This document shows positions 1-64,000 of a DNA stretch of 64,000 nucleotides, one piece after another; positions within the stretch are counted from its first letter, which is position 1, and the number at the start of each line of letters is the position of its first letter. The position numbers were made by a program, and so were the translations under genes. The notes under the pieces are model-generated. The model was not told the DNA's origin and did not search any database. It was given only the letters and a program-made list of their open reading frames with translations. Origin of the DNA: Hyunsoonleella jejuensis (GTDB lineage Bacteria > Bacteroidota > Bacteroidia > Flavobacteriales > Flavobacteriaceae); the NCBI RefSeq assembly GCF_900111025.1, contig NZ_FOFN01000001.1:310001-374000 (forward strand), in the 5' to 3' direction.

Positions 1-2
1 GA

Positions 3-3000
3 AACAATCTGATTAACCCCAACTCATTATTTGCAGGTTCGTCTGGGAGTTTAGGAGCAGATAAAGCCAGAATTGGCGTATATGAGGTGGTTGCGGGACA
101 GCCTGCAACGGCACAAAAATCCTTTATTGATGGCCTATTTTTCCCTACTGTTCAAATAAGTGGTTCGGGTACTACTATGGAGACATATAGTGATATCCCT
201 TATGTAGGAAGAAGCCAAAGGACAGGAGAGGAGAGTTATTTCGATGGCCAAATTGCAGAACTACTTATGTATGAGCAACCTCATACAGATACTGAAAGAA
301 TAAAAGTTCAAACTTACTTGGCATTAAAATTTGGAATCACATTAGACCAATCAGTTTCCAATTATCTATCGTCTGCAGGTACAATAATTTGGTCTGATCC
401 AACTAATTTTTATTGGAATGACATTTTTGGAATTGGAAGAGACGACGTCAGTGGTTTGAACCAAGAAAAATCAAATAGCATCAATACTGGTAGCGGAGAT
501 GGAACAGGACAAACTGGAGCGGGTAATTTGGTGATTTCAAATCCTTCCAATCTTGATAATAATGAATTTTTAATTATTGGTCATGATAATGCAGTTTTAT
601 CAGAAACGACTGATAGGCTTCCAGCGTCTCTGGCTGGGTTAAGGCGCTTGGGAAGACAATGGTTTGCCGAACATACAGGAGATGTTGGTACGCTAGATTT
701 GAGTTTTGACTTAAATGGATTAACAGTTTCAGGGACAGAACCTACTCAATTTAGGCTTTTGATTGATGGCGATGGTGATGGAGATTTGACTACAGGACAA
801 CCAATTTTGATAGAGCCAAATAATTTGACCTCGAATATTATATCCTTCATCGGAATTTCTTTCCCTGCAAATGAAAAAAGATCTTTTGCACTAATAACGG
901 AAGTTCCTACTCCTGGAGGTGTTGCTAATGAAAGTTTATGGCTTGAAGCCAATGCTGGAGTAAGTCAAACTGGTGGTGTAATTACCTCATGGGCAGATCA
1001 GACTGCTATAAACTTCTTTACAGTGGTTGGTACTGGTCCAACTTTCAATTCCAATGCGATCAATTTTAATCCATCAGTTTCTTTCTCAAATACTGACAAC
1101 CCAGAAGACATCCCATCCTCCAATATAACTGGAAATACTGCGATTCCTTCAGTTTCTGGATTTGCTGTGATGCGGAGCAATACAAATACTTCGACCCTTT
1201 TGGGCAGTAATTTGGCCGGAAATGATTATGGTCCAGCATTTTTTGGATATCGTGGCGATGATAATTTAAGTGCTGGCACAGGAACCACTGGAGAAATTAA
1301 ATATTTTGCCAATTCTGAAAGAGATAATTTTTCTATAGTTCATTTTGATATTGGTTCAAGCCCTGGAAATTATACCTTAAATGGTTTTGAAGGTTCTCTT
1401 ATCCAAAGCGGGGGTGACTTTCTCAGCATGCCACTCGTCCCTATGATTGGTGGGACAATTAACGGAGCAGGGACAAATAGTGTAGGTTGGGCTCCATTTA
1501 ATGGAGATGTTGCGGAAATCATCGTTTATCCGACCTCTCTAACTTCTGGAGACAGAATAGAGGTTGAATCTTATTTAGCGGTTAAATATGGAATTACCTT
1601 AGATCTCTCAGCAGTAAATTACGTAGACTCTAATAGTAACCCTATTTGGAATGATGTAACCTATTGGAACGATGTGTTTGGAATTGGTCGTGATGACGCA
1701 AGTGGTTTATTACAAACTGTATCTAATAGCATTAATACGGGTTCTGGAGATGGAACAGGTCAATCTGGTCTTGGTAATATTGTTATTCTTAATAAAGAAA
1801 AATTAGACGATGGCGATTATCTCATGATTGGCAATGATAGCGCTGTTCTTTCTGAAACCGAGCTAGGACTGCCTTCGGCCTATAGTTGCTATTCAAGGAT
1901 TGTACGTGAATGGAAGGTACAACATACAGGCGATGTGGGAACTATAGATTTATCTTTTGACATTTCTGGTTTGAGCTTAAGTGGATCCGTATTAGCCGAT
2001 TTTAAACTTTTAATAGATACAGATGGCAATAGTGATTTTACTGATGGCCTTATAACTGAGGTAAACGCCACGGGGCTTAATGGTAGTTTAGTTGAATTTG
2101 AAGATGTGACACTTTCAGACCAGGTGGTCTTCACCTTTATAACAGGTCCTGAGAACACTGCACCGACAGCAATATGTCAACCTTTTACAGTACAACTTGA
2201 TGCCTCTGGTAGCGCTACTATTACAGCTGCAGATATTGATGATGGTTCTACAGATAATTGTGGTATTGCTTCTTTAAGTCTTGATGTTACAGATTTCGAT
2301 TGTTCTAATGTTGGAGCCAATAGTGTAACTTTAACCGTTACGGATGATAACGGTAATACTGCAACCTGTAGTGCTGTAGTCACCGTAGAAGATAATATAG
2401 ATCCAATAGCATTGTGTAAAGACATTACTGTACAACTTGATGCCTCTGGTAATGCTACAATTACAGCCGCCGATATTGATAATGGTTCTTCCGATAATTG
2501 TGGAAATATTTCCTTTGGCTTATCTCAAACTTCTTTTGATTGTGACAGTGCGTTGTTAAGTCCATTAACAGTTACGCTTACCGTACTAGATGATAATGGA
2601 AATAGCTCTCAATGTGACGCTCAGGTAACCATTGAAGATAATATAAACCCAACTATAGCAACCCTAGGCCCAATAAATGTAGATGCCGATGCTGGCAGCT
2701 GTACTTATGATGCAACTCAACTACCGCCACCACTTAATGACGATAATTGTGGCGTGGCCAGTGTTGTAGCCTCACCTGCTAGTTTGGTATTGGGTGCTAA
2801 TACCGTAACATGGACCGTGACAGATGATAGTGGCAATACCGAAAGTTCAGTTCAAACGGTTACAGTTGTAGATAATGAAGACCCGACCATTGCAACGTTG
2901 GGTGTTATAAATGTAGATGCCGATGCTGGAGTTTGTACCTATGATGCATCTCAACTACCGCCTCCAAATACCAACGATAATTGTGGTGTGGCCAGTGTTG

Positions 3001-3878
3001 TAGCCTCTCCTGCTAGTTTGGTATTGGGTGCTAATACCGTAACATGGACCGTGACAGATGATAGTGGCAATACCGAAAGTTCAGTTCAAACGGTTACAGT
3101 TGTAGATAATGAAGACCCGACCATTGCAACATTGGGCGCTATAAATGTAGATGCCGATGCTGGAGTTTGTACCTATGATGCATCTCAATTACCACCTCCA
3201 AATACAAACGATAATTGTGGCGTGGCCAGTGTTGTAGCCTCTCCTGCTAGTTTGGTATTGGGTGCTAATACAGTAACATGGACCGTGACAGATGATAGTG
3301 GCAATACCGAAAGTTCAGTTCAAACCGTTACGGTTGTAGATAATGAAGATCCATCTATTTCATGTCCAACTGACCAAAACGTAGATATTGGGTCACAAAC
3401 AGAATACACAGTGCCCGATTATTTTTCAACTAATGTAGTGATAGCGTCTGACAACTGTGCTAGCCCTGTAACCAATACAACTCAGAACCCAGTAGCAGGT
3501 ACCACTTTACCACCTGGTACACATACTATTAGTTTTACAGCAGAGGATGCTAATGGCAATATGAGTAGCTGTTTATTTACACTCACCATCACCAGTACGT
3601 TAAGCGCAAATACACCTGAATTTAGCTTAAGTACACTTACAGTATTCCCTAACCCTACTAATGGAGAGTTTACACTTAATAACCCAAATAACTTAGATCT
3701 CCAAAAAGCTGTGCTATATGATTTAAGAGGAAGAAAGATATTAGAAAAAGACTTGAAGAATATGGGCTATAAATATAAATTTAATCTTGTAGGATTAGAA
3801 GAGGCGCTTTACTTCATGATTATAACTTCTGAAGTCGGCACGAAAGAATTTAGACTCATCGTAGAGGGGAACAATTAA
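3..3878 (+). CDS. Secreted surface protein with HYR-like repeats and T9SS sorting domain (5' partial)
   Basis: The frame is open from base 3, so the gene begins before the window; about 1291 residues are visible. Two long homologous modules are seen (roughly residues 80-240 and 500-650), each holding a YLALKFGITLD / YLAVKYGITLD segment, then WNDxFGIGRDD and SINTGSGDGTGQ. This pattern is typical of Bacteroidota LamG-plus-DUF8202-like surface proteins. Between them is another lectin-like stretch. From about residue 720 come HYR-like immunoglobulin-fold repeats with DNCG and VTDDxGNT motifs, three of them in exact 78-residue tandem. The last 80 residues (FPNPTNGEF, then LYDLRGRKI) are a type A T9SS C-terminal sorting domain, so the protein should be exported through the outer membrane by type IX secretion. 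The exact role (adhesion, matrix or polymer binding) cannot be read from the sequence. It converges on polA with a shared terminator. Confidence 0.85.
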   Translation, partial: NNLINPNSLFAGSSGSLGADKARIGVYEVVAGQPATAQKSFIDGLFFPTVQISGSGTTMETYSDIPYVGRSQRTGEESYFDGQIAELLMYEQPHTDTERIKVQTYLALKFGITLDQSVSNYLSSAGTIIWSDPTNFYWNDIFGIGRDDVSGLNQEKSNSINTGSGDGTGQTGAGNLVISNPSNLDNNEFLIIGHDNAVLSETTDRLPASLAGLRRLGRQWFAEHTGDVGTLDLSFDLNGLTVSGTEPTQFRLLIDGDGDGDLTTGQPILIEPNNLTSNIISFIGISFPANEKRSFALITEVPTPGGVANESLWLEANAGVSQTGGVITSWADQTAINFFTVVGTGPTFNSNAINFNPSVSFSNTDNPEDIPSSNITGNTAIPSVSGFAVMRSNTNTSTLLGSNLAGNDYGPAFFGYRGDDNLSAGTGTTGEIKYFANSERDNFSIVHFDIGSSPGNYTLNGFEGSLIQSGGDFLSMPLVPMIGGTINGAGTNSVGWAPFNGDVAEIIVYPTSLTSGDRIEVESYLAVKYGITLDLSAVNYVDSNSNPIWNDVTYWNDVFGIGRDDASGLLQTVSNSINTGSGDGTGQSGLGNIVILNKEKLDDGDYLMIGNDSAVLSETELGLPSAYSCYSRIVREWKVQHTGDVGTIDLSFDISGLSLSGSVLADFKLLIDTDGNSDFTDGLITEVNATGLNGSLVEFEDVTLSDQVVFTFITGPENTAPTAICQPFTVQLDASGSATITAADIDDGSTDNCGIASLSLDVTDFDCSNVGANSVTLTVTDDNGNTATCSAVVTVEDNIDPIALCKDITVQLDASGNATITAADIDNGSSDNCGNISFGLSQTSFDCDSALLSPLTVTLTVLDDNGNSSQCDAQVTIEDNINPTIATLGPINVDADAGSCTYDATQLPPPLNDDNCGVASVVASPASLVLGANTVTWTVTDDSGNTESSVQTVTVVDNEDPTIATLGVINVDADAGVCTYDASQLPPPNTNDNCGVASVVASPASLVLGANTVTWTVTDDSGNTESSVQTVTVVDNEDPTIATLGAINVDADAGVCTYDASQLPPPNTNDNCGVASVVASPASLVLGANTVTWTVTDDSGNTESSVQTVTVVDNEDPSISCPTDQNVDIGSQTEYTVPDYFSTNVVIASDNCASPVTNTTQNPVAGTTLPPGTHTISFTAEDANGNMSSCLFTLTITSTLSANTPEFSLSTLTVFPNPTNGEFTLNNPNNLDLQKAVLYDLRGRKILEKDLKNMGYKYKFNLVGLEEALYFMIITSEVGTKEFRLIVEGNN
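2646..3347 (+). repeat. Three tandem 234-bp units (78 codons each)
   Basis: Units start at 2646, 2880 and 3114 with an exact 234-base period, each encoding one HYR-like domain (DPTIATLG start, DNCGVASVV centre, TVVDNE end). The second and third units are almost identical at DNA level, while the first has diverged at its start. This implies recent duplication or gene conversion inside the gene. Confidence 0.92.
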
Positions 3879-3882
3879 AACA

Positions 3883-3917
3883 AAAAGGCGAGTCTTAAGA
3901 ATCGCCTTTTAATTTTA
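3883..3917. terminator. Bidirectional terminator between the surface protein gene and polA
   Basis: A 9-bp stem (AAAAGGCGA at 3883-3891, TCGCCTTTT at 3902-3910) flanked by A and T runs sits between two convergent stop codons, so it can serve both genes. Confidence 0.8.
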
Positions 3918-3923
3918 GCATAT

Positions 3924-6773
3924 TTAGTGCGCTTCCAACCAATTGTCGCCAACATCTAAATCTACATCCAATGGCACTTCAAGTTTGTAAGCAGTTTCCA
4001 TTTCGGTCTTCACCAAAGTTTTAATAGGTTCTAATTCTGGTTTATACACATCAAACACCAATTCATCATGTACTTGTAATAACATTTTGGTTTTAAACTT
4101 GCCTTCATTTAGCTTGTTGTAGATATTAATCATGGCAATTTTAATGATGTCGGCTGCACTTCCTTGTATAGGTGCATTCACTGCGTTACGCTCTGCAGCG
4201 CCTCTAACCACCGCATTGCGGGAATTGATATCTTTTAAATAGCGACGACGCCCTAAAACAGTTTGCACATAACCGTTATCGCGCGCAAAATCGACCTGCT
4301 CGTGTATAAAACTTCTCAATTTCGGGTAAGTGGCATAATAGGTATCTATTAATTCTTTAGATTCTGCTCTAGATAAGTTGGTTTGATTGCTTAACCCGAA
4401 TGCAGATACACCGTAGATAATCCCAAAGTTAACGGTTTTAGCGTTACTACGTTGTTCCCTTGTTACCTCATTAATTGGTACATTAAACACTTTTGAAGCG
4501 GTAGACGCATGAATATCCTCTCCATTTTTAAAAGCTTCAATCATGGTTTCTTCTTTACTTAATGCAGCGATGATGCGCAGTTCTATTTGGGAATAATCTG
4601 CAGCTAGCAATGTATAATCGTCGTTTCTTGGAATAAAGGCTTTGCGTACTTGTCGCCCACGTTCTGTTCTTATGGGGATATTCTGTAAATTAGGGTTATT
4701 ACTACTTAAACGTCCTGTTGCAGCAACGGTTTGCATATAATCTGTATGGACACGACCTGTAGCGGGTTCAACTTGGTTTGGTAAGGCATCAACATAAGTG
4801 CTTTTTAATTTTGATAATCCTCTAAACTCTAGTATATTTTGAATAATCTCATGGTCTTTTGCTAAATAGCTCAATACATCCTCGGCTGTAGAATATTGCC
4901 CTGATTTTGTTTTTTTAGGCTTATCTACCAATTTTAGTTTTTCAAATAAAATAACACCCAGTTGCTTTGGTGAGGCAATATTGAACTCCTCCCCAGCAGC
5001 TTCGTAAATTTTCTGCTCCAAAGCCTTGATGTCTTTATCTAATTTCTCTGATAAACTATTTAAAAATTCTTTATCCAGGTTTATCCCTTCTAATTCCATC
5101 GCCGCCAAAACACGTAGCAACGGAATTTCTATATCATCAAATAATTCTTGGGTATTGGCCTCACCTAATTCATTTTTAAAATGTTCCTTGAGTTGTAAGG
5201 TTATATCAGCGTCCTCAACAGCATATTCGGTTTGCTTGTCTAAAGCCACTTCTCTCATCGAGAGTTGATTTTTTCCTTTTTTCCCAATTAAAGTTTCAAT
5301 AGAAATTGGGGTATAATTTAAATATGTTTCTGCGAGCACATCCATATTATGGCGCATATCTGGATTGATAAGGTAATGTGCCAACATAGTATCGAACAAT
5401 TTACCTTTTACGGCAACATTGTACTTCGCCAAAACTTTGATGTCGTATTTTAAGTTCTGACCCACTTTTTCGATAGTTTCACTCTCAAAAAACGGACGTA
5501 ACTGTTCTATTAGGTCTTGCGCCTCTTCTTTATTTTCTGGAAATGGCAAATAAAAGCCTTTACCAACTTCCCAAGAAAAGGCAATACCTACCAATTCCGC
5601 CGTTAACGGGTTTAAGCCTGTGGTCTCAGTATCGAAGCATACCGAAGTTTGATTTAAGAGGTTTTTAATGAACAATTTTGTAGCCATACCAGAAGCTACA
5701 CTTTGATAAAAATGCGATGTGGTTTCGGCTGTTTTCCTAGTGAACTCATTAACCGTTTCGGCTTCGTTAGAAGGGTCTGCCCCGAATAAAGAAAACTGTC
5801 CTGCACCAGCAGATTTTGTTTCTTTCGCTGTTGGCTTATGCTCTGGTTTAGGTTTTGAATTCTCTTCCGTACTGGCTGTGGTTGAAGTATCCGTTGCAAA
5901 TGTTTTTAAGAAGTTTTCAGTTAAGCGCCTAAACTCTAAATCTTGAAAAATTTCCTTTACTTTTTCTATGTCTGGATGATCCAGTTCAAAGTCTTTCGCA
6001 TTAAATTCAACCGGAACATCAAGCATTATGGTTGCCAATTTTTTTGAAAGCAACCCCAATTCGCCATTAGCCTCAACTTTTTCCTTCATTTTTCCCTTTA
6101 GCTGATCGGTATTTGCTAACAAGCCCTCCATACTTCCAAATTGGGCAATGAACTTTTTAGCAGTTTTTTCACCAACACCAGGAAGTCCAGGGATATTATC
6201 ACTACTATCACCCATCATACCTAAGAAGTCAATTACTTGCAATGGATCTTCCACTTCAAATTTTTTCTGAACTTCAGGAATCCCCCAGGTTTCGTAACCT
6301 CCGCCAAAAACTGGACGATACATAAATACATTTTCTGTTACCAATTGCGCAAAATCCTTGTCAGGTGTTACCATATAAGTTTTATAACCCTCTTTTTCTG
6401 CTTGACGGGATAGCGTTCCAATAACATCATCTGCTTCGTAACCTTCCTTCACCATAATAGGAATGTGCATTGCTTTTAAAATATCGCAAATGTATGGTAT
6501 AGCTGTTTTAATACCTTCGGGCGTTTCATCTCTATTAGCTTTGTATTCTTCATACATTTCTACCCTATCGGAGCTACCGCCTTTATCAAAACAAACCGCC
6601 AAATGGTCGGGACGCTCACGTTTTATAACGTCTAAAAGCGAATTCATAAACCCCATAATTGCTGAGGTATCTTCACCTTTAGAGTTAATTCTTGGGTTTT
6701 TTATAAAAGCGTAATATCCACGAAAAATAAGTGCGTAGGCATCTACTAGAAAAAGACGTTTTTGGTCTGACAT
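3924..6773 (-). CDS. polA: DNA polymerase I
   Basis: The 949-residue protein has the full Pol I layout. It has an N-terminal 5'-3' exonuclease/flap domain (FLVDAYALIFRGYYAF start; GDSSDNIPGLPGVGEKTA helix-hairpin-helix near residue 190). A 3'-5' exonuclease domain follows from about 360 with an intact DTETTG acidic motif. The polymerase domain carries motif A (AADYSQIELR), motif B (RSNAKTVNFGIIYG) and motif C (QVHDELVFDV). It should fill gaps and remove primers during replication and excision repair. An acidic low-complexity linker (about 295-350) separates the first two domains. The start ATG at 6773 fits the family N-terminus. The gene is monocistronic, convergent with the surface protein gene and divergent from a metallophosphoesterase. 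Confidence 0.98.
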   Translation of the reverse strand: MSDQKRLFLVDAYALIFRGYYAFIKNPRINSKGEDTSAIMGFMNSLLDVIKRERPDHLAVCFDKGGSSDRVEMYEEYKANRDETPEGIKTAIPYICDILKAMHIPIMVKEGYEADDVIGTLSRQAEKEGYKTYMVTPDKDFAQLVTENVFMYRPVFGGGYETWGIPEVQKKFEVEDPLQVIDFLGMMGDSSDNIPGLPGVGEKTAKKFIAQFGSMEGLLANTDQLKGKMKEKVEANGELGLLSKKLATIMLDVPVEFNAKDFELDHPDIEKVKEIFQDLEFRRLTENFLKTFATDTSTTASTEENSKPKPEHKPTAKETKSAGAGQFSLFGADPSNEAETVNEFTRKTAETTSHFYQSVASGMATKLFIKNLLNQTSVCFDTETTGLNPLTAELVGIAFSWEVGKGFYLPFPENKEEAQDLIEQLRPFFESETIEKVGQNLKYDIKVLAKYNVAVKGKLFDTMLAHYLINPDMRHNMDVLAETYLNYTPISIETLIGKKGKNQLSMREVALDKQTEYAVEDADITLQLKEHFKNELGEANTQELFDDIEIPLLRVLAAMELEGINLDKEFLNSLSEKLDKDIKALEQKIYEAAGEEFNIASPKQLGVILFEKLKLVDKPKKTKSGQYSTAEDVLSYLAKDHEIIQNILEFRGLSKLKSTYVDALPNQVEPATGRVHTDYMQTVAATGRLSSNNPNLQNIPIRTERGRQVRKAFIPRNDDYTLLAADYSQIELRIIAALSKEETMIEAFKNGEDIHASTASKVFNVPINEVTREQRSNAKTVNFGIIYGVSAFGLSNQTNLSRAESKELIDTYYATYPKLRSFIHEQVDFARDNGYVQTVLGRRRYLKDINSRNAVVRGAAERNAVNAPIQGSAADIIKIAMINIYNKLNEGKFKTKMLLQVHDELVFDVYKPELEPIKTLVKTEMETAYKLEVPLDVDLDVGDNWLEAH

Positions 6774-6795
6774 TTTGATAGTTTTGATAGAAACT

Positions 6796-6803
6796 CAAAG
6801 CTA
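6796..6803 (-). promoter_or_regulatory. Candidate -7 box for polA
   Basis: Read on the minus strand this is TAGCTTTG, matching the Bacteroidota TAnnTTTG -7 consensus, 22 bases upstream of the polA start codon. No clear -33 TTG is seen. Confidence 0.45.
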
Positions 6804-6926
6804 CAAAAAGTTAATTGGATATTGTAAGGTTACGAATTGCCTTTTATAGATTGAAGATGATTTCTTAACTATACGTTAAAATATACAGTGCTATTAAAGA
6901 GCTAGTTTAGAATAGCTTTATCTTTG

Positions 6927-8171
6927 ATGAAAAAGAAAACTATGTTGCGCTGGATTATTTTTATCCTATTCTACCTTTTCATTAGTTTTTATGGCTTTCA
7001 GGCTATAAAAACTGTGACCAAAAGTGCTTGGGTTCATTATATTTTTATTGCTCTGGCTCTTATTATAGCCGGAAATTTCATTATTCAATTTACAGTTTAC
7101 TCAGAGGGTCGCGTTTTAAACCCTGCTAAAAGCTACGCTTTTGGCTTCCTATTAGCTTTTATTTCGCTAGGTCTCATAATTATACCTATTCTGTTAGGTG
7201 AAGATGTTATTCGTTTTATTTACGGTGTTTACGAAAAACTAGTAACAAAAAACGATAGCTTTTATTTGCCCTCTCGCAGAAAGTTTATCAGCCAAATAGC
7301 TTTAGGTATAGCAGCAGTTCCGTTTGCTTCAATTCTATATGGTATGTATAGAGGTAAATACCGATTTAGAGTTTTGAACTACACATTGCATTTTGAGGAT
7401 TTACCAGAGGCTTTTGATGGCTACAGAATTACACAAATAAGCGATATACATTCTGGAAGTTTTGACAATAAGGAAAAGATTGAATATGGTGTAAACCTTA
7501 TAAATGAACAAAAATCGGATATGATATTGTTTACTGGCGATATGGTGAATAACAAATCATCTGAAATGGAGCCTTGGAAACAATTATTTGGAAAATTAAG
7601 TGCACAGGATGGTGTTTACTCAGTTTTAGGCAATCACGATTATGGCGATTATGTGAGATGGGAAACACCTGAAGCTAAAGCGCAAAATTTGCAAGACTTA
7701 GTTGATATACAAAAAGAAATGGGCTACGATTTGCTAAGGAATGAAAGTAGGTTTATTGAAAAAAACGGAGCGCGTATTGCGCTTATAGGGGTTGAAAATT
7801 GGGGCGCAGGTGGTTTTAAAAAAGCTGGAGATTTAAAAAAAGCAGTAAAACATATTGATAAGAATGATTTTAAGATTTTAATGAGTCACGACCCTTCACA
7901 CTGGGAAAAAGAGGTAATTAATGACGACTACCATTATCACCTAACACTTAGTGGGCATACTCATGGCATGCAATTTGGAATTGAAATTCCTGGTTGGATA
8001 AAATGGAGTCCGGCAAAATGGCGTTATAAATATTGGGCAGGCATTTACCAAGAGTTAGGCCAATACATTAATGTGAACAGAGGATTTGGATATTTAGGTT
8101 ACCCTGGTCGTGTAGGGATTTGGCCAGAGATAACCGTAATAGAGCTTAAAAAAGGTGCACCTAGTGCGTAA
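6927..8171 (+). CDS. Membrane-anchored calcineurin-like metallophosphoesterase
   Basis: The protein has about 414 residues. Three hydrophobic segments lie in the first 100 residues and another follows an SRRKF motif near residue 115. The rest is a calcineurin-type phosphoesterase domain with all metal-binding motifs in order: SDIHSG, FTGDMV, LGNHDYGD, MSHDPSHW and SGHTHGMQ. It resembles the YaeI/YkuE group, whose members act on lipid-linked or cell-envelope phosphoesters; the substrate here is unknown. A TTG codon lies just before the ATG at 6927. A TATCTTTG box (6919-6926) directly abuts this ATG, so if that box is the real -7 element the true start may be the ATG at 6942. Confidence 0.85.
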   Translation: MKKKTMLRWIIFILFYLFISFYGFQAIKTVTKSAWVHYIFIALALIIAGNFIIQFTVYSEGRVLNPAKSYAFGFLLAFISLGLIIIPILLGEDVIRFIYGVYEKLVTKNDSFYLPSRRKFISQIALGIAAVPFASILYGMYRGKYRFRVLNYTLHFEDLPEAFDGYRITQISDIHSGSFDNKEKIEYGVNLINEQKSDMILFTGDMVNNKSSEMEPWKQLFGKLSAQDGVYSVLGNHDYGDYVRWETPEAKAQNLQDLVDIQKEMGYDLLRNESRFIEKNGARIALIGVENWGAGGFKKAGDLKKAVKHIDKNDFKILMSHDPSHWEKEVINDDYHYHLTLSGHTHGMQFGIEIPGWIKWSPAKWRYKYWAGIYQELGQYINVNRGFGYLGYPGRVGIWPEITVIELKKGAPSA

Positions 8172-8317
8172 TTGCGTGGAAATGTTATATTTACTATAAT
8201 AAAATTCCTTATTTTTATAAGAGCGTTAGATTGAACCTAGTAAAATGATAGATGTTCAAGAACTATTTAAAATTTATGTAGGTTTGTGTAAGATGCTTGA
8301 ACTAAAACATTAAGAGT

Positions 8318-8614
8318 ATGTCAAAATTTGGGGAACTAATTGATGTCGATGTTCCGGTTCTGTTTGATTTCTATGCAGAATGGAACGAGCAATCTACTGC
8401 AATGCATCCTATACTGCGTGATGTAGCTGCTGCCCTTGGTGATAAAGCTAAAGTGATTAAAATTGATGTTGAAAAAAATCAAGAGCTAGCTGATGCGCTT
8501 CGTGTAAAAGGCTTACCAACATTAATTATCTACAAAGATGGCGAAATGAAATGGCGCCAAAGCGGAGAACAAGACGCTAGTACTTTGATTGGAATTGTAC
8601 AAGAGTACATTTAA
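8318..8614 (+). CDS. Thioredoxin-fold protein without active-site cysteines
   Basis: The 98-residue protein matches thioredoxin along its whole length: FDFYAEW start, VIKIDVEKN, and the cis-proline loop GLPTLIIYKDGE. Where thioredoxins have WCGPC it has WNEQS (residues 22-26), and there is no cysteine in the protein. It therefore cannot do dithiol-disulfide exchange and is more likely a binding or chaperone-like relative. The ATG at 8318 is preceded by AAGAG, a reasonable ribosome site. It converges with the deacetylase gene, the two ends overlapping by 4 bases. Confidence 0.85.
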   Translation: MSKFGELIDVDVPVLFDFYAEWNEQSTAMHPILRDVAAALGDKAKVIKIDVEKNQELADALRVKGLPTLIIYKDGEMKWRQSGEQDASTLIGIVQEYI

Positions 8615-9264
8615 ACATCTAAAGATTTAAAACAATACCCTTGCTGGTTGAAATGCTCCAAGACTTTGGGTAGTGCATATTGCATATTCTTTGATGCCTT
8701 AACACTATCGTGAAATACAATAATGCTGCCGCTCTTTGCTTTTGAAATGACTTTGGTAAAGCATTCGTCTTTCGTAACAGTATTATCCCAATCAAAAGAT
8801 AACACATCCCACATTATAATGTTGAAGCCTAAAGCTATTAAACGTTTACCTTGCTTGGGCGTAATTTTACCGTAAGGCGGACGAAATAAATTCTGAATTC
8901 TGAATTCCGAATTCTGAATATTTGATTCAAATACCTTTTGAGCTATCCCAACATTTTTTAAATAGGTTTCAGTTGGGGTTTTCCAACCTTTCATATGGTC
9001 TTGAGTGTGGTTGCCAACAGCGTGCCCATTTTTTAAAATATTTTTAAAAATACCAGGATGCTTTTCAACGTTAGATCCTATACAAAAAAAGGTGGCTTTT
9101 GCATCGTACTGTTTTAAAACATCTAAGGTCCATGCCGTGATTTCAGGTGTAGGACCATCATCAAACGTTAAGTAAATCTCCTTTTCGGTGGTCTCTATAT
9201 CCCAAGTATAATCTGGGAATAGCGATTTTACGACTCTAGGTGTTTTTACAGGAGTTATAGGCAT
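8611..9264 (-). CDS. Polysaccharide deacetylase family protein (NodB domain)
   Basis: The 217-residue protein is essentially one NodB homology domain with the five family motifs: TFDDGP near residue 34, GNHTQDH (metal-binding histidines), RPPYGK, MWDVLSFDW and IIVFHDS. These enzymes remove acetyl groups from cell-wall or exopolysaccharide sugars with a divalent metal. No signal peptide is visible, so the site of action is uncertain. Between motifs 2 and 3 a stretch reading NSEFRIQN is encoded by a 7-bp tandem DNA repeat. It lies just downstream of the large DUF2723 gene (12-base gap), so the two are probably cotranscribed. Confidence 0.9.
   Translation of the reverse strand: MPITPVKTPRVVKSLFPDYTWDIETTEKEIYLTFDDGPTPEITAWTLDVLKQYDAKATFFCIGSNVEKHPGIFKNILKNGHAVGNHTQDHMKGWKTPTETYLKNVGIAQKVFESNIQNSEFRIQNLFRPPYGKITPKQGKRLIALGFNIIMWDVLSFDWDNTVTKDECFTKVISKAKSGSIIVFHDSVKASKNMQYALPKVLEHFNQQGYCFKSLDV
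8890..8917. repeat. Four tandem copies of a 7-bp unit inside the deacetylase gene
   Basis: The unit ATTCTGA occurs at 8890, 8897, 8904 (as ATTCCGA) and 8911. It is within a coding region and its length (28 bp) is not a multiple of three. Confidence 0.85.
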
Positions 9265-9276
9265 AAATAGCCAGTG

Positions 9277-12200
9277 TTATTCGTTAACTTCAATAGCAGT
9301 AGCACCACTATCAGAAGGAATATCAACATCTGTTCTTTCTAAATCATCCTCATCGTCGTCACCATAGAAATATTTAAACAGCCTTAAATAGTTATTAAAG
9401 GTGTCACCCTCTTTTTCGGCCAAATCTATATCATAGCGTACCAAGACATCAACTAATCCTTTATAACGTTGAATATCTACATAAATATCCTCAAACAAGC
9501 GTTCTTGACTATCTTGTGTTAAACCACTATAATATGTGAGATTCTCTTGATATTTTTTGCTCACCTTAAAGTATAAGTCTCGTGCTTTTCCTTTAGCATC
9601 TACCTCGTAATAAGCACCAATATAAGGCTCTAGCAAGGTATAATAGCCATAATATTCTACAGGCATATTCTCCATAGCGATATCGGCGATTTCTTCTGCT
9701 TTTTCAAGTTTTTCTTCATTAATTAATTCCTCAACCAATCGCGCTAGATTACCTCTGTAGGTGATGGCATTTTTACGTGTTTCAGGATCGTGATAAATAT
9801 TTGGACTGCCACTATTGCCCCAATTCCACGATTTTACCTTTTCATACATTAAATCAGTATCTATACGACCCATATCAAAAGGATTAGCTCTGTCCACCTC
9901 GGTTTTAATAGGTACTAATTTATAGCACATGCCATCGAGCTGTAGATAATCTTTCATCCATAAATAATCATCGTCACCAAAACTTCCACCTGTAAAATAA
10001 ATAGGACGCTTCCATTCGTTATTCGCTACAACATCTAGCATTAACAAGCGATTTTTATAAATAGCCCCACCTTTTATTTCAATATCAATATGTGACACAA
10101 TTTTATCTGCATCTTCCGGTTTTACAATACCACTTTCAAGAGCATTTTGCTTATTGACATCTATACGAACATTTCTAGTGAATAGATAATTGGCATTTAG
10201 GTCTTGGTTTCTAAGACCTGAAATGTCGTACCCTTGCTTTTGCATAAAGTATTTATATTTTGATTTTTCATCATCTCTTTGAATAAAATCAAGTGCTTGT
10301 TTTAACGCAATAGTATCTTTTGTAAGCGGTTCTATCCTCACATAATCATTGGTGCCATATTGGTAATCCTTGTGGTTTAATTGTGATGGAATAGGATCAC
10401 TCTCATATGCTTTGCGTTTCATTTGGTCAATGTACCAATCGGTTTGGAATAAACTAGTGTTTACCACCCGTACATCTGTTCTATACCCTTCAATTTCTTG
10501 CGCATACCACAATGCGAATGTATCATTATCGCCAATGGTAAATAGTATGGCGTTTTCTGCACAGGAGTCAAGATATTTTCTTGCCATAGCTTGTGCTGTA
10601 TATTTTCCAGAACGGTCATGATCGTCCCAGTTGTTGGCTACCAAAATACCAGGAACAAGAATTAAGCACAAAATAGTAATTACAGGTGCTGCTAATGTTT
10701 TGGGAAGTTTGTCTTTTAATGTATGATAAATACCATAAACCCCAATACCTATCCAAAGGGCAAAAACATAAAAAGACCCTACTACAGAATAATCACGTTC
10801 ACGAGGTTCAAACGGTCGTACATTGGTATATACTTGTATAGCAAGCCCTGTAAAAAGGAAAAATACAAGCATTACCCAAAACAGTTTTCTGTCCGTATTC
10901 AATACGAAAAACATACCTATTAAACCAAGAATAAGTGGTAGAAAATAATAGGTGTTTCTGGCTTTATTGTTTATTACATCACTTGGCAAATTATCTTGTG
11001 AATAGCCTAAATGCCATTCGTCTATAGGCTTTATACCGCTTATCCAATTACCGTGGTTGTCATATTTCCCTTGAATATCATCTTGTCGCCCGGTGAAATT
11101 CCACATAAAATAACGCCAATACATATAACCTAGCTGGTATTCAAACAAATATCTAATATTACTTGCTAAATCTGGTTTTTCGATATCTAAATAGCTTTGA
11201 TAACGCTTTAAAAACGCATTGTAATCTTCATAATCCACATTACCACGTGCCACATCACTTCTAAAATCTGAAACAAGTTGCCGTAATTTGTTTTCCATTT
11301 GATAATCGGGCTTTAGTTTAAAATTTAAAAACCCGGTAAACATCATATAATTCTCGGCATGTTCGCCGCTCCACATACGCGGTAGAATAGATGCATGATC
11401 TGAATTATAATTTTGTTTAGCATTTTTATAATCGTTAACAACGACATATTCCCCCTTTTCTTCATCCTTTTCGTATTTAGGCTTATCATCAATGTATGGG
11501 TTGTTTTTATCTAAATACGCATACATATCAGTAAACTGCGGGCCGTAAAACAAATGTGTTTCAGGATACTGCTCCAAATTATAATAGGCAAGAAGTTCGC
11601 GTGCACTAGACGGGTTATTTTCATTAATTACCACATTAGCATTAGCGCGAATAGGTAGCATTAACCAAGTTGAAAAGCCAATAATAACAAACGTTAAACA
11701 CAGAATACCCGTATTTAAATACACATAACTTTTTTGTCTGGTATATCGTAATGCGTAAAAAATTACTGCTACTAAAAGTAAACCAGCAATAATAGAACCT
11801 GAGTTGAATGGTAGCCCAACACTATTTACAAAGAAAATCTCAAAAGCACTAAAAATCTTAAGAATGTTGGGCGCTAATAATTTAAAAACAAACAATAAAA
11901 TAGCTACCGAAACAGTATTTGCAATAATGAAATTTTTTATGGTAACAGTTTTATAATTTTTAAAATAGTAAATAAGCCCAATAACTGGTATAGTAAGCAA
12001 TCCCATAAAATGAACCCCAAAAGACAAACCGATTACAAACGCGATAAGGATTAGCCAACGATTTCCACGAGGTTTGTCCATATCTTGTTCCCAACGAAGT
12101 GCTAACCAAAATAAAGCGGACATAATTAAGGTCGCCATGGCATACACCTCGGTTTCAACAGCGTTGAACCAAAACGAATCTGTAAATGCAAAGGCTAAAC

Positions 12201-12615
12201 TACCTACTAAACCACTACCTAAAATAGCCGTGTATTGCGGTTTGGAAAGCGTTGATGTACTATCCTTTTCTTTTTCAGAATTTAAATGTGATAAAAGTTT
12301 TGCTAACAATAGCGTAATCGTCCAAAACATAAATAAAATGGTAAACGCACTGGCTACGGCACTCATCATATTCATCATCCAACCAATAAGTTCATTATTT
12401 CCAAACGTGAACGTTGAGAAAAAAGCCCCAAGCATTTGGAATAATGGCGCCCCAGGAGGGTGACCCACTTGAAGTTTTGAAGACGTTAAAATATACTCTC
12501 CCGCATCCCAAAAACTAACTGTTGGTTCTACCGTTAGGCTATAGGTAATTAAAGCAATTAAAAAAGAGAACCACCCTAAAATGGTGTTCCATTTTTTAAA
12601 ATTAAAATCCATCAT
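9277..12615 (-). CDS. DUF2723 family multi-pass membrane protein (TMEM260-like, GT117)
   Basis: The 1112-residue protein starts with a hydrophobic helix and the family signature TVSFWDAGEYI, then VGHPPGAPLFQ. About a dozen membrane segments lie in roughly residues 10-310 and 560-670, with a long soluble C-terminal half that is acidic at its end (DDDEDDLE). DUF2723 proteins are the bacterial relatives of TMEM260 (GT117), a proposed O-mannosyltransferase with a GT-C-like fold; the conserved D-E in WDAGEY is the likely catalytic pair. In Bacteroidota they are candidates for periplasmic protein O-glycosylation. The start has two adjacent ATGs, at 12615 and 12612. It is followed closely by the deacetylase gene. 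Confidence 0.9.
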   Translation of the reverse strand: MMDFNFKKWNTILGWFSFLIALITYSLTVEPTVSFWDAGEYILTSSKLQVGHPPGAPLFQMLGAFFSTFTFGNNELIGWMMNMMSAVASAFTILFMFWTITLLLAKLLSHLNSEKEKDSTSTLSKPQYTAILGSGLVGSLAFAFTDSFWFNAVETEVYAMATLIMSALFWLALRWEQDMDKPRGNRWLILIAFVIGLSFGVHFMGLLTIPVIGLIYYFKNYKTVTIKNFIIANTVSVAILLFVFKLLAPNILKIFSAFEIFFVNSVGLPFNSGSIIAGLLLVAVIFYALRYTRQKSYVYLNTGILCLTFVIIGFSTWLMLPIRANANVVINENNPSSARELLAYYNLEQYPETHLFYGPQFTDMYAYLDKNNPYIDDKPKYEKDEEKGEYVVVNDYKNAKQNYNSDHASILPRMWSGEHAENYMMFTGFLNFKLKPDYQMENKLRQLVSDFRSDVARGNVDYEDYNAFLKRYQSYLDIEKPDLASNIRYLFEYQLGYMYWRYFMWNFTGRQDDIQGKYDNHGNWISGIKPIDEWHLGYSQDNLPSDVINNKARNTYYFLPLILGLIGMFFVLNTDRKLFWVMLVFFLFTGLAIQVYTNVRPFEPRERDYSVVGSFYVFALWIGIGVYGIYHTLKDKLPKTLAAPVITILCLILVPGILVANNWDDHDRSGKYTAQAMARKYLDSCAENAILFTIGDNDTFALWYAQEIEGYRTDVRVVNTSLFQTDWYIDQMKRKAYESDPIPSQLNHKDYQYGTNDYVRIEPLTKDTIALKQALDFIQRDDEKSKYKYFMQKQGYDISGLRNQDLNANYLFTRNVRIDVNKQNALESGIVKPEDADKIVSHIDIEIKGGAIYKNRLLMLDVVANNEWKRPIYFTGGSFGDDDYLWMKDYLQLDGMCYKLVPIKTEVDRANPFDMGRIDTDLMYEKVKSWNWGNSGSPNIYHDPETRKNAITYRGNLARLVEELINEEKLEKAEEIADIAMENMPVEYYGYYTLLEPYIGAYYEVDAKGKARDLYFKVSKKYQENLTYYSGLTQDSQERLFEDIYVDIQRYKGLVDVLVRYDIDLAEKEGDTFNNYLRLFKYFYGDDDEDDLERTDVDIPSDSGATAIEVNE

Positions 12616-12730
12616 TTAAATCTGTGTTTGTTAGCTGTGGCGAATTTAACAATAAATATGAAACGAGAATAAATATTATACTAGCCTTAACATTAACGTT
12701 TTTAGCCTTTAGAGACAGAAATAAAGTATG

Positions 12731-12775
12731 ATTTTTTAGAAATACTATGCCTTACCGGTATTTTTCTAAAAAAAT
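12731..12775. other. Long A+T-rich inverted repeat upstream of tRNA-Gln
   Basis: ATTTTTTAGAAATAC at 12731-12745 pairs with GTATTTTTCTAAAAAAAT at 12758-12775 around a 12-base loop. It lies between the DUF2723 gene start and the tRNA promoter. It may be a terminator-like boundary or a cruciform; its function is not clear. Confidence 0.55.
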
Positions 12776-12777
12776 TC

Positions 12778-12807
12778 TTGTTCAAATAAAACTTTGTGCT
12801 AAATTTG
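12778..12807 (+). promoter_or_regulatory. Promoter of tRNA-Gln
   Basis: A TTG at 12778-12780 and TAAATTTG at 12800-12807 are separated by 19 bases, fitting the Bacteroidota -33/-7 consensus. The tRNA begins 10 bases after the -7 box. Confidence 0.75.
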
Positions 12808-12816
12808 CACCCGCAT

Positions 12817-12889
12817 TGGCCTATGGTGTAACTGGCAACACGTCTGGTTTTGGTCCAGAAGAGTCTAGGTTCGAGCCCTAGTAGGCCAA
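12817..12889 (+). tRNA. tRNA-Gln (anticodon TTG)
   Basis: Acceptor TGGCCTA pairs with TAGGCCA. The anticodon stem TCTGG/CCAGA has loop TTTTGGT giving anticodon TTG. The T arm is CTAGG, TTCGAGC loop, CCTAG. The discriminator is A and no CCA is encoded. Confidence 0.95.
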
Positions 12890-12901
12890 CAGTACTTAGA
12901 A

Positions 12902-12936
12902 AGTCTTAACTGCTCTAGTTAAGGCTTTTTTGTTTT
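12902..12936 (+). terminator. Terminator after tRNA-Gln
   Basis: A 10-bp stem (AGTCTTAACT at 12902-12911, AGTTAAGGCT at 12917-12926, one G-T pair) with a 5-base loop is followed by a T run. Confidence 0.85.
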
Positions 12937-13011
12937 TTAAATATTACTGTAACAAGTATTGTTTAGTTAACAGAAACTACAAAACTCAATTCATATTTTC
13001 GCAAAACAATG

Positions 13012-13019
13012 TACTTTTG
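13012..13019 (+). promoter_or_regulatory. Candidate -7 box for the threonylcarbamoyl-AMP synthase gene
   Basis: TACTTTTG lies 13 bases before the ATG at 13033. No good -33 TTG is seen. Confidence 0.45.
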
Positions 13020-13032
13020 CAGCGCTTAAATT

Positions 13033-13998
13033 ATGTTAATGCCTATTATTTCAAAAGACATATCAAAAGCTATTGCTTTACTTAATGACGACAAGCTCGT
13101 TGCTATCCCCACTGAAACAGTTTATGGTTTAGCAGGAAATATTTATAGTGAAACTGCTGTAAAAGCTATTTTTGAAACCAAGAAACGCCCATTGTTTAAT
13201 CCGCTTATTGTGCATATTCCTAATTTGGATTATATCGAAAATATTGTTAGCTACATGCCAGAAAAAGCACGAGCATTAGCCAAAGCTTTCTGGCCGGGGC
13301 CTTTAACTTTAGTGCTGCCTAAAAAAGACACTATTCCAGATCTAATTACAGCAGGAAAAGCTACTGTTGCAGTTCGTGTTCCAAATCACCCTGTGACTTT
13401 AGAGTTATTAGGTAAACTACAATTCCCCCTTGCCGCGCCAAGCGCCAATCCTTTCAACAGAATTAGCCCAACTACCGCACAACATGTTGAAGACTATTTT
13501 AAAGATAAGATAGATATGATTTTAGATGGTGGCGCTTGCAAAAACGGAATTGAATCTACTATTATTGGTTTTGAAGATGACCACCCTATTATCTATCGTT
13601 TGGGCTCTATCTCTACTGAAGATATTGAAGCTGTTGTTGGCAAAATTCCAATTAAGAATAAAAAAGAAAGCAGCCCTAATGCTCCTGGCATGTTGAATAA
13701 ACATTATGCGCCTTCAACGCCAACAGTTTTATCTGCAAACATTTTAGAAGACATTAAAAAATACACTGATAAACGTGTAGGCCTATTAGCTTTCAATAAA
13801 TCTATTGAAGACGCTAGTATTTATCACCAAATAATTTTGTCAGAAAAAGGAGATTTGGCAGAAGCTACCGCAAAATTGTATGATGCGCTACATCAATTAG
13901 ACCATCTAAATTTAGATATTATTATTGCCGAAATTTTTCCTGATTATGGTTTAGGCAAGTCTATAAACGACAGATTGCAGCGTGCTGCTTATAATTAG
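13033..13998 (+). CDS. L-threonylcarbamoyladenylate synthase (Sua5/YrdC/YwlC family)
   Basis: The 321-residue protein makes threonylcarbamoyl-AMP from threonine, bicarbonate and ATP, the first step of the t6A37 modification of ANN-decoding tRNAs. The N-terminal YrdC domain (1 to about 200) has the binding signatures PTETVYGLAGN, KKRPLFNPLIVHI, FWPGPLTLVL, VAVRVPNH and APSANPFNRISPT. The extra C-terminal region from about 215 (SPNAPGMLNKHYAPSTP) is the Sua5-type extension that TsaC lacks, so it is a Sua5-type enzyme. It stands alone between tRNA-Gln and the rplM operon. Confidence 0.95.
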   Translation: MLMPIISKDISKAIALLNDDKLVAIPTETVYGLAGNIYSETAVKAIFETKKRPLFNPLIVHIPNLDYIENIVSYMPEKARALAKAFWPGPLTLVLPKKDTIPDLITAGKATVAVRVPNHPVTLELLGKLQFPLAAPSANPFNRISPTTAQHVEDYFKDKIDMILDGGACKNGIESTIIGFEDDHPIIYRLGSISTEDIEAVVGKIPIKNKKESSPNAPGMLNKHYAPSTPTVLSANILEDIKKYTDKRVGLLAFNKSIEDASIYHQIILSEKGDLAEATAKLYDALHQLDHLNLDIIIAEIFPDYGLGKSINDRLQRAAYN

Positions 13999-14125
13999 CG
14001 CTTTTCTTTTCAAAAAAAAATTGACTCAAACCTTAATCATTTTACTTAAAACATATGCGTCTTTACTTTATAAATAGCTCATTTTTATTTTGTGCATTTA
14101 AACTCTAAAATAATAGTCTTCACTA

Positions 14126-14156
14126 TTTGCTAATCAAATATTTAATCGTAAATTTG
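14126..14156 (+). promoter_or_regulatory. Promoter of the rplM-rpsI operon
   Basis: TTTG at 14126-14129 (-33) and TAAATTTG at 14149-14156 (-7) are 19 bases apart, a near-ideal Bacteroidota promoter. It leaves a leader of about 40 bases before the GTG start of rplM. Confidence 0.75.
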
Positions 14157-14203
14157 CAAACTCTTTTTGAGAGAGGAATGTTTAATCAGAAAAATAAATA
14201 AGT

Positions 14204-14659
14204 GTGGACACATTAAGCTACAAAACGATTTCTGCCAACAAAGCTACTGTAGATAAGCAGTGGGTTGTTGTTGATGCTGAAAATCAAACGCTTGGTCGTT
14301 TAGCTTCCAAAGTTGCAAAACTTTTAAGAGGTAAGCACAAGCCAAACTTCACACCACACGTTGATTGCGGCGATAACGTAATTGTTATTAATGCAGAAAA
14401 AATCAACTTATCTGGAAACAAGTGGAACGATAAAACATACATTCGTCACACAGGTTACCCAGGAGGTCAAAGAAGTTTAACTGCTAACGAGTTGTTTGGA
14501 AAAAACCCTACTCGTATAGTAGAAAAGTCAGTAAAAGGAATGCTACCTAAAAACAAACTAGGTTCAGCGTTATTCCGTAACCTAACAGTTGTTGTTGGTA
14601 CTGAGCACAAACACGAAGCTCAAAAACCAAAAGCAATTAATTTAAATGAATTTAATTAA
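14204..14659 (+). CDS. rplM: 50S ribosomal protein L13
   Basis: The 151-residue protein has the L13 signatures: [14 protein letters not shown], a VINAEKI strand, [10 protein letters not shown] and [14 protein letters not shown]13 is an early assembly protein of the large subunit and binds 23S rRNA. The start is GTG at 14204: the upstream sequence carries no in-frame ATG at a suitable place, and the N-terminus [14 protein letters not shown] is that usual for flavobacterial L13. It is the first gene of an operon with rpsI, whose ATG follows the stop codon with no gap. Confidence 0.98.
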
Positions 14660-15046
14660 ATGGATGTAATTCACAAAATCGGCCGTAGAAAGACGGCTGT
14701 TGCTCGTGCCTATGTTTCTAAAGGAAAAGGAAACATTACGATTAACAAAAAAGACTTAACCGATTACTTTACTACTGGTACATTGCAGTACAAAGTAAAG
14801 CAACCTTTGGTTTTGACTAACAATGACGGCAACTTTGATATTACAGTAAATGTATATGGCGGTGGAATCACTGGTCAAGCAGAAGCTGTACGTTTAGCAT
14901 TATCTCGCGCAATGTGTGAGGTGGATGCTGAAAACAGAGGTATCCTAAAGCCAGAAGGTTTATTAACAAGAGATCCAAGAATGGTGGAGCGCAAGAAATT
15001 CGGTCAGAAGAAAGCGCGTAAGAAATTCCAGTTCTCTAAACGTTAA
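14660..15046 (+). CDS. rpsI: 30S ribosomal protein S9
   Basis: The 128-residue protein shows the S9 hallmarks IGRRKTAVARAYV at the start, VYGGGITGQAEAVRLALSRA in the middle and the basic tail GQKKARKKFQFSKR. The tail reaches the ribosomal P site and its last arginine contacts the initiator tRNA. Its ATG directly follows the rplM TAA, giving tight translational coupling. Confidence 0.99.
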   Translation: MDVIHKIGRRKTAVARAYVSKGKGNITINKKDLTDYFTTGTLQYKVKQPLVLTNNDGNFDITVNVYGGGITGQAEAVRLALSRAMCEVDAENRGILKPEGLLTRDPRMVERKKFGQKKARKKFQFSKR

Positions 15047-15054
15047 TAGTATCC

Positions 15055-15180
15055 TCAACTTGATTGGGAATCTTTTTAAAAGCTATCCAATCAAGTTGAA
15101 ATTTAAATCGAAAGTTTCTGAAATAATTTCAGAATTAATTAAAAACCAGTTATTGTTGCCCATGACGGTAAACGTCAGGG
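15055..15180 (+). promoter_or_regulatory. Structured leader between rpsI and rpsB (candidate S2 regulatory RNA)
   Basis: The 221-base gap holds two strong hairpins. The first is a perfect 13-bp stem (TCAACTTGATTGG at 15055-15067 with CCAATCAAGTTGA at 15087-15099) with no T tail. The second is CCC-A-TGACG / CGTCAGGG (15159-15180) with a GTAAA loop and one bulged A. No TAnnTTTG promoter is obvious here, so rpsB may be read from the rplM promoter through this leader. A role in S2 autoregulation is inferred. Confidence 0.5.
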
Positions 15181-15267
15181 TTTAGTTTAGCATCTAAATG
15201 GTTAAGGCGAATTGAAAAATGACCACTTAATCATTGCTAATTCAACAGAACGTAAACTATTACAAAA

Positions 15268-16041
15268 ATGGCAGTAGAAGTAAAAGAACTACTAGAAGCA
15301 GGTGTACATTTTGGACACCTTACACGTAAGTGGGACCCTAACATGGCACCTTACGTTTATATGGAGCGTAACGGCATCCATATCATCAACCTTTACAAAA
15401 CAGCAGCTAAAATTGACGAAGCTGGCGCAGCATTAGCAAAAATTGCAGCATCAGGTCGTAAAATTTTATTTGTTGCTACCAAAAAACAAGCGAAAGATAT
15501 TGTTGCTGAAAAAGCAAGTGCTATCAATATGCCTTACATCACAGAAAGATGGCCAGGTGGTATGTTAACCAACTTTGTTACTATTAGAAAAGCTGTTAAG
15601 AAAATGGCTTCTATTGATAGAATGAAGAAAGATGGAACTTTTAACACATTATCTAAAAAAGAGCGTTTACAAGTAGATCGTTTAAGAGCTAAGCTAGAAA
15701 AGAACTTAGGTTCTATTAGCGACATGACACGTTTACCTGGTGCTTTGTTTGTTGTGGATATTAAGCGTGAGCACATCGCGATTAAAGAAGCTCAAAAATT
15801 AAACATTCCAATTTTTGCAATGGTAGATACAAACTCAGATCCTCGTCAAGTGGATTATGTGATACCTGCAAATGATGATGCTTCTAAATCGATAAACAAA
15901 ATTTTAACTCATGTTACTGATGCAGTAGCTGGAGGTTTGGCTGAGCGTAAAGCTGAAAAAGAAGCTGTCGCAGCTGAAAAAGAAGCACCTAAAGCAGAAG
16001 CTAAAAAAGCAGCACCTGCAGTAAAAGAAGAGGAAGAATAA
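15268..16041 (+). CDS. rpsB: 30S ribosomal protein S2
   Basis: The 257-residue protein has the S2 start LLEAGVHFGHLTRKWDPNM, then ITERWPGGMLTNF and the DPRQVDYVIPANDDASKSI motif near the end. S2 joins the small subunit late, at the head-body junction. It ends in a roughly 30-residue charged tail rich in Lys, Glu and Ala, common in Bacteroidota S2. The order rpsB-tsf is widely conserved. Confidence 0.99.
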   Translation: MAVEVKELLEAGVHFGHLTRKWDPNMAPYVYMERNGIHIINLYKTAAKIDEAGAALAKIAASGRKILFVATKKQAKDIVAEKASAINMPYITERWPGGMLTNFVTIRKAVKKMASIDRMKKDGTFNTLSKKERLQVDRLRAKLEKNLGSISDMTRLPGALFVVDIKREHIAIKEAQKLNIPIFAMVDTNSDPRQVDYVIPANDDASKSINKILTHVTDAVAGGLAERKAEKEAVAAEKEAPKAEAKKAAPAVKEEEE

Positions 16042-16063
16042 ACATTATTATTACAACATAAAT

Positions 16064-16110
16064 AAGTCGTTTGGTTCTTTTCTTCACAGAAATAAATTAA
16101 ACGACTTTTT
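16064..16110 (+). terminator. Terminator or attenuator between rpsB and tsf
   Basis: AAGTCGTTT at 16064-16072 pairs with AAACGACTT at 16099-16107, followed by T residues. It lies within the conserved rpsB-tsf pair, so partial termination is more likely than a full stop. Confidence 0.6.
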
Positions 16111-16123
16111 AAATTATAAAACT

Positions 16124-17098
16124 ATGAGTACTACAGTAAAAGTAACAGCCCAAGAAGTTAATAAACTAAGACAAGCTACTGGTGCAGGTATGATGGACTG
16201 CAAAAAGGCTTTGGTTGAGGCTGAAGGAGATTTTGATAAAGCTATCGAAATCTTACGCAAAAAAGGTCAAAAAGTTGCAGCAAAAAGAGCCGACAGAGAA
16301 TCTAGCGAAGGTGCTGCTGTAGCAAAAGTAAATGCTGACAATACCGTTGGCGTTGCTATTGTTTTAGGATGTGAAACTGACTTTGTTGGTAAAAACGAAA
16401 ACTTTTTAGCATTAGCTAGCCAATTAGGGGAAATCGCTCTTAACTGTGCATCTAAAGATGAGTTTTTAGCTGCTGATTTCGATGGAATGACTGTTGCAGA
16501 TAAATTGGTAGAACAAACTGGTGTAATTGGTGAAAAATTAGACATTAATGCATTTGAGAAAGTAGAAGCTGCTTATGTTGGTTCTTACGTTCACATTAAT
16601 AAAATTGCTGCTATCGTTGGTTTTTCTAGCGTTGTAGATAACGTTGAAACTTTAGGTAAGGATGTTGCAATGCAAATTGCATCAATGGGAGCAACTACAT
16701 TATCTTATAAAGATTTCGATCCTGCATTCATCGCTTCTGAAACTGAAGCTAGAATCGCAGTAATTGAAAAAGAAAATATAGAATTAGGACGTTTGGGTAA
16801 GACACTTAAAAATGTACCTCAATATATTTCTCAAGCACAATTAACGCCAGAAGTTATGGCAAAAGCTGAAGAAGCTGCTAAAGCAGAATTGAAAGCTGAA
16901 GGTAAGCCAGAACAAATTTGGGATAGAATATTGCCAGGTAAAATGCAACGTTTTGTTTCTGATAACACTACTTTAGACCAAGAGCAGTGTTTATTGAACC
17001 AAAATTTCATCAAAGACGAAAAGAAAACTGTAGAACAATACGTTGCTTCTTACGGCGATGTTGAAATTACAGGATTTAAACGTGTAACTTTAGGATAA
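16124..17098 (+). CDS. tsf: Elongation factor Ts
   Basis: The 324-residue protein is the nucleotide exchange factor for EF-Tu. The N-terminal UBA-like domain (VNKLRQATGAGMMDCKKAL) is followed by the exchange motif ETDFVGKNENF near residue 85 and two core subdomains. It is longer than the E. coli protein (about 283), with the extra length in the second half. It ends in front of a strong terminator. Confidence 0.98.
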   Translation: MSTTVKVTAQEVNKLRQATGAGMMDCKKALVEAEGDFDKAIEILRKKGQKVAAKRADRESSEGAAVAKVNADNTVGVAIVLGCETDFVGKNENFLALASQLGEIALNCASKDEFLAADFDGMTVADKLVEQTGVIGEKLDINAFEKVEAAYVGSYVHINKIAAIVGFSSVVDNVETLGKDVAMQIASMGATTLSYKDFDPAFIASETEARIAVIEKENIELGRLGKTLKNVPQYISQAQLTPEVMAKAEEAAKAELKAEGKPEQIWDRILPGKMQRFVSDNTTLDQEQCLLNQNFIKDEKKTVEQYVASYGDVEITGFKRVTLG

Positions 17099-17121
17099 GA
17101 TTCCAAAATACCACAATAAAA

Positions 17122-17156
17122 AAACCACCATTCTTAACAGAATGGTGGTTTTTTTA
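17122..17156 (+). terminator. Terminator after tsf
   Basis: A 13-bp stem (AAACCACCATTCT at 17122-17134, AGAATGGTGGTTT at 17139-17151) with a TAAC loop and a T tail. Confidence 0.92.
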
Positions 17157-17203
17157 TGCTTAAATTCAAAACAACAATAGATTTCAGAAATAAAAATTTT
17201 ATG

Positions 17204-17211
17204 TAGTTTTG
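17204..17211 (+). promoter_or_regulatory. Candidate -7 box for pyrH
   Basis: TAGTTTTG lies 19 bases before the pyrH ATG and directly after the tsf terminator. No -33 TTG is seen. Confidence 0.5.
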
Positions 17212-17230
17212 TTAAACTTCAAAAGATACC

Positions 17231-17938
17231 ATGAAATACAAAAGAATACTGCTTAAACTATCGGGTGAAGCCTTAATGGGCAACCGCCAATATGGAATAG
17301 ACCCAGAACGTTTGGCCGAATATGCACAAGACATAAAAACCATTACCGACAAAGGTGTGCAAGTAGCCATTGTTATTGGTGGTGGTAATATTTTTAGAGG
17401 TGTTGCAGGTGCAAGTAACGGTATGGACCGCGTACAGGGAGACCATATGGGTATGCTGGCAACAGTAATAAATGGTTTGGCTTTACAAAGTGCTTTAGAA
17501 GATGCTCAAATTCCAACGCGTTTACAAACTGCCATAAAAATAAATGAAGTTGCAGAACCATTTATCAGAAGAAAAGCAATGCGTCATTTAGAAAAAGGTC
17601 GTGTTGTTATTTTTGGTGGTGGTACTGGAAATCCCTATTTTACAACTGATTCGGCCGCTGTATTGCGTGCTATTGAAATCGAGGCTGATGTAATTTTAAA
17701 AGGTACACGGGTTGATGGTATTTACAATACAGACCCTGAAAAAGATAGTAGCGCCATAAAATTCAACTCTATTTCCTTTGATGACGTATTGAAAAAAGGA
17801 TTAAAGGTAATGGATACAACAGCATTTACTTTAAGTCAGGAAAACAATTTACCAATTATTGTTTTTGATATGAATAAACCAGGTAACTTATTAAAAGTAG
17901 TTTCTGGAGAAGCAATTGGCACAGAAGTTAACATTTAA
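17231..17938 (+). CDS. pyrH: UMP kinase
   Basis: The 235-residue protein belongs to the bacterial amino-acid-kinase-type UMP kinases, which make UDP from UMP and ATP. Signatures include [11 protein letters not shown] at the N-terminus, [41 protein letters not shown] and [13 protein letters not shown]. Length and motifs are standard. It follows the tsf terminator with its own -7 box and precedes frr by 71 bases, the conserved pyrH-frr order. Confidence 0.98.
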
Positions 17939-18009
17939 AATGTGGCGCAATTTTTGAATCTTTTGTTACTGAGCACAGTCGAATGTATTGATAATTAAAT
18001 TTTTAAAAA

Positions 18010-18567
18010 ATGAACGACGAGTTACAATTTATATTAGATACCGCTAAAGAAGCTATGGATGCTGCTTTAAAGCATTTAGAAAAACAATTAGTAAACATCA
18101 GGGCAGGAAAAGCATCTCCTGCTATGCTAGGGAGCGTAATGGTAGATTATTATGGATCTCAAACACCACTAAACCAAGTAGCTAACGTTAATACTCCTGA
18201 TGGTAGAACCATTACCGTACAGCCATGGGAAAAAAGCATGTTGCAGGAAATAGAGCGTAGCATTATGATAGCCAATCTTGGTTTTAACCCTATGAATAAT
18301 GGGGAAAGCATCATTATTAACGTACCGCCACTAACTGAAGAACGCAGAAAAGTACTAGCAAAACAAGCTAAAAGTGAAGCAGAAGACGCTAAGGTTGGTG
18401 TAAGAAATGCACGAAGAGAAGCTAATAACGATATCAAAAAGTTAGACGATGTTTCAGAAGACCTTCAAAATAATGCTGAACTTGATATACAAGAAATGAC
18501 AGATAAATACGTTAAGAAAATAGATGATATCTTTGATAACAAGGAAAAAGAAATCATGACCGTATAA
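18010..18567 (+). CDS. frr: Ribosome recycling factor
   Basis: The 185-residue protein matches RRF over its full length: KHLEKQLVNIRAGKASPAML near the N-terminus, the domain II strand segment PDGRTITVQPWEKSML, then LTEERRKVLAKQAK and a long C-terminal helix. With EF-G it splits post-termination ribosomes. It is followed by a strong terminator, so it ends the pyrH-frr unit. Confidence 0.98.
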   Translation: MNDELQFILDTAKEAMDAALKHLEKQLVNIRAGKASPAMLGSVMVDYYGSQTPLNQVANVNTPDGRTITVQPWEKSMLQEIERSIMIANLGFNPMNNGESIIINVPPLTEERRKVLAKQAKSEAEDAKVGVRNARREANNDIKKLDDVSEDLQNNAELDIQEMTDKYVKKIDDIFDNKEKEIMTV

Positions 18568-18572
18568 AAAAG

Positions 18573-18598
18573 AGCGACAAAACGTCGCTTTTTTTTCT
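18573..18598 (+). terminator. Terminator after frr
   Basis: AGCGAC at 18573-18578 pairs with GTCGCT at 18584-18589 around AAAAC, followed by eight or more T residues. Confidence 0.85.
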
Positions 18599-18624
18599 TT
18601 AATCCCTAGCTTTCATTCTTAATA

Positions 18625-19893
18625 ATGCTAAAACTTTGTGCCTTTATTTTTTGTTTTTCATTTATGGCGGCACAAGCTCAAAATTCCGCTATTAGCCTTT
18701 TTGAAATAGAACAGGATTCTATCAATAAAAACTTTTTTCTCAAACAACTTGGAAATGGCTATTTCCCTACCAAATACTTTGATTTTGATTTAAGGTATTT
18801 AGTAAAATACAATCAATACGAAGGCTTAAGAACTGGACTAGGAGGTGTTACCAATAAAAACTTTTCAGAAAAATTTAGAATTAATGGATACACGGTTTAT
18901 GGCTTTAGAGATGATGCCTACAAATACAGTATTGGCGGTAGCGTTCGGTTGTCAGAAAGCACAAAAACATGGTTATCGTTATCCTATACGGATGATTTAC
19001 AAGAAACGGGAAGCTCTAAATTTTTAACTGATACACGCTTCTTTCAATTTTTTGAACCCCGTTTGTTGAATATAGATTTGTTCCATAGGCACATTACACA
19101 AACCATCGCTGTTGCGCATCAAATACATCCAAAATTATCATCGGTTTTACAATTTGCTAGTAGTAATGTAGATCCTACATATAACTATCAATATGTGATT
19201 GATGGCAACACGTTTAGTAAATTTCAATTTAGTACTGCAACAGCGTCTTTGGAATGGAGCCCATTTAACAGATTTAAAGACGTAGAGAACCTACCAAGGG
19301 AAATGAAGGAGGGCTTTCCTAAATTCACGGTTCAATACACAAAAGGTATTAAAGACGTGTTTAAAAGCGACTTCACTTTTTCTAAGCTAGATTTTAAGAC
19401 AATTCATCGTATCAATCATAAAAATGATAATCTATCAGAAATCACCTTAGTCTCAGGAATTGCAAGAGGCAATGTTCCGCTAACGCACTTATACCACGCC
19501 TACCCCAATAATATTAATAAGGAAACCATTCTACAACGATTTTCAGTAGCTGGTATTACGAGTTTTGAGACTATGTTTTTTAACGAATTCTTTTCAGATA
19601 AGTTTACAACCGTTCAATTTAAACATTTTTTAAAACCTTTTAATGTCTCGCAACGCTATAAACCTCAGCTTGTATTAATTTCCCGTTTTGCTATTGGTGA
19701 TATGAACAACCCAGAACGCCACCAAAACATCAACTTTGGTTCTCTTAGAAAAGGCTATACCGAATCTGGTTTTGAAATCAATAAATTACTCTTTGGCTTT
19801 GGCTTAAGTTTTACCTATCGCTATGGTGGTTATCATTTACCAAACTTTGAAGACAATATTGCGTTTAAGTTCACTTTTAACCTAACATTATAG
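18625..19893 (+). CDS. Short DUF5686-like outer-membrane barrel protein
   Basis: The 422-residue protein begins with a signal peptide (MLKLCAFIFCFSFMAAQAQ). The rest is rich in alternating aromatic strands and ends in a barrel-like FKFTFNLTL. The motifs EGLRTGLGGVTNKNFSEKFRINGYTVYGFRDDAYKYSIGG and a final LPNFEDNIAFKF match the C-terminal barrel half of DUF5686 proteins, which usually run over 800 residues and carry an N-terminal carboxypeptidase-regulatory-like domain. That N-terminal part is absent here, yet a proper signal peptide is present, so this looks like a genuine short form rather than a broken gene. Function is unknown; outer-membrane location is inferred. Confidence 0.75.
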   Translation: MLKLCAFIFCFSFMAAQAQNSAISLFEIEQDSINKNFFLKQLGNGYFPTKYFDFDLRYLVKYNQYEGLRTGLGGVTNKNFSEKFRINGYTVYGFRDDAYKYSIGGSVRLSESTKTWLSLSYTDDLQETGSSKFLTDTRFFQFFEPRLLNIDLFHRHITQTIAVAHQIHPKLSSVLQFASSNVDPTYNYQYVIDGNTFSKFQFSTATASLEWSPFNRFKDVENLPREMKEGFPKFTVQYTKGIKDVFKSDFTFSKLDFKTIHRINHKNDNLSEITLVSGIARGNVPLTHLYHAYPNNINKETILQRFSVAGITSFETMFFNEFFSDKFTTVQFKHFLKPFNVSQRYKPQLVLISRFAIGDMNNPERHQNINFGSLRKGYTESGFEINKLLFGFGLSFTYRYGGYHLPNFEDNIAFKFTFNLTL

Positions 19894-19924
19894 TGATTTT
19901 CAGCACTTAATACATTGTTTTTTC

Positions 19925-19932
19925 TACCTTTG
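19925..19932 (+). promoter_or_regulatory. Candidate -7 box for the RND/MMPL transporter gene
   Basis: TACCTTTG matches TAnnTTTG, 20 bases upstream of the ATG at 19953. Confidence 0.45.
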
Positions 19933-19952
19933 CGCATCTTTTAGAAAACGCC

Positions 19953-22364
19953 ATGTTTAAATTGCTTACCAAGAATTTTTGGGACGTTACAGCACGATTA
20001 ATTCTTAGGAATAAAATCATTATTCTTATTGCAATTATTATTGCTACCTATCTGTTCAGTACCCAATGGGATTACATGCGTTTTAGCAATACAGAAGCGA
20101 ATTTATTGCCCGATGACCATGAAGCCAACATTACCTACAATAATTTTTTGGACACTTTTGGTGAAGAAGGGAATTTAATTGTTATTGGTGTTAAGGACTC
20201 TACGCTTTTTACCGTTGAAAAACTTAATGCTTGGAACAGATTTTCTTCTGAATTTAAAAAGTATGATGCGGTAGAAACGGTTATTTCTATAAAAGATCTT
20301 CAGAAATTAATTAAGAATACCAATGCACAAAAATTTACCTTAGAACCTTTTATTAAAGATTCAGTTTCAAGTATTTCTGAGGTTGAACAATTGCAAAAAG
20401 AGCTGTTCAACACCTATCCGTTCTACGATAATTTTTTGTTCAATAAAGAAACTAAAACGGTACGCAGCGCCATTTATTTAAAGAAATCCCTAGTAAACAC
20501 TTCTGTACGAAAAGAGTTTGTACTCAATATATTAGAACCCGAAATTGCTGCTTTTGAAAACGATTATAATTTAGATGTCCGCGTTTCTGGCATGCCCTAC
20601 ATTCGCACCAAAAATGCTGAAAATATTATTAGCGAAATAGGTAAATTTGTAGTTGCCGCTCTTGTAGTAACTTCATTAATCTTCTTTTTCTTTTTTAGGT
20701 CGTTCAGGGCAACATTTATATCATTAATCGTAGTGTGCATTGGTGTAATGTGGACTTTGGGAATCATTGGTTTATTGCGCTATGAAATTACTGTACTTAC
20801 AGCGTTAATTCCGCCGTTAATTATCGTGATTGGTATTCCCAATTGTATTTTCCTAATCAACAAATACCAGCACGAAGTTAAATTACATGGCAATAAAGTA
20901 AAATCGCTGCAACGTGTTATCACAAAAATTGGTAATGCTACGTTAATGACTAACGTTACCACAGCATCGGGGTTCGCCACGTTTATTTTAACTGAAAGTA
21001 CACTCTTAAAGGAATTTGGTATTGTAGCATCGCTTAGTATTTTGGCCATTTTTATACTGTGCCTGCTTATAATTCCTATTATTTATACATTTTTGCCATT
21101 TCCAAAAGACCGCCATTTAGAGCATTTAAATAAAAGGTGGATTGGCGGTTTTGTAAACTGGATGGAACATATGGTGCGCCAAAAACGTATCGCTATTTAT
21201 GCTATTTCTGTTTTGCTATTGATTATAAGCATGATCGGGATGTATCAAATTAAAATTTCTGGGAGTTTGATTGAAGACATGCCCCAAGAATCTGAATTTG
21301 TAAACGATATACGCTTTTTTGAAGAAGAATTTGATGGAATTTTACCCGTTGAAATTATGGTAGATACCAAGCGGAAAAAAGGGGTTATGAAACTCTCCAC
21401 CCTTAAGCGTATGGATGAAATCGAAGAATTTATTGAAGAAACACCAGAGCTTTCTAAGCCAATTTCGGTGGTTGGTTTAGTAAAATATTCTAAACAAGCC
21501 TATTACAACGGTAATCCTAAGTATTATCAGTTGCCAACATCACAGGAAAATAGTTTTATTCTGTCCTATGCTAAAAATTCATCTTCGGATGTCGATTTAC
21601 TAAAGAATTTTGTCGATAGTACTGGCCAATATGCCCGTATCACAACGTTTATGAAAGATATTGGTACCGACAAAATGGAACGAATTCAAGAAAATTTGGG
21701 AGATGAAATTGATAAAGTGTTTCCAAAAGAACGCTATAATGTTACCATGACGGGCAAAGCACTAGTATTTCAAAAAGGCACAAAATACTTGGTAAAAAAC
21801 TTGGCTATTTCGCTATCTCTTGCCATTTTCTTAATATCACTTTTTATGGCATATATGTTTCGCTCTGGAAGAATGATTATTGTGTCCTTAATTCCAAATT
21901 TACTACCATTGCTAGTAACAGCTGGTGTTATGGGCTATATTGGAGTTCCCATAAAGCCTTCAACCATTTTGGTGTTTAGCATAGCATTTGGCATTTCGGT
22001 GGATGATACCATTCACTTTTTAGCAAAATACAGGCAAGAATTGCAAGCTCATAAATGGAAAATTAAGCCTTCAGTTTACGGCGCTTTACGAGAAACTGGT
22101 GTAAGCATGTTTTACACATCAATAGTGTTGTTCTTTGGTTTCTCGGTATTTACTATCTCAAGTTTTGGTGGTACTGTAGCTCTGGGCGCTTTGGTTTCGG
22201 CAACACTACTATTCGCCATGTTATCTAATTTGTTGCTATTGCCTTCATTGCTATTATCCCTTGAAAGAAGTATTGCAAACAAACAAGTTTTAAGGGAACC
22301 TCCTATAAATATTATACCTGAAGAAGACGAAGATGAGCCGGAACTTCCTGAAAATCAATCTTAA
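19953..22364 (+). CDS. RND-superfamily MMPL-type transporter
   Basis: The 803-residue protein has two homologous halves. Each has one N-terminal membrane helix, a large periplasmic loop and a five-helix bundle, giving 12 membrane segments (first at about 18-36, bundles at about 230-370 and 610-770). The size and architecture match the MMPL/hydrophobe exporter branch of the RND superfamily, proton-driven lipid or hydrophobe exporters. The motif FGISVDDTIHFLAKYRQEL in the second bundle carries the charged Asp-Asp pair typical of this branch. It has an acidic C-terminal tail. The transported molecule cannot be told from sequence. No adaptor gene is adjacent. Confidence 0.85.
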   Translation: MFKLLTKNFWDVTARLILRNKIIILIAIIIATYLFSTQWDYMRFSNTEANLLPDDHEANITYNNFLDTFGEEGNLIVIGVKDSTLFTVEKLNAWNRFSSEFKKYDAVETVISIKDLQKLIKNTNAQKFTLEPFIKDSVSSISEVEQLQKELFNTYPFYDNFLFNKETKTVRSAIYLKKSLVNTSVRKEFVLNILEPEIAAFENDYNLDVRVSGMPYIRTKNAENIISEIGKFVVAALVVTSLIFFFFFRSFRATFISLIVVCIGVMWTLGIIGLLRYEITVLTALIPPLIIVIGIPNCIFLINKYQHEVKLHGNKVKSLQRVITKIGNATLMTNVTTASGFATFILTESTLLKEFGIVASLSILAIFILCLLIIPIIYTFLPFPKDRHLEHLNKRWIGGFVNWMEHMVRQKRIAIYAISVLLLIISMIGMYQIKISGSLIEDMPQESEFVNDIRFFEEEFDGILPVEIMVDTKRKKGVMKLSTLKRMDEIEEFIEETPELSKPISVVGLVKYSKQAYYNGNPKYYQLPTSQENSFILSYAKNSSSDVDLLKNFVDSTGQYARITTFMKDIGTDKMERIQENLGDEIDKVFPKERYNVTMTGKALVFQKGTKYLVKNLAISLSLAIFLISLFMAYMFRSGRMIIVSLIPNLLPLLVTAGVMGYIGVPIKPSTILVFSIAFGISVDDTIHFLAKYRQELQAHKWKIKPSVYGALRETGVSMFYTSIVLFFGFSVFTISSFGGTVALGALVSATLLFAMLSNLLLLPSLLLSLERSIANKQVLREPPINIIPEEDEDEPELPENQS

Positions 22365-22393
22365 TTACAGATTAAAACCTTTTTGAAGCATAT

Positions 22394-22428
22394 AATCTAA
22401 ATTTTATTGAATTTTTAGATTTTATTAT
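22394..22428 (+). terminator. Weak terminator-like hairpin before asnS
   Basis: AATCTAAA at 22394-22401 pairs with TTTAGATT at 22414-22421, followed by an A+T-rich tail. It is all A+T-rich and so weak. Confidence 0.35.
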
Positions 22429-22460
22429 TTGAATTTTCAACATTGAATCTATTATATTTA
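22429..22460 (+). promoter_or_regulatory. Candidate promoter of asnS
   Basis: TTG at 22429-22431 and TATATTTA at 22453-22460 are 21 bases apart. The -7 box has A in place of the final G. The ATG is 20 bases downstream. Confidence 0.45.
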
Positions 22461-22479
22461 CTGTTCAAAATTCTCATAC

Positions 22480-23913
22480 ATGCAGTTATATTCCGTTTCA
22501 CAATTATTAAAACAGGAAAACACATTACCAGAAGTAGAAGTAAAAGGTTGGGTAAGAACCTTTAGAGCTAATAGATTTATTGCTTTAAATGATGGCTCTA
22601 CCTTAAAAAATATACAGTGTGTTGTAGATTTCGAAAATACAGATGAGGACCTACTAAAGCGTATAACAACAGGTGCTGCATTGCATATTAAAGGAGAATT
22701 AGTAGAAAGCCAAGGGAAAGGGCAAACTGTAGAAATTCTTGTAAACGACCTAGAAGTTTTAGGCGATTCTGATCCTGAGGCATACCCCATTCAACCCAAA
22801 AAACATTCGTTTGAGTTTTTACGGGAAAACGCGCACTTACGCACCCGTACAAACACATTTAGCGCCGTAATGCGTTTGCGTTCTACATTGTCTTACGCCA
22901 TTCATAAATATTTTAATGATAACGGCTTTTACTACATGCATACGCCAATTATAACGGGCAGTGATGCTGAAGGTGCAGGCGAAATGTTTAAAGTGACTAA
23001 ACTTGATGATAAAAACCCGCCGCTTGATGAACATGGCAATGTAGATTATTCAAAAGATTTCTTTGGGAAAGAAACTAACTTAACCGTTTCTGGACAATTA
23101 GAAGCAGAAACCTACGCCATGTCCTTAGGTAAAGTTTACACCTTTGGCCCGACGTTTAGAGCTGAGAACTCGAACACTTCAAGACACTTATCAGAGTTTT
23201 GGATGATTGAGCCCGAAGTTGCTTTTATGGATTTACCAGGGAATATGGATTTGGCCGAAGATTTTCTAAAATATGTGCTCAACTACATTTTAGAAAACAA
23301 CAAAGACGATTTAGACTTCTTGGAGCAGCGTTTGATAAATGAGGAAAAAACCAAACCTCAAGCAGAACGCAGCGACATGACGTTGATAGAGAAATTAAAG
23401 TTCGTAATTGACAATAATTTTAAGCGTGTAAGCTATACTGAAGCCATTGATATTCTTAGAAATAGTAAACCTAACAAAAAGAAAAAATTCAAATTCCCCA
23501 TAAACGAATGGGGTTCAGATTTGCAAAGTGAACACGAACGCTTTTTAGTGGAAAAGCACTTTAAATGCCCTGTAATCTTGTTCGATTATCCAGCAAACAT
23601 CAAAGCTTTTTATATGCGATTGAATGAGGATGGGAAAACAGTTCGCGCTATGGATATACTCTTTCCTGGTATTGGCGAAATGGTGGGCGGTTCGCAACGT
23701 GAAGAACGCTTAGAGGTGCTTAAGGAAAAAATGGCTGCTTTAGATATTCCTGAAGATGAATTGTGGTGGTATTTAGATTTACGTAAATACGGTACTGCAG
23801 TACATTCTGGTTTTGGCTTAGGTTTTGAGCGTTTAGTGATGTTTGTCACGGGCATGGGTAATATTAGAGATGTGATTCCTTACCCGAGAACGCCTCAAAA
23901 CGCAGAATTTTAA
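22480..23913 (+). CDS. asnS: Asparagine--tRNA ligase
   Basis: The 477-residue class IIb synthetase has an N-terminal OB-fold anticodon-binding domain ([20 protein letters not shown]) and a class II catalytic core. Motif 2 is [22 protein letters not shown] and motif 3 is [29 protein letters not shown]. The final PRTP and the acidic pocket residues mark AsnRS rather than AspRS. It charges tRNA-Asn, whose gene lies at 52377-52450 in this window. The next gene, rpoN, follows after 79 bases. Confidence 0.98.
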
Positions 23914-23992
23914 ATCGACTTTGGCATAACTTTTTCATATAAGCGTTTAACTAGAAGAATTTTTATACTTTTATCTTAAACCAAATCCAAAT

Positions 23993-25453
23993 ATGCTCAA
24001 GCAACATTTACAGTTTAAATTATCACAAAAGTTATCGCCGCAACAAATTCAATTAATGAAATTGATACAGTTGCCTACACAAGCTTTTGAGCAACGCATA
24101 AAACAAGAGTTAGAAGAAAATCCCGCGCTTGAAGGTGGTAAAGAGGAAAAAGACACAGATTTAGATGCTGATTTTGAAAATAGTACAGATGATTTTGATG
24201 ATAATGAAACTATAAATGCCGAGGATATTAATGTTGACGAGTATTTGAGTGATGACGAAATACCTGATTATCGCACGCAAGCCAATAATTACAGTAGCGA
24301 TGATGATGAAAAATCTATACCTTATGCCGCGGGCACCTCGTTTACACAACATTTAATTAATCAGTTAAATACGTATAGACTTTCAGATGAAGAACGCGAT
24401 ATTGCAGAGTTTTTAGTAGGTAGTGTTGATGAAAGTGGTTATATAAGACGTTCGCTTTCTGATATTACTGATGATTTGGCATTTACCCAGAATGTATATA
24501 CCACTGAAGACAAAATTGAATCTGTCTTAAAAATTGTACATCAGTTAGATCCTGCTGGTGTTGGTGCACGAAATCTTCAGGAATGTTTAAGCATTCAATT
24601 ACACAGAAAAGAAAAAACGGCAGATACCGATTTAGCTATCGCAATTATTGACAATGCCTTTGATGCCTTTACTAAAAAGCATTACAAAAAGCTACTTCAA
24701 AAGTTTGATATTTCTGAAATACAACTCAAAGATGCCATTACTGAAATTGAGCATTTGAATCCTAAACCAGGTGGTTCCTACGCTGGTAACAATCGTATTG
24801 TAGAACACGTAGTGCCTGATTTTGCCATTAAAATCGTAGATGGTGAATTAGAATTAACATTGAATGGTAGAAATGCGCCCGAGCTTCATGTATCGCGAGA
24901 GTACAATAATATGCTAAAAGGTTATAAAGACGCTAAAAACAAAAGCAAATCGCAAAAAGATGCGGTGCTCTTTATTAAGCAGAAATTAGATGCTGCAAAG
25001 TGGTTTATAGAGGCTATAAAACAGCGCCAACAAACATTATTTGTTACCATGAGTGCCATTATGCATTACCAAAAAGACTATTTTTTAACAGGTGATGAAC
25101 GCCAATTAAAGCCTATGATTCTAAAGGATATTGCAGATGAAATTGATATGGATGTTTCCACAGTATCTCGTGTTGCCAATAGCAAGTATGTAGATACACC
25201 TTATGGTACAAAATTAATAAAGGAATTCTTTTCGGAATCGATGAAAAACGACCAAGGTGAGGATGTTTCCACTAGAGAAATTAAAAAAATACTGGAGACC
25301 GTTATAGAAGAAGAAAACAAAAGAAAACCACTTACAGATGAAGCTTTAGCCAAAATATTAAAGGAAAAAGGCTACCCTATTGCACGACGTACTGTTGCAA
25401 AATATAGGGAACAATTGGATATTCCAGTAGCACGTTTAAGAAAAAAGATATGA
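23993..25453 (+). CDS. rpoN: RNA polymerase sigma-54 factor
   Basis: The 486-residue protein has the three sigma-54 parts. Region I is Gln/Leu-rich (LSQKLSPQQIQLMKLIQLP), region II is a very acidic linker (about 45-110), and region III is the core-binding and DNA-binding part. The C-terminal RpoN box ARRTVAKYREQL, which reads the -24 element, is intact, and the helix-turn-helix DVSTVSRVANSKYV is present. It directs transcription that needs enhancer-bound AAA+ activators. Its stop overlaps the start of the next gene by 4 bases, so the two are coupled. Confidence 0.97.
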   Translation: MLKQHLQFKLSQKLSPQQIQLMKLIQLPTQAFEQRIKQELEENPALEGGKEEKDTDLDADFENSTDDFDDNETINAEDINVDEYLSDDEIPDYRTQANNYSSDDDEKSIPYAAGTSFTQHLINQLNTYRLSDEERDIAEFLVGSVDESGYIRRSLSDITDDLAFTQNVYTTEDKIESVLKIVHQLDPAGVGARNLQECLSIQLHRKEKTADTDLAIAIIDNAFDAFTKKHYKKLLQKFDISEIQLKDAITEIEHLNPKPGGSYAGNNRIVEHVVPDFAIKIVDGELELTLNGRNAPELHVSREYNNMLKGYKDAKNKSKSQKDAVLFIKQKLDAAKWFIEAIKQRQQTLFVTMSAIMHYQKDYFLTGDERQLKPMILKDIADEIDMDVSTVSRVANSKYVDTPYGTKLIKEFFSESMKNDQGEDVSTREIKKILETVIEEENKRKPLTDEALAKILKEKGYPIARRTVAKYREQLDIPVARLRKKI

Positions 25454-26058
25454 TACATCGTATCTTAAAGAGTATTTCGATTATTTTTCATCCATTAATA
25501 ATGCCAATAGCTGGTGTTATTTTTTATTTTGCCAAAACACCGCGTTTCATTGACAGGGAAGTGATTTGGGCTAAACTTGTTTCGCTTTCAATACTCACCA
25601 TCATTTTACCCATTCTTTTATATTTTTTGCTTAAAACATTAGGTAGGGTAAAGTCTATTTATTTAAGAAGCACCAAAGAGCGCATTATTCCATTAATTTT
25701 AAATATAATAGTTGTTACGCTGGTCATCCAAAGGATATTAAGACCCGATCCCTACATTGAGTTGTATTATTTTTTTGTGGGCATTTTAATTTCAACACTT
25801 GCTTGTTTAATATTGGTTCTATTTAAGTTTAAAGCAAGTATACACATGATTGCCATTTCTGGAGTGTTTATGTTCTTTATTGCATTAAGCATTCACTTCA
25901 GCATTAATATTAATGGTACTTTGGCTTTAATGTGTATTGTTATGGGTGCAGTAGCCACCTCTCGCTTGCATTTAAAAGCGCACTCATATCCCGAACTGAT
26001 TATGGGTATTGTAATTGGTGTATTTCCCCAACTTATTTTGGTAACCAATTGGCTTTAG
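25450..26058 (+). CDS. Integral membrane protein, divergent PAP2-like
   Basis: The 202-residue protein has five to six hydrophobic segments and no signal peptide. I see traces of the PAP2 phosphatase pattern: KERIIP near residue 75, a SIHMIAISG segment, and SRLHLKAH near residue 170, which fits the SRxxxxxH motif of the third PAP2 signature. The remaining motifs are weak (no clear PSGH), so activity on lipid phosphates is uncertain. It overlaps rpoN by 4 bases (ATGA), and its end overlaps the convergent barrel gene by 4 bases. I infer it belongs to the PAP2 superfamily, but it could be an unrelated conserved membrane protein. Confidence 0.65.
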   Translation: MIHRILKSISIIFHPLIMPIAGVIFYFAKTPRFIDREVIWAKLVSLSILTIILPILLYFLLKTLGRVKSIYLRSTKERIIPLILNIIVVTLVIQRILRPDPYIELYYFFVGILISTLACLILVLFKFKASIHMIAISGVFMFFIALSIHFSININGTLALMCIVMGAVATSRLHLKAHSYPELIMGIVIGVFPQLILVTNWL

Positions 26059-26750
26059 AGTACATAGAACATCAATCCTATTTTAACAGCATTCATCTCT
26101 AACGCTTCACCATTTAATTGTGCGCTATCAGAAAAAATAGGATTTAAACCATAATATACAAACACATTCCACGTATTGTACCCAACGCTTAGGGTAAGTC
26201 CGTATTGAACGTTATTAAAATCTTCATTATTGCTGTATTTTAATTCCCCTAAACTACCTTTAAACTTACTTCTATTAGCAAACACATACCCTAATTTAAA
26301 TCCTGTATAAATACGCCAAAATTTATACGTGGTAGTAGTTGATGTTCGCCATCTGTATTCAATAGGTAATTCTATAACATGTTCTGAAAACTTGTTTTTA
26401 GTAAAGCTTACGGTTTCGCCATCTATAATACTATAGTTGAAATTTCCAGAATTATCCTGTTGGATCAACATATTCTGAATATAAGAGTTTGTAGAGTACC
26501 CCAAACCTATACCAATAGCTTTGTTGCGGCGTTTATTTATGGGCATATCCTTAACAAAACCCAAATGAAACCCAAGTGAAAAACTATTCTGCTTCAAATC
26601 ATTAGGCTTCCCTCCTAATACGTTGTATGTTGTTCCTATGTAAAACTGATCTTCTTTGTATAATGAATCTACAACTTTACTTGTGATTTCTTGAGAAAAC
26701 ATCAAGGTTGCAAAAAAGGTAAAAACCAGAGCTATTAACGGCTGTTTCAT
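26055..26750 (-). CDS. Outer-membrane beta-barrel protein, porin-like
   Basis: The 231-residue protein has a signal peptide (MKQPLIALVFTFFATLMFSQ) followed by alternating amphipathic strands (FSLGFHLGF, IGIGLGYSTNSY, HVIELPIEYRW, IYTGFKLGYVF, YGLTLSVGYN) and ends with a barrel-like VKIGLMFYVL. This is the pattern of the PorT/OMP_b-brl_2 family. No specific role is evident: T9SS PorT has a similar fold, but the context here gives no support for that name. It is 39 bases downstream of the XRE-S24 regulator on the same strand, so readthrough is possible. Confidence 0.75.
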   Translation of the reverse strand: MKQPLIALVFTFFATLMFSQEITSKVVDSLYKEDQFYIGTTYNVLGGKPNDLKQNSFSLGFHLGFVKDMPINKRRNKAIGIGLGYSTNSYIQNMLIQQDNSGNFNYSIIDGETVSFTKNKFSEHVIELPIEYRWRTSTTTTYKFWRIYTGFKLGYVFANRSKFKGSLGELKYSNNEDFNNVQYGLTLSVGYNTWNVFVYYGLNPIFSDSAQLNGEALEMNAVKIGLMFYVL

Positions 26751-26788
26751 TAGATTATCGTAGCGTTATTTCAAAGATAACTTGAAAA

Positions 26789-27556
26789 TTAATTTTTCAA
26801 ACCTTTAATTGCTTTTAATTCAACATTAAGCTCCTGAAATAAGGTTGCAATACTACTTAACTTTAATTCATCTGCATCGTACTCTTGGGTATTAATACAG
26901 CAGGTAAATTCCCATAGTTCTAAGATGCTTTCCTTTTTAACATCATACGGGTTATAAAACCTATTATCACTACTTAACGTTAAGGTGTCATCATCCTTTA
27001 CATAAATACGTTTATATACTAGACCATCATCTTTCGTTAGCACAATATAAGTGCGCCCATTTTTTACCTCATTAATATCATCCATAAATTTTGCTACAAT
27101 AAAAGCCCCATCTTTCACGGGTAACATAGAATCGCCGCTAATGGGAAATGCCCTGTGCGTGCCTGTAGGTAAAAACGGGAGCTTTATTTTTTGAAGCTGC
27201 TCAATATACTCAGGATCTTCATACCCTTGTAGATAGCCTGCTGATGCTTTTGCTGGTATAATTTCAATTAAATCTTCATTAGCTTCATTTACGGTTATGG
27301 GGAATAGCACACGTTTGTTACCCACTTCAATAAAAGAGGTGTCTTTGGCTTTCCGCAAATCGTTCTTTACCAAAATATCTATAGGGATATCAAAGTAATT
27401 TGAAAGCTCTATCAGGCGATCAATTGGTGGTTCCGAACGTCCTTCTTCATACGAGCCTACCATGGAACGCGACCACCCCAACTCATCAGCAAATCGCTCC
27501 TGTGAAAACCCTTTAAGATTTCGTAAATGCTTAATGTTAGATTGAATATACTTCAT
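26789..27556 (-). CDS. XRE-type repressor with S24 (LexA/UmuD-like) domain
   Basis: About 255 residues. An N-terminal helix-turn-helix (HLRNLKGFSQERFADELGWSRSMVGSYEEG) is joined to a C-terminal S24 peptidase domain. The domain has the serine motif GDSMLP (Ser143), the lysine in VYKRIYV (Lys182), and an Ala-Gly pair at 106-107 (KASAGYL) where LexA/CI-type repressors self-cleave. This is the design of a damage-inducible repressor. I chose the ATG at 27556 because MKYIQSNIKHLR fits the family start and leaves a short leader after a TATATTTG box; another in-frame ATG lies at 27577. It is divergent from a DnaE-like/Y-family polymerase pair, which it most likely controls. Confidence 0.88.
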   Translation of the reverse strand: MKYIQSNIKHLRNLKGFSQERFADELGWSRSMVGSYEEGRSEPPIDRLIELSNYFDIPIDILVKNDLRKAKDTSFIEVGNKRVLFPITVNEANEDLIEIIPAKASAGYLQGYEDPEYIEQLQKIKLPFLPTGTHRAFPISGDSMLPVKDGAFIVAKFMDDINEVKNGRTYIVLTKDDGLVYKRIYVKDDDTLTLSSDNRFYNPYDVKKESILELWEFTCCINTQEYDADELKLSSIATLFQELNVELKAIKGLKN

Positions 27557-27580
27557 CCCAAAAATAAATTTTAACATTAT

Positions 27581-27627
27581 TTGCTACAAATATAAGCAAC
27601 AAAAACTACATATAGTAGCTAATTTTG
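27581..27627. promoter_or_regulatory. Shared operator/promoter of the repressor-polymerase cassette
   Basis: The divergent gap holds three dyads: TTGCT-N9-AGCAA (27581-27599), CTAC-N5-GTAG (27607-27619) and TAGC-N7-GCTA (27617-27631). TTTGCTA occurs twice. The first dyad covers the repressor's own -7 box (TATATTTG on the minus strand, 27587-27594). The third covers the polymerase -7 box (TAATTTTG, 27620-27627). The layout suits a repressor blocking both promoters. Confidence 0.55.
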
Positions 27628-27635
27628 CTAATCCC

Positions 27636-30600
27636 ATGTATTTAAACTGTCACACATACTACAGCTTGCGCTATGGCACTATTAAGCCCGAAAAACTGCT
27701 CGCCATTGCCTCAAAAAATGGGGTACAGACATTGGCATTGACCGATATTAACAATACATCGGTATGTTTAGATTTTGTGCGGCTTTCTGAAAAGTATGAT
27801 GTAAAACCTGTATTGGGTATTGATTTTAGAAATGGTGCACAACAACAATTTGTGCTATTGGCAAAAAACAATGAAGGATTTCAGAATATAAACAGTTACT
27901 TATCGCAATTTCTACACAACCATAATCTCGACATCCCTGAAAAAGCACCTGAGCTAGAGCACACGTATGTTATTTACCCTTATCAACATCATAAAAATTT
28001 CAACCTAAAAGCACATGAGTTTTTGGGTATTGCACCAGAGGACCTCAATAAACTTAAATTCTCGAAATGGAATAACTTCCGCAGTAAATTAGTAGTCCTA
28101 AAAACCGTTTCTTTTGAAACAAAAAAGGACTTTAACACGCACCGCTTGTTACGCGCCATTGATAATAATACCTTACTGAGCAAACTTCCTAAAAGCGAAG
28201 AAGGCAAACCCACAGATAGAATGTTGCCTTATGATGAACTGTGTGAAACCTACCAAGAATTTCCAGAGCTTTTGGAGAATACCTCAGCTATTTTAAACAA
28301 TTGCTCGATTACATTCGATTTTTCCCAAAGCACTCCAAACAACCAAAAATCGTTTACCAAAAGTGAGGATTCCGATTATAAATTATTGAAAAAACTAACT
28401 TATGAAGGACTAGCATATCGTTATGAGATCCTTAACGACACCATTTATAACCGTATAAAAAAGGAATTAAAAATCATTAAGAGTCAGAATTTTGTATCCT
28501 ACTTTTTAATTAATCATCATATTTTAGAATATGCCCGAAGCAAGGGTTATTATTACGTTGGTCGTGGTAGTGGTGCCAATAGTATCGTAGCTTACTTATT
28601 GAGAATTACGGATGTGGACCCCATAGAATTAGACCTGTATTTTGAACGTTTTATTAATCTATACCGAAAAAATCCACCCGATTTTGATATTGATTTTTCA
28701 TGGACCGATAGGGACGATATTACCGATTTCATTTTTAAAACCTTTAGGCATACAGCACTTTTAACAGTGTATAATACCTTTAAATTTAAGGCCTCGGTGC
28801 GCGAATTGGGAAAAGTTTTTGGGTTGCCAAAAGCCGAAATGGATGTGCTTACCCGAGGGCGTTACAACATAAATGCTTTGGATAAGCTGTCGCGCTTGGT
28901 CTTAACCTATAGTGAGTACATTCAAGGATTCCCCAATTACCTGGGTATTCATGCCAGTGGCATTATCATTTCAGAAAAACCCATACATTATTATACCGCC
29001 ACATTTTTGCCCCCAAAAGGCTATGCCACTACGCATTTTGATATGGTTGTTGCTGAGGATATCGGACTTTACAAATTCGATATCCTTAGTCAGCGGGGTT
29101 TGGGCAAAATAAAGGACGCCGTTGAAATTGTAGCGTATAATCATCCTGAAAAACCACCTATTGATATTCACGACATCAAACGTTTTAAACAGGACGAGCG
29201 CATCAAATATTTATTGCGAAATGCAAAAGCTATTGGCTGCTTTTACGTAGAATCTCCCGCGATGCGCATGTTACTGAAAAAATTACAGGTAGATGATTAT
29301 TTAGGTTTAGTGGCAGCAAGCTCTATTATCCGCCCCGGCGTTGCCAAATCCGGCATGATGCGTGAGTATATTTTAAGGCATCGCTATCCTGAGCGCATTA
29401 AAAAAGCCCATCCTGTTTTATTGAATATTATGCCAGAAACCTATGGTGTAATGGTTTATCAAGAAGATGTGATTAAGGTTGCCCATATTTTTGGAGGGTT
29501 GGATTTGGGGCAAGCCGATAAACTGCGCCGTGGTATGTCGGGGAAATTTCGTTCTCGTGAAGAGTTTTTAGCTGTAAAACAACAGTTTTTTGATAATTGC
29601 AAAAAAAGCGGAAAACCCGAAGCACTTACCGCAGAAGTATGGCGACAAACTGAGAGTTTTGCAGGGTATGCCTTTGCAAAAGGGCATTCAGCATCATACG
29701 CTGTGGAGAGCTACCAAAGTTTATTTTTAAAAGCCTACTATCCGTTAGAGTATATGGTGGCTACCATTAATAATTTTGGAGGGTTTTACAGAACTGAATT
29801 GTATGTTCACGAAGCCAGAATGCACGGTGGTATGATAGAAGCACCTTGTATCAATACTAGTTTTAATCAAGCAATTATTAAGGACAAAACCATTTATTTA
29901 GGCTTTATGTTTTTACACGCTTTAGAAGCTAGGACCATTAAAAATTTACTTGAAGAACGTTGCCAAAATGGAGTATTCAAAAGTCTGGATGATTTTATAG
30001 ACCGTGTACCTATTTCTGTTGAACAGATTTCTATTCTTATAAAAATTAACGCTTTTAGGTTTACGGGGGTCAATAAACGGGAATTGCTTTGGGAGGCCCA
30101 CTTAAAGATTAGTAAAACCACTTTTGAAACACATATTAATACATTGTTTGAAACTGAAAAAATCAATTATAAAACGCCCGAACTACCAAGTACAGCCTTA
30201 GAAAATGCCTTTGATGAAATAGAACTTTTAGGATTCCCACTATGTAATCCCTTTAAGCTTTTAGAAAAACCGTTTGAGACCAAACTGAAAGCCACTGATT
30301 TACCCAACCATATTGGAAAAACAATATCTATTAAAGGCTATTTAATTACCACAAAAAACACCTCTACCTCAAATGGCAAACGGATGTATTTTGGAACTTT
30401 TTTGGATTATGATGGTAATTTTATAGATTCTGTCCATTTCCCACCAATTGCAGCAAAGTATCCATTTACGGGAAAAGGGATTTATGAGATTATAGGAAAG
30501 GTAATATCGGAGTTTGATTGTATTAATATAGAGGTTTCTAAACTAGAACGTTTGACAATTATTGAAGACCCTCGTTATAAAATTGATTCCAATAATCCCA

Positions 30601-30650
30601 CATTTCAAAAGAAAAGAAGTTTTGAAGACCTAAAAATGCATTATGGTTAA
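27636..30650 (+). CDS. DnaE-like error-prone DNA polymerase III alpha subunit
   Basis: The 1004-residue C-family polymerase is shorter than replicative DnaE (about 1160-1450). It has an N-terminal PHP domain, the catalytic PPDFDIDF motif (about residues 347-354), a further aspartate in GLYKFDILSQRGLG, HASGIII, QEDVIKVAHIFGG with LRRGMSGK, FAGYAFAKGHSASYAVESYQ, and a C-terminal OB domain (TISIKGYLITTKN). The PHP metal site is degraded: the usual HxH start reads NCH and the TDHD motif reads TDIN, so no PHP exonuclease proofreading is expected. Its stop overlaps the dinB start by 8 bases. With the neighbouring repressor and Y-family polymerase this looks like a counterpart of the DnaE2/ImuC mutagenesis polymerase. 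Its chromosomal replicative paralogue is not in the window. Confidence 0.9.
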   Translation: MYLNCHTYYSLRYGTIKPEKLLAIASKNGVQTLALTDINNTSVCLDFVRLSEKYDVKPVLGIDFRNGAQQQFVLLAKNNEGFQNINSYLSQFLHNHNLDIPEKAPELEHTYVIYPYQHHKNFNLKAHEFLGIAPEDLNKLKFSKWNNFRSKLVVLKTVSFETKKDFNTHRLLRAIDNNTLLSKLPKSEEGKPTDRMLPYDELCETYQEFPELLENTSAILNNCSITFDFSQSTPNNQKSFTKSEDSDYKLLKKLTYEGLAYRYEILNDTIYNRIKKELKIIKSQNFVSYFLINHHILEYARSKGYYYVGRGSGANSIVAYLLRITDVDPIELDLYFERFINLYRKNPPDFDIDFSWTDRDDITDFIFKTFRHTALLTVYNTFKFKASVRELGKVFGLPKAEMDVLTRGRYNINALDKLSRLVLTYSEYIQGFPNYLGIHASGIIISEKPIHYYTATFLPPKGYATTHFDMVVAEDIGLYKFDILSQRGLGKIKDAVEIVAYNHPEKPPIDIHDIKRFKQDERIKYLLRNAKAIGCFYVESPAMRMLLKKLQVDDYLGLVAASSIIRPGVAKSGMMREYILRHRYPERIKKAHPVLLNIMPETYGVMVYQEDVIKVAHIFGGLDLGQADKLRRGMSGKFRSREEFLAVKQQFFDNCKKSGKPEALTAEVWRQTESFAGYAFAKGHSASYAVESYQSLFLKAYYPLEYMVATINNFGGFYRTELYVHEARMHGGMIEAPCINTSFNQAIIKDKTIYLGFMFLHALEARTIKNLLEERCQNGVFKSLDDFIDRVPISVEQISILIKINAFRFTGVNKRELLWEAHLKISKTTFETHINTLFETEKINYKTPELPSTALENAFDEIELLGFPLCNPFKLLEKPFETKLKATDLPNHIGKTISIKGYLITTKNTSTSNGKRMYFGTFLDYDGNFIDSVHFPPIAAKYPFTGKGIYEIIGKVISEFDCINIEVSKLERLTIIEDPRYKIDSNNPTFQKKRSFEDLKMHYG

Positions 30651-31860
30651 CGATCGTTCTATTGTACACATGGATTTAGATACATTTTTTGTATCCTGTG
30701 AACGCTTACTCGATAGCCGCCTTAACGGAAAACCTATTCTTATTGGTGGCACAAGCGACCGTGGTGTGGTAGCTTCCTGTAGCTACGAAGCACGCAAATT
30801 TGGCATCCACTCTGCTATGCCCATGCGAATGGCGAAGCAACTTTGTCCAGAAGCAATTGTACTTAGAGGGAATTCTGGTATCTACACGAAGTTTTCGCAG
30901 AACGTTACCGAAGTTATAAAAGACAGTGTTCCGCTTTACGAAAAAACATCTATTGACGAGTTTTATTTGGACCTCACGGGAATGGATAAATTTTTTGGTT
31001 GCCATAAACTCGCCTCCGAACTACGGCAACGTATCATAAGGGAGACTGGACTACCTATTTCCTTTGGATTGTCTATTAATAAAACCGTTTCAAAAATTGC
31101 TACAGGCGAAGCAAAACCCAACAACCAAATACGCGTACTAAAAGGTACAGAAAAGCCATTTTTAGCGCCACTTTCGGTAAAAAAAATCCCCATGGTGGGG
31201 AATGTTACCTATAAATCCTTATGTGATTTAGGCATCAAACGTATAAAAACGGTACAGGACATGCCCATGCAGCTCATGCATCGGGTATTGGGAAAAAACG
31301 GTTTGAGCATTTGGAAAAAAGCCAGCGGTATCGATAACAGCCCCGTTATACAATACCATGAACGTAAATCTATTTCCACAGAACGCACATTTAATAAAGA
31401 TACTACCGATGTTACAAAACTAAGGGGCATCATCATCGCTATGGCCGAAAATTTGGCGTACCAGTTACGTCGTGGCAATAAATTAACAGCTTGCATTACC
31501 TTTAAAATAAGGTATTCTGATTTTCAAACCTATACCCAGCAACAACGCATTCCATACAGTGCACTGGACCAAAACATTATTCCTGTGGTTTTAGATTTGT
31601 TTAAAAAACTATACAACAGGCGATTATTAGTACGACTTATTGGTGTAAAGTTTAGTCATTTAGTTGAAGGCGGCCATCAAATTAATCTCTTTGAAGACAA
31701 TGAAAAGCATTTGCACCTAAGTATGGCCATCGATAAAATGCGGGAACGTTACGGAGACAGGGCAGTAATTAATGCGGCAGGAATGGAAGCCAAAAGTATT
31801 AGCCGATGGAACCCGTTTACTGGGGAACCACCACCACTTTTAGCGAATAGGCGGCAGTAA
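30643..31860 (+). CDS. Y-family DNA polymerase (Pol IV/V-like)
   Basis: The 405-residue protein keeps the catalytic residues of a Y-family polymerase: IVHMDLDTFFVSCE at the start (Asp11) and TSIDEFYLDLTG (Asp105, Glu106). The palm, thumb (GNVTYKSLCDLGIKRIKTVQDM) and little-finger regions are complete. Near the C-terminus QINLF (346-350) is a good beta-clamp-binding motif. It should bypass DNA lesions. It is cotranscribed with, and translationally coupled to, the DnaE-like gene. Unlike ImuB of the proteobacterial cassette, its active site is intact. No imuA/sulA-like gene is present. Confidence 0.92.
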   Translation: MVNDRSIVHMDLDTFFVSCERLLDSRLNGKPILIGGTSDRGVVASCSYEARKFGIHSAMPMRMAKQLCPEAIVLRGNSGIYTKFSQNVTEVIKDSVPLYEKTSIDEFYLDLTGMDKFFGCHKLASELRQRIIRETGLPISFGLSINKTVSKIATGEAKPNNQIRVLKGTEKPFLAPLSVKKIPMVGNVTYKSLCDLGIKRIKTVQDMPMQLMHRVLGKNGLSIWKKASGIDNSPVIQYHERKSISTERTFNKDTTDVTKLRGIIIAMAENLAYQLRRGNKLTACITFKIRYSDFQTYTQQQRIPYSALDQNIIPVVLDLFKKLYNRRLLVRLIGVKFSHLVEGGHQINLFEDNEKHLHLSMAIDKMRERYGDRAVINAAGMEAKSISRWNPFTGEPPPLLANRRQ

Positions 31861-31992
31861 ACAGTTTTAACTTTTATAGTTCCAATCATGAATGAAATTG
31901 ATTTGCTTGATGCAACAAAAAGAGACACCACAAGCGGATAGACAAAAAACCCTCAAAAGAAAAAGATAAAATAATATATGTGCAATAGTACC

Positions 31993-32433
31993 TTAAAACA
32001 ACTTCCCCTTTTCCATAATCTTAAAGCCAGTACGTTTATAAAACACGCGCTTTCCATTGGCGCAAAATGTGTAATTCCCACTTGCTTTTTTTTCAAAAGC
32101 AGATAACAGCACCACGTCGTCTACCGTACAATCATAATCTTTCGCTACCTTCGTTTTTATATGGCTAATCGTAGCTCTACCTTTTTTAAGTTGCGCTTGC
32201 ACTTTACCATTTAGTTTTGGTTCTTTAAAATCCTTGGGGAGGTCACATGTTTTATCAGTAGTTTTTGGTGTTACTATTTTTTCGTCCGAGGGTTTTTCTA
32301 AATCAATATATTCCCAAGTAAAATCTGCTTTAAGCAGTACACGACGGCCATCATCGGTTTTTACTATGTGATTGTCTTGTGAAAAACCAATGGAAGAAAC
32401 GAGTAACAGAAGAAAAAAAACAAATGATTTCAT
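31993..32433 (-). CDS. Secreted DUF3157-like protein
   Basis: About 146 residues, starting with a signal peptide (MKSFVFFLLLLVSSIGFSQ). The body begins HIVKTDDGRRVLLKADFTWEYID, the hallmark of small Bacteroidota DUF3157-type proteins. Two cysteines (CDLP, FCANGK) and a basic C-terminus follow. I chose the ATG at 32433 because it puts the signal peptide at the N-terminus; an in-frame start 11 codons upstream would add a hydrophobic but non-signal-like extension. The role is unknown. The 132-base gap to the polymerase gene on the other strand holds nothing I recognise. Confidence 0.7.
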   Translation of the reverse strand: MKSFVFFLLLLVSSIGFSQDNHIVKTDDGRRVLLKADFTWEYIDLEKPSDEKIVTPKTTDKTCDLPKDFKEPKLNGKVQAQLKKGRATISHIKTKVAKDYDCTVDDVVLLSAFEKKASGNYTFCANGKRVFYKRTGFKIMEKGKLF

Positions 32434-32475
32434 AGCAAAAAATGTAAAGTTGAAAACGTTTCTCAAAAATACAAT

Positions 32476-32682
32476 TTAATCTTCAACATACTCTAAAATA
32501 TCAGCAGGTTGGCAATCCAACGCTTTACAAATAGCTTCTAAAGTTGAAAAGCGAACAGCTTTGGCTTTACCAGATTTTAATATTGATAGATTCGCTTCAG
32601 TGATACCAATAATTTCTGCCAATTCTTTACTTTTCATGTTTCGCTTGGTAAGCATGATGTCTAGGTTTACAATTATTGGCAT
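32476..32682 (-). CDS. Small XRE-family helix-turn-helix regulator
   Basis: The 68-residue protein is a single Cro/CI-type HTH (MKSKELAEIIGITEANLSILKSGKAKAVRFSTLEAICKALDCQPADIL), the short form common next to DUF2975 membrane genes. It is the last gene of a three-gene operon after two DUF2975 proteins, with a 2-base gap. It probably binds the paired dyads upstream of the operon and sets its expression, which is inference from arrangement. Confidence 0.9.
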   Translation of the reverse strand: MPIIVNLDIMLTKRNMKSKELAEIIGITEANLSILKSGKAKAVRFSTLEAICKALDCQPADILEYVED

Positions 32683-32684
32683 AT

Positions 32685-33260
32685 TTATATGGTTAAGTCG
32701 TTTTCTTGTTTTAGATAATGACCTTGTTTTATCAATTGAGAAATAATCATTAAAAAGAGAGATACGATAAATATTGGAAAACCAACTGATACAATAAATA
32801 GAAATAGGTTACTCATAGTAAAACCTAATGCATAACCAAATTCGTAGGTTAGTGTTTTCGAAACGTCTTCAAATGGTTTATAATAAAAAACAATACTAAT
32901 TGTTATCTTAAAGATTAGTAAAATGATTCCGAAAACTAAAAGACCTTTCCCAATTTTAAATAGTTGAATTCCGTTCTCTTCATTAAATATTAAGTTGTTT
33001 GATAAATCTCTAGTTGTCTTTCTAAAAATATTTAGCAAATAGAATAGATAAATCAAGAGAGTAAAACTTAAAATTGATGCAATTATGTAAAATGAATGGT
33101 TAACATCATCGGGAATCTTAATTCCAAGAAAAATTTCTCTTTTAGATTGATTATTAACAACAAAATGATAAAAACCATTCAGTTGCTTTAATGCGAAATA
33201 TATAACCCCAAAAGAAAGAAGAATATTTAACCATTTTAGAGATAAGACTAATTTTTTCAT
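32685..33260 (-). CDS. DUF2975 family membrane protein (second copy)
   Basis: The 191-residue protein has four membrane segments (about 8-26, 55-75, 105-125, 150-175) in the DUF2975 layout, with a conserved IGKGLLVFGIIL helix and a final LIKQGHYLKQENDLTI. The C-terminal ENDLTI is identical to that of the upstream neighbour, showing that the two are paralogues. DUF2975 proteins are usually encoded with a small XRE regulator, as here. Their function is unknown; a membrane sensor that modulates the regulator is one guess. Confidence 0.85.
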   Translation of the reverse strand: MKKLVLSLKWLNILLSFGVIYFALKQLNGFYHFVVNNQSKREIFLGIKIPDDVNHSFYIIASILSFTLLIYLFYLLNIFRKTTRDLSNNLIFNEENGIQLFKIGKGLLVFGIILLIFKITISIVFYYKPFEDVSKTLTYEFGYALGFTMSNLFLFIVSVGFPIFIVSLFLMIISQLIKQGHYLKQENDLTI

Positions 33261-33262
33261 AA

Positions 33263-33766
33263 TTAAATTGTTAAATCGTTTTCTTCTTGTGTTTTTCTTG
33301 CCTTTGTAAAAACTTCACTTAAAAACATAAAAAACAGACCAATTATTATAGGCGTAATTAAAGAAAAATCTATTCCAAACCTAATATCTCCCAATAGTAG
33401 TAACCTTATAACGAATTTAAAAACCGCATAGGAAACTCCACAAATTAATATAAGCTTGCCTCCCATTTTAAAATTTTCAGTTATCAATTCAGAAAAATAG
33501 TTGCCTTCAGATAACTCTTTTAAAGTTCCCTTTAATAAATAAATAGCCCTAACAAACAGTATATAAATAACAACTAGTACCGCTGTAATAACTATCAGTT
33601 TTTGAGTACTTAAGCTTGAAGTATTATACCCTTCAATAACTTTTAAATCGACCGTTTCACCCTGCTGGAATATAGTTACAATGAAAATAACTATTCCAAC
33701 AAGCACTAATAGCAATAAATAATAATAAATGTTTATTAGTTTTCTTAAAACTTCAATAGTGTTCAT
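33263..33766 (-). CDS. DUF2975 family membrane protein (first copy)
   Basis: The 167-residue protein has four membrane segments and ends in QEENDLTI like its downstream paralogue, from which it is separated by 2 bases. It is the first gene of the DUF2975-DUF2975-XRE operon. The N-terminal helix is followed by a periplasmic loop (QQGETVDLKVIEGYNTSSLS), then three further helices. The duplication is old: apart from the tail and general pattern the sequences differ widely. Confidence 0.85.
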   Translation of the reverse strand: MNTIEVLRKLINIYYYLLLLVLVGIVIFIVTIFQQGETVDLKVIEGYNTSSLSTQKLIVITAVLVVIYILFVRAIYLLKGTLKELSEGNYFSELITENFKMGGKLILICGVSYAVFKFVIRLLLLGDIRFGIDFSLITPIIIGLFFMFLSEVFTKARKTQEENDLTI

Positions 33767-33777
33767 TATACATAAAA

Positions 33778-33828
33778 TTATTGTTTAACAATAACAAAAA
33801 TATAAAAAATTATTGAAAAACAATAATT
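33778..33828 (-). promoter_or_regulatory. Promoter with two matching operator dyads for the DUF2975-XRE operon
   Basis: Dyad 1 is TTATTGTT-T-AACAATAA (33778-33794). Dyad 2 is AATTATTG-AAAAA-CAATAATT (33808-33828). Both use the half-site TTATTG, and their centres are 32 bases apart, about three helical turns. The minus-strand -7 box TATTTTTG (33795-33802) lies between them and the -33 TTG (33821-33823) is inside dyad 2, so both sites overlap the promoter. This fits binding by a dimeric XRE protein. Confidence 0.65.
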
Positions 33829-33896
33829 CTTATTTAAAAAGTGTACTTAGATAAACCGCTTATATTATTTATCTTTACCTATATTATATACTATTT

Positions 33897-34328
33897 ATGC
33901 CACAAACCTTCACTACAATTGCCAAATACCAATATTCAAGCGAAGCTCAAATTATAAAAGGTCGCCTGGAGGCTGATGGTATTCAAGTTTTTCTTTCAGA
34001 TAATTTAACTATCGATACCGATCCGTTAGTAAGTAACGCTATTGGTGGTGTGAAGCTTAAAGTATTGACACATCAAGCTTCAGAAGCACAAGACATTTTA
34101 AAATCTATTGAGAAATATTCTGTTGATGATAACGGCAATACTATTATTTGCCCAAATTGTAAAAGCGAAAAAATAGAACTGTTTTCAACTATAAAAAATG
34201 TTAAATCATTTTTTGCATTTATTTTTGCTCTTGTTTTAAACATTTTTGTAAATGTACTTCCGCTTTACGAAAAACACAGATATAAATGTGAAGATTGTAA
34301 TACTGAATTTGATATGAAAAAATCCTAA
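33897..34328 (+). CDS. DUF2007 domain protein with zinc-ribbon cysteines
   Basis: The 143-residue protein starts with a DUF2007 domain (TTIAKYQYSSEAQIIKGRLEADGIQVFL, about 1-75), a small fold found in proposed signal-transducing proteins. CPNC (about residue 85) and CEDC (about 133) look like the two knuckles of a zinc ribbon, but a hydrophobic, probably membrane-spanning segment (about 102-120) lies between them. It is divergent from the DUF2975 operon, sharing a 130-base promoter region. Function is unknown. Confidence 0.8.
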   Translation: MPQTFTTIAKYQYSSEAQIIKGRLEADGIQVFLSDNLTIDTDPLVSNAIGGVKLKVLTHQASEAQDILKSIEKYSVDDNGNTIICPNCKSEKIELFSTIKNVKSFFAFIFALVLNIFVNVLPLYEKHRYKCEDCNTEFDMKKS

Positions 34329-34346
34329 ATATAAAACACCCGAAGG

Positions 34347-35840
34347 CTAACCCAAAGACACAGCTTTATAAGCTTTCTTTAACTTTTTAATTACACGCTC
34401 TATTTCTTCTTCATTTAAATGCCCAAATCCAAAACGAATAGCGCACGTATTTTTATCTTGATAAAGTATCGTTTTTGGAATATATAAATCATTTTTATCA
34501 GCCTCTTCTACTAATTTAATCAATGAAATTTTAGGATTAAACTGCAACCAAATTGCTAATCCTCCAGAAGGTATTTTCCAACTTAAAACCCCTTTAAAGT
34601 TAATTTCTAAACACTTATATAAACAATCGCGTCGTTCCTTGTAGGTAATAATGTTTTTTTTCATGAGACGATATATTTCGCCTTCAGAAATTAGCTCCGT
34701 AAGCATTTGTTCTTGAATAACATCGCCTTGTCTATCTAGTAGTTGCAAATAGTTTTTTGCTTCAGAAATTAAATTCTCGGGAGCTACAACAAATCCCGTT
34801 TGAAAACTAGGAAATAACGATTGCCCAAACTTTCCTAAATAAATTACCACGCCATTTGCATCGGCACTAGCCATAGGCAACATTGCCGAACCATTAAATT
34901 GAAAATCGTAATCATAATCATCTTCAATTATCGCAAACTCGTACGCTTTTGCCAATTCTAATAATTCCAGCCTTCTTTCGGCACTTAAGGTTTGCGTGGT
35001 TGGATAATGCCTATGCGCACAAACATACACACTTCGAATACTGCCCTTAACAAAATGTCTCTTAATGTATTGAACATCCAAACCATTGGCATCAACAGGA
35101 ACCGTTTTTATAGCGGCGCCCGCTTGTTGAAAAATCATATTAGCCGCGTAATTACTAAGATTACCCACCAAAACCACATCACCCTGCTTGACTAATAGCT
35201 GTGAAACAATATAAAGACTCATTTCGGTACTTCGCGTACTAATTAAATTATAGGGCTTGATATGAAATCCTCTTGTCGCATTCAAGTAATTACAAAGCTG
35301 TGTTTCAAAAGTAGAGACATATTGTGGAGTTGTATTCCATTTAGAAACTAAAGACTTGCGTTTCATTACAGCACTATACCATCTAGAAAACTCATGCACG
35401 GGATGTAATCTTAAATCTGGTTTGCCATCATTTATGCTATATCGCGCCTTGGTAGCCTGTGATGTAGAGGCCAAATTAAGTGATGACTGAAAAGGAAATC
35501 CTGTTTGTTTAGAATACGCATAAGCTTGTTTTACGTGATGGGAAGTCGCTTTAATGGCTACTGTTGTTTGTTCTGGCACCAACACGAATGTGCCCTTGTT
35601 TGGGATAATTTCTACCCAACCTTGAGATGCCAATTCATCGTAAACCGCTACAACCGTATTACGATGAATATGTAATGTCTTACTTAAAACCCTAGAACCA
35701 GGCAATACTACCCCTTTTTGTAAATACCCACGCTGAATCGCATTAATAACCTGTTGTGCTATCTGTATATAAACAGGTTTGGTATCTGATTTATCAAAAT
35801 GAATTAACTGCTCTAAAATGTCAACAACCGGACTATTCAT
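34347..35840 (-). CDS. MocR-type GntR regulator with aminotransferase-like domain, PLP lysine missing
   Basis: The 497-residue protein has an N-terminal GntR winged helix (KPVYIQIAQQVINAIQRGYL, then LPGSRVLSKTLHIHRNTVVAVYDEL) joined to a fold-type I aminotransferase domain (about 120-497; EDDYDYDF, CAIRFGFGHL). In MocR proteins the lysine that binds pyridoxal phosphate sits in a motif like YLGTFSKTL. Here the motif reads YLGKFGQSL, with Gln340 in place of lysine. The usual GDVVLVEDPGYP is also changed to GDVVLVGNLSNYA. It probably cannot hold PLP covalently and may sense another ligand. It is divergent from a TonB receptor, the usual arrangement of a MocR regulator and its target. Confidence 0.88.
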   Translation of the reverse strand: MNSPVVDILEQLIHFDKSDTKPVYIQIAQQVINAIQRGYLQKGVVLPGSRVLSKTLHIHRNTVVAVYDELASQGWVEIIPNKGTFVLVPEQTTVAIKATSHHVKQAYAYSKQTGFPFQSSLNLASTSQATKARYSINDGKPDLRLHPVHEFSRWYSAVMKRKSLVSKWNTTPQYVSTFETQLCNYLNATRGFHIKPYNLISTRSTEMSLYIVSQLLVKQGDVVLVGNLSNYAANMIFQQAGAAIKTVPVDANGLDVQYIKRHFVKGSIRSVYVCAHRHYPTTQTLSAERRLELLELAKAYEFAIIEDDYDYDFQFNGSAMLPMASADANGVVIYLGKFGQSLFPSFQTGFVVAPENLISEAKNYLQLLDRQGDVIQEQMLTELISEGEIYRLMKKNIITYKERRDCLYKCLEINFKGVLSWKIPSGGLAIWLQFNPKISLIKLVEEADKNDLYIPKTILYQDKNTCAIRFGFGHLNEEEIERVIKKLKKAYKAVSLG

Positions 35841-35873
35841 TGTTTTAAAACTGGACTATTTAAATCGTCCGGA
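35828..35873. promoter_or_regulatory. Direct repeats between the MocR-like gene and the TonB receptor
   Basis: CCGGACTATT (35828-35837) and CTGGACTATT (35851-35860) are direct repeats exactly 23 bases apart, and an inverted GTCCGG follows at 35868-35873. MocR regulators commonly bind two direct repeats about two helical turns apart. The first repeat overlaps the regulator's own first codons. Confidence 0.5.
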
Positions 35874-35913
35874 AAGTTACGATTTTTGCAGCGTTTTTAA
35901 ATCATACATTTTT

Positions 35914-37731
35914 ATGAGAACCAAACTTACTTTTCTGGCAATTATATCTGCTTTTGTTATAGGCTATTCACAGGAAAAACCTCAGAAACAAAAGCTTGAT
36001 ACAGTAGTAATCTCCTCTACAAGAATTGATTTACCGTTTAAGGAAAATTCTAGAACTATTGATGTCATTACTTCAGAAGATATTAAAAACAGTGGCACAA
36101 ACAATATTGCCGATTTATTACAACAGGTGGCTGGTGTTGATATAAGACGTCGCGGAACCGCTGGAAGTCAAGCCGATTTGTATATTCGTGGTGGAAGTTT
36201 CGACCAAACACTATTGCTAATTGACGGTATTAAAATGGATGATGCACAAACGGGCCACCACACCATGAATGCAGCATTACCCATTGAAGTTATTGAGCGT
36301 ATAGAAATTATAAAAGGACCTGCAGCACGAGTATTTGGACAAAATGCATTTACTGGAGCCATAAATATTGTAACCAAAAAGCAATTGAAAAATACGGTAT
36401 CTACGAACTTAGAAACTGGTTCTTTTGGGCAATTGAATGGGTCCGTTACCGTTGGTTCAGAGTTAGAGCATTCCTCTCATATTATTCATGCGGGGAAACT
36501 AACTTCGGAGGGTTACAGAAATAATTCAGATTATAACAACTCTAACTATTTCATTAAAAGTATATTTAATAAAAAGGCACAGGCCATCGAGATGATTGCT
36601 ACGTTTTTCGATAGAAAATTTGGGGCGGAAAACTTTTATACTACAAACCCAGATTGGAACGAATATGAAGAAACACAAAACAGTTTAATTGGATTTACCA
36701 CAACCTTTACATCTGAAAATTTAAAAATAAGACCTCGCGTGTATTGGAAACGCAATCAGGATATGTTTCTTTTAAAGCGCAACGAACCAAACTTTTTTAG
36801 AAACCTACATATTACAGATAAAATAGGAGCAGAAGCAAATGCATCATACAATTCAAACCTTGGTGTAACGGGTTTCGGAATCGATATGTCAAAAATCTAT
36901 ATAAGGAGTAATAACCTTGGGAATAGAAACCGATTTATGACAAATTTGTTCTTAGAGCACCAATTCAAATTATTCAATGATAAATTGGATGTTACGCCAG
37001 GTATAGCTGTGACGTATTTTTCAGATTTTAAATTTCATGCCTTTCCGGGTTTAGACGTTGGTTATAGATTAAACGACAGCTTTAAAATTTACGCAAACAC
37101 AGGTAACACCTATCGTATTCCAACGTATACTGATTTATTTTACAGCGATCCTGCAACTGTTGGTAACGAAAACCTAGAACCAGAAGAAGCACTTTCGTTT
37201 GAATTTGGAGGGAAATACTTTTCAACAAAATTCAATGGTTCGTTCGCAGTGTTTTATAGAGACGCCAGTAAATTAATAGATTATGTAAAGGAGAATGCAG
37301 CAGACCGTTTTATGGCCACTAACCTTCGTGATTTATATACCAAAGGGTTTGAAGCAAATGCAAGCTATAACTTTAAAATAGGCCGTATGCCTCAAAACTT
37401 AGCAATGGGTTATACCTTTATTGAAGACGAGGTGGGCGATTTAAATATCAATTTTTCTAGATATTCGATTAATTCATTAAAACATCATTTCACCTCGCGT
37501 TTGAGTTCGCAACTCTCTAAAACCATCAATTTTAACGTCATCTACAAACATGCGGAGCGCACCGCAGGCCTAAGCTATAATGTTTGGGATGCTTCAGCTG
37601 TAATCACAGTTAAACAGTTTGAGTTTACCCTTACCGCAGCTAATATTTTTGATGCGGAATATATTGAGACAGGCTTTGTACCAATGCCACCTAGCAATGT
37701 GCTGTTTGGCTTACGCTATGGTTTTAATTAA
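35914..37731 (+). CDS. TonB-dependent receptor, BtuB-like
   Basis: About 605 residues from the ATG at 35914, which starts a good signal peptide (MRTKLTFLAIISAFVIGYSQ); an in-frame ATG 32 codons upstream lies in the promoter and is unlikely. A TonB box-like DTVVISSTR is followed by the plug (IADLLQQVAGVDIRRRG, LYIRGGSFDQTLLLIDGIKMDD, ERIEIIKGPAARVFGQNAFTGAINIVTKK) and a 22-strand-type barrel ending in FGLRYGFN. It takes up a small ligand across the outer membrane with TonB energy. The plug resembles cobalamin-type receptors, but I see no cobalamin riboswitch upstream. Control by the divergent MocR-like protein is likely. The substrate is unknown. Confidence 0.88.
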   Translation: MRTKLTFLAIISAFVIGYSQEKPQKQKLDTVVISSTRIDLPFKENSRTIDVITSEDIKNSGTNNIADLLQQVAGVDIRRRGTAGSQADLYIRGGSFDQTLLLIDGIKMDDAQTGHHTMNAALPIEVIERIEIIKGPAARVFGQNAFTGAINIVTKKQLKNTVSTNLETGSFGQLNGSVTVGSELEHSSHIIHAGKLTSEGYRNNSDYNNSNYFIKSIFNKKAQAIEMIATFFDRKFGAENFYTTNPDWNEYEETQNSLIGFTTTFTSENLKIRPRVYWKRNQDMFLLKRNEPNFFRNLHITDKIGAEANASYNSNLGVTGFGIDMSKIYIRSNNLGNRNRFMTNLFLEHQFKLFNDKLDVTPGIAVTYFSDFKFHAFPGLDVGYRLNDSFKIYANTGNTYRIPTYTDLFYSDPATVGNENLEPEEALSFEFGGKYFSTKFNGSFAVFYRDASKLIDYVKENAADRFMATNLRDLYTKGFEANASYNFKIGRMPQNLAMGYTFIEDEVGDLNINFSRYSINSLKHHFTSRLSSQLSKTINFNVIYKHAERTAGLSYNVWDASAVITVKQFEFTLTAANIFDAEYIETGFVPMPPSNVLFGLRYGFN

Positions 37732-37762
37732 AAACTATTTTGAATAAAACTTTCTAAAGCTT

Positions 37763-37896
37763 CGCGTTAGGGATTGTGCTTCGAGTACCTCAGCAACCAT
37801 AGTAGCAGCTTTTGTTCCCACTATTTGGGAAATAAAATGATTAACGGAAAGCCCTATCTACAGTAATACGCTTGCGGTAGAAAGGCGCCCAAAATA
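37763..37896. repeat. Dispersed structured element, copy A
   Basis: Intergenic element sharing anchors with copy B at 54735-54884: GCGTTAGGGATTG at 37764-37776, TTAACGGAAAGCCC at 37841-37854, and CGCCCAAA near the end. Between the anchors are hairpins CCCA/TGGG (about 37817-37830) and TCTAC/GTAGA (about 37856-37881). Their sequences differ from copy B but their positions match. Confidence 0.7.
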
Positions 37897-37927
37897 CTAT
37901 TTAGTAATTAGTAACGTTTTGTTAACT

Positions 37928-37954
37928 TTGTAATAGTAAACTAAACTAAATTTG
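37928..37954 (+). promoter_or_regulatory. Candidate promoter of the cupin/JmjC gene
   Basis: TTG at 37928-37930 and TAAATTTG at 37947-37954, 16 bases apart (somewhat short). The -7 box overlaps the first possible TTG start codon (37952), favouring the second at 37958. Confidence 0.45.
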
Positions 37955-37957
37955 GCG

Positions 37958-38812
37958 TTGAACCTACAGGATATTCCGCGTGTAAAAACGATTACGAAAG
38001 CTGAGTTCTTAAAGGACTATTTTAAACCTCAAAAACCTGTGGTTATAGAGCGTTTTATTGAGGATTGGCCTGCGTACAAAACATGGAATTTAGAGTATTT
38101 TAAAGACATTGGTGGCGATTTAACGGTGCCTTTATACGACGATAGGCCGGTAGATTATAAAGATGGTTTTAACGAACCGCATGCTAAAATGAAGCTTAGT
38201 GCATATATAGATTTACTAAAGCGCGAGCCTACCAAATACCGTATTTTTCTTTGGAATGCCCTTAAGGAAATTCCGCAATTGCAAAACGATTTTACGTTTC
38301 CTGATTTTGGGTTGCGCCTTATGAAAGGTATTCCTATGTTATTTTTTGGGGGGCGCGATTCATATACATTTATGCACTATGATATTGATTTGGCCAATAT
38401 TTTTCACTTTCATTTTGAAGGTAAAAAAGAGTGTATTTTGTTTGACCAAGAACAGAACGATTACTTGTATAAAATTCCGCATTCCTTAATTACAAGAGAG
38501 GATATCGACTTTAAAAATCCTGATTTTGAAAAATGGCCCATGCTAAAAAGGGCCAAAGGCTATAGAACAGAGCTTAACCATGGTGAAGTATTATACATGC
38601 CCGAAGGCTATTGGCATTACATGCGCTATGTAACTCCAGGATTTTCCATGAGTTTACGCGCCATTGCTAGAAACCCTAAAAACCTTGGTAAAGCCGTTTA
38701 TAACGTTTTTGTAATGCGAAGTTTTGATAATGTAATGCGGCGTATTAAAGGCCAGAAATGGATAGATTGGAAGAACGAACAAGCCATTATTAGAACGCAC
38801 AAACACTTATAA
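37958..38812 (+). CDS. Cupin-like (JmjC/Cupin_8) oxygenase-fold protein
   Basis: About 284 residues. The double-stranded beta-helix carries FMHYDID (HxD, iron-binding His and Asp, near residue 145) and a distal histidine in YMPEGYWHYMRYV (near 225). This is the pattern of Fe(II)/2-oxoglutarate hydroxylases related to FIH and JMJD5. Possible substrates include proteins and ribosomal components; none is shown here. The start is TTG: MNLQDIPRVKTITKAEF fits the family start at 37958, and no ATG occurs for some 70 codons. A further TTG two codons upstream is less likely given the -7 box position. Confidence 0.82.
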   Translation: MNLQDIPRVKTITKAEFLKDYFKPQKPVVIERFIEDWPAYKTWNLEYFKDIGGDLTVPLYDDRPVDYKDGFNEPHAKMKLSAYIDLLKREPTKYRIFLWNALKEIPQLQNDFTFPDFGLRLMKGIPMLFFGGRDSYTFMHYDIDLANIFHFHFEGKKECILFDQEQNDYLYKIPHSLITREDIDFKNPDFEKWPMLKRAKGYRTELNHGEVLYMPEGYWHYMRYVTPGFSMSLRAIARNPKNLGKAVYNVFVMRSFDNVMRRIKGQKWIDWKNEQAIIRTHKHL

Positions 38813-38817
38813 AACCT

Positions 38818-38846
38818 TTGCAGTTATAAAACTTGTAATATCTTTG
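38818..38846 (+). promoter_or_regulatory. Promoter of the small barrel gene
   Basis: TTG at 38818-38820 and TATCTTTG at 38839-38846, 18 bases apart, fit the Bacteroidota promoter consensus. Confidence 0.6.
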
Positions 38847-38887
38847 CGCTCTTAAAACAAAAACTCAAATCAACAAATTATAGTAAA

Positions 38888-39379
38888 ATGAAAAAACTAA
38901 TCTTAGTAATAGCAATTTTAAGTGTTTCGTTTATTGATGCACAGGCATACACTGGCAAAAACGATAATAAGTTTCAAGTTGGTTTAAATGCCCAAGATAA
39001 TGGCACGGGTATTAATGTAAGTTATGATTACGGTTTTGGTGACAATATCTCTTTTGGATTTTCATCAACCTACCTTTTAGGTGTTGAAGAAGCCATAAAT
39101 GCTGATTTTGGAGACCGTTTTGATGTAAGAGTTCGCTTTAATGCCAACTTAGGCAACGTTATTAATGCCGGAGAAAATTTTGATGTGTATCCGGGTTTAA
39201 GTTTAGGCTTGAAGAATTTTGGTGGCCATTTGGGTGCGCGTTATTTCTTTTCGGAAGGCTTTGGTATTTATACTGAATTTAACACGCCATTGGCAAAATT
39301 TAATTCAGATGGGTTAACACCAGCTGAAATGCTGCACAACCAATTCACGTTTAACTTTGGGGCAAGTTTCAATTTATAG
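38888..39379 (+). CDS. Small secreted barrel-like protein (DUF6646-like)
   Basis: The 163-residue protein has a signal peptide (MKKLILVIAILSVSFIDAQA) followed by KFQVGLNAQDNGTGINVSYDYGFGDNISFGFSSTYLLG. Further glycine-rich alternating strands follow, with a terminal FTFNFGASFNL typical of eight-stranded outer-membrane barrels. The sequence resembles a small conserved Bacteroidota family I know as DUF6646; the match is from memory. No function is known. It stands alone downstream of the cupin gene with its own promoter. Confidence 0.7.
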   Translation: MKKLILVIAILSVSFIDAQAYTGKNDNKFQVGLNAQDNGTGINVSYDYGFGDNISFGFSSTYLLGVEEAINADFGDRFDVRVRFNANLGNVINAGENFDVYPGLSLGLKNFGGHLGARYFFSEGFGIYTEFNTPLAKFNSDGLTPAEMLHNQFTFNFGASFNL

Positions 39380-39403
39380 AATCCATTAGGCTCTGACAAT
39401 TTG

Positions 39404-39452
39404 AGTGAATTTTACTCCCGAAACCTCGGGAGAAATGAGTAAAATTTGCACT
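39404..39452. other. Nested long hairpin downstream of the small barrel gene
   Basis: AGTG plus ATTTTACTC (39404-39417) pairs with GAGTAAAAT plus CACT (39437-39452). An alternative inner stem CTCCCG/CGGGAG (39415-39420 with 39427-39432) shares bases with it. There is no T tail, so it is not a standard terminator. Confidence 0.55.
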
Positions 39453-39520
39453 TCGACTTGGCTTATTAGAACTATAAAAAATATGAAATATGATTTAAAA
39501 GTTTTAGCTGTTTAAAAATT

Positions 39521-39565
39521 GTTCTCGATACGATTTTTTAAACAAAAAATCACTCGAACTGACAC
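39521..39565. repeat. Palindromic element with GATTTTTT/AAAAAATC stem
   Basis: GTTCTCGATAC precedes a perfect 8-bp A+T-rich stem (39532-39539 with 39544-39551), followed by ACTCGAACTGACA. I recall similar stretches between genes in other flavobacteria, so this may be one copy of a dispersed repeat; only one copy is present here. Confidence 0.45.
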
Positions 39566-39603
39566 TTTTGGCTTTTTTTTTAAATATTTAGAAAAAACAT
39601 TGT

Positions 39604-39639
39604 AAAGCGGATAAGTTTAAACACGTTATCCGCTTTTTT
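39604..39639. terminator. Terminator between the small barrel gene and recX
   Basis: AAAGCGGATAA (39604-39614) pairs with TTATCCGCTTT (39626-39636), followed by T residues on the plus strand. It lies just after the recX stop codon, so it may also serve recX on the minus strand. Confidence 0.75.
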
Positions 39640-39645
39640 ATGGAT

Positions 39646-40119
39646 TTACCCGAAAAGTTCCCTAGCCTTTTCATACACTAAGTGCGATTCCCAGCCTCTA
39701 TACAGCAGATAATCGATTATTTTTTGCTTTTTTTTGTACTTGTTAGTTTCGGTAATAGAATTCGCCTTTTTTTCGGCTAAATTATTGAAAACCTCGATGT
39801 ACTCCGATTCTTCTATTTCTGCAAGTGCTTGATTTATATTAACTTTGCTAATGTCTTTTTGCTGCAATTCAGCAGTTAATCGGCGTCGGCCCCAAGCCTT
39901 AATTCTAAACTTACCACTTACATATGTTTTGGCGAACCGTGTTTCGTTAAGATAGTTATGCTGCAAAAGATGTACTATAATCACATCGATAGCCTCGGGT
40001 ATCATGTGCATAGACTTTAGCTTTCGCCTAACTTCTTGATGACAACGTTCTTGATAGGCGCAATAGTGCTCTAGTTTTTTAGTAGCCTCTTGTACGGTAT
40101 ATGTTTTTTTGGTTTGCAT
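39646..40119 (-). CDS. recX: Regulatory protein RecX
   Basis: The 157-residue all-helical protein has the three-repeat RecX pattern: LEHYCAYQERCHQEVRRKLK at the start, YLNETRFAKTYVSGKFRIKAWGRRRL in the middle and KIIDYLLYRGWESHLVYEKARELF at the end. RecX trims or blocks RecA filaments. No recA gene is adjacent here, unlike in many Proteobacteria. Length is normal. Confidence 0.93.
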   Translation of the reverse strand: MQTKKTYTVQEATKKLEHYCAYQERCHQEVRRKLKSMHMIPEAIDVIIVHLLQHNYLNETRFAKTYVSGKFRIKAWGRRRLTAELQQKDISKVNINQALAEIEESEYIEVFNNLAEKKANSITETNKYKKKQKIIDYLLYRGWESHLVYEKARELFG

Positions 40120-40225
40120 TTTACAACATCAAAAATAACAATTGAAAATGATTAAAATAGTATAATTAATAGATCCAAATCTGCTATACTGCGTTTTTTA
40201 TCGAAGTATGGTTTTAAAACTTAAC

Positions 40226-42658
40226 ATGATGAAAAAAATTACCTCAATATTACTATTGCTTTTAGCTTTTAGTTTTGGTTATGGGCAGACGACTTTGTCT
40301 GTAGGCGATATTGCCATTACTGGAGTTAATACTCAAAACCCTGACCAGTTTTCTTTTGTTTTATTGACAGATGTAACTGCTGGCACTACTATAAATTTTA
40401 CAGATTTCGGGTGGCTAAGTAGTGGCTCTTTTAACACTTCCTTTAACGAAGGAGTAGTTACGTGGACCGCTTCTCTTGCTACAAGTTGTGGTACAGAAAT
40501 AATAATAACAGATATTGGTGGCAATAACTATTCCTCGCTTAATTTTTCTGGAAGCGCAATTGGTTCAGCAGCTGAAACGGATGCTGGATTTGCTCTATCT
40601 GGAGGAGGGGATCAAGTCATTGCTTACCAGGGCACGCTGGCAGCTCCAACACTTTTATATGCGGTGCATGTTGCTAACAATAATGGTTGGACAGATGCAA
40701 CGGATACTTCGAACAGTGCTGTTCCAGGGGGATTAACCGATAGTGTAAACGCTATGACCTTCAATAGAGATAACTGTATTTATAACCGTTCGGTATTAGC
40801 GAATCAAGCCTTAATTATTAATGCGGTAGCCGATGCAACTAATTGGTCTGGTGCTAATGGTGGTGGCCCTAATCGTCAAACACTTGGTGGTGCTGCTCCT
40901 TATACTTGTGTTGCCCCAGGAACATGCTCATCAACTGTAACATGGAATGGTACCTGGGTTGGTGGTACGCCAGATTTATCTACTGAAGTTATAATTAACG
41001 ATAACTACGATACAACTACAGATGGAAGTTTTAGTGCTTGTACCCTAACCGTAAATGGTGGTTTCAACCTAAATATTAATGATGGCGATTATGTTGAAGT
41101 TGAAAACGATGTTACTGTAGATGGTCAATTATTTGTTCAATCTCAAGGTAATTTTATTCAAAATAATGATACTGCTACTTTTACAGATAACTCTACAAAT
41201 GGTGTTTTAATGAATAAAACTAAAACAGTGGCTAATAAGTTTGTGTATACGTACTGGAGTTCTCCTATAAATAATGGACTTATTGAAAACGTATTTAGTA
41301 CGGTACCAGTTGACAAACGCTTTGAGTTTATTGCTGCAAACTTTGTAGACTTAGAAGAGGAAATAGGAAATACGGGTACTTTTCTCCCCAATGCTGGAGT
41401 AGATGATATTGATGATAACGGCGACGATTGGAATTTCGCTTCTGGTGCTTTAGTGCCTGGTGTAGGTTATGCCATGAGAACAAATGAATTTGGACCAGCA
41501 TTCCCTCGTCCAGAAACTTTTTCATTTATCGGTGAATTTAATAATGGGGTAATTACACAACCTTTGGTTAACAACAGTGGAGGTGCTTATAACGATTGGA
41601 ATTTAATAGGAAATCCATACCCCTGTGCTATTAATGCAGACCGCTTTTTTGCCGTAAATACTGGAGTTGTTGATGCTATATACTTATGGGATCAATTTAC
41701 TGCGCCAAGTGAAACTGCTAGCGGCAACGAAGGTTATAATTTTTCAGGTGCTGATTATGCCATGATTAATGGATCAGGATCTGTATCTAATGGAGCCTCT
41801 GGAACGATTCCTAATAGATTTGTCCCTTCTGGTCAAGGCTTTTTTGTCGAAGCCTTAAGTGCAAGTAATGTTACTTTTAACAATTCCATGCGATTAATTA
41901 CCAATGATAACAGTCAATTTTTTAAGGGTAAAAGTTCAAAAAGTAATTCATCAGAAAACGAAAATAAACTTTGGATTAATTTAAGTTCGGATAATGGTGC
42001 TGCTAATCAAATACTGGTTAGTTATTTAGATGGTGCAACCAATAATAATGATGGTTCTTTTTATGATTTAAAACGTCCTGTATCCACAGGTAATAAAGCC
42101 TTACTCTATTCGTTTATTGAAAATGATAATGGTAAATTCGCCATTCAAGGTAAAGCAAGCAATAGCTTGGATACTGATGAAGTAGTGAAACTCGGTTTTA
42201 AAACCTCGATCGATGTAGCAACTATTTATACCTTATCTATTGCACAACTACAAGGCGACTTTTTATCAAATAATTCAATATACCTAAAGGACAACTTAAC
42301 TAATACTGTTCATAATTTATCTGATAGCGATTATAGTTTCACTTCAGACGCAGGTGAATTTAATGAGCGTTTTGAAATCGTATTTAGTGCCGCTGCATTG
42401 TCTAATGATGCGTTTGTGTTAGATGCTAATACCATTAAAATTGTGCAATTAGATAACGAAACTATTCAATTTACTACAGAAGTATCAAACTTTACATCAA
42501 TTAGCATTTTTGATCTTTTAGGTAGAAATTTATACGATTTAAAAAGCGAAACCAATACCGAAACTTATAACTTAAGCTCATTAAAAAATTCTGTTTACAT
42601 TGCCTCTATGGAGCTAGCAAACGGTGCCACGGTTAGTAAAAAGTTCGTTAAGAAATAA
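40226..42658 (+). CDS. T9SS-secreted protein with C-terminal sorting domain
   Basis: About 810 residues. The signal peptide (MKKITSILLLLLAFSFGYGQ) is best placed using the ATGs at 40226/40229; another ATG at 40208 would add a polar extension. Residues 20-220 form a lamin-tail-like/immunoglobulin-like domain (SVGDIAITGVNTQNPDQFSFVLL). The middle is a beta-rich region with Asn/Asp-rich loops (DGDYVEVENDVTVDGQLFVQ) and WNLIGNPYPCAIN. The final 80 residues (ISIFDLLGRNLYDL, ASMELANGATVSKKFVKK) are a type A T9SS sorting domain. It should be surface-anchored or secreted. Function beyond that is unknown. Confidence 0.8.
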   Translation: MMKKITSILLLLLAFSFGYGQTTLSVGDIAITGVNTQNPDQFSFVLLTDVTAGTTINFTDFGWLSSGSFNTSFNEGVVTWTASLATSCGTEIIITDIGGNNYSSLNFSGSAIGSAAETDAGFALSGGGDQVIAYQGTLAAPTLLYAVHVANNNGWTDATDTSNSAVPGGLTDSVNAMTFNRDNCIYNRSVLANQALIINAVADATNWSGANGGGPNRQTLGGAAPYTCVAPGTCSSTVTWNGTWVGGTPDLSTEVIINDNYDTTTDGSFSACTLTVNGGFNLNINDGDYVEVENDVTVDGQLFVQSQGNFIQNNDTATFTDNSTNGVLMNKTKTVANKFVYTYWSSPINNGLIENVFSTVPVDKRFEFIAANFVDLEEEIGNTGTFLPNAGVDDIDDNGDDWNFASGALVPGVGYAMRTNEFGPAFPRPETFSFIGEFNNGVITQPLVNNSGGAYNDWNLIGNPYPCAINADRFFAVNTGVVDAIYLWDQFTAPSETASGNEGYNFSGADYAMINGSGSVSNGASGTIPNRFVPSGQGFFVEALSASNVTFNNSMRLITNDNSQFFKGKSSKSNSSENENKLWINLSSDNGAANQILVSYLDGATNNNDGSFYDLKRPVSTGNKALLYSFIENDNGKFAIQGKASNSLDTDEVVKLGFKTSIDVATIYTLSIAQLQGDFLSNNSIYLKDNLTNTVHNLSDSDYSFTSDAGEFNERFEIVFSAAALSNDAFVLDANTIKIVQLDNETIQFTTEVSNFTSISIFDLLGRNLYDLKSETNTETYNLSSLKNSVYIASMELANGATVSKKFVKK

Positions 42659-42691
42659 TAAAGTAACTGTTTTTAAGAAGTTGCAAAAAGC

Positions 42692-42725
42692 ACGTCATTC
42701 CCTAGTAAGAATGGCGTCTTTTTTT
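42692..42725 (+). terminator. Terminator after the T9SS cargo gene
   Basis: ACGTCATTC (42692-42700) pairs with GAATGGCGT (42709-42717, one G-T pair) and is followed by C and seven T residues. It reaches the stop codon of the convergent TonB receptor gene. Confidence 0.8.
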
Positions 42726-45135
42726 ACAAGCTATATTTTAGTGCAACAACAAGATTGCGCCCAGGGCCTGCAATACCAGAAGAGTAAGGCCTGTAACGTT
42801 GATTTGTTATGTTTTCTAAAGCAGCGGTTAATGTGGTGCTATAGTTTACTTTGTACTGCGTTCTAAAATTTAAAGTGTACCAAGACGGTGAATATGGATT
42901 TCCGTTGCGATCAGCTTTATAAATAAAATCCTTTTCAATTTCAGAAGGCGCCAATTGGTTAAACGATAATTCCCCGTTATAATTTGCAAAGGCATCTAAC
43001 GTGAGCTTCTTATGCTTCCACAGCACATGCATATTACCAAAATTGGGGGCAACATGACGAATGGGCACCTCAATATTGTCGTTCTCTTCTGTACCTCCTG
43101 TAGCACTATACTGGGAGGTAAATTGTAAGGTGTTTGTAAGTGCTATTTTCAAACCTACTTCAAAACCATAAATCCATGCTTTTGATGCATTTTGTATGGC
43201 TTGCACATTACTCAATTCACCATCATACATAATTTCGGTTGCTCCGTTTAGTGTATAATCACGTCGCACGAGTGCATTGTCTAAATATGTATAGTATGTA
43301 CTTAAATCTAATATTAGTTTTTTATTAAAATCGAGTTTTAAGCCTATTTCACCACCATAGGCATACTCAGGCCTAAGGAATTCATTTGGTACTACAACCG
43401 AACCTGGTTCAGAATCGAACACCTTCCCTATATCATCAATATTTGGTGCTCTAAATGCTGATGCTGCGTTTAATTTCCATTGTATGGTTTCACTCGGAGA
43501 CCACGTTAAACCAGCTGTTCCTGTTAGCGCACCTGCGGTATTTTTTGAACTTTGAAACGGTAAGTTTAAAAAACGATTGTTCTCGGTAAAATCTGCTTCT
43601 GAACCTACATGATTGAAACGTAACCCTGATTGAAATACAAACTTGGTGTTGGGTTTATACTTTAAACTGGTATAAATTGCTGCAGAAGACCATGTTGCAC
43701 CGTTTGGATACCGAGATACTGTATTTGTAATGTTTCCCGTTTCGATATCTTCTGAAGTACCTACAGATGATACCTTATTAAACACATACTCTGCACCATA
43801 AAACAGGCTTGTTTTTTCGCTTAATCGTTTTTCAAAATCTAAGTTAAACGAATAGGCATCAACTGCTTCCTCTCTAATGCGTCTATCCGTTGATTGAAAA
43901 TCCCTGTCGATCCTGCTTTCTTGGAAGTTTTGATACGCCACTGTTGCCTTAATCTTATCATACAAATTAGAGCGACTACTGAGCCTTGTTACTTGAAGGT
44001 TGGACATAAACCATTTTTGTGGGCCATAATACCATTCTGCAGACCTTAAATCGTCTCCTTGATAGCGGATAAGCCGGTCGTATCTTGGAATATCCGAAGA
44101 TGTTGAATAATGCATTCCAAAATCAAAACTCAAGTTTTTATAAGGCTCAAACCTTACTTTTTGCATGAGGTTTAACTGGTTATACCCCGAAAATTTCTGA
44201 ACTCTTGGGTTTGGATTATCAACTATAACATCGTTGCCATTAGTTGAGCTCACAAATTCTGGCCGTAAATAATCTTCTGGTCCATGTAAACCCATTTCTA
44301 AATCGTTAAAATCGGTATAACTAGCACTTGTTAAAAAGCCCCATTTTTTATAGCCTAAATTCAAATCTAAATGTCCTGTCTTTTCATCACTGGCAGAAGC
44401 ATATCGCACTACAGCATTTGCCTTTACCATCAAAGTATCCACATAGGACAATTGAGGATTCTTAGTGTAGAAACTCATTACACCACCTATGGCATCACTA
44501 CCATAAATTACAGAACCCGAACCCAAAGTAACCTCTGTACTTTGTATAGACAAGGGATCTACAGCTATAACGTTGTGCACATTACCACCTCTAAAAATAG
44601 CATTATTCATACGTACACCATCAACTGTAATGAGCAATCGGTTTGTAGAAAACCCCCGAATCATTGGGCTTCCACCTCCTAATTGACTTTTTTGCACAAA
44701 AACCGATCCTGTATTTTGCAATGCATCGGCCGTGGTTTGTGGATTGGTAAACTCAATAATTTCAGCATTACTGTTTACAATCTTTTGGGGTATGTCTCTT
44801 TTATGCTGTTCGAATTTAGATGCAGAAATAACGATTTCATTTAAACCTTGTGTATTGGCATCTAAAAATACAATGTTGGTTTTTATGATTTCAGATTTTC
44901 TTAAGGCTTTCGTGATGTGCGACAAATGTTGAAAATACAGGGTATCCGTCAACGCGAATTTACTTATGTTGGCAACACCCTTAAAATTAGTGATAACGCT
45001 TTTAGTTTTATTCGCATCAAAAATGGCAACACCAAAAATAGGCGCTTCGGTAATTGTATTTAGTATTTTTATGTCTTGCGCATTTACTACTTTAAGCAGT
45101 AGTAAAAACAGCAAAAGCATATAATGGCGCTTCAT
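42724..45135 (-). CDS. TonB-dependent receptor, hemoglobin/heme-type
   Basis: The 803-residue protein has a signal peptide (MKRHYMLLLFLLLLKVVNAQ), a short carboxypeptidase-regulatory-like domain (about 22-100) and a TonB-box/plug region: LNEIVISASKFEQ, then RGFSTNRLLITVDGVRMNNAIFRGGN and EVTLGSGSVIYGSDAIGGVMSF. The long barrel ends RNLVVALKYSL. The plug wording fits the TonB-dependent hemoglobin/transferrin/lactoferrin receptor family, so heme or protein-bound iron is a plausible substrate; this is a family-level inference. The adjacent recO and porZ genes are unrelated in function. Confidence 0.88.
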   Translation of the reverse strand: MKRHYMLLLFLLLLKVVNAQDIKILNTITEAPIFGVAIFDANKTKSVITNFKGVANISKFALTDTLYFQHLSHITKALRKSEIIKTNIVFLDANTQGLNEIVISASKFEQHKRDIPQKIVNSNAEIIEFTNPQTTADALQNTGSVFVQKSQLGGGSPMIRGFSTNRLLITVDGVRMNNAIFRGGNVHNVIAVDPLSIQSTEVTLGSGSVIYGSDAIGGVMSFYTKNPQLSYVDTLMVKANAVVRYASASDEKTGHLDLNLGYKKWGFLTSASYTDFNDLEMGLHGPEDYLRPEFVSSTNGNDVIVDNPNPRVQKFSGYNQLNLMQKVRFEPYKNLSFDFGMHYSTSSDIPRYDRLIRYQGDDLRSAEWYYGPQKWFMSNLQVTRLSSRSNLYDKIKATVAYQNFQESRIDRDFQSTDRRIREEAVDAYSFNLDFEKRLSEKTSLFYGAEYVFNKVSSVGTSEDIETGNITNTVSRYPNGATWSSAAIYTSLKYKPNTKFVFQSGLRFNHVGSEADFTENNRFLNLPFQSSKNTAGALTGTAGLTWSPSETIQWKLNAASAFRAPNIDDIGKVFDSEPGSVVVPNEFLRPEYAYGGEIGLKLDFNKKLILDLSTYYTYLDNALVRRDYTLNGATEIMYDGELSNVQAIQNASKAWIYGFEVGLKIALTNTLQFTSQYSATGGTEENDNIEVPIRHVAPNFGNMHVLWKHKKLTLDAFANYNGELSFNQLAPSEIEKDFIYKADRNGNPYSPSWYTLNFRTQYKVNYSTTLTAALENITNQRYRPYSSGIAGPGRNLVVALKYSL

Positions 45136-45138
45136 CTT

Positions 45139-45858
45139 CTAATTAAAAACCTGATTAAAAATTTGCAGTGATTTTGGGGTTTTAAAACTGCCCAAATGTA
45201 ATTCAAAATAAAGCAAAATCATATTTAAAAACGATTGTCTTTTTTGTGCATTTATCTTTATGGTTTGTAATGCATCAAATTTTATACCTAAAAGCTGCTT
45301 TAACAGTGTTAAATTTTCACCTGAAACACAATATTTTCCGTAATCTCTCATTTGAAAACTACCATCTTCTAAATTGAAAAAATTACTGTTTAGTTGCGTT
45401 GTATCGGGATAGAAACCCAAATATTTTGTGAGTTTTAATAAAAATAATAAATGAAAATTGGCATCATCTGTTTTTGCATCAAACCAAAGTAAAGTAGTTT
45501 CTAAATAACTGTATAGCGCTTCGTTTTTTTCTTCTTCCTGCAACGTTGTTGCCAGTATTTCTGAAAGAAACATCACCACAGAACTTTTTAAAATATGCGA
45601 GTGCAACGTTGCATATACTGCATTAGATTTAACGTCTTTTAACGTATAAAGCGAGCGGTTTTTTGTATAGTTGAAAACAACCTGTATTTGCGATAGAAGT
45701 TGAAAATAGGCCGTTTTTGCAGCAGATTTTTTAGATTTTAGTACACCAAGAACCAAAAAGCTAATAACGCCATGTTCCTGCGTGTAGCATTTTACGATTA
45801 AATCGTTATCTCGATACTTTAATTTTGATAATACAATGGCGTTTGTAGTGCTTAACAT
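45139..45858 (-). CDS. recO: DNA repair protein RecO
   Basis: The 239-residue protein has an N-terminal OB fold (AIVLSKLKYRDNDLIVKCYTQEHGVISFLVLGV) and a helical C-terminal domain. RecO loads RecA onto SSB-coated DNA with RecR and anneals strands in the RecF pathway. The zinc-binding cysteines of some RecO proteins are absent, as is common in Bacteroidota. Its ATG shares one base with the porZ stop codon (TAATG), so translation is coupled. Three bases separate its stop from the TonB receptor start. Confidence 0.93.
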   Translation of the reverse strand: MLSTTNAIVLSKLKYRDNDLIVKCYTQEHGVISFLVLGVLKSKKSAAKTAYFQLLSQIQVVFNYTKNRSLYTLKDVKSNAVYATLHSHILKSSVVMFLSEILATTLQEEEKNEALYSYLETTLLWFDAKTDDANFHLLFLLKLTKYLGFYPDTTQLNSNFFNLEDGSFQMRDYGKYCVSGENLTLLKQLLGIKFDALQTIKINAQKRQSFLNMILLYFELHLGSFKTPKSLQIFNQVFN

Positions 45859-48203
45859 TACCTTACAACCATTAGTTTAATAACTTTAGTTTCAAAACTA
45901 TCTAAATCTGAAAGCATAATAAGATATACTCCAGAAGCTACAATATTATTAGCTAGGTTTTTTCCATTCCAATAGGCAATACCTCCATCTACTTCCAAAT
46001 TATAGCCTTGATATCTTTGATTGGTTCTCGATTGAGCTTCTGCCACCAAATTTCCCTCAATATCTGTAATCTTTATATTAACGTTTTCAGGTAAATCTCT
46101 AATTTTAACTTTTTCTTCAACTATATCAAAACCTGGCCTTACTGGGTTTGGGTATGCATAAGATTTTGAAAAGTCTTCTTTAGTAGAGGCACTCCCTGTT
46201 TTGTATGACACCAATCCTTTTTCTGTTCCTATATAGAGTATACCGTTTGATTCATCAAAAGACAAATCTGAAATATTATCAGAAGGTAGTGGAGAGTTTT
46301 CTTTTGTAAAATGAAAAATAGTTTGTTGTCCATCTGCAGAGAAATAAAACAAACCTGCCCCTATTGTTCCAATCCACTTATTATTAGAACCATCAACAAC
46401 TATTTTGGAAATAAATTGTTGAAAAAGTAACTCCTTGGCAACACCATCTTCCGAGATAATTATTTCATCAACTCTTACATTATCATTTTCAAAAAAACCA
46501 GAAGTATTATATAAAACCCTCAATCCTCTGAAGGTTCCTATCCACAGTTGATCTCGTTTATCAATAGCTAGCGCAGTTGCAAATATAGAAGGCATATTCT
46601 CATCTTCTTCACTTATTTTTTTAATCTTTTGTGTACCGCCTTCATTGTTAAAACCAATAACACCAAAATTGAAACTTGATACCCATTTGGTGCCGTCTCT
46701 ACCCAACACCAAATCTCTATATCCCAAATTGATACCAAACTCATCTGGGACAATGGCAGTAAAATCGTATGAGCGCCATTCTCCATTTGAAGGATTATAT
46801 GATTTAAGAGGCTTGGGTATATAACTAGTTACTGTCCATAGCACCCCATCTTCATCGAATATTGAGGGGCCTACCCTAATATCAACATAATTGGGGTTTG
46901 TTGGTAACACCAAAGACTCTAGACCACTATTTTCATTATTATATAAAAACGTGGGTACGCCCTCATTAACCTCCAATAAACCATTAAAAAAGGAACTTAT
47001 AAAAACTTGATTTACATTAAATGGGTTAATTGCAATGCTATTTAAACATTTTGCTTCTAAAGCGTCACTGTAAGGGATATTTAACCAACTGGTACCATCA
47101 TAATAGCTAAAGCCTCTGCTATTAAGCGGATAAGGGTTAAAAAAAACTGAATACTCCCCAAAGGTCACCCATAAGGTATTAGCAAAAGCTTCTAAGGAAA
47201 ACGGTGTGTTTAACAGAGGCCCATCTGGATGTATCTCTTCAAAACTATCAGTAGCTGATATTGATGTTTTTAAAACACCAAAATCTCTAGTACCTACATA
47301 TATATCGTTAACACTTATGGTGGCCGACGTATATCTTGTATTAAATTCTTCAGTAAGATTTACTTGGGCCAACAAGTTAAAGCCTTCACCATATACAAAA
47401 ACATTTCTATCTGTACTTAATACAAGATTATTATCTACCGCTGTAATGCCTAAAGGCGCACTACTGTATTGAAAAAGGTTTGTTAGCGAGGTGTTTTCAA
47501 CTTCATAAATTACTCGGTTACTTGCAGTGGCATACAAGGTATTTGTGAGTGCCTCGATACCTAAAAAATCGCCTGATGTTATGACTTCCCAATTTTGAAA
47601 ATCAATTAAGTTTGGATTATTTATGAGGGCTCTTCTTATACCTCCACCTCTACAAGCAGCATAAATGTAATTGTTAAAAATTGTAGTTTGCGCTACTTTT
47701 ATTTGACTGCCTTGGTCTCCTATAAAAAAGGTATCTCCAAACTCAAGACGTTCTAAATCGAAAACAGAAATACCATAATCTGTGGCTATAAAAACTGAGT
47801 TTTCAAAAACATTAAAATGGTTTATTCTTTTGTTAGAAGCCGGAATAGTTACTTTATCTAGAATATCAACTACGGTTAATACATTATCATCATTATCTAA
47901 AACCACCTCAATTAAACCATTCTCATAGCCTATTAGCAACAGCTCGTAGGTATTGTTGTAGTGTATTGTAGAAATATTGTCTCCAGATAAACCGTTAACG
48001 GTGGTTATTTGTTTTATATCTTGGGTGTTAATTTCGTAAGTAAAAACTGCATTTTCAGTGGCTGCATAAATTTTATTATTCCCTTTTACTACAGAATTAA
48101 TATTATTATATGAAAAGTGTCCTTTCCAAAGTGCCGAAAAGTCTTGAGCAAATTGTAAAGATGGTAGCAAGAAAACCAATAAAACAAAAATATTTTTTAA
48201 CAT
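45858..48203 (-). CDS. porZ: Type IX secretion system protein PorZ
   Basis: The 781-residue protein has a signal peptide (MLKNIFVLLVFLLPSLQFAQ), two beta-propeller domains built from repeats such as ENGLIEVVL, GTKWVSSFNFGVIGF, NKWIGTIGAGLFYF and ILYIGTEKGLVSYK, and a C-terminal domain with YPNPVRPGFD and ending TKVIKLMVVR. This matches PorZ, the propeller component of the T9SS attachment complex on the cell surface, which in Porphyromonas binds A-LPS for cargo anchoring. The porZ-recO pairing supports the name. It would process cargo such as the proteins encoded at the left edge and at 40226. Confidence 0.88.
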   Translation of the reverse strand: MLKNIFVLLVFLLPSLQFAQDFSALWKGHFSYNNINSVVKGNNKIYAATENAVFTYEINTQDIKQITTVNGLSGDNISTIHYNNTYELLLIGYENGLIEVVLDNDDNVLTVVDILDKVTIPASNKRINHFNVFENSVFIATDYGISVFDLERLEFGDTFFIGDQGSQIKVAQTTIFNNYIYAACRGGGIRRALINNPNLIDFQNWEVITSGDFLGIEALTNTLYATASNRVIYEVENTSLTNLFQYSSAPLGITAVDNNLVLSTDRNVFVYGEGFNLLAQVNLTEEFNTRYTSATISVNDIYVGTRDFGVLKTSISATDSFEEIHPDGPLLNTPFSLEAFANTLWVTFGEYSVFFNPYPLNSRGFSYYDGTSWLNIPYSDALEAKCLNSIAINPFNVNQVFISSFFNGLLEVNEGVPTFLYNNENSGLESLVLPTNPNYVDIRVGPSIFDEDGVLWTVTSYIPKPLKSYNPSNGEWRSYDFTAIVPDEFGINLGYRDLVLGRDGTKWVSSFNFGVIGFNNEGGTQKIKKISEEDENMPSIFATALAIDKRDQLWIGTFRGLRVLYNTSGFFENDNVRVDEIIISEDGVAKELLFQQFISKIVVDGSNNKWIGTIGAGLFYFSADGQQTIFHFTKENSPLPSDNISDLSFDESNGILYIGTEKGLVSYKTGSASTKEDFSKSYAYPNPVRPGFDIVEEKVKIRDLPENVNIKITDIEGNLVAEAQSRTNQRYQGYNLEVDGGIAYWNGKNLANNIVASGVYLIMLSDLDSFETKVIKLMVVR

Positions 48204-48273
48204 AGCTCCTTTTTCTGCTTCAAATATATTTATAAGTAACGAGTTTTACTTTAAAATAATATACTTAAAACAA

Positions 48274-48302
48274 AAAAGCTCCTCTTAAAATGAGAAGCTT
48301 TT
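48274..48302 (-). terminator. Terminator after gdhA
   Basis: AAAAGCT-C-CTC (48274-48284) pairs with GAG-A-AGCTTTT (48292-48302), and the minus strand continues into a T run. It lies 21 bases beyond the gdhA stop. Confidence 0.75.
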
Positions 48303-48322
48303 AAAATGTTTTACATTACATA

Positions 48323-49666
48323 TTACACAACACCTTGTGCCAACATTGCATCGGCTACTTTCACAAACCCTGCAATATTTGCACCTCTAACATAATCTAT
48401 ATAACCATCCTCGTCTTCGCCATATTCCTTACAAGACTGATGAATATCTGCCATAATTTCCTTTAGCTTTTTATCCACCTCTTCTCTTGTCCATTTATAG
48501 CGTAATGAGTTTTGCGTCATTTCTAAACCAGATGTTGCAACCCCTCCTGCATTAGATGCTTTTCCGGGAGCAAATAAAATTTTGGCTTTATGAAATTCTG
48601 CAATAGCCTCTTTAGTCGATGGCATATTAGCACCCTCGCTTATGCACATGCATCCATTTTGTAACAATGCTTTAGCATCGTTACCATCCAACTCATTTTG
48701 AGTTGCACACGGTAGCGCAATGTCGCACTTCTCGTTCCACGGTGTTTTACCTTCATGGAACTTCGCATTTGGATATTCTTCCAAATATTCACTTATTCTA
48801 CCTCTTTTCTCGTTTTTAAGATGCATTACAAACTTTAGCTTTTCTGCATCAATACCGTCCTCATCAAAAATATATCCAGAAGAATCTGATAGTGTTAAAA
48901 CCTTAGCTCCTAATTGAATGGATTTTTCAGCCGCATATTGTGCTACGTTTCCAGATCCAGATATCACCACCGTTTTTCCATCAAAATTATCATCTTTTGT
49001 TTTTAACATGTTTTCAGCAAAATATACTGTACCGTAACCTGTAGCTTCTGGTCTAATTAAAGACCCCCCCCAAGTCATACCCTTTCCTGTTAAAACCCCA
49101 GTAAATTCGTTTCTTAACTTTCTGTACATTCCAAACAGAAACCCTATTTCTCTTTGGCCAACACCAATATCTCCTGCTGGTATATCCGTATTAGGACCAA
49201 TATGTCTAAACAACTCACTCATAAATGCATGACAAAATCTCATTATCTCATTGTCGCTCTTTCCTTTAGGGTCGAAATCACTACCACCTTTGCCGCCACC
49301 CATTGGTAATGTTGTTAGACTATTTTTAAACACCTGTTCGAAGGCTAAAAATTTTAAAATACTTGCATTAACGGTTGGATGAAAACGCAACCCTCCCTTG
49401 TAAGGGCCAATAGCAGAATTCATTTGAATTCTGTATCCTCTGTTTACTTGAATTTCGCCATCATCATCAACCCAGCATACTCTAAATGACACCAAGCGTT
49501 CTGGTTCTACCATTCTAAGTAATACATTTTTTCCATAGTAAATATCGTGTTTAACGATATAAGGGATAACGGTTTCTGCCACTTCCTCAACCGCTTGTAA
49601 AAATTCTGGCTCATGAGCGTTACGCTCTTTTACCAAATCCAAAAACTCTGAAATTATTTCTTTCAT
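48323..49666 (-). CDS. gdhA: Glutamate dehydrogenase (NADP-type)
   Basis: The 447-residue protein matches the hexameric glutamate dehydrogenases that aminate 2-oxoglutarate. The N-terminal domain has the substrate-binding GPYKGGLRFHP and the catalytic-lysine loop PMGGGKGGSDFDPKG; the Rossmann domain has VISGSGNVAQYAAEK. Length and motifs are those of the class I (about 450-residue) NADP(H) enzymes. It assimilates ammonia. A TATATTTG box on the minus strand (49713-49720) lies upstream. Confidence 0.96.
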   Translation of the reverse strand: MKEIISEFLDLVKERNAHEPEFLQAVEEVAETVIPYIVKHDIYYGKNVLLRMVEPERLVSFRVCWVDDDGEIQVNRGYRIQMNSAIGPYKGGLRFHPTVNASILKFLAFEQVFKNSLTTLPMGGGKGGSDFDPKGKSDNEIMRFCHAFMSELFRHIGPNTDIPAGDIGVGQREIGFLFGMYRKLRNEFTGVLTGKGMTWGGSLIRPEATGYGTVYFAENMLKTKDDNFDGKTVVISGSGNVAQYAAEKSIQLGAKVLTLSDSSGYIFDEDGIDAEKLKFVMHLKNEKRGRISEYLEEYPNAKFHEGKTPWNEKCDIALPCATQNELDGNDAKALLQNGCMCISEGANMPSTKEAIAEFHKAKILFAPGKASNAGGVATSGLEMTQNSLRYKWTREEVDKKLKEIMADIHQSCKEYGEDEDGYIDYVRGANIAGFVKVADAMLAQGVV

Positions 49667-49712
49667 CGATTAACAAATGTTTAAATTTTAATGAAAATAC
49701 AATTTTGAAGCG

Positions 49713-49720
49713 CAAATATA
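49713..49720 (-). promoter_or_regulatory. Candidate -7 box for gdhA
   Basis: TATATTTG on the minus strand, about 47 bases upstream of the gdhA start. No -33 TTG is seen. Confidence 0.45.
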
Positions 49721-49800
49721 CGTTATCTTTAAAAATAATGCGTTTCTTTTTAATATTTCGCAATACAAAGTAAAAGCCAAATGCAGTTTATCAGAAAAAT

Positions 49801-49830
49801 TTGGTGGTTCATCGAGTTTTTATATATTTG
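49801..49830 (+). promoter_or_regulatory. Promoter of the barrel gene at 49860
   Basis: TTG at 49801-49803 and TATATTTG at 49823-49830 are 19 bases apart, matching the consensus. Confidence 0.6.
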
Positions 49831-49859
49831 TTGCGTTAACGCCTCGAAAACATAATCCT

Positions 49860-50666
49860 ATGACGCTTAACTTAACACGTTTAGCTCTTTCTCTCTGTGT
49901 GTTTGCTATTTGGCAAACATCACATGCCCAATTGGGCTTCTCTCATGAAATCGGCGTTATTGCAGGCCCTTTAAAGATGAAGTCGGACTACGGTAGTAGA
50001 AATGATCTGAAAACAAATTTTGGTAACACGGGGTTTGGTATCGGTATCGTGCATTATATCAATTTCGCTTATCGTGCTGATTGTAACTGTTATACAACAG
50101 ATACTTATTTTAACGATCATTTTAAATTACGAAATGAAATTTCTTGGAATAGAACTAAACTCGATCATCATGGAGAATGGGTGGATGGTTCTAGAACTTC
50201 CGCAGATGCAGACAAATTGAGAGCCCATACAGGTTATGCTAACAATCTTGATATAGGAACACAGTTGGAGTTTTTTCCATTAAGTATACGTTCCTTCCAA
50301 GCCTACGGGTATAGAGTTGCTCCTTTTATAAGCTTAGGAGTGCATTACACACATTATACACCAGAGGTAAGCACTACTTACAACAACCCCAATCCTTTAG
50401 CAATTGGAGACATTACTGATCCATCCAATTTTTATTCTGGATGGGACCCAGGAGATGTAGATGCTAATCCTGGAAATACCTGGTCTGTTGTAGCTAGTGT
50501 GGGGTTTAGGTATAAAATTGGAAAATTATCAGATTTAATGCTAGATCTAAGATGGCAACATTACTTTGATGACCGTGTAGATGGACTCGATCACGTATTG
50601 GAATACAATAAACATAACGATTGGCTACTTTGGCTTAACGTGGGGTATATTTATTATCTAGATTAA
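49860..50666 (+). CDS. Outer-membrane barrel protein (THC0290_0291-like)
   Basis: The 268-residue protein has a signal peptide (about 1-23, ending SHAQ), then LGFSHEIGVIAGPLKMKSDYGSR and a series of aromatic strands ending in WLLWLNVGYIYYLD. It resembles a flavobacterial family annotated as THC0290_0291; that is recalled, not searched. One CNC cysteine pair lies near residue 73. The function is unknown; an outer-membrane location is inferred from the signal peptide and strand pattern. The lipoprotein gene follows after 21 bases and is probably cotranscribed. Confidence 0.7.
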   Translation: MTLNLTRLALSLCVFAIWQTSHAQLGFSHEIGVIAGPLKMKSDYGSRNDLKTNFGNTGFGIGIVHYINFAYRADCNCYTTDTYFNDHFKLRNEISWNRTKLDHHGEWVDGSRTSADADKLRAHTGYANNLDIGTQLEFFPLSIRSFQAYGYRVAPFISLGVHYTHYTPEVSTTYNNPNPLAIGDITDPSNFYSGWDPGDVDANPGNTWSVVASVGFRYKIGKLSDLMLDLRWQHYFDDRVDGLDHVLEYNKHNDWLLWLNVGYIYYLD

Positions 50667-50687
50667 AATACATTTTATACATTTTCC

Positions 50688-51410
50688 TTGGCCAAAAGAA
50701 CCTTTTTTTTGCTTTCAATTATCCTTTTAGTCCTTTCTTGTAAAAAAGAGGTTGGGAAACTTTCGTTTTCTGAAGTTGAAATCACAACTAAAAATAATAG
50801 TATAGTTGAAGTTTTTATTCCTAAAGCTTTAGGAAATACACGCATAGGTAAATCTATAAACCTAAATGTTGAGAATTATGTAGCATCATTACTTACCATT
50901 GGAGAACTTGAAGTTAGTGATGAATCGTTATCTATAACTACTCAAATTGATGCGTTTAATACTGAATACCGGAATTTCAAAAAAGACTTTCCAGAAATAC
51001 CACAATATTGGGATGCACAAATAGACGGGGAGGTAAGTTTTCAATCTGCTGAAATAATAAGTATAGCTATAACTGCATACTTAAATACTGGAGGCGCTCA
51101 TGGTAATACCACAATTTCCTTTTTAAATTTTGATGCTGCAACAGGTAAAGAAATTTCAAAAGAAAAGTTGTTTACCGATATGGAATCGTTTAAAACTATT
51201 GCCAAGTTATATTTCGACGAAGAAATCACAGATAAATCTATACTTTTTGAGCCAGATAATTTCGAACTCCCTGTAAATATAGGATTTTCAGAAGATGGCG
51301 TTATTCTTTTATACAACGCTTATGAAATAGCACCTTATGCCACAGGTATCATAGAATTTAAAATACCTTTTGAAAAAGTAAATGACTATTTAGTTTTTAA
51401 TAGCCTTTAA
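50688..51410 (+). CDS. Lipoprotein with DUF4163/DUF3298-like domains
   Basis: The 240-residue protein starts with a lipoprotein signal peptide whose lipobox is LVLSCKK. The body contains a DUF4163-like part (about 50-130, with AYLNTGGAHGN at its end) and a DUF3298-like part (FDAATGKEISKEKLFTD to the end), the arrangement found in RsiV and PdaC-type extracellular domains. It has no catalytic domain, so ligand or lysozyme-like binding is possible but not shown. The start is TTG at 50688; no in-frame ATG is available before the signal peptide. Its 3' end overlaps the convergent DinB-fold gene by 21 bases. Confidence 0.75.
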   Translation: MAKRTFFLLSIILLVLSCKKEVGKLSFSEVEITTKNNSIVEVFIPKALGNTRIGKSINLNVENYVASLLTIGELEVSDESLSITTQIDAFNTEYRNFKKDFPEIPQYWDAQIDGEVSFQSAEIISIAITAYLNTGGAHGNTTISFLNFDAATGKEISKEKLFTDMESFKTIAKLYFDEEITDKSILFEPDNFELPVNIGFSEDGVILLYNAYEIAPYATGIIEFKIPFEKVNDYLVFNSL

Positions 51411-51854
51411 AAGCGCCAATATATAGCCATAATGCAAACCTTCATGTATGGCCACAAATTGTAACGCCTCATCAATATTAGTTAACGTATTACCTGTTGT
51501 GGAAACCGTGTAAGCATTGTAGTTTTCAAAAACATCATCGTAATAATCTTCCTTTGTTTTTTCCAAGGTTGATAATAATAAGTCTTTAATTTCATCAACC
51601 TCAGCTTGAGACACATCACCATTTGGCTTAGTATCCTTTCTATATGTATTTATCATGTCATCTGATAATGTAGAATCTAAACCTGATAATTTATAGGCCA
51701 ACAATTGCTCTGAAACCACAACGTGTGCAATATTCCAAATAATATTATTATTAAAACCTTTTGGTATTTTATTTAGGTTTTCTAACGTATTGTTTTCAAT
51801 AATTTTTTTTAAAATACCTCGTGTATTTTCTAAAACCTTAAATGTAAAATCCAT
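51390..51854 (-). CDS. DinB/DfsB-superfamily four-helix protein
   Basis: The 154-residue all-helical protein shows the DinB-superfamily metal site: a histidine in IIWNIAHVVVSEQLL (near residue 45) and the C-terminal HEGLHYGYI pair. This fold includes thiol-dependent transferases and maleylpyruvate isomerase-like enzymes; it is unrelated to DNA polymerase IV despite the name. The substrate is unknown. It is divergent from the ArsC-like gene and overlaps the lipoprotein gene at the 3' end. Confidence 0.85.
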   Translation of the reverse strand: MDFTFKVLENTRGILKKIIENNTLENLNKIPKGFNNNIIWNIAHVVVSEQLLAYKLSGLDSTLSDDMINTYRKDTKPNGDVSQAEVDEIKDLLLSTLEKTKEDYYDDVFENYNAYTVSTTGNTLTNIDEALQFVAIHEGLHYGYILALLKAIKN

Positions 51855-51911
51855 ATCGTTTATTTTTTTGCTAAATATAGTTTTAATTTGCTTTTTGAAA
51901 TAGATAAAACC

Positions 51912-52265
51912 ATGAAAAAAGTATATTATTTAAAGACGTGTGATACGTGTAGAAGAATTTTAAAAGAGCTGAATTTACCTTCGGAATTTGAGCTACAAGA
52001 CATAAAAACTGAAGCTATTACCGTTAATGAATTAGAAGAAATGAAAGCTCTTGCAGGTAGTTATGAATCGCTTTTTAGTAAACGGTCCCAACTCTACAAG
52101 AAAATGGATTTAAAGCATCAAGAATTAACTGAAAAAGATTATAAACATTACATCCTAGAACACTACACATTTTTAAAAAGACCGGTAATTATAATTGATA
52201 ACAACATTTTCGTTGGGAATTCTAAGCAAACTTTAACAGCAATAAAAGACATTTTAAATTCTTAG
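51912..52265 (+). CDS. ArsC/Spx-family thioredoxin-fold protein
   Basis: About 117 residues from the ATG at 51912 (MKKVYYLKTCDTCRRILKEL); an in-frame ATG 8 codons upstream is less consistent with the family start. The CDTC motif is the redox pair of ArsC/Spx-like proteins, and LKRPVIIIDNNIFVGNS near the end is the conserved substrate-side loop. It may be a glutaredoxin-dependent reductase; arsenate reduction specifically is not shown and no ars genes are nearby. The stop codon directly abuts the tRNA-Arg gene on the other strand. Confidence 0.85.
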   Translation: MKKVYYLKTCDTCRRILKELNLPSEFELQDIKTEAITVNELEEMKALAGSYESLFSKRSQLYKKMDLKHQELTEKDYKHYILEHYTFLKRPVIIIDNNIFVGNSKQTLTAIKDILNS

Positions 52266-52337
52266 TGACTCCACCAGGACTCGAACCTGGATCTAAAGTT
52301 TAGGAAACTCTTGTTCTATCCCTTGAACTATGGAGCC
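52266..52337 (-). tRNA. tRNA-Arg (anticodon CCT)
   Basis: On the minus strand GGCTCCA pairs with TGGAGTC (one G-T pair). The anticodon loop TTCCTAA gives CCT, which reads AGG. The T arm is CCAGG, TTCGAGT, CCTGG. The discriminator is A and no CCA is encoded. Confidence 0.93.
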
Positions 52338-52344
52338 AAAAACT

Positions 52345-52375
52345 AAAAAGCCTTAACGTAACGTTAAGGCTTTTT
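52345..52375. terminator. Perfect hairpin between the two tRNA genes
   Basis: AAAAAGCCTTAACG (52345-52358) and CGTTAAGGCTTTTT (52362-52375) form a 14-bp stem with a 3-base loop and T or A tails on both strands. It follows tRNA-Asn in the direction of transcription. Confidence 0.85.
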
Positions 52376-52376
52376 G

Positions 52377-52450
52377 CTCCTCAGGCTGGGCTCGAACCAG
52401 CGACCCTCTGATTAACAGTCAGATGCTCTAACCAACTGAGCTACTGAGGA
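52377..52450 (-). tRNA. tRNA-Asn (anticodon GTT)
   Basis: Minus strand acceptor TCCTCAG pairs with CTGAGGA. The anticodon stem TCTGA/TCAGA with loop CTGTTAA gives GTT. The T arm is CTGGTTCGAGCCCAG. The discriminator is G and no CCA is encoded. It is transcribed before tRNA-Arg. Confidence 0.95.
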
Positions 52451-52523
52451 AGGTTATATTTCGCTTTTGCGAGCGCAAATATATATTAATTTTTATTTAC
52501 AACAAATATAATAACTAAAAAAG

Positions 52524-53870
52524 TTAGTCAAAAATTGCCTTGTAAATATCGTTACCATTAGCAAATAAAACTAACGCTATCAAAATAAAGAAACCTACCA
52601 TTTGTGCATACTCCATAAACTTGTCTCCTGGTTTTCTTCCTGATATCATTTCATAAAGCAAAAACATTACATGCCCCCCATCTAAAGCTGGGATTGGTAA
52701 TAAATTTAATACTGCCAACATAATAGATAAAAATGCTGTAATACTCCAAAATGCTTGCCAGCTCCAAAAACTTGGAAATATGTCGTATATAGCTTTAAAT
52801 CCACCAACACCCTTGTAGGCTCCAGTACTTGGTGTAAAAATCGCTTCTAGTTGCCCCCAGTACGAAGACAACCTATCTTTTGCTTTATTTAAGCCTACGG
52901 GGAAAGACTCAAAAAAACCATATTTTTTAATATCATAATCGTAATACCCTAGAGCTTCTAGGGTTTCAGGAGTAGACTGTGGTGCATACACCATGCCTAA
53001 TTTTCCGTTGTCACTAATTGTTAAAGATGTTGGGAAATTTTCTCCTTCTCGTAGAATATTAGCAGGAACTTTTTGCCCTTTAAATTGATCTAAAGCCAGC
53101 ATTACTTGATCAGCATATTTGGTTTCCACCCCATTTATGCCAACTATAATGTCGCCTTTTTTTATACCGCTACCAGCATTATAAGAGGTGTCTGGAACTT
53201 TAACCACAACAAAAGGCTGCCTTAAGCTTATTAATCCTCTCTCCTTAGAATCCATTAATTGCGCAAGAAAATCCTGAGGCATGATAATAGTGGATTGTTC
53301 TCCTGATCTTTCTATTAAAACTTCTTTACCAAAAAGTAGTTTTTCAGATATTTCAGAATAGGTTTCAATCTTTTCTCCGTCAACGGCTAAAATTTTATCT
53401 CCTGTTTGTAATCCAACTTTATTCGCAACGGAATTTTCAATAACCAACCCATCCTTAATGTTTTCATTCGGTAAAAACGTATCTCCATAAAAATAACTCA
53501 TTCCTATGTAGATAAATATTGCCAAAACAAAGTTAACCGTAACCCCTCCTAACATTATAATTAACCGTTGCCATGCAGGTTTAGAGCGGAACTCCCAGGG
53601 TTTAGGTTCCTCTTTCATAGCTTCAGTATCCATACTTTCATCTATCATTCCAGATATTTTTACATATCCGCCTAAAGGCAACCATCCTATACCGTAAACA
53701 GTTTCTCCTATTTTTTTCTTGAACAATGAAAACTTCACATCAAAAAATAAATAGAATTTTTCTACTCTTGTTTTAAAAGCTTTTGCTGGAATAAAATGCC
53801 CTAATTCGTGCAGAACGATAAGCAATGATAAACTCAGTAAAAACTGTGATATTTTTATAACAAACTCCAT
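52524..53870 (-). CDS. rseP: Site-2 protease RseP (membrane zinc metalloprotease)
   Basis: About 448 residues from the ATG at 53870 (MEFVIKISQFLLSLSLLIVLHELGHF). An in-frame ATG 22 codons upstream adds a poor N-terminus and is unlikely. HELGH in the first membrane helix is the zinc-binding HExxH motif. Two PDZ-like domains follow (about 130-200 and 215-300), and the C-terminal membrane part has LLPIPALDGGHV, the third zinc-ligand motif. RseP cleaves anti-sigma factors and signal-peptide remnants within the membrane. A minus-strand TACTTTTG box lies at 53902-53909. Confidence 0.95.
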   Translation of the reverse strand: MEFVIKISQFLLSLSLLIVLHELGHFIPAKAFKTRVEKFYLFFDVKFSLFKKKIGETVYGIGWLPLGGYVKISGMIDESMDTEAMKEEPKPWEFRSKPAWQRLIIMLGGVTVNFVLAIFIYIGMSYFYGDTFLPNENIKDGLVIENSVANKVGLQTGDKILAVDGEKIETYSEISEKLLFGKEVLIERSGEQSTIIMPQDFLAQLMDSKERGLISLRQPFVVVKVPDTSYNAGSGIKKGDIIVGINGVETKYADQVMLALDQFKGQKVPANILREGENFPTSLTISDNGKLGMVYAPQSTPETLEALGYYDYDIKKYGFFESFPVGLNKAKDRLSSYWGQLEAIFTPSTGAYKGVGGFKAIYDIFPSFWSWQAFWSITAFLSIMLAVLNLLPIPALDGGHVMFLLYEMISGRKPGDKFMEYAQMVGFFILIALVLFANGNDIYKAIFD

Positions 53871-53901
53871 ATAATCTTCAATCAGATTTAAAATAACCGC
53901 A

Positions 53902-53909
53902 CAAAAGTA
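53902..53909 (-). promoter_or_regulatory. Candidate -7 box for rseP
   Basis: TACTTTTG on the minus strand lies 31 bases upstream of the ATG at 53870, supporting that start over the longer one at 53936. Confidence 0.5.
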
Positions 53910-54006
53910 AGGTTTTAAACCAAGTTTAAAAAGCAATTAAACAATTGCACCATGTTTTAACAGTAATTTAAGTGAACTCTAGCTTTTACACGATTTTAAA
54001 AGAACG

Positions 54007-54014
54007 TATTTTTG
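54007..54014 (+). promoter_or_regulatory. Candidate -7 box for the Sco gene
   Basis: TATTTTTG is 28 bases upstream of the ATG at 54043. No -33 TTG is seen. Confidence 0.45.
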
Positions 54015-54042
54015 CATGAATTCTAAATTTTAAACCTGTAAA

Positions 54043-54714
54043 ATGTTATCGTTTTTTAAGGATTATAAACTGTTTGCCATAGTATTTGGCATTATTTCGG
54101 TAATTATCATTTCAATTATTTACAATACCTTGAATGTGTACCAACCCTTACCAATTTATCAGCCCTCGATGGTAAGTACCGAATTGGTTGATAGCACGTT
54201 GCAATACAAAAAGAAATACCATAAAATTGCTGATTTTAGTTTGACAAACCAAAATGGACAAACGATAACCCAAGACAGCTATAAAGATAAAATATACGTG
54301 GCCGACTTCTTTTTTACGACTTGCCAAACTATTTGTCCTATTATGACGGATTATATGGCTGAAATACAAAAAGAAATTATAAACGATACGGAAGTGATGT
54401 TGTTATCGCATACAGTAACTCCTGAAATTGACACTGTAGCGCAATTGAAACGCTACGCCGAAAAAAAAGGAGTAAATGACAAAAAATGGAATTTAGTCAC
54501 TGGTAACAAAAAAGAGATTTATAAACTAGCGCGTAAAAGTTATTTGGCGGTTAAGGAAAATGGTGATAGTGGCCCTTTTGATATGATACACACTGAAAAT
54601 TTTATGCTGATTGACAAAAAGCAACAAATACGAGGGTTTTATGATGGCACTAACCAGGAGGACATTGATCGTTTACTTGACGATATTGCAATTTTAAAAG
54701 AAGAATATAAATAG
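54043..54714 (+). CDS. SCO family protein (Sco1/SenC-like)
   Basis: The 223-residue protein has an N-terminal membrane anchor (about 8-30) and a thioredoxin-like domain with the copper-binding pair CQTICP (CxxxC) near residue 98 and the distal histidine in DMIHTENFMLID near 184. Sco proteins deliver copper to, or reduce, the CuA site of cytochrome c oxidase. It should face the periplasm. It is not next to oxidase genes here; the structured repeat follows it, then feoA. Confidence 0.9.
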   Translation: MLSFFKDYKLFAIVFGIISVIIISIIYNTLNVYQPLPIYQPSMVSTELVDSTLQYKKKYHKIADFSLTNQNGQTITQDSYKDKIYVADFFFTTCQTICPIMTDYMAEIQKEIINDTEVMLLSHTVTPEIDTVAQLKRYAEKKGVNDKKWNLVTGNKKEIYKLARKSYLAVKENGDSGPFDMIHTENFMLIDKKQQIRGFYDGTNQEDIDRLLDDIAILKEEYK

Positions 54715-54734
54715 AGAAAGCCTAATTGTGCTTT

Positions 54735-54884
54735 GCGTTAGGGATTGCAGCCCTTCGACTATGCTCAGGATAAACTCTGGCTTTTGGTCCCGCCAATGCG
54801 GGAAGCCAAAACTATTAACGGAAAGCCCGACCCGACACCTGCATTGAGCTTGTCGAAGTGTCAGGAAGGGAACGCCCAAATAAA
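54735..54884. repeat. Dispersed structured element, copy B
   Basis: Same anchors as copy A: GCGTTAGGGATTG at 54735-54747, TTAACGGAAAGCCC at 54815-54828, and AACGCCCAAA at 54871-54880. Stems: GCGTT/AACGC closing the whole element, CCCGC/GCGGG at about 54789-54802 inside GGCTT/AAGCC, and CGACAC/GTGTC at about 54832-54862. TTCGACTATGCTCAG (54754-54768) can also pair with TTGAGCTTGTCGAA (54844-54857). Confidence 0.75.
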
Positions 54885-54930
54885 ATAAAACTTTAACCGC
54901 TATAACTTTTATACTTCTAAACAATTGTAT

Positions 54931-54938
54931 TATTTTTG
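54931..54938 (+). promoter_or_regulatory. Candidate -7 box for feoAB
   Basis: TATTTTTG is 26 bases before the TTG start of feoA. I see no convincing Fur or DtxR box around it. Confidence 0.45.
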
Positions 54939-54964
54939 CTTCTTTAAAATCAATCTAAATAAGC

Positions 54965-55201
54965 TTGAAGGATACTTTGGCACATCTAAAACGCGGAGAA
55001 CATGCTATAATTGCTGATGTTTCGTCTATTCATATTCCTTTAAAACTCTTAGAAATGGGATGTCTCCCCGGGAATTCTGTAGAGTTGGTTCAAGTTGCCC
55101 CTTTTCAAGACCCAATGTATTTAAATGTAAATGGCACGCACCTAGCCATTAGAAAAGAAACTGCTGCTCATATTTTAATAGAAAAAGTAACGCATGAGTA
55201 A
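54965..55201 (+). CDS. feoA: Ferrous iron transport protein A
   Basis: The 78-residue SH3-like protein (LAHLKRGEHAIIADV, then KLLEMGCLPGNSVELV and LAIRKETAAHILIE) is FeoA, a small cytoplasmic partner of FeoB. The start is TTG at 54965, since no in-frame ATG lies upstream and MKDTLAHLKRGE matches the family start. Its stop overlaps the feoB start by 8 bases, so the genes are translationally coupled. Confidence 0.93.
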   Translation: MKDTLAHLKRGEHAIIADVSSIHIPLKLLEMGCLPGNSVELVQVAPFQDPMYLNVNGTHLAIRKETAAHILIEKVTHE

Positions 55202-57293
55202 ACAAATAAATGTTGCTTTAATTGGAAATCCAAACACTGGAAAAACTTCGGTATTTAATGCGCTTACTGGTTTAAACCAAAAAGTGGGAAACTACCCAGG
55301 CATTACGGTTGAGAAAAAACAGGGCATTTGTAAATTACCTCGTGGGGTTAAAGCTCATATTATTGATTTACCGGGAACATATAGTTTAAACGCTTCTTCT
55401 CTTGATGAAAATGTGGTTATTGAGCTTTTGCTGAATAAAAACGATAAGGATTTCCCTGATATCGCTGTGGTGGTTACCGATGTTGAGAACTTAAAACGCA
55501 ACCTCCTACTCTTTACACAAATTAAGGATTTAGAGATACCTACTGTATTGGTAATTAACATGGCAGATAGGATGAGGTACAAAGGGATTTCCTTAGATAT
55601 CGACTATTTAGAAGAGAAGCTTCATACTAAAATAGCTTTAGTAAGTACGCGTAAAAATGAGGGTATCGATAAATTAAAACACCTTATTGCACATCATAAA
55701 GAGGTTTCGGTTAAACCTTGTTTAGATACCACTACTATAGACCCTACTTACTTTGGCAATCTAAAAAAGGCTTTTCCTAATCAACTATTATATAAACTTT
55801 GGTTGGTAATTACACAAGATGTGAATTTTGGCAAAACCAATAGGAAAGATTTTGATGCAGTTGCTGATTTTAAAACGAAAAGCAAAGGCGATTTAAAACG
55901 TTTACAGCAAAAAGAAACGATAAAAAGGTATCAATTTATCAACGAAGCTCTGGCAAAAGGGCAAACCATAGACTTAAGTCAAGCTAAAGATTTGCGTATT
56001 AAACTTGATAGAATTCTCACCCATAAAGTTTGGGGGTATTTAATTTTTGCCGTTATTCTACTTACTATTTTTCAAGCTATTTATGATTGGGCAGAGGTGC
56101 CCATGGACTTTATTGATAGCACCTTTGCCAGTTTAAGTGAATGGGTAAAAAACACATTACCACAAGGCGCATTTACCAATTTAATTGCTGAAGGTATTAT
56201 TCCTGGACTAGGCGGTATTGTTATTTTTATTCCGCAAATTGCTTTTCTGTTTCTATTTATCGCTGTACTTGAGGAAAGTGGTTATATGAGTCGCGTAGTG
56301 TTTTTAATGGACCGTATTATGCGTCGTTTTGGTTTAAGCGGAAAAAGTGTTGTGCCTTTAATTTCTGGAACTGCCTGTGCAATTCCTGCTATTATGGCTA
56401 CACGTAATATTGAAAGTTGGAAAGAACGTTTAATTACCATTTTAGTTACGCCTTTTACCACGTGTTCTGCAAGATTGCCTGTGTATTTAATTATTATTGC
56501 CCTTGTAATTCCTGAAGGACGCTTTTTTGGTTTAAGCTACCAAGCATTAACACTTATGCTTTTGTATTTAATAGGATTTGGAACTGCAATTCTATCGGCT
56601 TACATTCTCAATAAAGTTTTAAAAATTAAAAGCAAAACATTTTTTGTAATTGAAATGCCTAATTACAAATTACCACTTTTTAAAAATGTGGTTTTAACGG
56701 TGGTTGAAAAAACGAAATCGTTTGTTTTTGGAGCAGGAAAAATTATTCTAGCTATATCAATTGTGCTTTGGTTTTTGGCGTCTTATGGTCCTGGAAAAAC
56801 GTTTAACAATGCTGAAAATATAGTAAAAACAGAATATGCTTCACAAAACTTGAGTGAAGAAGACTTACAGCAAAAAATAGCCTCACATAAATTAGAACAT
56901 TCCTTTATTGGTATCGCAGGACACGCCATTGAACCCGTGATAAGACCTCTTGGATATGATTGGAAAATAGGCATTGCCATTGTAAGTTCATTTGCCGCAA
57001 GAGAGGTTTTTGTTGGTACTTTGGCAACAATTTACAGCGTTGGAAGCGATGAAGAAGAGACTATTAAAAACCGAATGGCGGGAGAGGTAAATCCTATTTT
57101 GGGTGGGCCGTTGTTTAATTTTGCTTCAGGAATTTCATTATTGCTGTTTTATGCTTTTGCTATGCAATGTATGAGCACCCTAGCCATTGTAAAACGCGAA
57201 ACAAATTCATGGAAATGGCCTGTATATCAACTGGTTATTATGAGTACTTTTGCGTATATTGTAGCGTTAATTGCATTTCAATTACTTAAATAA
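55194..57293 (+). CDS. feoB: Ferrous iron transporter B
   Basis: The 699-residue protein has an N-terminal G domain with GNPNTGKTS (P-loop), VGNYPGITVEK (G2), DLPGTYSL (G3) and NMAD (G4), a helical GDI-like domain, and a membrane part with the gate motifs SGTACAIPAIMATR and AAREVFVGTLATIYS. It imports Fe(II) through the inner membrane in a GTP-dependent way. It is coupled to feoA and followed at once by a tiny Cys-rich partner gene, the usual Bacteroidota feo layout. Confidence 0.97.
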   Translation: MSKQINVALIGNPNTGKTSVFNALTGLNQKVGNYPGITVEKKQGICKLPRGVKAHIIDLPGTYSLNASSLDENVVIELLLNKNDKDFPDIAVVVTDVENLKRNLLLFTQIKDLEIPTVLVINMADRMRYKGISLDIDYLEEKLHTKIALVSTRKNEGIDKLKHLIAHHKEVSVKPCLDTTTIDPTYFGNLKKAFPNQLLYKLWLVITQDVNFGKTNRKDFDAVADFKTKSKGDLKRLQQKETIKRYQFINEALAKGQTIDLSQAKDLRIKLDRILTHKVWGYLIFAVILLTIFQAIYDWAEVPMDFIDSTFASLSEWVKNTLPQGAFTNLIAEGIIPGLGGIVIFIPQIAFLFLFIAVLEESGYMSRVVFLMDRIMRRFGLSGKSVVPLISGTACAIPAIMATRNIESWKERLITILVTPFTTCSARLPVYLIIIALVIPEGRFFGLSYQALTLMLLYLIGFGTAILSAYILNKVLKIKSKTFFVIEMPNYKLPLFKNVVLTVVEKTKSFVFGAGKIILAISIVLWFLASYGPGKTFNNAENIVKTEYASQNLSEEDLQQKIASHKLEHSFIGIAGHAIEPVIRPLGYDWKIGIAIVSSFAAREVFVGTLATIYSVGSDEEETIKNRMAGEVNPILGGPLFNFASGISLLLFYAFAMQCMSTLAIVKRETNSWKWPVYQLVIMSTFAYIVALIAFQLLK

Positions 57294-57431
57294 ATGAATG
57301 TAGTGGTACAAAACATATTAGTCTTTTCAGCATTAGCTATAGCTATTGTTTTTTTGGTTAAAAAATTCGTTTGGTCTCCAAAAAAGAAGTCTTCAAAAAG
57401 CTGTGGTATTGATGATTGTGGCTGCCATTAA
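57294..57431 (+). CDS. FeoB-associated Cys-rich membrane protein
   Basis: A 45-residue protein whose ATG directly follows the feoB stop codon. It has one membrane helix (about 5-22, LVFSALAIAIVFLV), a basic stretch (SPKKKSSKS) and a C-terminal CGIDDCGCH. This is the layout of the small FeoB-associated Cys-rich proteins, thought to act in the place of FeoC. The cysteines may bind iron or an Fe-S cluster (inference). Confidence 0.8.
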   Translation: MNVVVQNILVFSALAIAIVFLVKKFVWSPKKKSSKSCGIDDCGCH

Positions 57432-57490
57432 GAATTATACCAAAAATTTTATATACTAATACTCATTTAACGTCCTATTTTAAAATTTAC

Positions 57491-57498
57491 TAACTTTG
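57491..57498 (+). promoter_or_regulatory. Candidate -7 box for the His-rich protein and efflux genes
   Basis: TAACTTTG matches TAnnTTTG and ends 5 bases before the GTG start at 57504, which would make the message nearly leaderless. Confidence 0.45.
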
Positions 57499-57503
57499 TT
57501 TGA

Positions 57504-57902
57504 GTGAGTAGGTTAATTGCCATAGCATTATCAGGATTTATTCTAATCCAAAGCTTTCATATAGGTGCAGAAGACATTTTGCAAATAGATGAACTCATAG
57601 AGCACGCCCAATTCCATAAACAAGAATACGGTGATAGTTTTTTTGTGTTCGTATCTAAACACTACGGCGAACTAAAAGGTGAGCATAGCAAAAATCATCA
57701 AGAAGAACAGAGCGACCATGAGCAATTACCGTTTCAATGCCAAGGACACGGCATTACCATAACTGCGTTTTTGCCTTTTTACACATCAAATTCTTTTAAT
57801 GATTATGAAGGTTTTAAATCTGTGGAATCAAATTTTCATTATCTAAACTCATACTCATCGCTTCACAAGGAAAAGCTCCTTCAGCCACCTAAACACGCAT
57901 AA
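57504..57902 (+). CDS. Hypothetical His-rich secreted protein preceding the efflux pump
   Basis: The 132-residue protein has an N-terminal hydrophobic segment (about 3-20) that may be a signal peptide and a middle part rich in His, Glu and Gln (HSKNHQEEQSDHEQ, CQGHG), which may bind metal. The start is GTG at 57504. It directly precedes the CzcA-type pump gene (73-base gap) and is probably in the same operon. I know no named domain for it; a periplasmic metal-binding or sensing role is inferred from context only. Confidence 0.6.
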   Translation: MSRLIAIALSGFILIQSFHIGAEDILQIDELIEHAQFHKQEYGDSFFVFVSKHYGELKGEHSKNHQEEQSDHEQLPFQCQGHGITITAFLPFYTSNSFNDYEGFKSVESNFHYLNSYSSLHKEKLLQPPKHA

Positions 57903-57975
57903 TTCCTTTTACTTTTAAAATTTTCTGCTTCAACTTGTTACAATAAGGGTTGAGCATACTTTTTACCTATGAATT

Positions 57976-60900
57976 ATGCTATCACACATTATAAAATTTA
58001 GCCTAAAGAATAAGTTTATTATTCTAATCTTTACACTGTTCGTCATCGGATTTGGGTTGTATTCATTATCTCAAATTTCAATTGGCGCTGTACCAGATGT
58101 AACTAACAATCAAGTACAAGTCATCACTACTTCTCGAAACCTTTCTACACAAGATATGGAACAGTTTATCACCTATCCTGTAGAATTAGAAATGGCTAAT
58201 CTTCCTGGTGTAGTAGAAATTCGCTCTGTATCTAAGTTTGGTTTATCTGTAGTTACTATAGTTTTTAATGACGATATAGGCACTTATTTGCCGCGACAAC
58301 TCATTGCAGAAAAAATAGAATCTGCTTCTGAAAAAATACCAAATGGTTTTGGCAAGCCCGAAATGGGACCAATAACAACAGGTTTAGGAGAAATCTACCA
58401 ATATATTCTTGATGTAGAACCTGATTATAAGGATTCTTATACACCACAAGACTTAAGAACTATCCAGGACTGGATAGTGAAAAGGCAACTCTCTGGAATA
58501 CCCGGAGTTGTAGAAGTAAATACTTGGGGAGGCTTTTTAAAGCAATATGAAGTTGCTTTAAATACGGATAAACTCAATGCCATGAACATTTCTGCACAAG
58601 AAGTGTTTGCAGCCCTAGAACTAAATAATAGTGTTGCCGGTGGGGGTTATATTGAAAAAGTAAATCAGGCCTATTTTATTCGAGGTGATGGATTAGTGTC
58701 TTCCTTAGAGGATATTGGCAATATAGTTGTAAAAAATGCCGACGGTGTACCTATTTACATTAAGAATATTGCTAAAGTTGGCTTTGGTAACGCCACACGT
58801 TTTGGCGCCATAACAGGAAATGGAGAAGGCGAAAAAGTACTTGGGCAGGTTATGATGCTCAAAGGCGCTAATTCTAAAGAAGTGATTGAAGCCGTAAAAG
58901 AACGTGTTGCATCTATATCAAAGTCATTGCCAAAAGGCGTTTATATCAATGCTTTTCTAGACCGCAGCGAGCTCATTGCTAAAACCACTTTTACAGTTAC
59001 CGAAAATTTAGTTTTAGGCTGTCTTATTGTGGTATTTGTGGTGGTTTTGCTCTTAGGGAATTTGCGCTCAGGTCTGGTGGTAGCTTCTGTTATTCCGCTA
59101 TGTTTATTATTTGCCATATCCTTAATGTACGTTTTTGGCGTAGACGCTAATTTAATGAGTCTTGGAGCTATTGACTTTGGAATTATAATTGATGGAGCCG
59201 TCATTATAGTAGAATTTATTGCTTTTCAGATTACACGAAATCAAGTTGAAATGGCGGCTTTACCACAACAAGACGTTCAGTCCTTTAAAGATAAAATTAC
59301 CTTTAATGGCGCATCTAAAATGATGAATTCTGCCATATTTGGTCAGCTTATTATTCTTATTGTTTTTATTCCAATATTATCTTTGAGTGGCGTTGAAGGT
59401 AAAATGTTTAAACCAATGGCGTTAACCTTTAGTTTTGCGCTAATTGGTGCTATGATTTTTTGTTTTACTTATGTGCCAGTTGCGGCTTCTTTATTTCTAA
59501 AACCAACCAAACTATCGGATAAAAATATTTCTATTCGCATAATGCGTTGGTTGCACAATTTGTACAGTCCAACAATTGATTTGGCGCTAAAGAGCAAAAA
59601 ACTTGTGCTTAGCATAGCAACAGTTTTATTGGCTATTTCAATTTACATCTTTACAACTATGGGTGGAGAATTTGTTCCCACCTTAGATGAAGGTGATTTT
59701 GTAATTCAACCTGTACTCAAAACAGGTACATCCTTAAAAAAGACCGTTGAAATAACTACTGAAATCGAAAAGATATTATTAGAAGAGTTTCCAGAAGTAA
59801 AACAAGTAGTTACCAGAATTGGTGCTGCAGAGGTACCAACAGACCCAATGTCTATGGAGGAGAGCGATGTTATCATCGTATTAAAGCCCAAGAAGGAATG
59901 GGTATCTGCTTCTTCAAAAGATGAACTTGCCGATAAATTTAAGGAAGCATTAGCCATAATTCCAGGTATGGAAGTAGAATTTACTCAACCTATTGAAATG
60001 CGTTTTAATGAACTTATTACAGGTGTTAGGGCAGATATTGCAATTAAAATATTTGGTGAAGATTTAGAAGTGCTTTCAAAAAAAGGAAGCGAAATAAAAT
60101 CCTTAATAGAAAACGTTGAAGGAGCGGCAGATATTACTGTAGAGAAAATTGATGGTTTGCCTCAAATGAGTGTTGCATACAATCGTGAAAAAATAGCACG
60201 ATACGGCCTAAATATTGAGCACCTCAACACTATGCTTTCTATGGGATTTGCAGGCAAAACTGTAGGTAGTGTTTTTGAAGGCGAAAAACGCTTTGATCTT
60301 GTGGTACGATTAGATGAAGCTAAACGCACTGATATTGAAAACATAAAAAACTTGTATGTGGATTTACCAAATGGTGGAAAAGTACCACTGCAAGAGTTAG
60401 CGGAAATAAGCTATAAAAAAGGAGCTGCAAAAATTTCTAGAGATGATACAAAACGACGAATTGTTGTTGGTATTAATGTTAGAAACCGTGATTTGGAATC
60501 TGTTGTAAATGATGTTCAATCCTTAATTGAGAAAAATATCAGTCTTCCTGCAGGTTATAGCATTACCTATGGTGGTCAATTTGAAAACTTACAAACTGCA
60601 AAATCCAGATTATTAATTGCTGTACCTATTGCACTTATACTCATTTTTATTTTGCTCTATTTTGCGTTCAACTCTATTAAAGAGGCGCTTCTAATATTTT
60701 CTGCTATTCCATTAGCTGCAGTTGGTGGCGTTCTACTGCTGTGGCTAAGGGATATGCCGTTTAGTATTTCGGCTGGTGTAGGTTTTATTGCATTATTTGG
60801 TATTGCTGTACTCAACGGCATTGTACTTATCGAGCACTTTAAAGAATTAAAAAATAAAGACTTTGATAATATGGAAACATTAATAAAACAGGGTGCTAAA

Positions 60901-62313
60901 AATCGATTACGTGCAGTGTTATTAACGGCTTCTGCCGCTGCATTAGGGTTTTTACCCATGGCTATTTCTACAAGTGCTGGTGCAGAAGTTCAAAGGCCAC
61001 TTGCCACAGTTGTTATTGGTGGTTTAGTTACTGCAACACTACTTACATTGGTAGTTTTACCTGTACTTTATGCTTTATTTAGTAAGTATAGAAAAAATGG
61101 AACTACATTAAAAAACAATAAAGTGAATTTACCTATGATACTGTTACTTTTCGGACTGTTTTCAAGCCATAGTTTCGGTCAAAACAATAAAAAATCGCTT
61201 GAAGATCTTATCCTTATCGGAATAGAAAACAATGCTGGCCTAAAAGCAGGTCGCTTAAAAGTGAGCGAATCTGACGCGTTGATTAATAGTGCTTTCGATT
61301 TTGATAAAACCGAAATCTATTATGGTTACGACCAAAATAACTTAGCAATCAATGAACAGCCAATAGGTGTTTTTGGCATTCAACAACAATTTTTATTCCC
61401 AACCGTGTATGGGTCTCAAAAAAAATTAAATCGTGCTATTTACAGCAAAGAAACCTCACACTATAAGATACAAGAAAAAGCACTAAAGCACAACATCACA
61501 TCCGGATACTACCAATACCTCTATGCTAAAGAAAAAGAACGTATCCATGAAATGTTAGATAGTTTGTATCAAAATTTTTCTAATACTGCACATAGGCGAT
61601 TTGAGCTTGGTGAAACCAACTATTTGGAAAAAATAACTGCCAAAGCCAAACATAAACAGGTAAATCTTAATTACATAAAAGCCAAAGAAGAGGTTATTAT
61701 TGCTTACCAAAAACTTTTAAGTATTATACAAAGCGATGATAGTTTAGATATTTTGATTCGTCCTCTACAAAAGAAACCATTGAAACTAATTAATATAAAT
61801 GAAAGCCCTGAGTTATCCTTTTACTCAAACACTGTTTCGGTTGCAGAGCGATTAAAGAAATTAGAAAAACAACAATTAATGCCTGATATAACACTTAATT
61901 ATTTTCAGGGCAGTAACGCTGGCATCAATACCAATCTTTATGGTTACCAAATAGGATTAAAGATTCCTTTATTTTTTTCAGGTACGGCTTCAAAAATAAA
62001 AGCTTCAAAAATTTCAGAACAAATCGCTAACGAAAGGTTGCGAGATTACACGATTCAACTAAATATAAAAAATAAAGTGTTATTGTCGCAACTACAACAA
62101 CAACAAAAAGCATTGGATTTTTACGAAGAAGAAGGCGCGGTACTTTCAAAAGAAATTTTAAAAACTGCCAACGGTAGCTTTAAAAACGGCGAAATAAACT
62201 TTTACCAGTACATTTTGAGTTTAGAAAACGCATATGAGATTCAGCTCAATTATCTGGAAAACCTTAATGCCTACAACCAAACGGTAATAGCCATAAACTA
62301 TTTAACATTATAA
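57976..62313 (+). CDS. CzcA-type heavy-metal RND pump fused to a TolC-like outer-membrane channel
   Basis: The 1445-residue protein has two parts. Residues 1 to about 1040 form a complete heavy-metal efflux RND permease (SIGAVPDVTNNQVQV start, 12 membrane segments, PTDPMSMEE region). Helix 4 reads GAIDFGIIIDGAVIIVE, the acidic pattern of CzcA-type (zinc, cobalt, cadmium) pumps rather than copper/silver CusA. After a junction with a signal-peptide-like segment (PMILLLFGLFSSHSFGQ, about 1051-1066), residues 1070-1445 resemble a TolC/CusC outer-membrane factor with its coiled-coil helices. The adaptor gene follows after 10 bases, so one operon encodes a whole tripartite pump. How an inner-membrane and an outer-membrane component coexist in one chain is unclear unless it is cleaved. 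Confidence 0.88.
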   Translation: MLSHIIKFSLKNKFIILIFTLFVIGFGLYSLSQISIGAVPDVTNNQVQVITTSRNLSTQDMEQFITYPVELEMANLPGVVEIRSVSKFGLSVVTIVFNDDIGTYLPRQLIAEKIESASEKIPNGFGKPEMGPITTGLGEIYQYILDVEPDYKDSYTPQDLRTIQDWIVKRQLSGIPGVVEVNTWGGFLKQYEVALNTDKLNAMNISAQEVFAALELNNSVAGGGYIEKVNQAYFIRGDGLVSSLEDIGNIVVKNADGVPIYIKNIAKVGFGNATRFGAITGNGEGEKVLGQVMMLKGANSKEVIEAVKERVASISKSLPKGVYINAFLDRSELIAKTTFTVTENLVLGCLIVVFVVVLLLGNLRSGLVVASVIPLCLLFAISLMYVFGVDANLMSLGAIDFGIIIDGAVIIVEFIAFQITRNQVEMAALPQQDVQSFKDKITFNGASKMMNSAIFGQLIILIVFIPILSLSGVEGKMFKPMALTFSFALIGAMIFCFTYVPVAASLFLKPTKLSDKNISIRIMRWLHNLYSPTIDLALKSKKLVLSIATVLLAISIYIFTTMGGEFVPTLDEGDFVIQPVLKTGTSLKKTVEITTEIEKILLEEFPEVKQVVTRIGAAEVPTDPMSMEESDVIIVLKPKKEWVSASSKDELADKFKEALAIIPGMEVEFTQPIEMRFNELITGVRADIAIKIFGEDLEVLSKKGSEIKSLIENVEGAADITVEKIDGLPQMSVAYNREKIARYGLNIEHLNTMLSMGFAGKTVGSVFEGEKRFDLVVRLDEAKRTDIENIKNLYVDLPNGGKVPLQELAEISYKKGAAKISRDDTKRRIVVGINVRNRDLESVVNDVQSLIEKNISLPAGYSITYGGQFENLQTAKSRLLIAVPIALILIFILLYFAFNSIKEALLIFSAIPLAAVGGVLLLWLRDMPFSISAGVGFIALFGIAVLNGIVLIEHFKELKNKDFDNMETLIKQGAKNRLRAVLLTASAAALGFLPMAISTSAGAEVQRPLATVVIGGLVTATLLTLVVLPVLYALFSKYRKNGTTLKNNKVNLPMILLLFGLFSSHSFGQNNKKSLEDLILIGIENNAGLKAGRLKVSESDALINSAFDFDKTEIYYGYDQNNLAINEQPIGVFGIQQQFLFPTVYGSQKKLNRAIYSKETSHYKIQEKALKHNITSGYYQYLYAKEKERIHEMLDSLYQNFSNTAHRRFELGETNYLEKITAKAKHKQVNLNYIKAKEEVIIAYQKLLSIIQSDDSLDILIRPLQKKPLKLININESPELSFYSNTVSVAERLKKLEKQQLMPDITLNYFQGSNAGINTNLYGYQIGLKIPLFFSGTASKIKASKISEQIANERLRDYTIQLNIKNKVLLSQLQQQQKALDFYEEEGAVLSKEILKTANGSFKNGEINFYQYILSLENAYEIQLNYLENLNAYNQTVIAINYLTL

Positions 62314-62323
62314 AGTTAGTTCT

Positions 62324-63451
62324 ATGAAAAACATATATAAAACATCAATACTTATCCTCTTAATCATGATTTCTGGTTGTAAAAAATCAGAAAACACAGC
62401 TAAAATTGAGACTGATACAACTGAAGATCAGCGCATTGAAATTGCTAAAGCGCAGTTTCAACAAAACAATATGGTTATGGGGAATATTGAGACCAAGCCA
62501 TTCCCTGTAAGCATAAAAGTAAATGGTGTAATAGATGTTCCGCCGGAGAACAAGGCCATAGTAAATGCCATTATTGGTGGTTATGTAAAAACTATTCCGT
62601 TATTAGTTGGCGACATGGTTAAAAAAGGACAGGTTTTGGTGTCACTAAAAAATCCGGAGTTTGTAGCACTACAGCAAAATTATCTGGAAGTAAAGGAACA
62701 GCTCAACTACCTAAAAACGGAATTTGAAAGACAGCGCACCATGTTTGAAGAAAACATCATTTCTAAAAAAGTGTTTTTAAAATCAGAAAGCGCATACAAA
62801 ACGGCCAATGCGAGATATAAAGGCCTAAAAAAACAATTGTTACTACTCAATATCGATCCGTTACGAGCTGAACAAGGCAACTTCACTTCAGTAGTTAATA
62901 TCTATGCGCCAATAAACGGAAGCATTACCAAGGTACATGTGTCCAAAGGTTCTTATGTTTCACCAACCACAGCAATATTAGAAATTGTTGATAACAGCCA
63001 TATTCACTTAGAATTATCGGTTTTTGAAAAAGACATCATGAATATTAAAAAAGCACAAAATATTTTGTTTAAAATTCCTGAAGCATCTAATGATTTTTAC
63101 GAAGCTAGTGTATATTTAGTAGGCTCGTCTATTGAAGATAACAGAACTATTAAAGTACATGCACATCCAAAAAACGAGTCGCATCAGTTTTTAACTGGTA
63201 TGTTTGTTAATGCTGAAATTATAACCGAAGAACGTACGGCAAACGCTTTACCAGAAACTGCTGTTATAGAAGTAGACGGCAATTATTTTATATTGGTTTT
63301 AGATGAGCAAACTGATGGCAGTTATTTTTTTAATCAAGTTAAAATTGATGTTGGCAGAACATATAATGGCTATGTAGAACTTAAAAATTCGGAAGCATTG
63401 CCAAATAACAACAAGTTATTGACAAGAGGAGGTTTTAGTTTAATAAACTAA
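62324..63451 (+). CDS. Efflux RND periplasmic adaptor (CusB/CzcB-like lipoprotein)
   Basis: The 375-residue protein has a lipoprotein signal (lipobox ISGCKK), a first beta-barrel/lipoyl half (VNGVIDVPPENKAIVNAIIGGYVKTIPLLVGDMVKKGQVLVSL), a coiled-coil hairpin (about 120-185), and the second lipoyl half with YAPINGSITKVHVSKGSYV. It links the pump encoded just upstream to the outer-membrane channel and may present metal to it. It ends the operon. Confidence 0.9.
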   Translation: MKNIYKTSILILLIMISGCKKSENTAKIETDTTEDQRIEIAKAQFQQNNMVMGNIETKPFPVSIKVNGVIDVPPENKAIVNAIIGGYVKTIPLLVGDMVKKGQVLVSLKNPEFVALQQNYLEVKEQLNYLKTEFERQRTMFEENIISKKVFLKSESAYKTANARYKGLKKQLLLLNIDPLRAEQGNFTSVVNIYAPINGSITKVHVSKGSYVSPTTAILEIVDNSHIHLELSVFEKDIMNIKKAQNILFKIPEASNDFYEASVYLVGSSIEDNRTIKVHAHPKNESHQFLTGMFVNAEIITEERTANALPETAVIEVDGNYFILVLDEQTDGSYFFNQVKIDVGRTYNGYVELKNSEALPNNNKLLTRGGFSLIN

Positions 63452-63541
63452 CATGAGTTTAAAGTATTAAATTTTCTTAAATGTTAACCTCATAGTTAGA
63501 GTTTGCCAAAATGCATCAACTATTATACCAGCAATAGCTAA

Positions 63542-64000
63542 CTAAGTGACTTTAACAAACAAATTATTTGCTATTACATTAGATATCACCAATTCTCTAT
63601 CCTTCAATTTTATGGTTATAGAATTATCAAAAGGTTCGCGTTGCAATACTTTTAAGTGAACCCCTAAAGCTATATTGTTCTTGTCTAAATATTTTAAAAA
63701 TTCGGTAGAAGAATCCTGAACGCCAACACAAATACAATGATCGCCTTCTTTTGCTTCCGAAAGTAGAATTTTGTCAATTTTTTTAATATTTCCGGTTTCA
63801 TCAGGTATAGGATCGCCATGAGGATCATGCGTTGGATAACCTAAAAATGCATCTAGCTGGCTAATTAACTTTTTCGATTTAATATGCTCTAATTGTTCTG
63901 CTACTTCGTGAATTTCATCCCAAGAAAAATTTAATTTTTCAGCTAAAAACACTTCCCACAATCTGTGCTTACGCACAATATTTATGGCAATAGTCTTTCC
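63542..64000 (-). CDS. DtxR/MntR-family metal-dependent regulator (partial)
   Basis: The frame stays open to base 64000, so the N-terminal DNA-binding part is cut off by the window edge; about 150 residues are visible. KHRLWEVFLAEKLNFSWDEIHEVAEQLEHIKS is the classic metal-binding and dimerisation region of DtxR-type repressors, and the last 75 residues form a C-terminal FeoA/SH3-like domain (EGDHCICVGVQD). It controls genes in response to iron, manganese or zinc. Its neighbours (feo genes, metal efflux) fit a metal-homeostasis role, though its targets are not shown. Confidence 0.88.
   Translation of the reverse strand, partial: GKTIAINIVRKHRLWEVFLAEKLNFSWDEIHEVAEQLEHIKSKKLISQLDAFLGYPTHDPHGDPIPDETGNIKKIDKILLSEAKEGDHCICVGVQDSSTEFLKYLDKNNIALGVHLKVLQREPFDNSITIKLKDRELVISNVIANNLFVKVT

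Follow-up and report, generated by a model that had tools for sequence, protein, structure and literature searches.

The gene cassette at positions 26789 to 31860 of the window (the whole 64,000-nucleotide stretch of Hyunsoonleella jejuensis DNA that was analysed) very probably encodes a self-contained SOS-like module, an autorepressed mutasome that is released by RecA and held under a private repressor. The kind of system is not new. Functionally, it is best filed with the Bacteroidetes DnaE2B-PolY-RecA systems under a non-canonical LexA. What appears particular here is the divergent private repressor with CTAC-N5-GTAG operators, which part of the Flavobacteriaceae would use while other members would use a GGA-N5-TCC repressor. 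The CTAC-N5-GTAG operator type and its repeated exchange are the elements for which, supplements aside, no published description was found.

The SOS-like mutagenesis module proposed in the first-pass annotation is partly supported, in a less unusual form. Invariant predicted autocleavage residues, paired putative operators at both promoters, a PolY that is predicted to be intact and has a clamp motif and a RecA-like tail, and the lack of a LexA match are consistent with it.

Gene content and host genome

Three open reading frames are present at this locus. The reading frames of the two polymerase genes share 8 bp.

26789..27577, minus strand: repressor with CI-type HTH and S24 peptidase; probable start codon at 27556, 255 aa
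27636..30650, plus strand: DnaE2-type (DnaE2B-like) polymerase, 1004 aa; D351, D353 and D482 kept, N4 and I38 at PHP positions
30643..31860, plus strand: Y-family polymerase (PolY), 405 aa; D11, D105 and E106
31678..31692, plus strand: QINLF, predicted beta-clamp motif of PolY (residues 346-350), from conservation
31693..31770, plus strand: PolY tail (residues 351-376) with RecA-NT-like motif; local score 35

The Pfam domains are HTH_3 and Peptidase_S24 in the repressor, PHP, DNA_pol3_alpha, finger and HHH_6 in DnaE, and IMS and IMS_C in PolY. Together with the coordinates, these domains confirm the initial description of an S24 repressor gene divergent from two overlapping polymerase genes. 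Above the NCBIfam cut-off, only general models match the polymerases (TIGR00594, DNA polymerase III alpha; PRK02406, DNA polymerase IV) and none matches the repressor. The closest named relative found is Hyunsoonleella aestuarii, whose repressor has 93% identity.

The assembly that holds the window is 3.48 Mb and 99.99% complete. It contains one S24 protein, which is the window repressor, one RecA gene, one DnaE protein besides the window DnaE2, and two Y-family proteins, including the PolY of the window. The canonical LexA model TIGR00498 has no match in this genome and matched 9 of 14 control genomes. No protein in the genome exceeds the cut-off of the ImuA model (the RecA gene is the sole match, under the cut-off), but this absence is not firmly established because none of the 14 control genomes exceeded it.

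DnaE2 and PolY

In 99 distinct DnaE homologues, D351, D353 and D482 each reach at least 95% conservation. Among 129 distinct homologues of PolY, D11, D105, E106 and the Q, L and F of QINLF are each conserved in at least 95%, which supports the claim that the Y-family enzyme is probably catalytically intact and carries a clamp motif. The clamp-like motif of DnaE2 is weak (INTLF at residues 834-838, of the form xxxLF). Among solved structures, the DnaE-like protein is similar to DNA polymerase III alpha chains.

Canonical PHP motifs have His at both positions that read N4 and I38 in the window DnaE. These two residues are themselves each conserved in at least 95% of the 99 distinct homologues. 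The broken PHP metal site noted initially is confirmed by N4 and I38 but is not unusual; according to the accessible part of PMC3919608, DnaE2 enzymes have generally lost this site. The broken site, the short protein and the lack of a Pfam domain after HHH_6 would also fit a DnaE2 that no longer works as a mutagenic polymerase, with only PolY mattering. This is highly improbable, however: the polymerase Asp triad and the motifs around it persist in at least 95% of the 99 distinct homologues, and PHP sites are as a rule broken in this group of enzymes according to the same source. A working DnaE2 is the preferred reading.

In a single-pair test, the PolY tail scores 35 against the RecA N-terminus of its own genome, compared with 25 for PolY residues 1-345. 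Among 5000 shuffled tails, 4 reach 35 and the highest scores 43. The accessible part of PMC6511836 describes such a RecA-NT-like tail in Y-family enzymes that are presumed RecA binders.

Repressor protein

The residues predicted to be involved in self-cleavage of the repressor are located as follows.

27236..27241, minus strand: Ala113-Gly114, predicted cleavage site
27128..27130, minus strand: Ser150, predicted catalytic dyad
27011..27013, minus strand: Lys189, predicted catalytic dyad

Each is invariant in 105 of 105 distinct homologues (at least 55% identity; rows below 85% of the length dropped), and the Ser-Lys dyad and Ala-Gly site of the first-pass annotation stand. Across the same homologues, residues 1-7 are unconserved and conservation begins at Met8. 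Translation therefore probably starts at 27556 and yields 255 aa, a correction of the start of the open reading frame. The nearby -7 box was dropped as an indicator of this start; an equally close box is found at dnaE2, so the placement at 27556 comes from conservation only. A structure model of the repressor (AlphaFold, 11-row alignment) has a mean pLDDT of 42.9 and was set aside.

Operators and promoters

Two putative operators lie in the 58-bp gap between the divergent genes, with their centres 22 bp apart.

27584..27596, no strand: putative operator O1, CTAC-AAATA-TAAG, with the repressor -7 box inside it
27587..27594, minus strand: -7 box of the repressor promoter, TATATTTG
27606..27618, no strand: putative operator O2, perfect palindrome CTAC-ATATA-GTAG
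27620..27627, plus strand: -7 box of the polymerase operon promoter, TAATTTTG

The polymerase -7 box begins one base past O2. The -7 box consensus is TAnnTTTG in the accessible part of PMC9723704.

Eighty named loci were fetched by their repressor. In 69 of them dnaE2 is divergent within 400 bp, in five it is divergent but further off, and in six there is no dnaE2 in the sequence stretch covered. Because these loci are related by descent and themselves supplied the patterns, counts in the 69 named divergent loci measure conservation and the single-base shuffles overstate independence: the O1-type sequence CTACAAAT[AG]TAAG is present in 68 (shuffles 0.0), perfect CTAC-N5-GTAG in 53 (shuffles 0.06) and the double operator CTAC-N18-CT-N7-GTAG in 58 (shuffles 0.04). 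The repressor -7 box is represented by CTACAAAnnTA in 69/69, and TAnnTTTG follows GTAG by at most 3 nt in 40/69. CTAA-N5-TTAG occurs in 6/69 (shuffles 0.32) and GGA-N5-TCC in 0/69 (shuffles 0.34); both are absent from the window gap.

Dimers of the CI-type S24 repressor would bind O1 and O2 and thereby silence the repressor's own promoter together with the opposing dnaE2-polY promoter. Upon DNA damage, the RecA filament would provoke self-cleavage at Ala113-Gly114 by Ser150 and Lys189, and both promoters would open. An error-prone translesion mutasome of DnaE2, PolY and RecA may then assemble at the sliding clamp, in line with published predictions for relatives.

The CI-like HTH could instead point to a domesticated phage or mobile-element regulator that answers to a signal other than RecA and controls the polymerases only incidentally. 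Eleven phage records match the repressor, all below 60% identity, and Bacteroidota plasmids among the matches listed carry related gene pairs annotated as dinB-dnaE. Such a regulator is very unlikely in view of the invariant Ala-Gly and Ser-Lys residues, the conserved operators at both promoters and the long co-inheritance of repressor and cassette; in addition, no phage genes were recognised by eye among the flanking open reading frames at 20000-38000. A RecA-released repressor remains the preferred reading. A phage origin of the repressor was rejected, with only distant phage matches. Plasmid carriage was also rejected, as the best Bacteroidota rows among the matches listed have less than 60% identity.

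Relationship to described systems

CI-like S24 proteins termed non-canonical LexA are SOS regulators in Bacteroidetes, with error-prone polymerase targets and two motifs plus diverged ones (PMC8565304). Specific binding and mitomycin C induction are reported for published members in the same paper. The window repressor has in common with these proteins the CI-like HTH and S24 domains, the Ala-Gly and Ser-Lys residues, a 4-N5-4 palindrome in its own promoter region and, by prediction, error-prone polymerase targets; the Elizabethkingia regulator likewise lies opposite an error-prone polymerase gene. The operators differ. The published ones are GGA-N5-TCC, CTAA-N5-TTAG or TTAC-N5-GTAA, whereas that of the window is CTAC-N5-GTAG. 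For relatives with a GGA or CTAA motif, control of several operons is published; for the window repressor, strict patterns revealed no wider regulon. A search with four spellings of the CTAC-N5-GTAG motif found no paper, and CTAC and GTAG are absent from the main text of PMC8565304 but may stand in its supplementary tables. One of these supplementary tables lists diverged palindromes.

DnaE2 with an active PolY, and with RecA as presumed third part, is described for Bacteroidetes in the accessible parts of PMC6511836 and PMC12926913 (DnaE2B-PolY-RecA). The DnaE2B label of the window DnaE2 is taken from these papers and not from a comparison of our own. The window shares with these systems, including that of Cellulophaga algicola (PMC6511836), a DnaE2 beside an active PolY, a RecA-NT-like tail and no ImuA found. 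No essential difference was seen, and the accessible parts of the two papers describe neither repressor nor operators. The arrangement is not as unusual as the first-pass annotation held, since both imuA-less DnaE2 with active PolY and CI-like SOS repressors are published for Bacteroidetes.

The lexA-imuA-imuB-dnaE2 cassette also combines a repressor-linked DnaE2 with a Y-family partner. Unlike that cassette, the window has no LexA match, its ImuA match is under the cut-off, and a Y-family enzyme predicted to be catalytically intact replaces ImuB. By description rather than by sequence, the window repressor resembles HdiR and UmuDAb, S24 repressors of mainly error-prone polymerases (accessible part of PMC8565304), and FddR, an S24 repressor of small damage-responsive modules (accessible part of PMC13148647). 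All three belong to other lineages.

Search for a wider regulon

Alternatively, the repressor might be fully equivalent to LexA and also govern recA and further repair genes by way of CTAC sites that have degenerated too far to match the strict patterns. It is the sole S24 protein of a 99.99% complete genome, and its published GGA and CTAA relatives control several operons (PMC8565304), both of which favour such a role. However, CTAC-N5-GTAG occurs at 28 sites in the genome versus 42 for the reversed control, and no CTAC site is present in the recA promoter or before the other Y-family gene. When all 28 sites were inspected, only the cassette stood out; two others are intergenic. A pattern of operator plus -7 box has 24 matches in 120 family genomes, 14 of them beside DnaE2 cassettes, and the 10 non-cassette matches compare with about 68 for the reversed control (hand sum). 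In the genome of the window, the best non-cassette match (C4:88784) lies inside a gene that is MCE/MlaD-type by eye. With a spacer-restricted pattern in 15 genomes, 20 loci were read. They represent 15 distinct sites, of which 14 are not in the cassette, and by eye no other gene recurred among them.

A role as full LexA equivalent is unlikely on these grounds, and a wider CTAC regulon was rejected on the strict patterns used. That the private repressor has one target is what we infer, because strict patterns would miss degenerate sites. GGA control in the window genome was rejected because the genome has no second S24 protein and the gap has no GGA site.

Distribution in the Flavobacteriaceae

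Repressor loci and dnaE2 cassettes were surveyed in 120 Flavobacteriaceae genomes, each of another genus, with repressor loci hand-counted from tables. CTAC-type repressors (44-100% identity) are found at 42 loci in 40 genomes. The repressor is directly divergent from dnaE2 at 19 of the 42 loci and divergent from a polY-dnaE2 operon at 11. One locus (G047) adjoins a dnaE2 fragment and 11 have no adjoining DnaE2 cassette. Among these 11, a second copy in G049 adjoins PolY pieces and the copy in G089 adjoins a PolY start at a contig end.

Repressor type co-segregates with operator type in the family. There are 68 dnaE2 cassettes in 66 of the 120 genomes, and the 250 bp upstream of the first gene were scanned for operators. 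In genomes with a CTAC-type repressor (34 cassettes), the double CTAC operator is present in 24, perfect CTAC-N5-GTAG in 14 and GGA in none. In genomes without it (34 cassettes), CTAC is present in none and GGA in 28. This count of 28 is an undercount because the scans of L063 and L184, where polY precedes dnaE, were anchored on dnaE; in both, GGA sites are in fact present between the repressor and polY. The six GGA misses include these two and L229, which has no upstream sequence. The cassette of G017, also in this class, has neither motif, and its genome has no repressor match at all.

The strict double operator is missing in 10 of the 34 cassettes of CTAC-repressor genomes, and in four of these (L056, L059, L239 and L254) nothing is convincing as an operator by eye. 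In G003 and G084, the cassette and the repressor are on different contigs and perfect CTAC-N5-GTAG is still close to the cassette start, which speaks for control in trans. GGA sites are present upstream of 10 of the 11 GGA-type repressors read; the exception, L186 (G080), has no GGA palindrome. In all 20 further GGA-cassette genomes that were sampled, the best repressor match is nearer the GGA type, and GGA sites stand upstream of the gene that encodes it. G118 and G022 contain both repressor types, and their cassettes have no GGA site; the G118 cassette has a near-CTAC pair and that of G022 nothing convincing. In many marine flavobacteria, polymerase genes that are likely to be under damage control can be recognised by the CTAC operator as a DNA signature.

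Phylogenies of the repressor and the polymerases

In the repressor tree (50 rows), the CTAC type (30 rows, 94/94), the GGA type (11 rows, 100/99) and the CTAA type (2 rows, 100/100) form separate groups; seven further rows belong to none of them. The CTAC-type clade adjoins the two CTAA-type rows, although deep joins of this tree are unsure because of long branches; published reference sequences are outside the tree.

The operator types interleave in both polymerase trees. The CTAC label requires five changes on the 34-row DnaE2 tree, two of them forced by starred branches. The PolY tree (64 rows) leaves out four cassettes without a full PolY. For a count on this tree, nine rows without a recognised operator were dropped, and in the remaining 55 rows, with near matches by eye included in the CTAC label, the operator type changes five times, at least four of them forced by starred (well-supported) branches.

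Related genera have one orthologous operon in two operator states, and its tree shows several changes between them. Related species seem to have exchanged the operator switch more than once, either by change in place or by whole-cassette transfer. Tentatively, the mutasome may have been handed repeatedly, within the Flavobacteriaceae, between the GGA-N5-TCC SOS repressor and a private divergent CTAC-N5-GTAG repressor with essentially one target. In a published model, SOS operator motifs shift as one repressor's targets come under the control of a diverged copy (PMC8565304, 2021). If the hand-over is true, evolution would switch mutagenesis in and out of the general SOS response. The two operator states of one orthologous operon make the hand-over directly testable through swaps of repressor and operator.

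Neither the operators nor the swapping of repressor and operator type among related genomes was noted in the first reading of the window. In the 55-row PolY tree, gene order changes once.

Promoter of the polymerase operon

The dnaE2 start codon is found only 9 bases past the end of the -7 box, the TAnnTTTG element of the polymerase operon promoter (window 27620-27636). Because the box stops this close to the ATG, the sequence suggests that the dnaE2 mRNA may be almost leaderless.

Related loci in other genomes

In the surveyed Flavobacteriaceae genome G113, dnaE2 is adjoined by a repressor remnant (locus L059; contig C1, 1905800-1906030), which consists of the HTH only in an 84-aa frame. A full-length repressor copy is present approximately 1.15 Mb from this remnant. 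The CTAC-type repressor, associated with predicted CTAC-N5-GTAG operators, occurs twice in each of genomes G061 and G049. Both copies in G061 adjoin a cassette, one cassette per copy. Genomes G049 (C27, 408074-411058) and G030 (C2, 61306-64266) each contain a dnaE2 match with one in-frame TGA.

Loci L176, L177 and L179-L182 form an additional XRE-S24 clade within the Flavobacteriaceae. Polymerase matches are absent from the sequence stretches examined around these loci, and no clear operator is common to them. Among the matches listed, plasmids of Adhaeribacter and Chryseobacterium (NZ_CP055155.1 and NZ_CP033916.1) contain annotated dinB-dnaE pairs that are related to the window pair.

Other genes in the window

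Two further genes were read by eye:
39646-40119 (-), putative recX, the RecA regulator, approximately 8 kb from the mutasome
57976-62313 (+), a single 1445-aa frame that probably encodes a CusA/CzcA-type efflux pump and, continuing in the same frame, a TolC-like outer membrane factor
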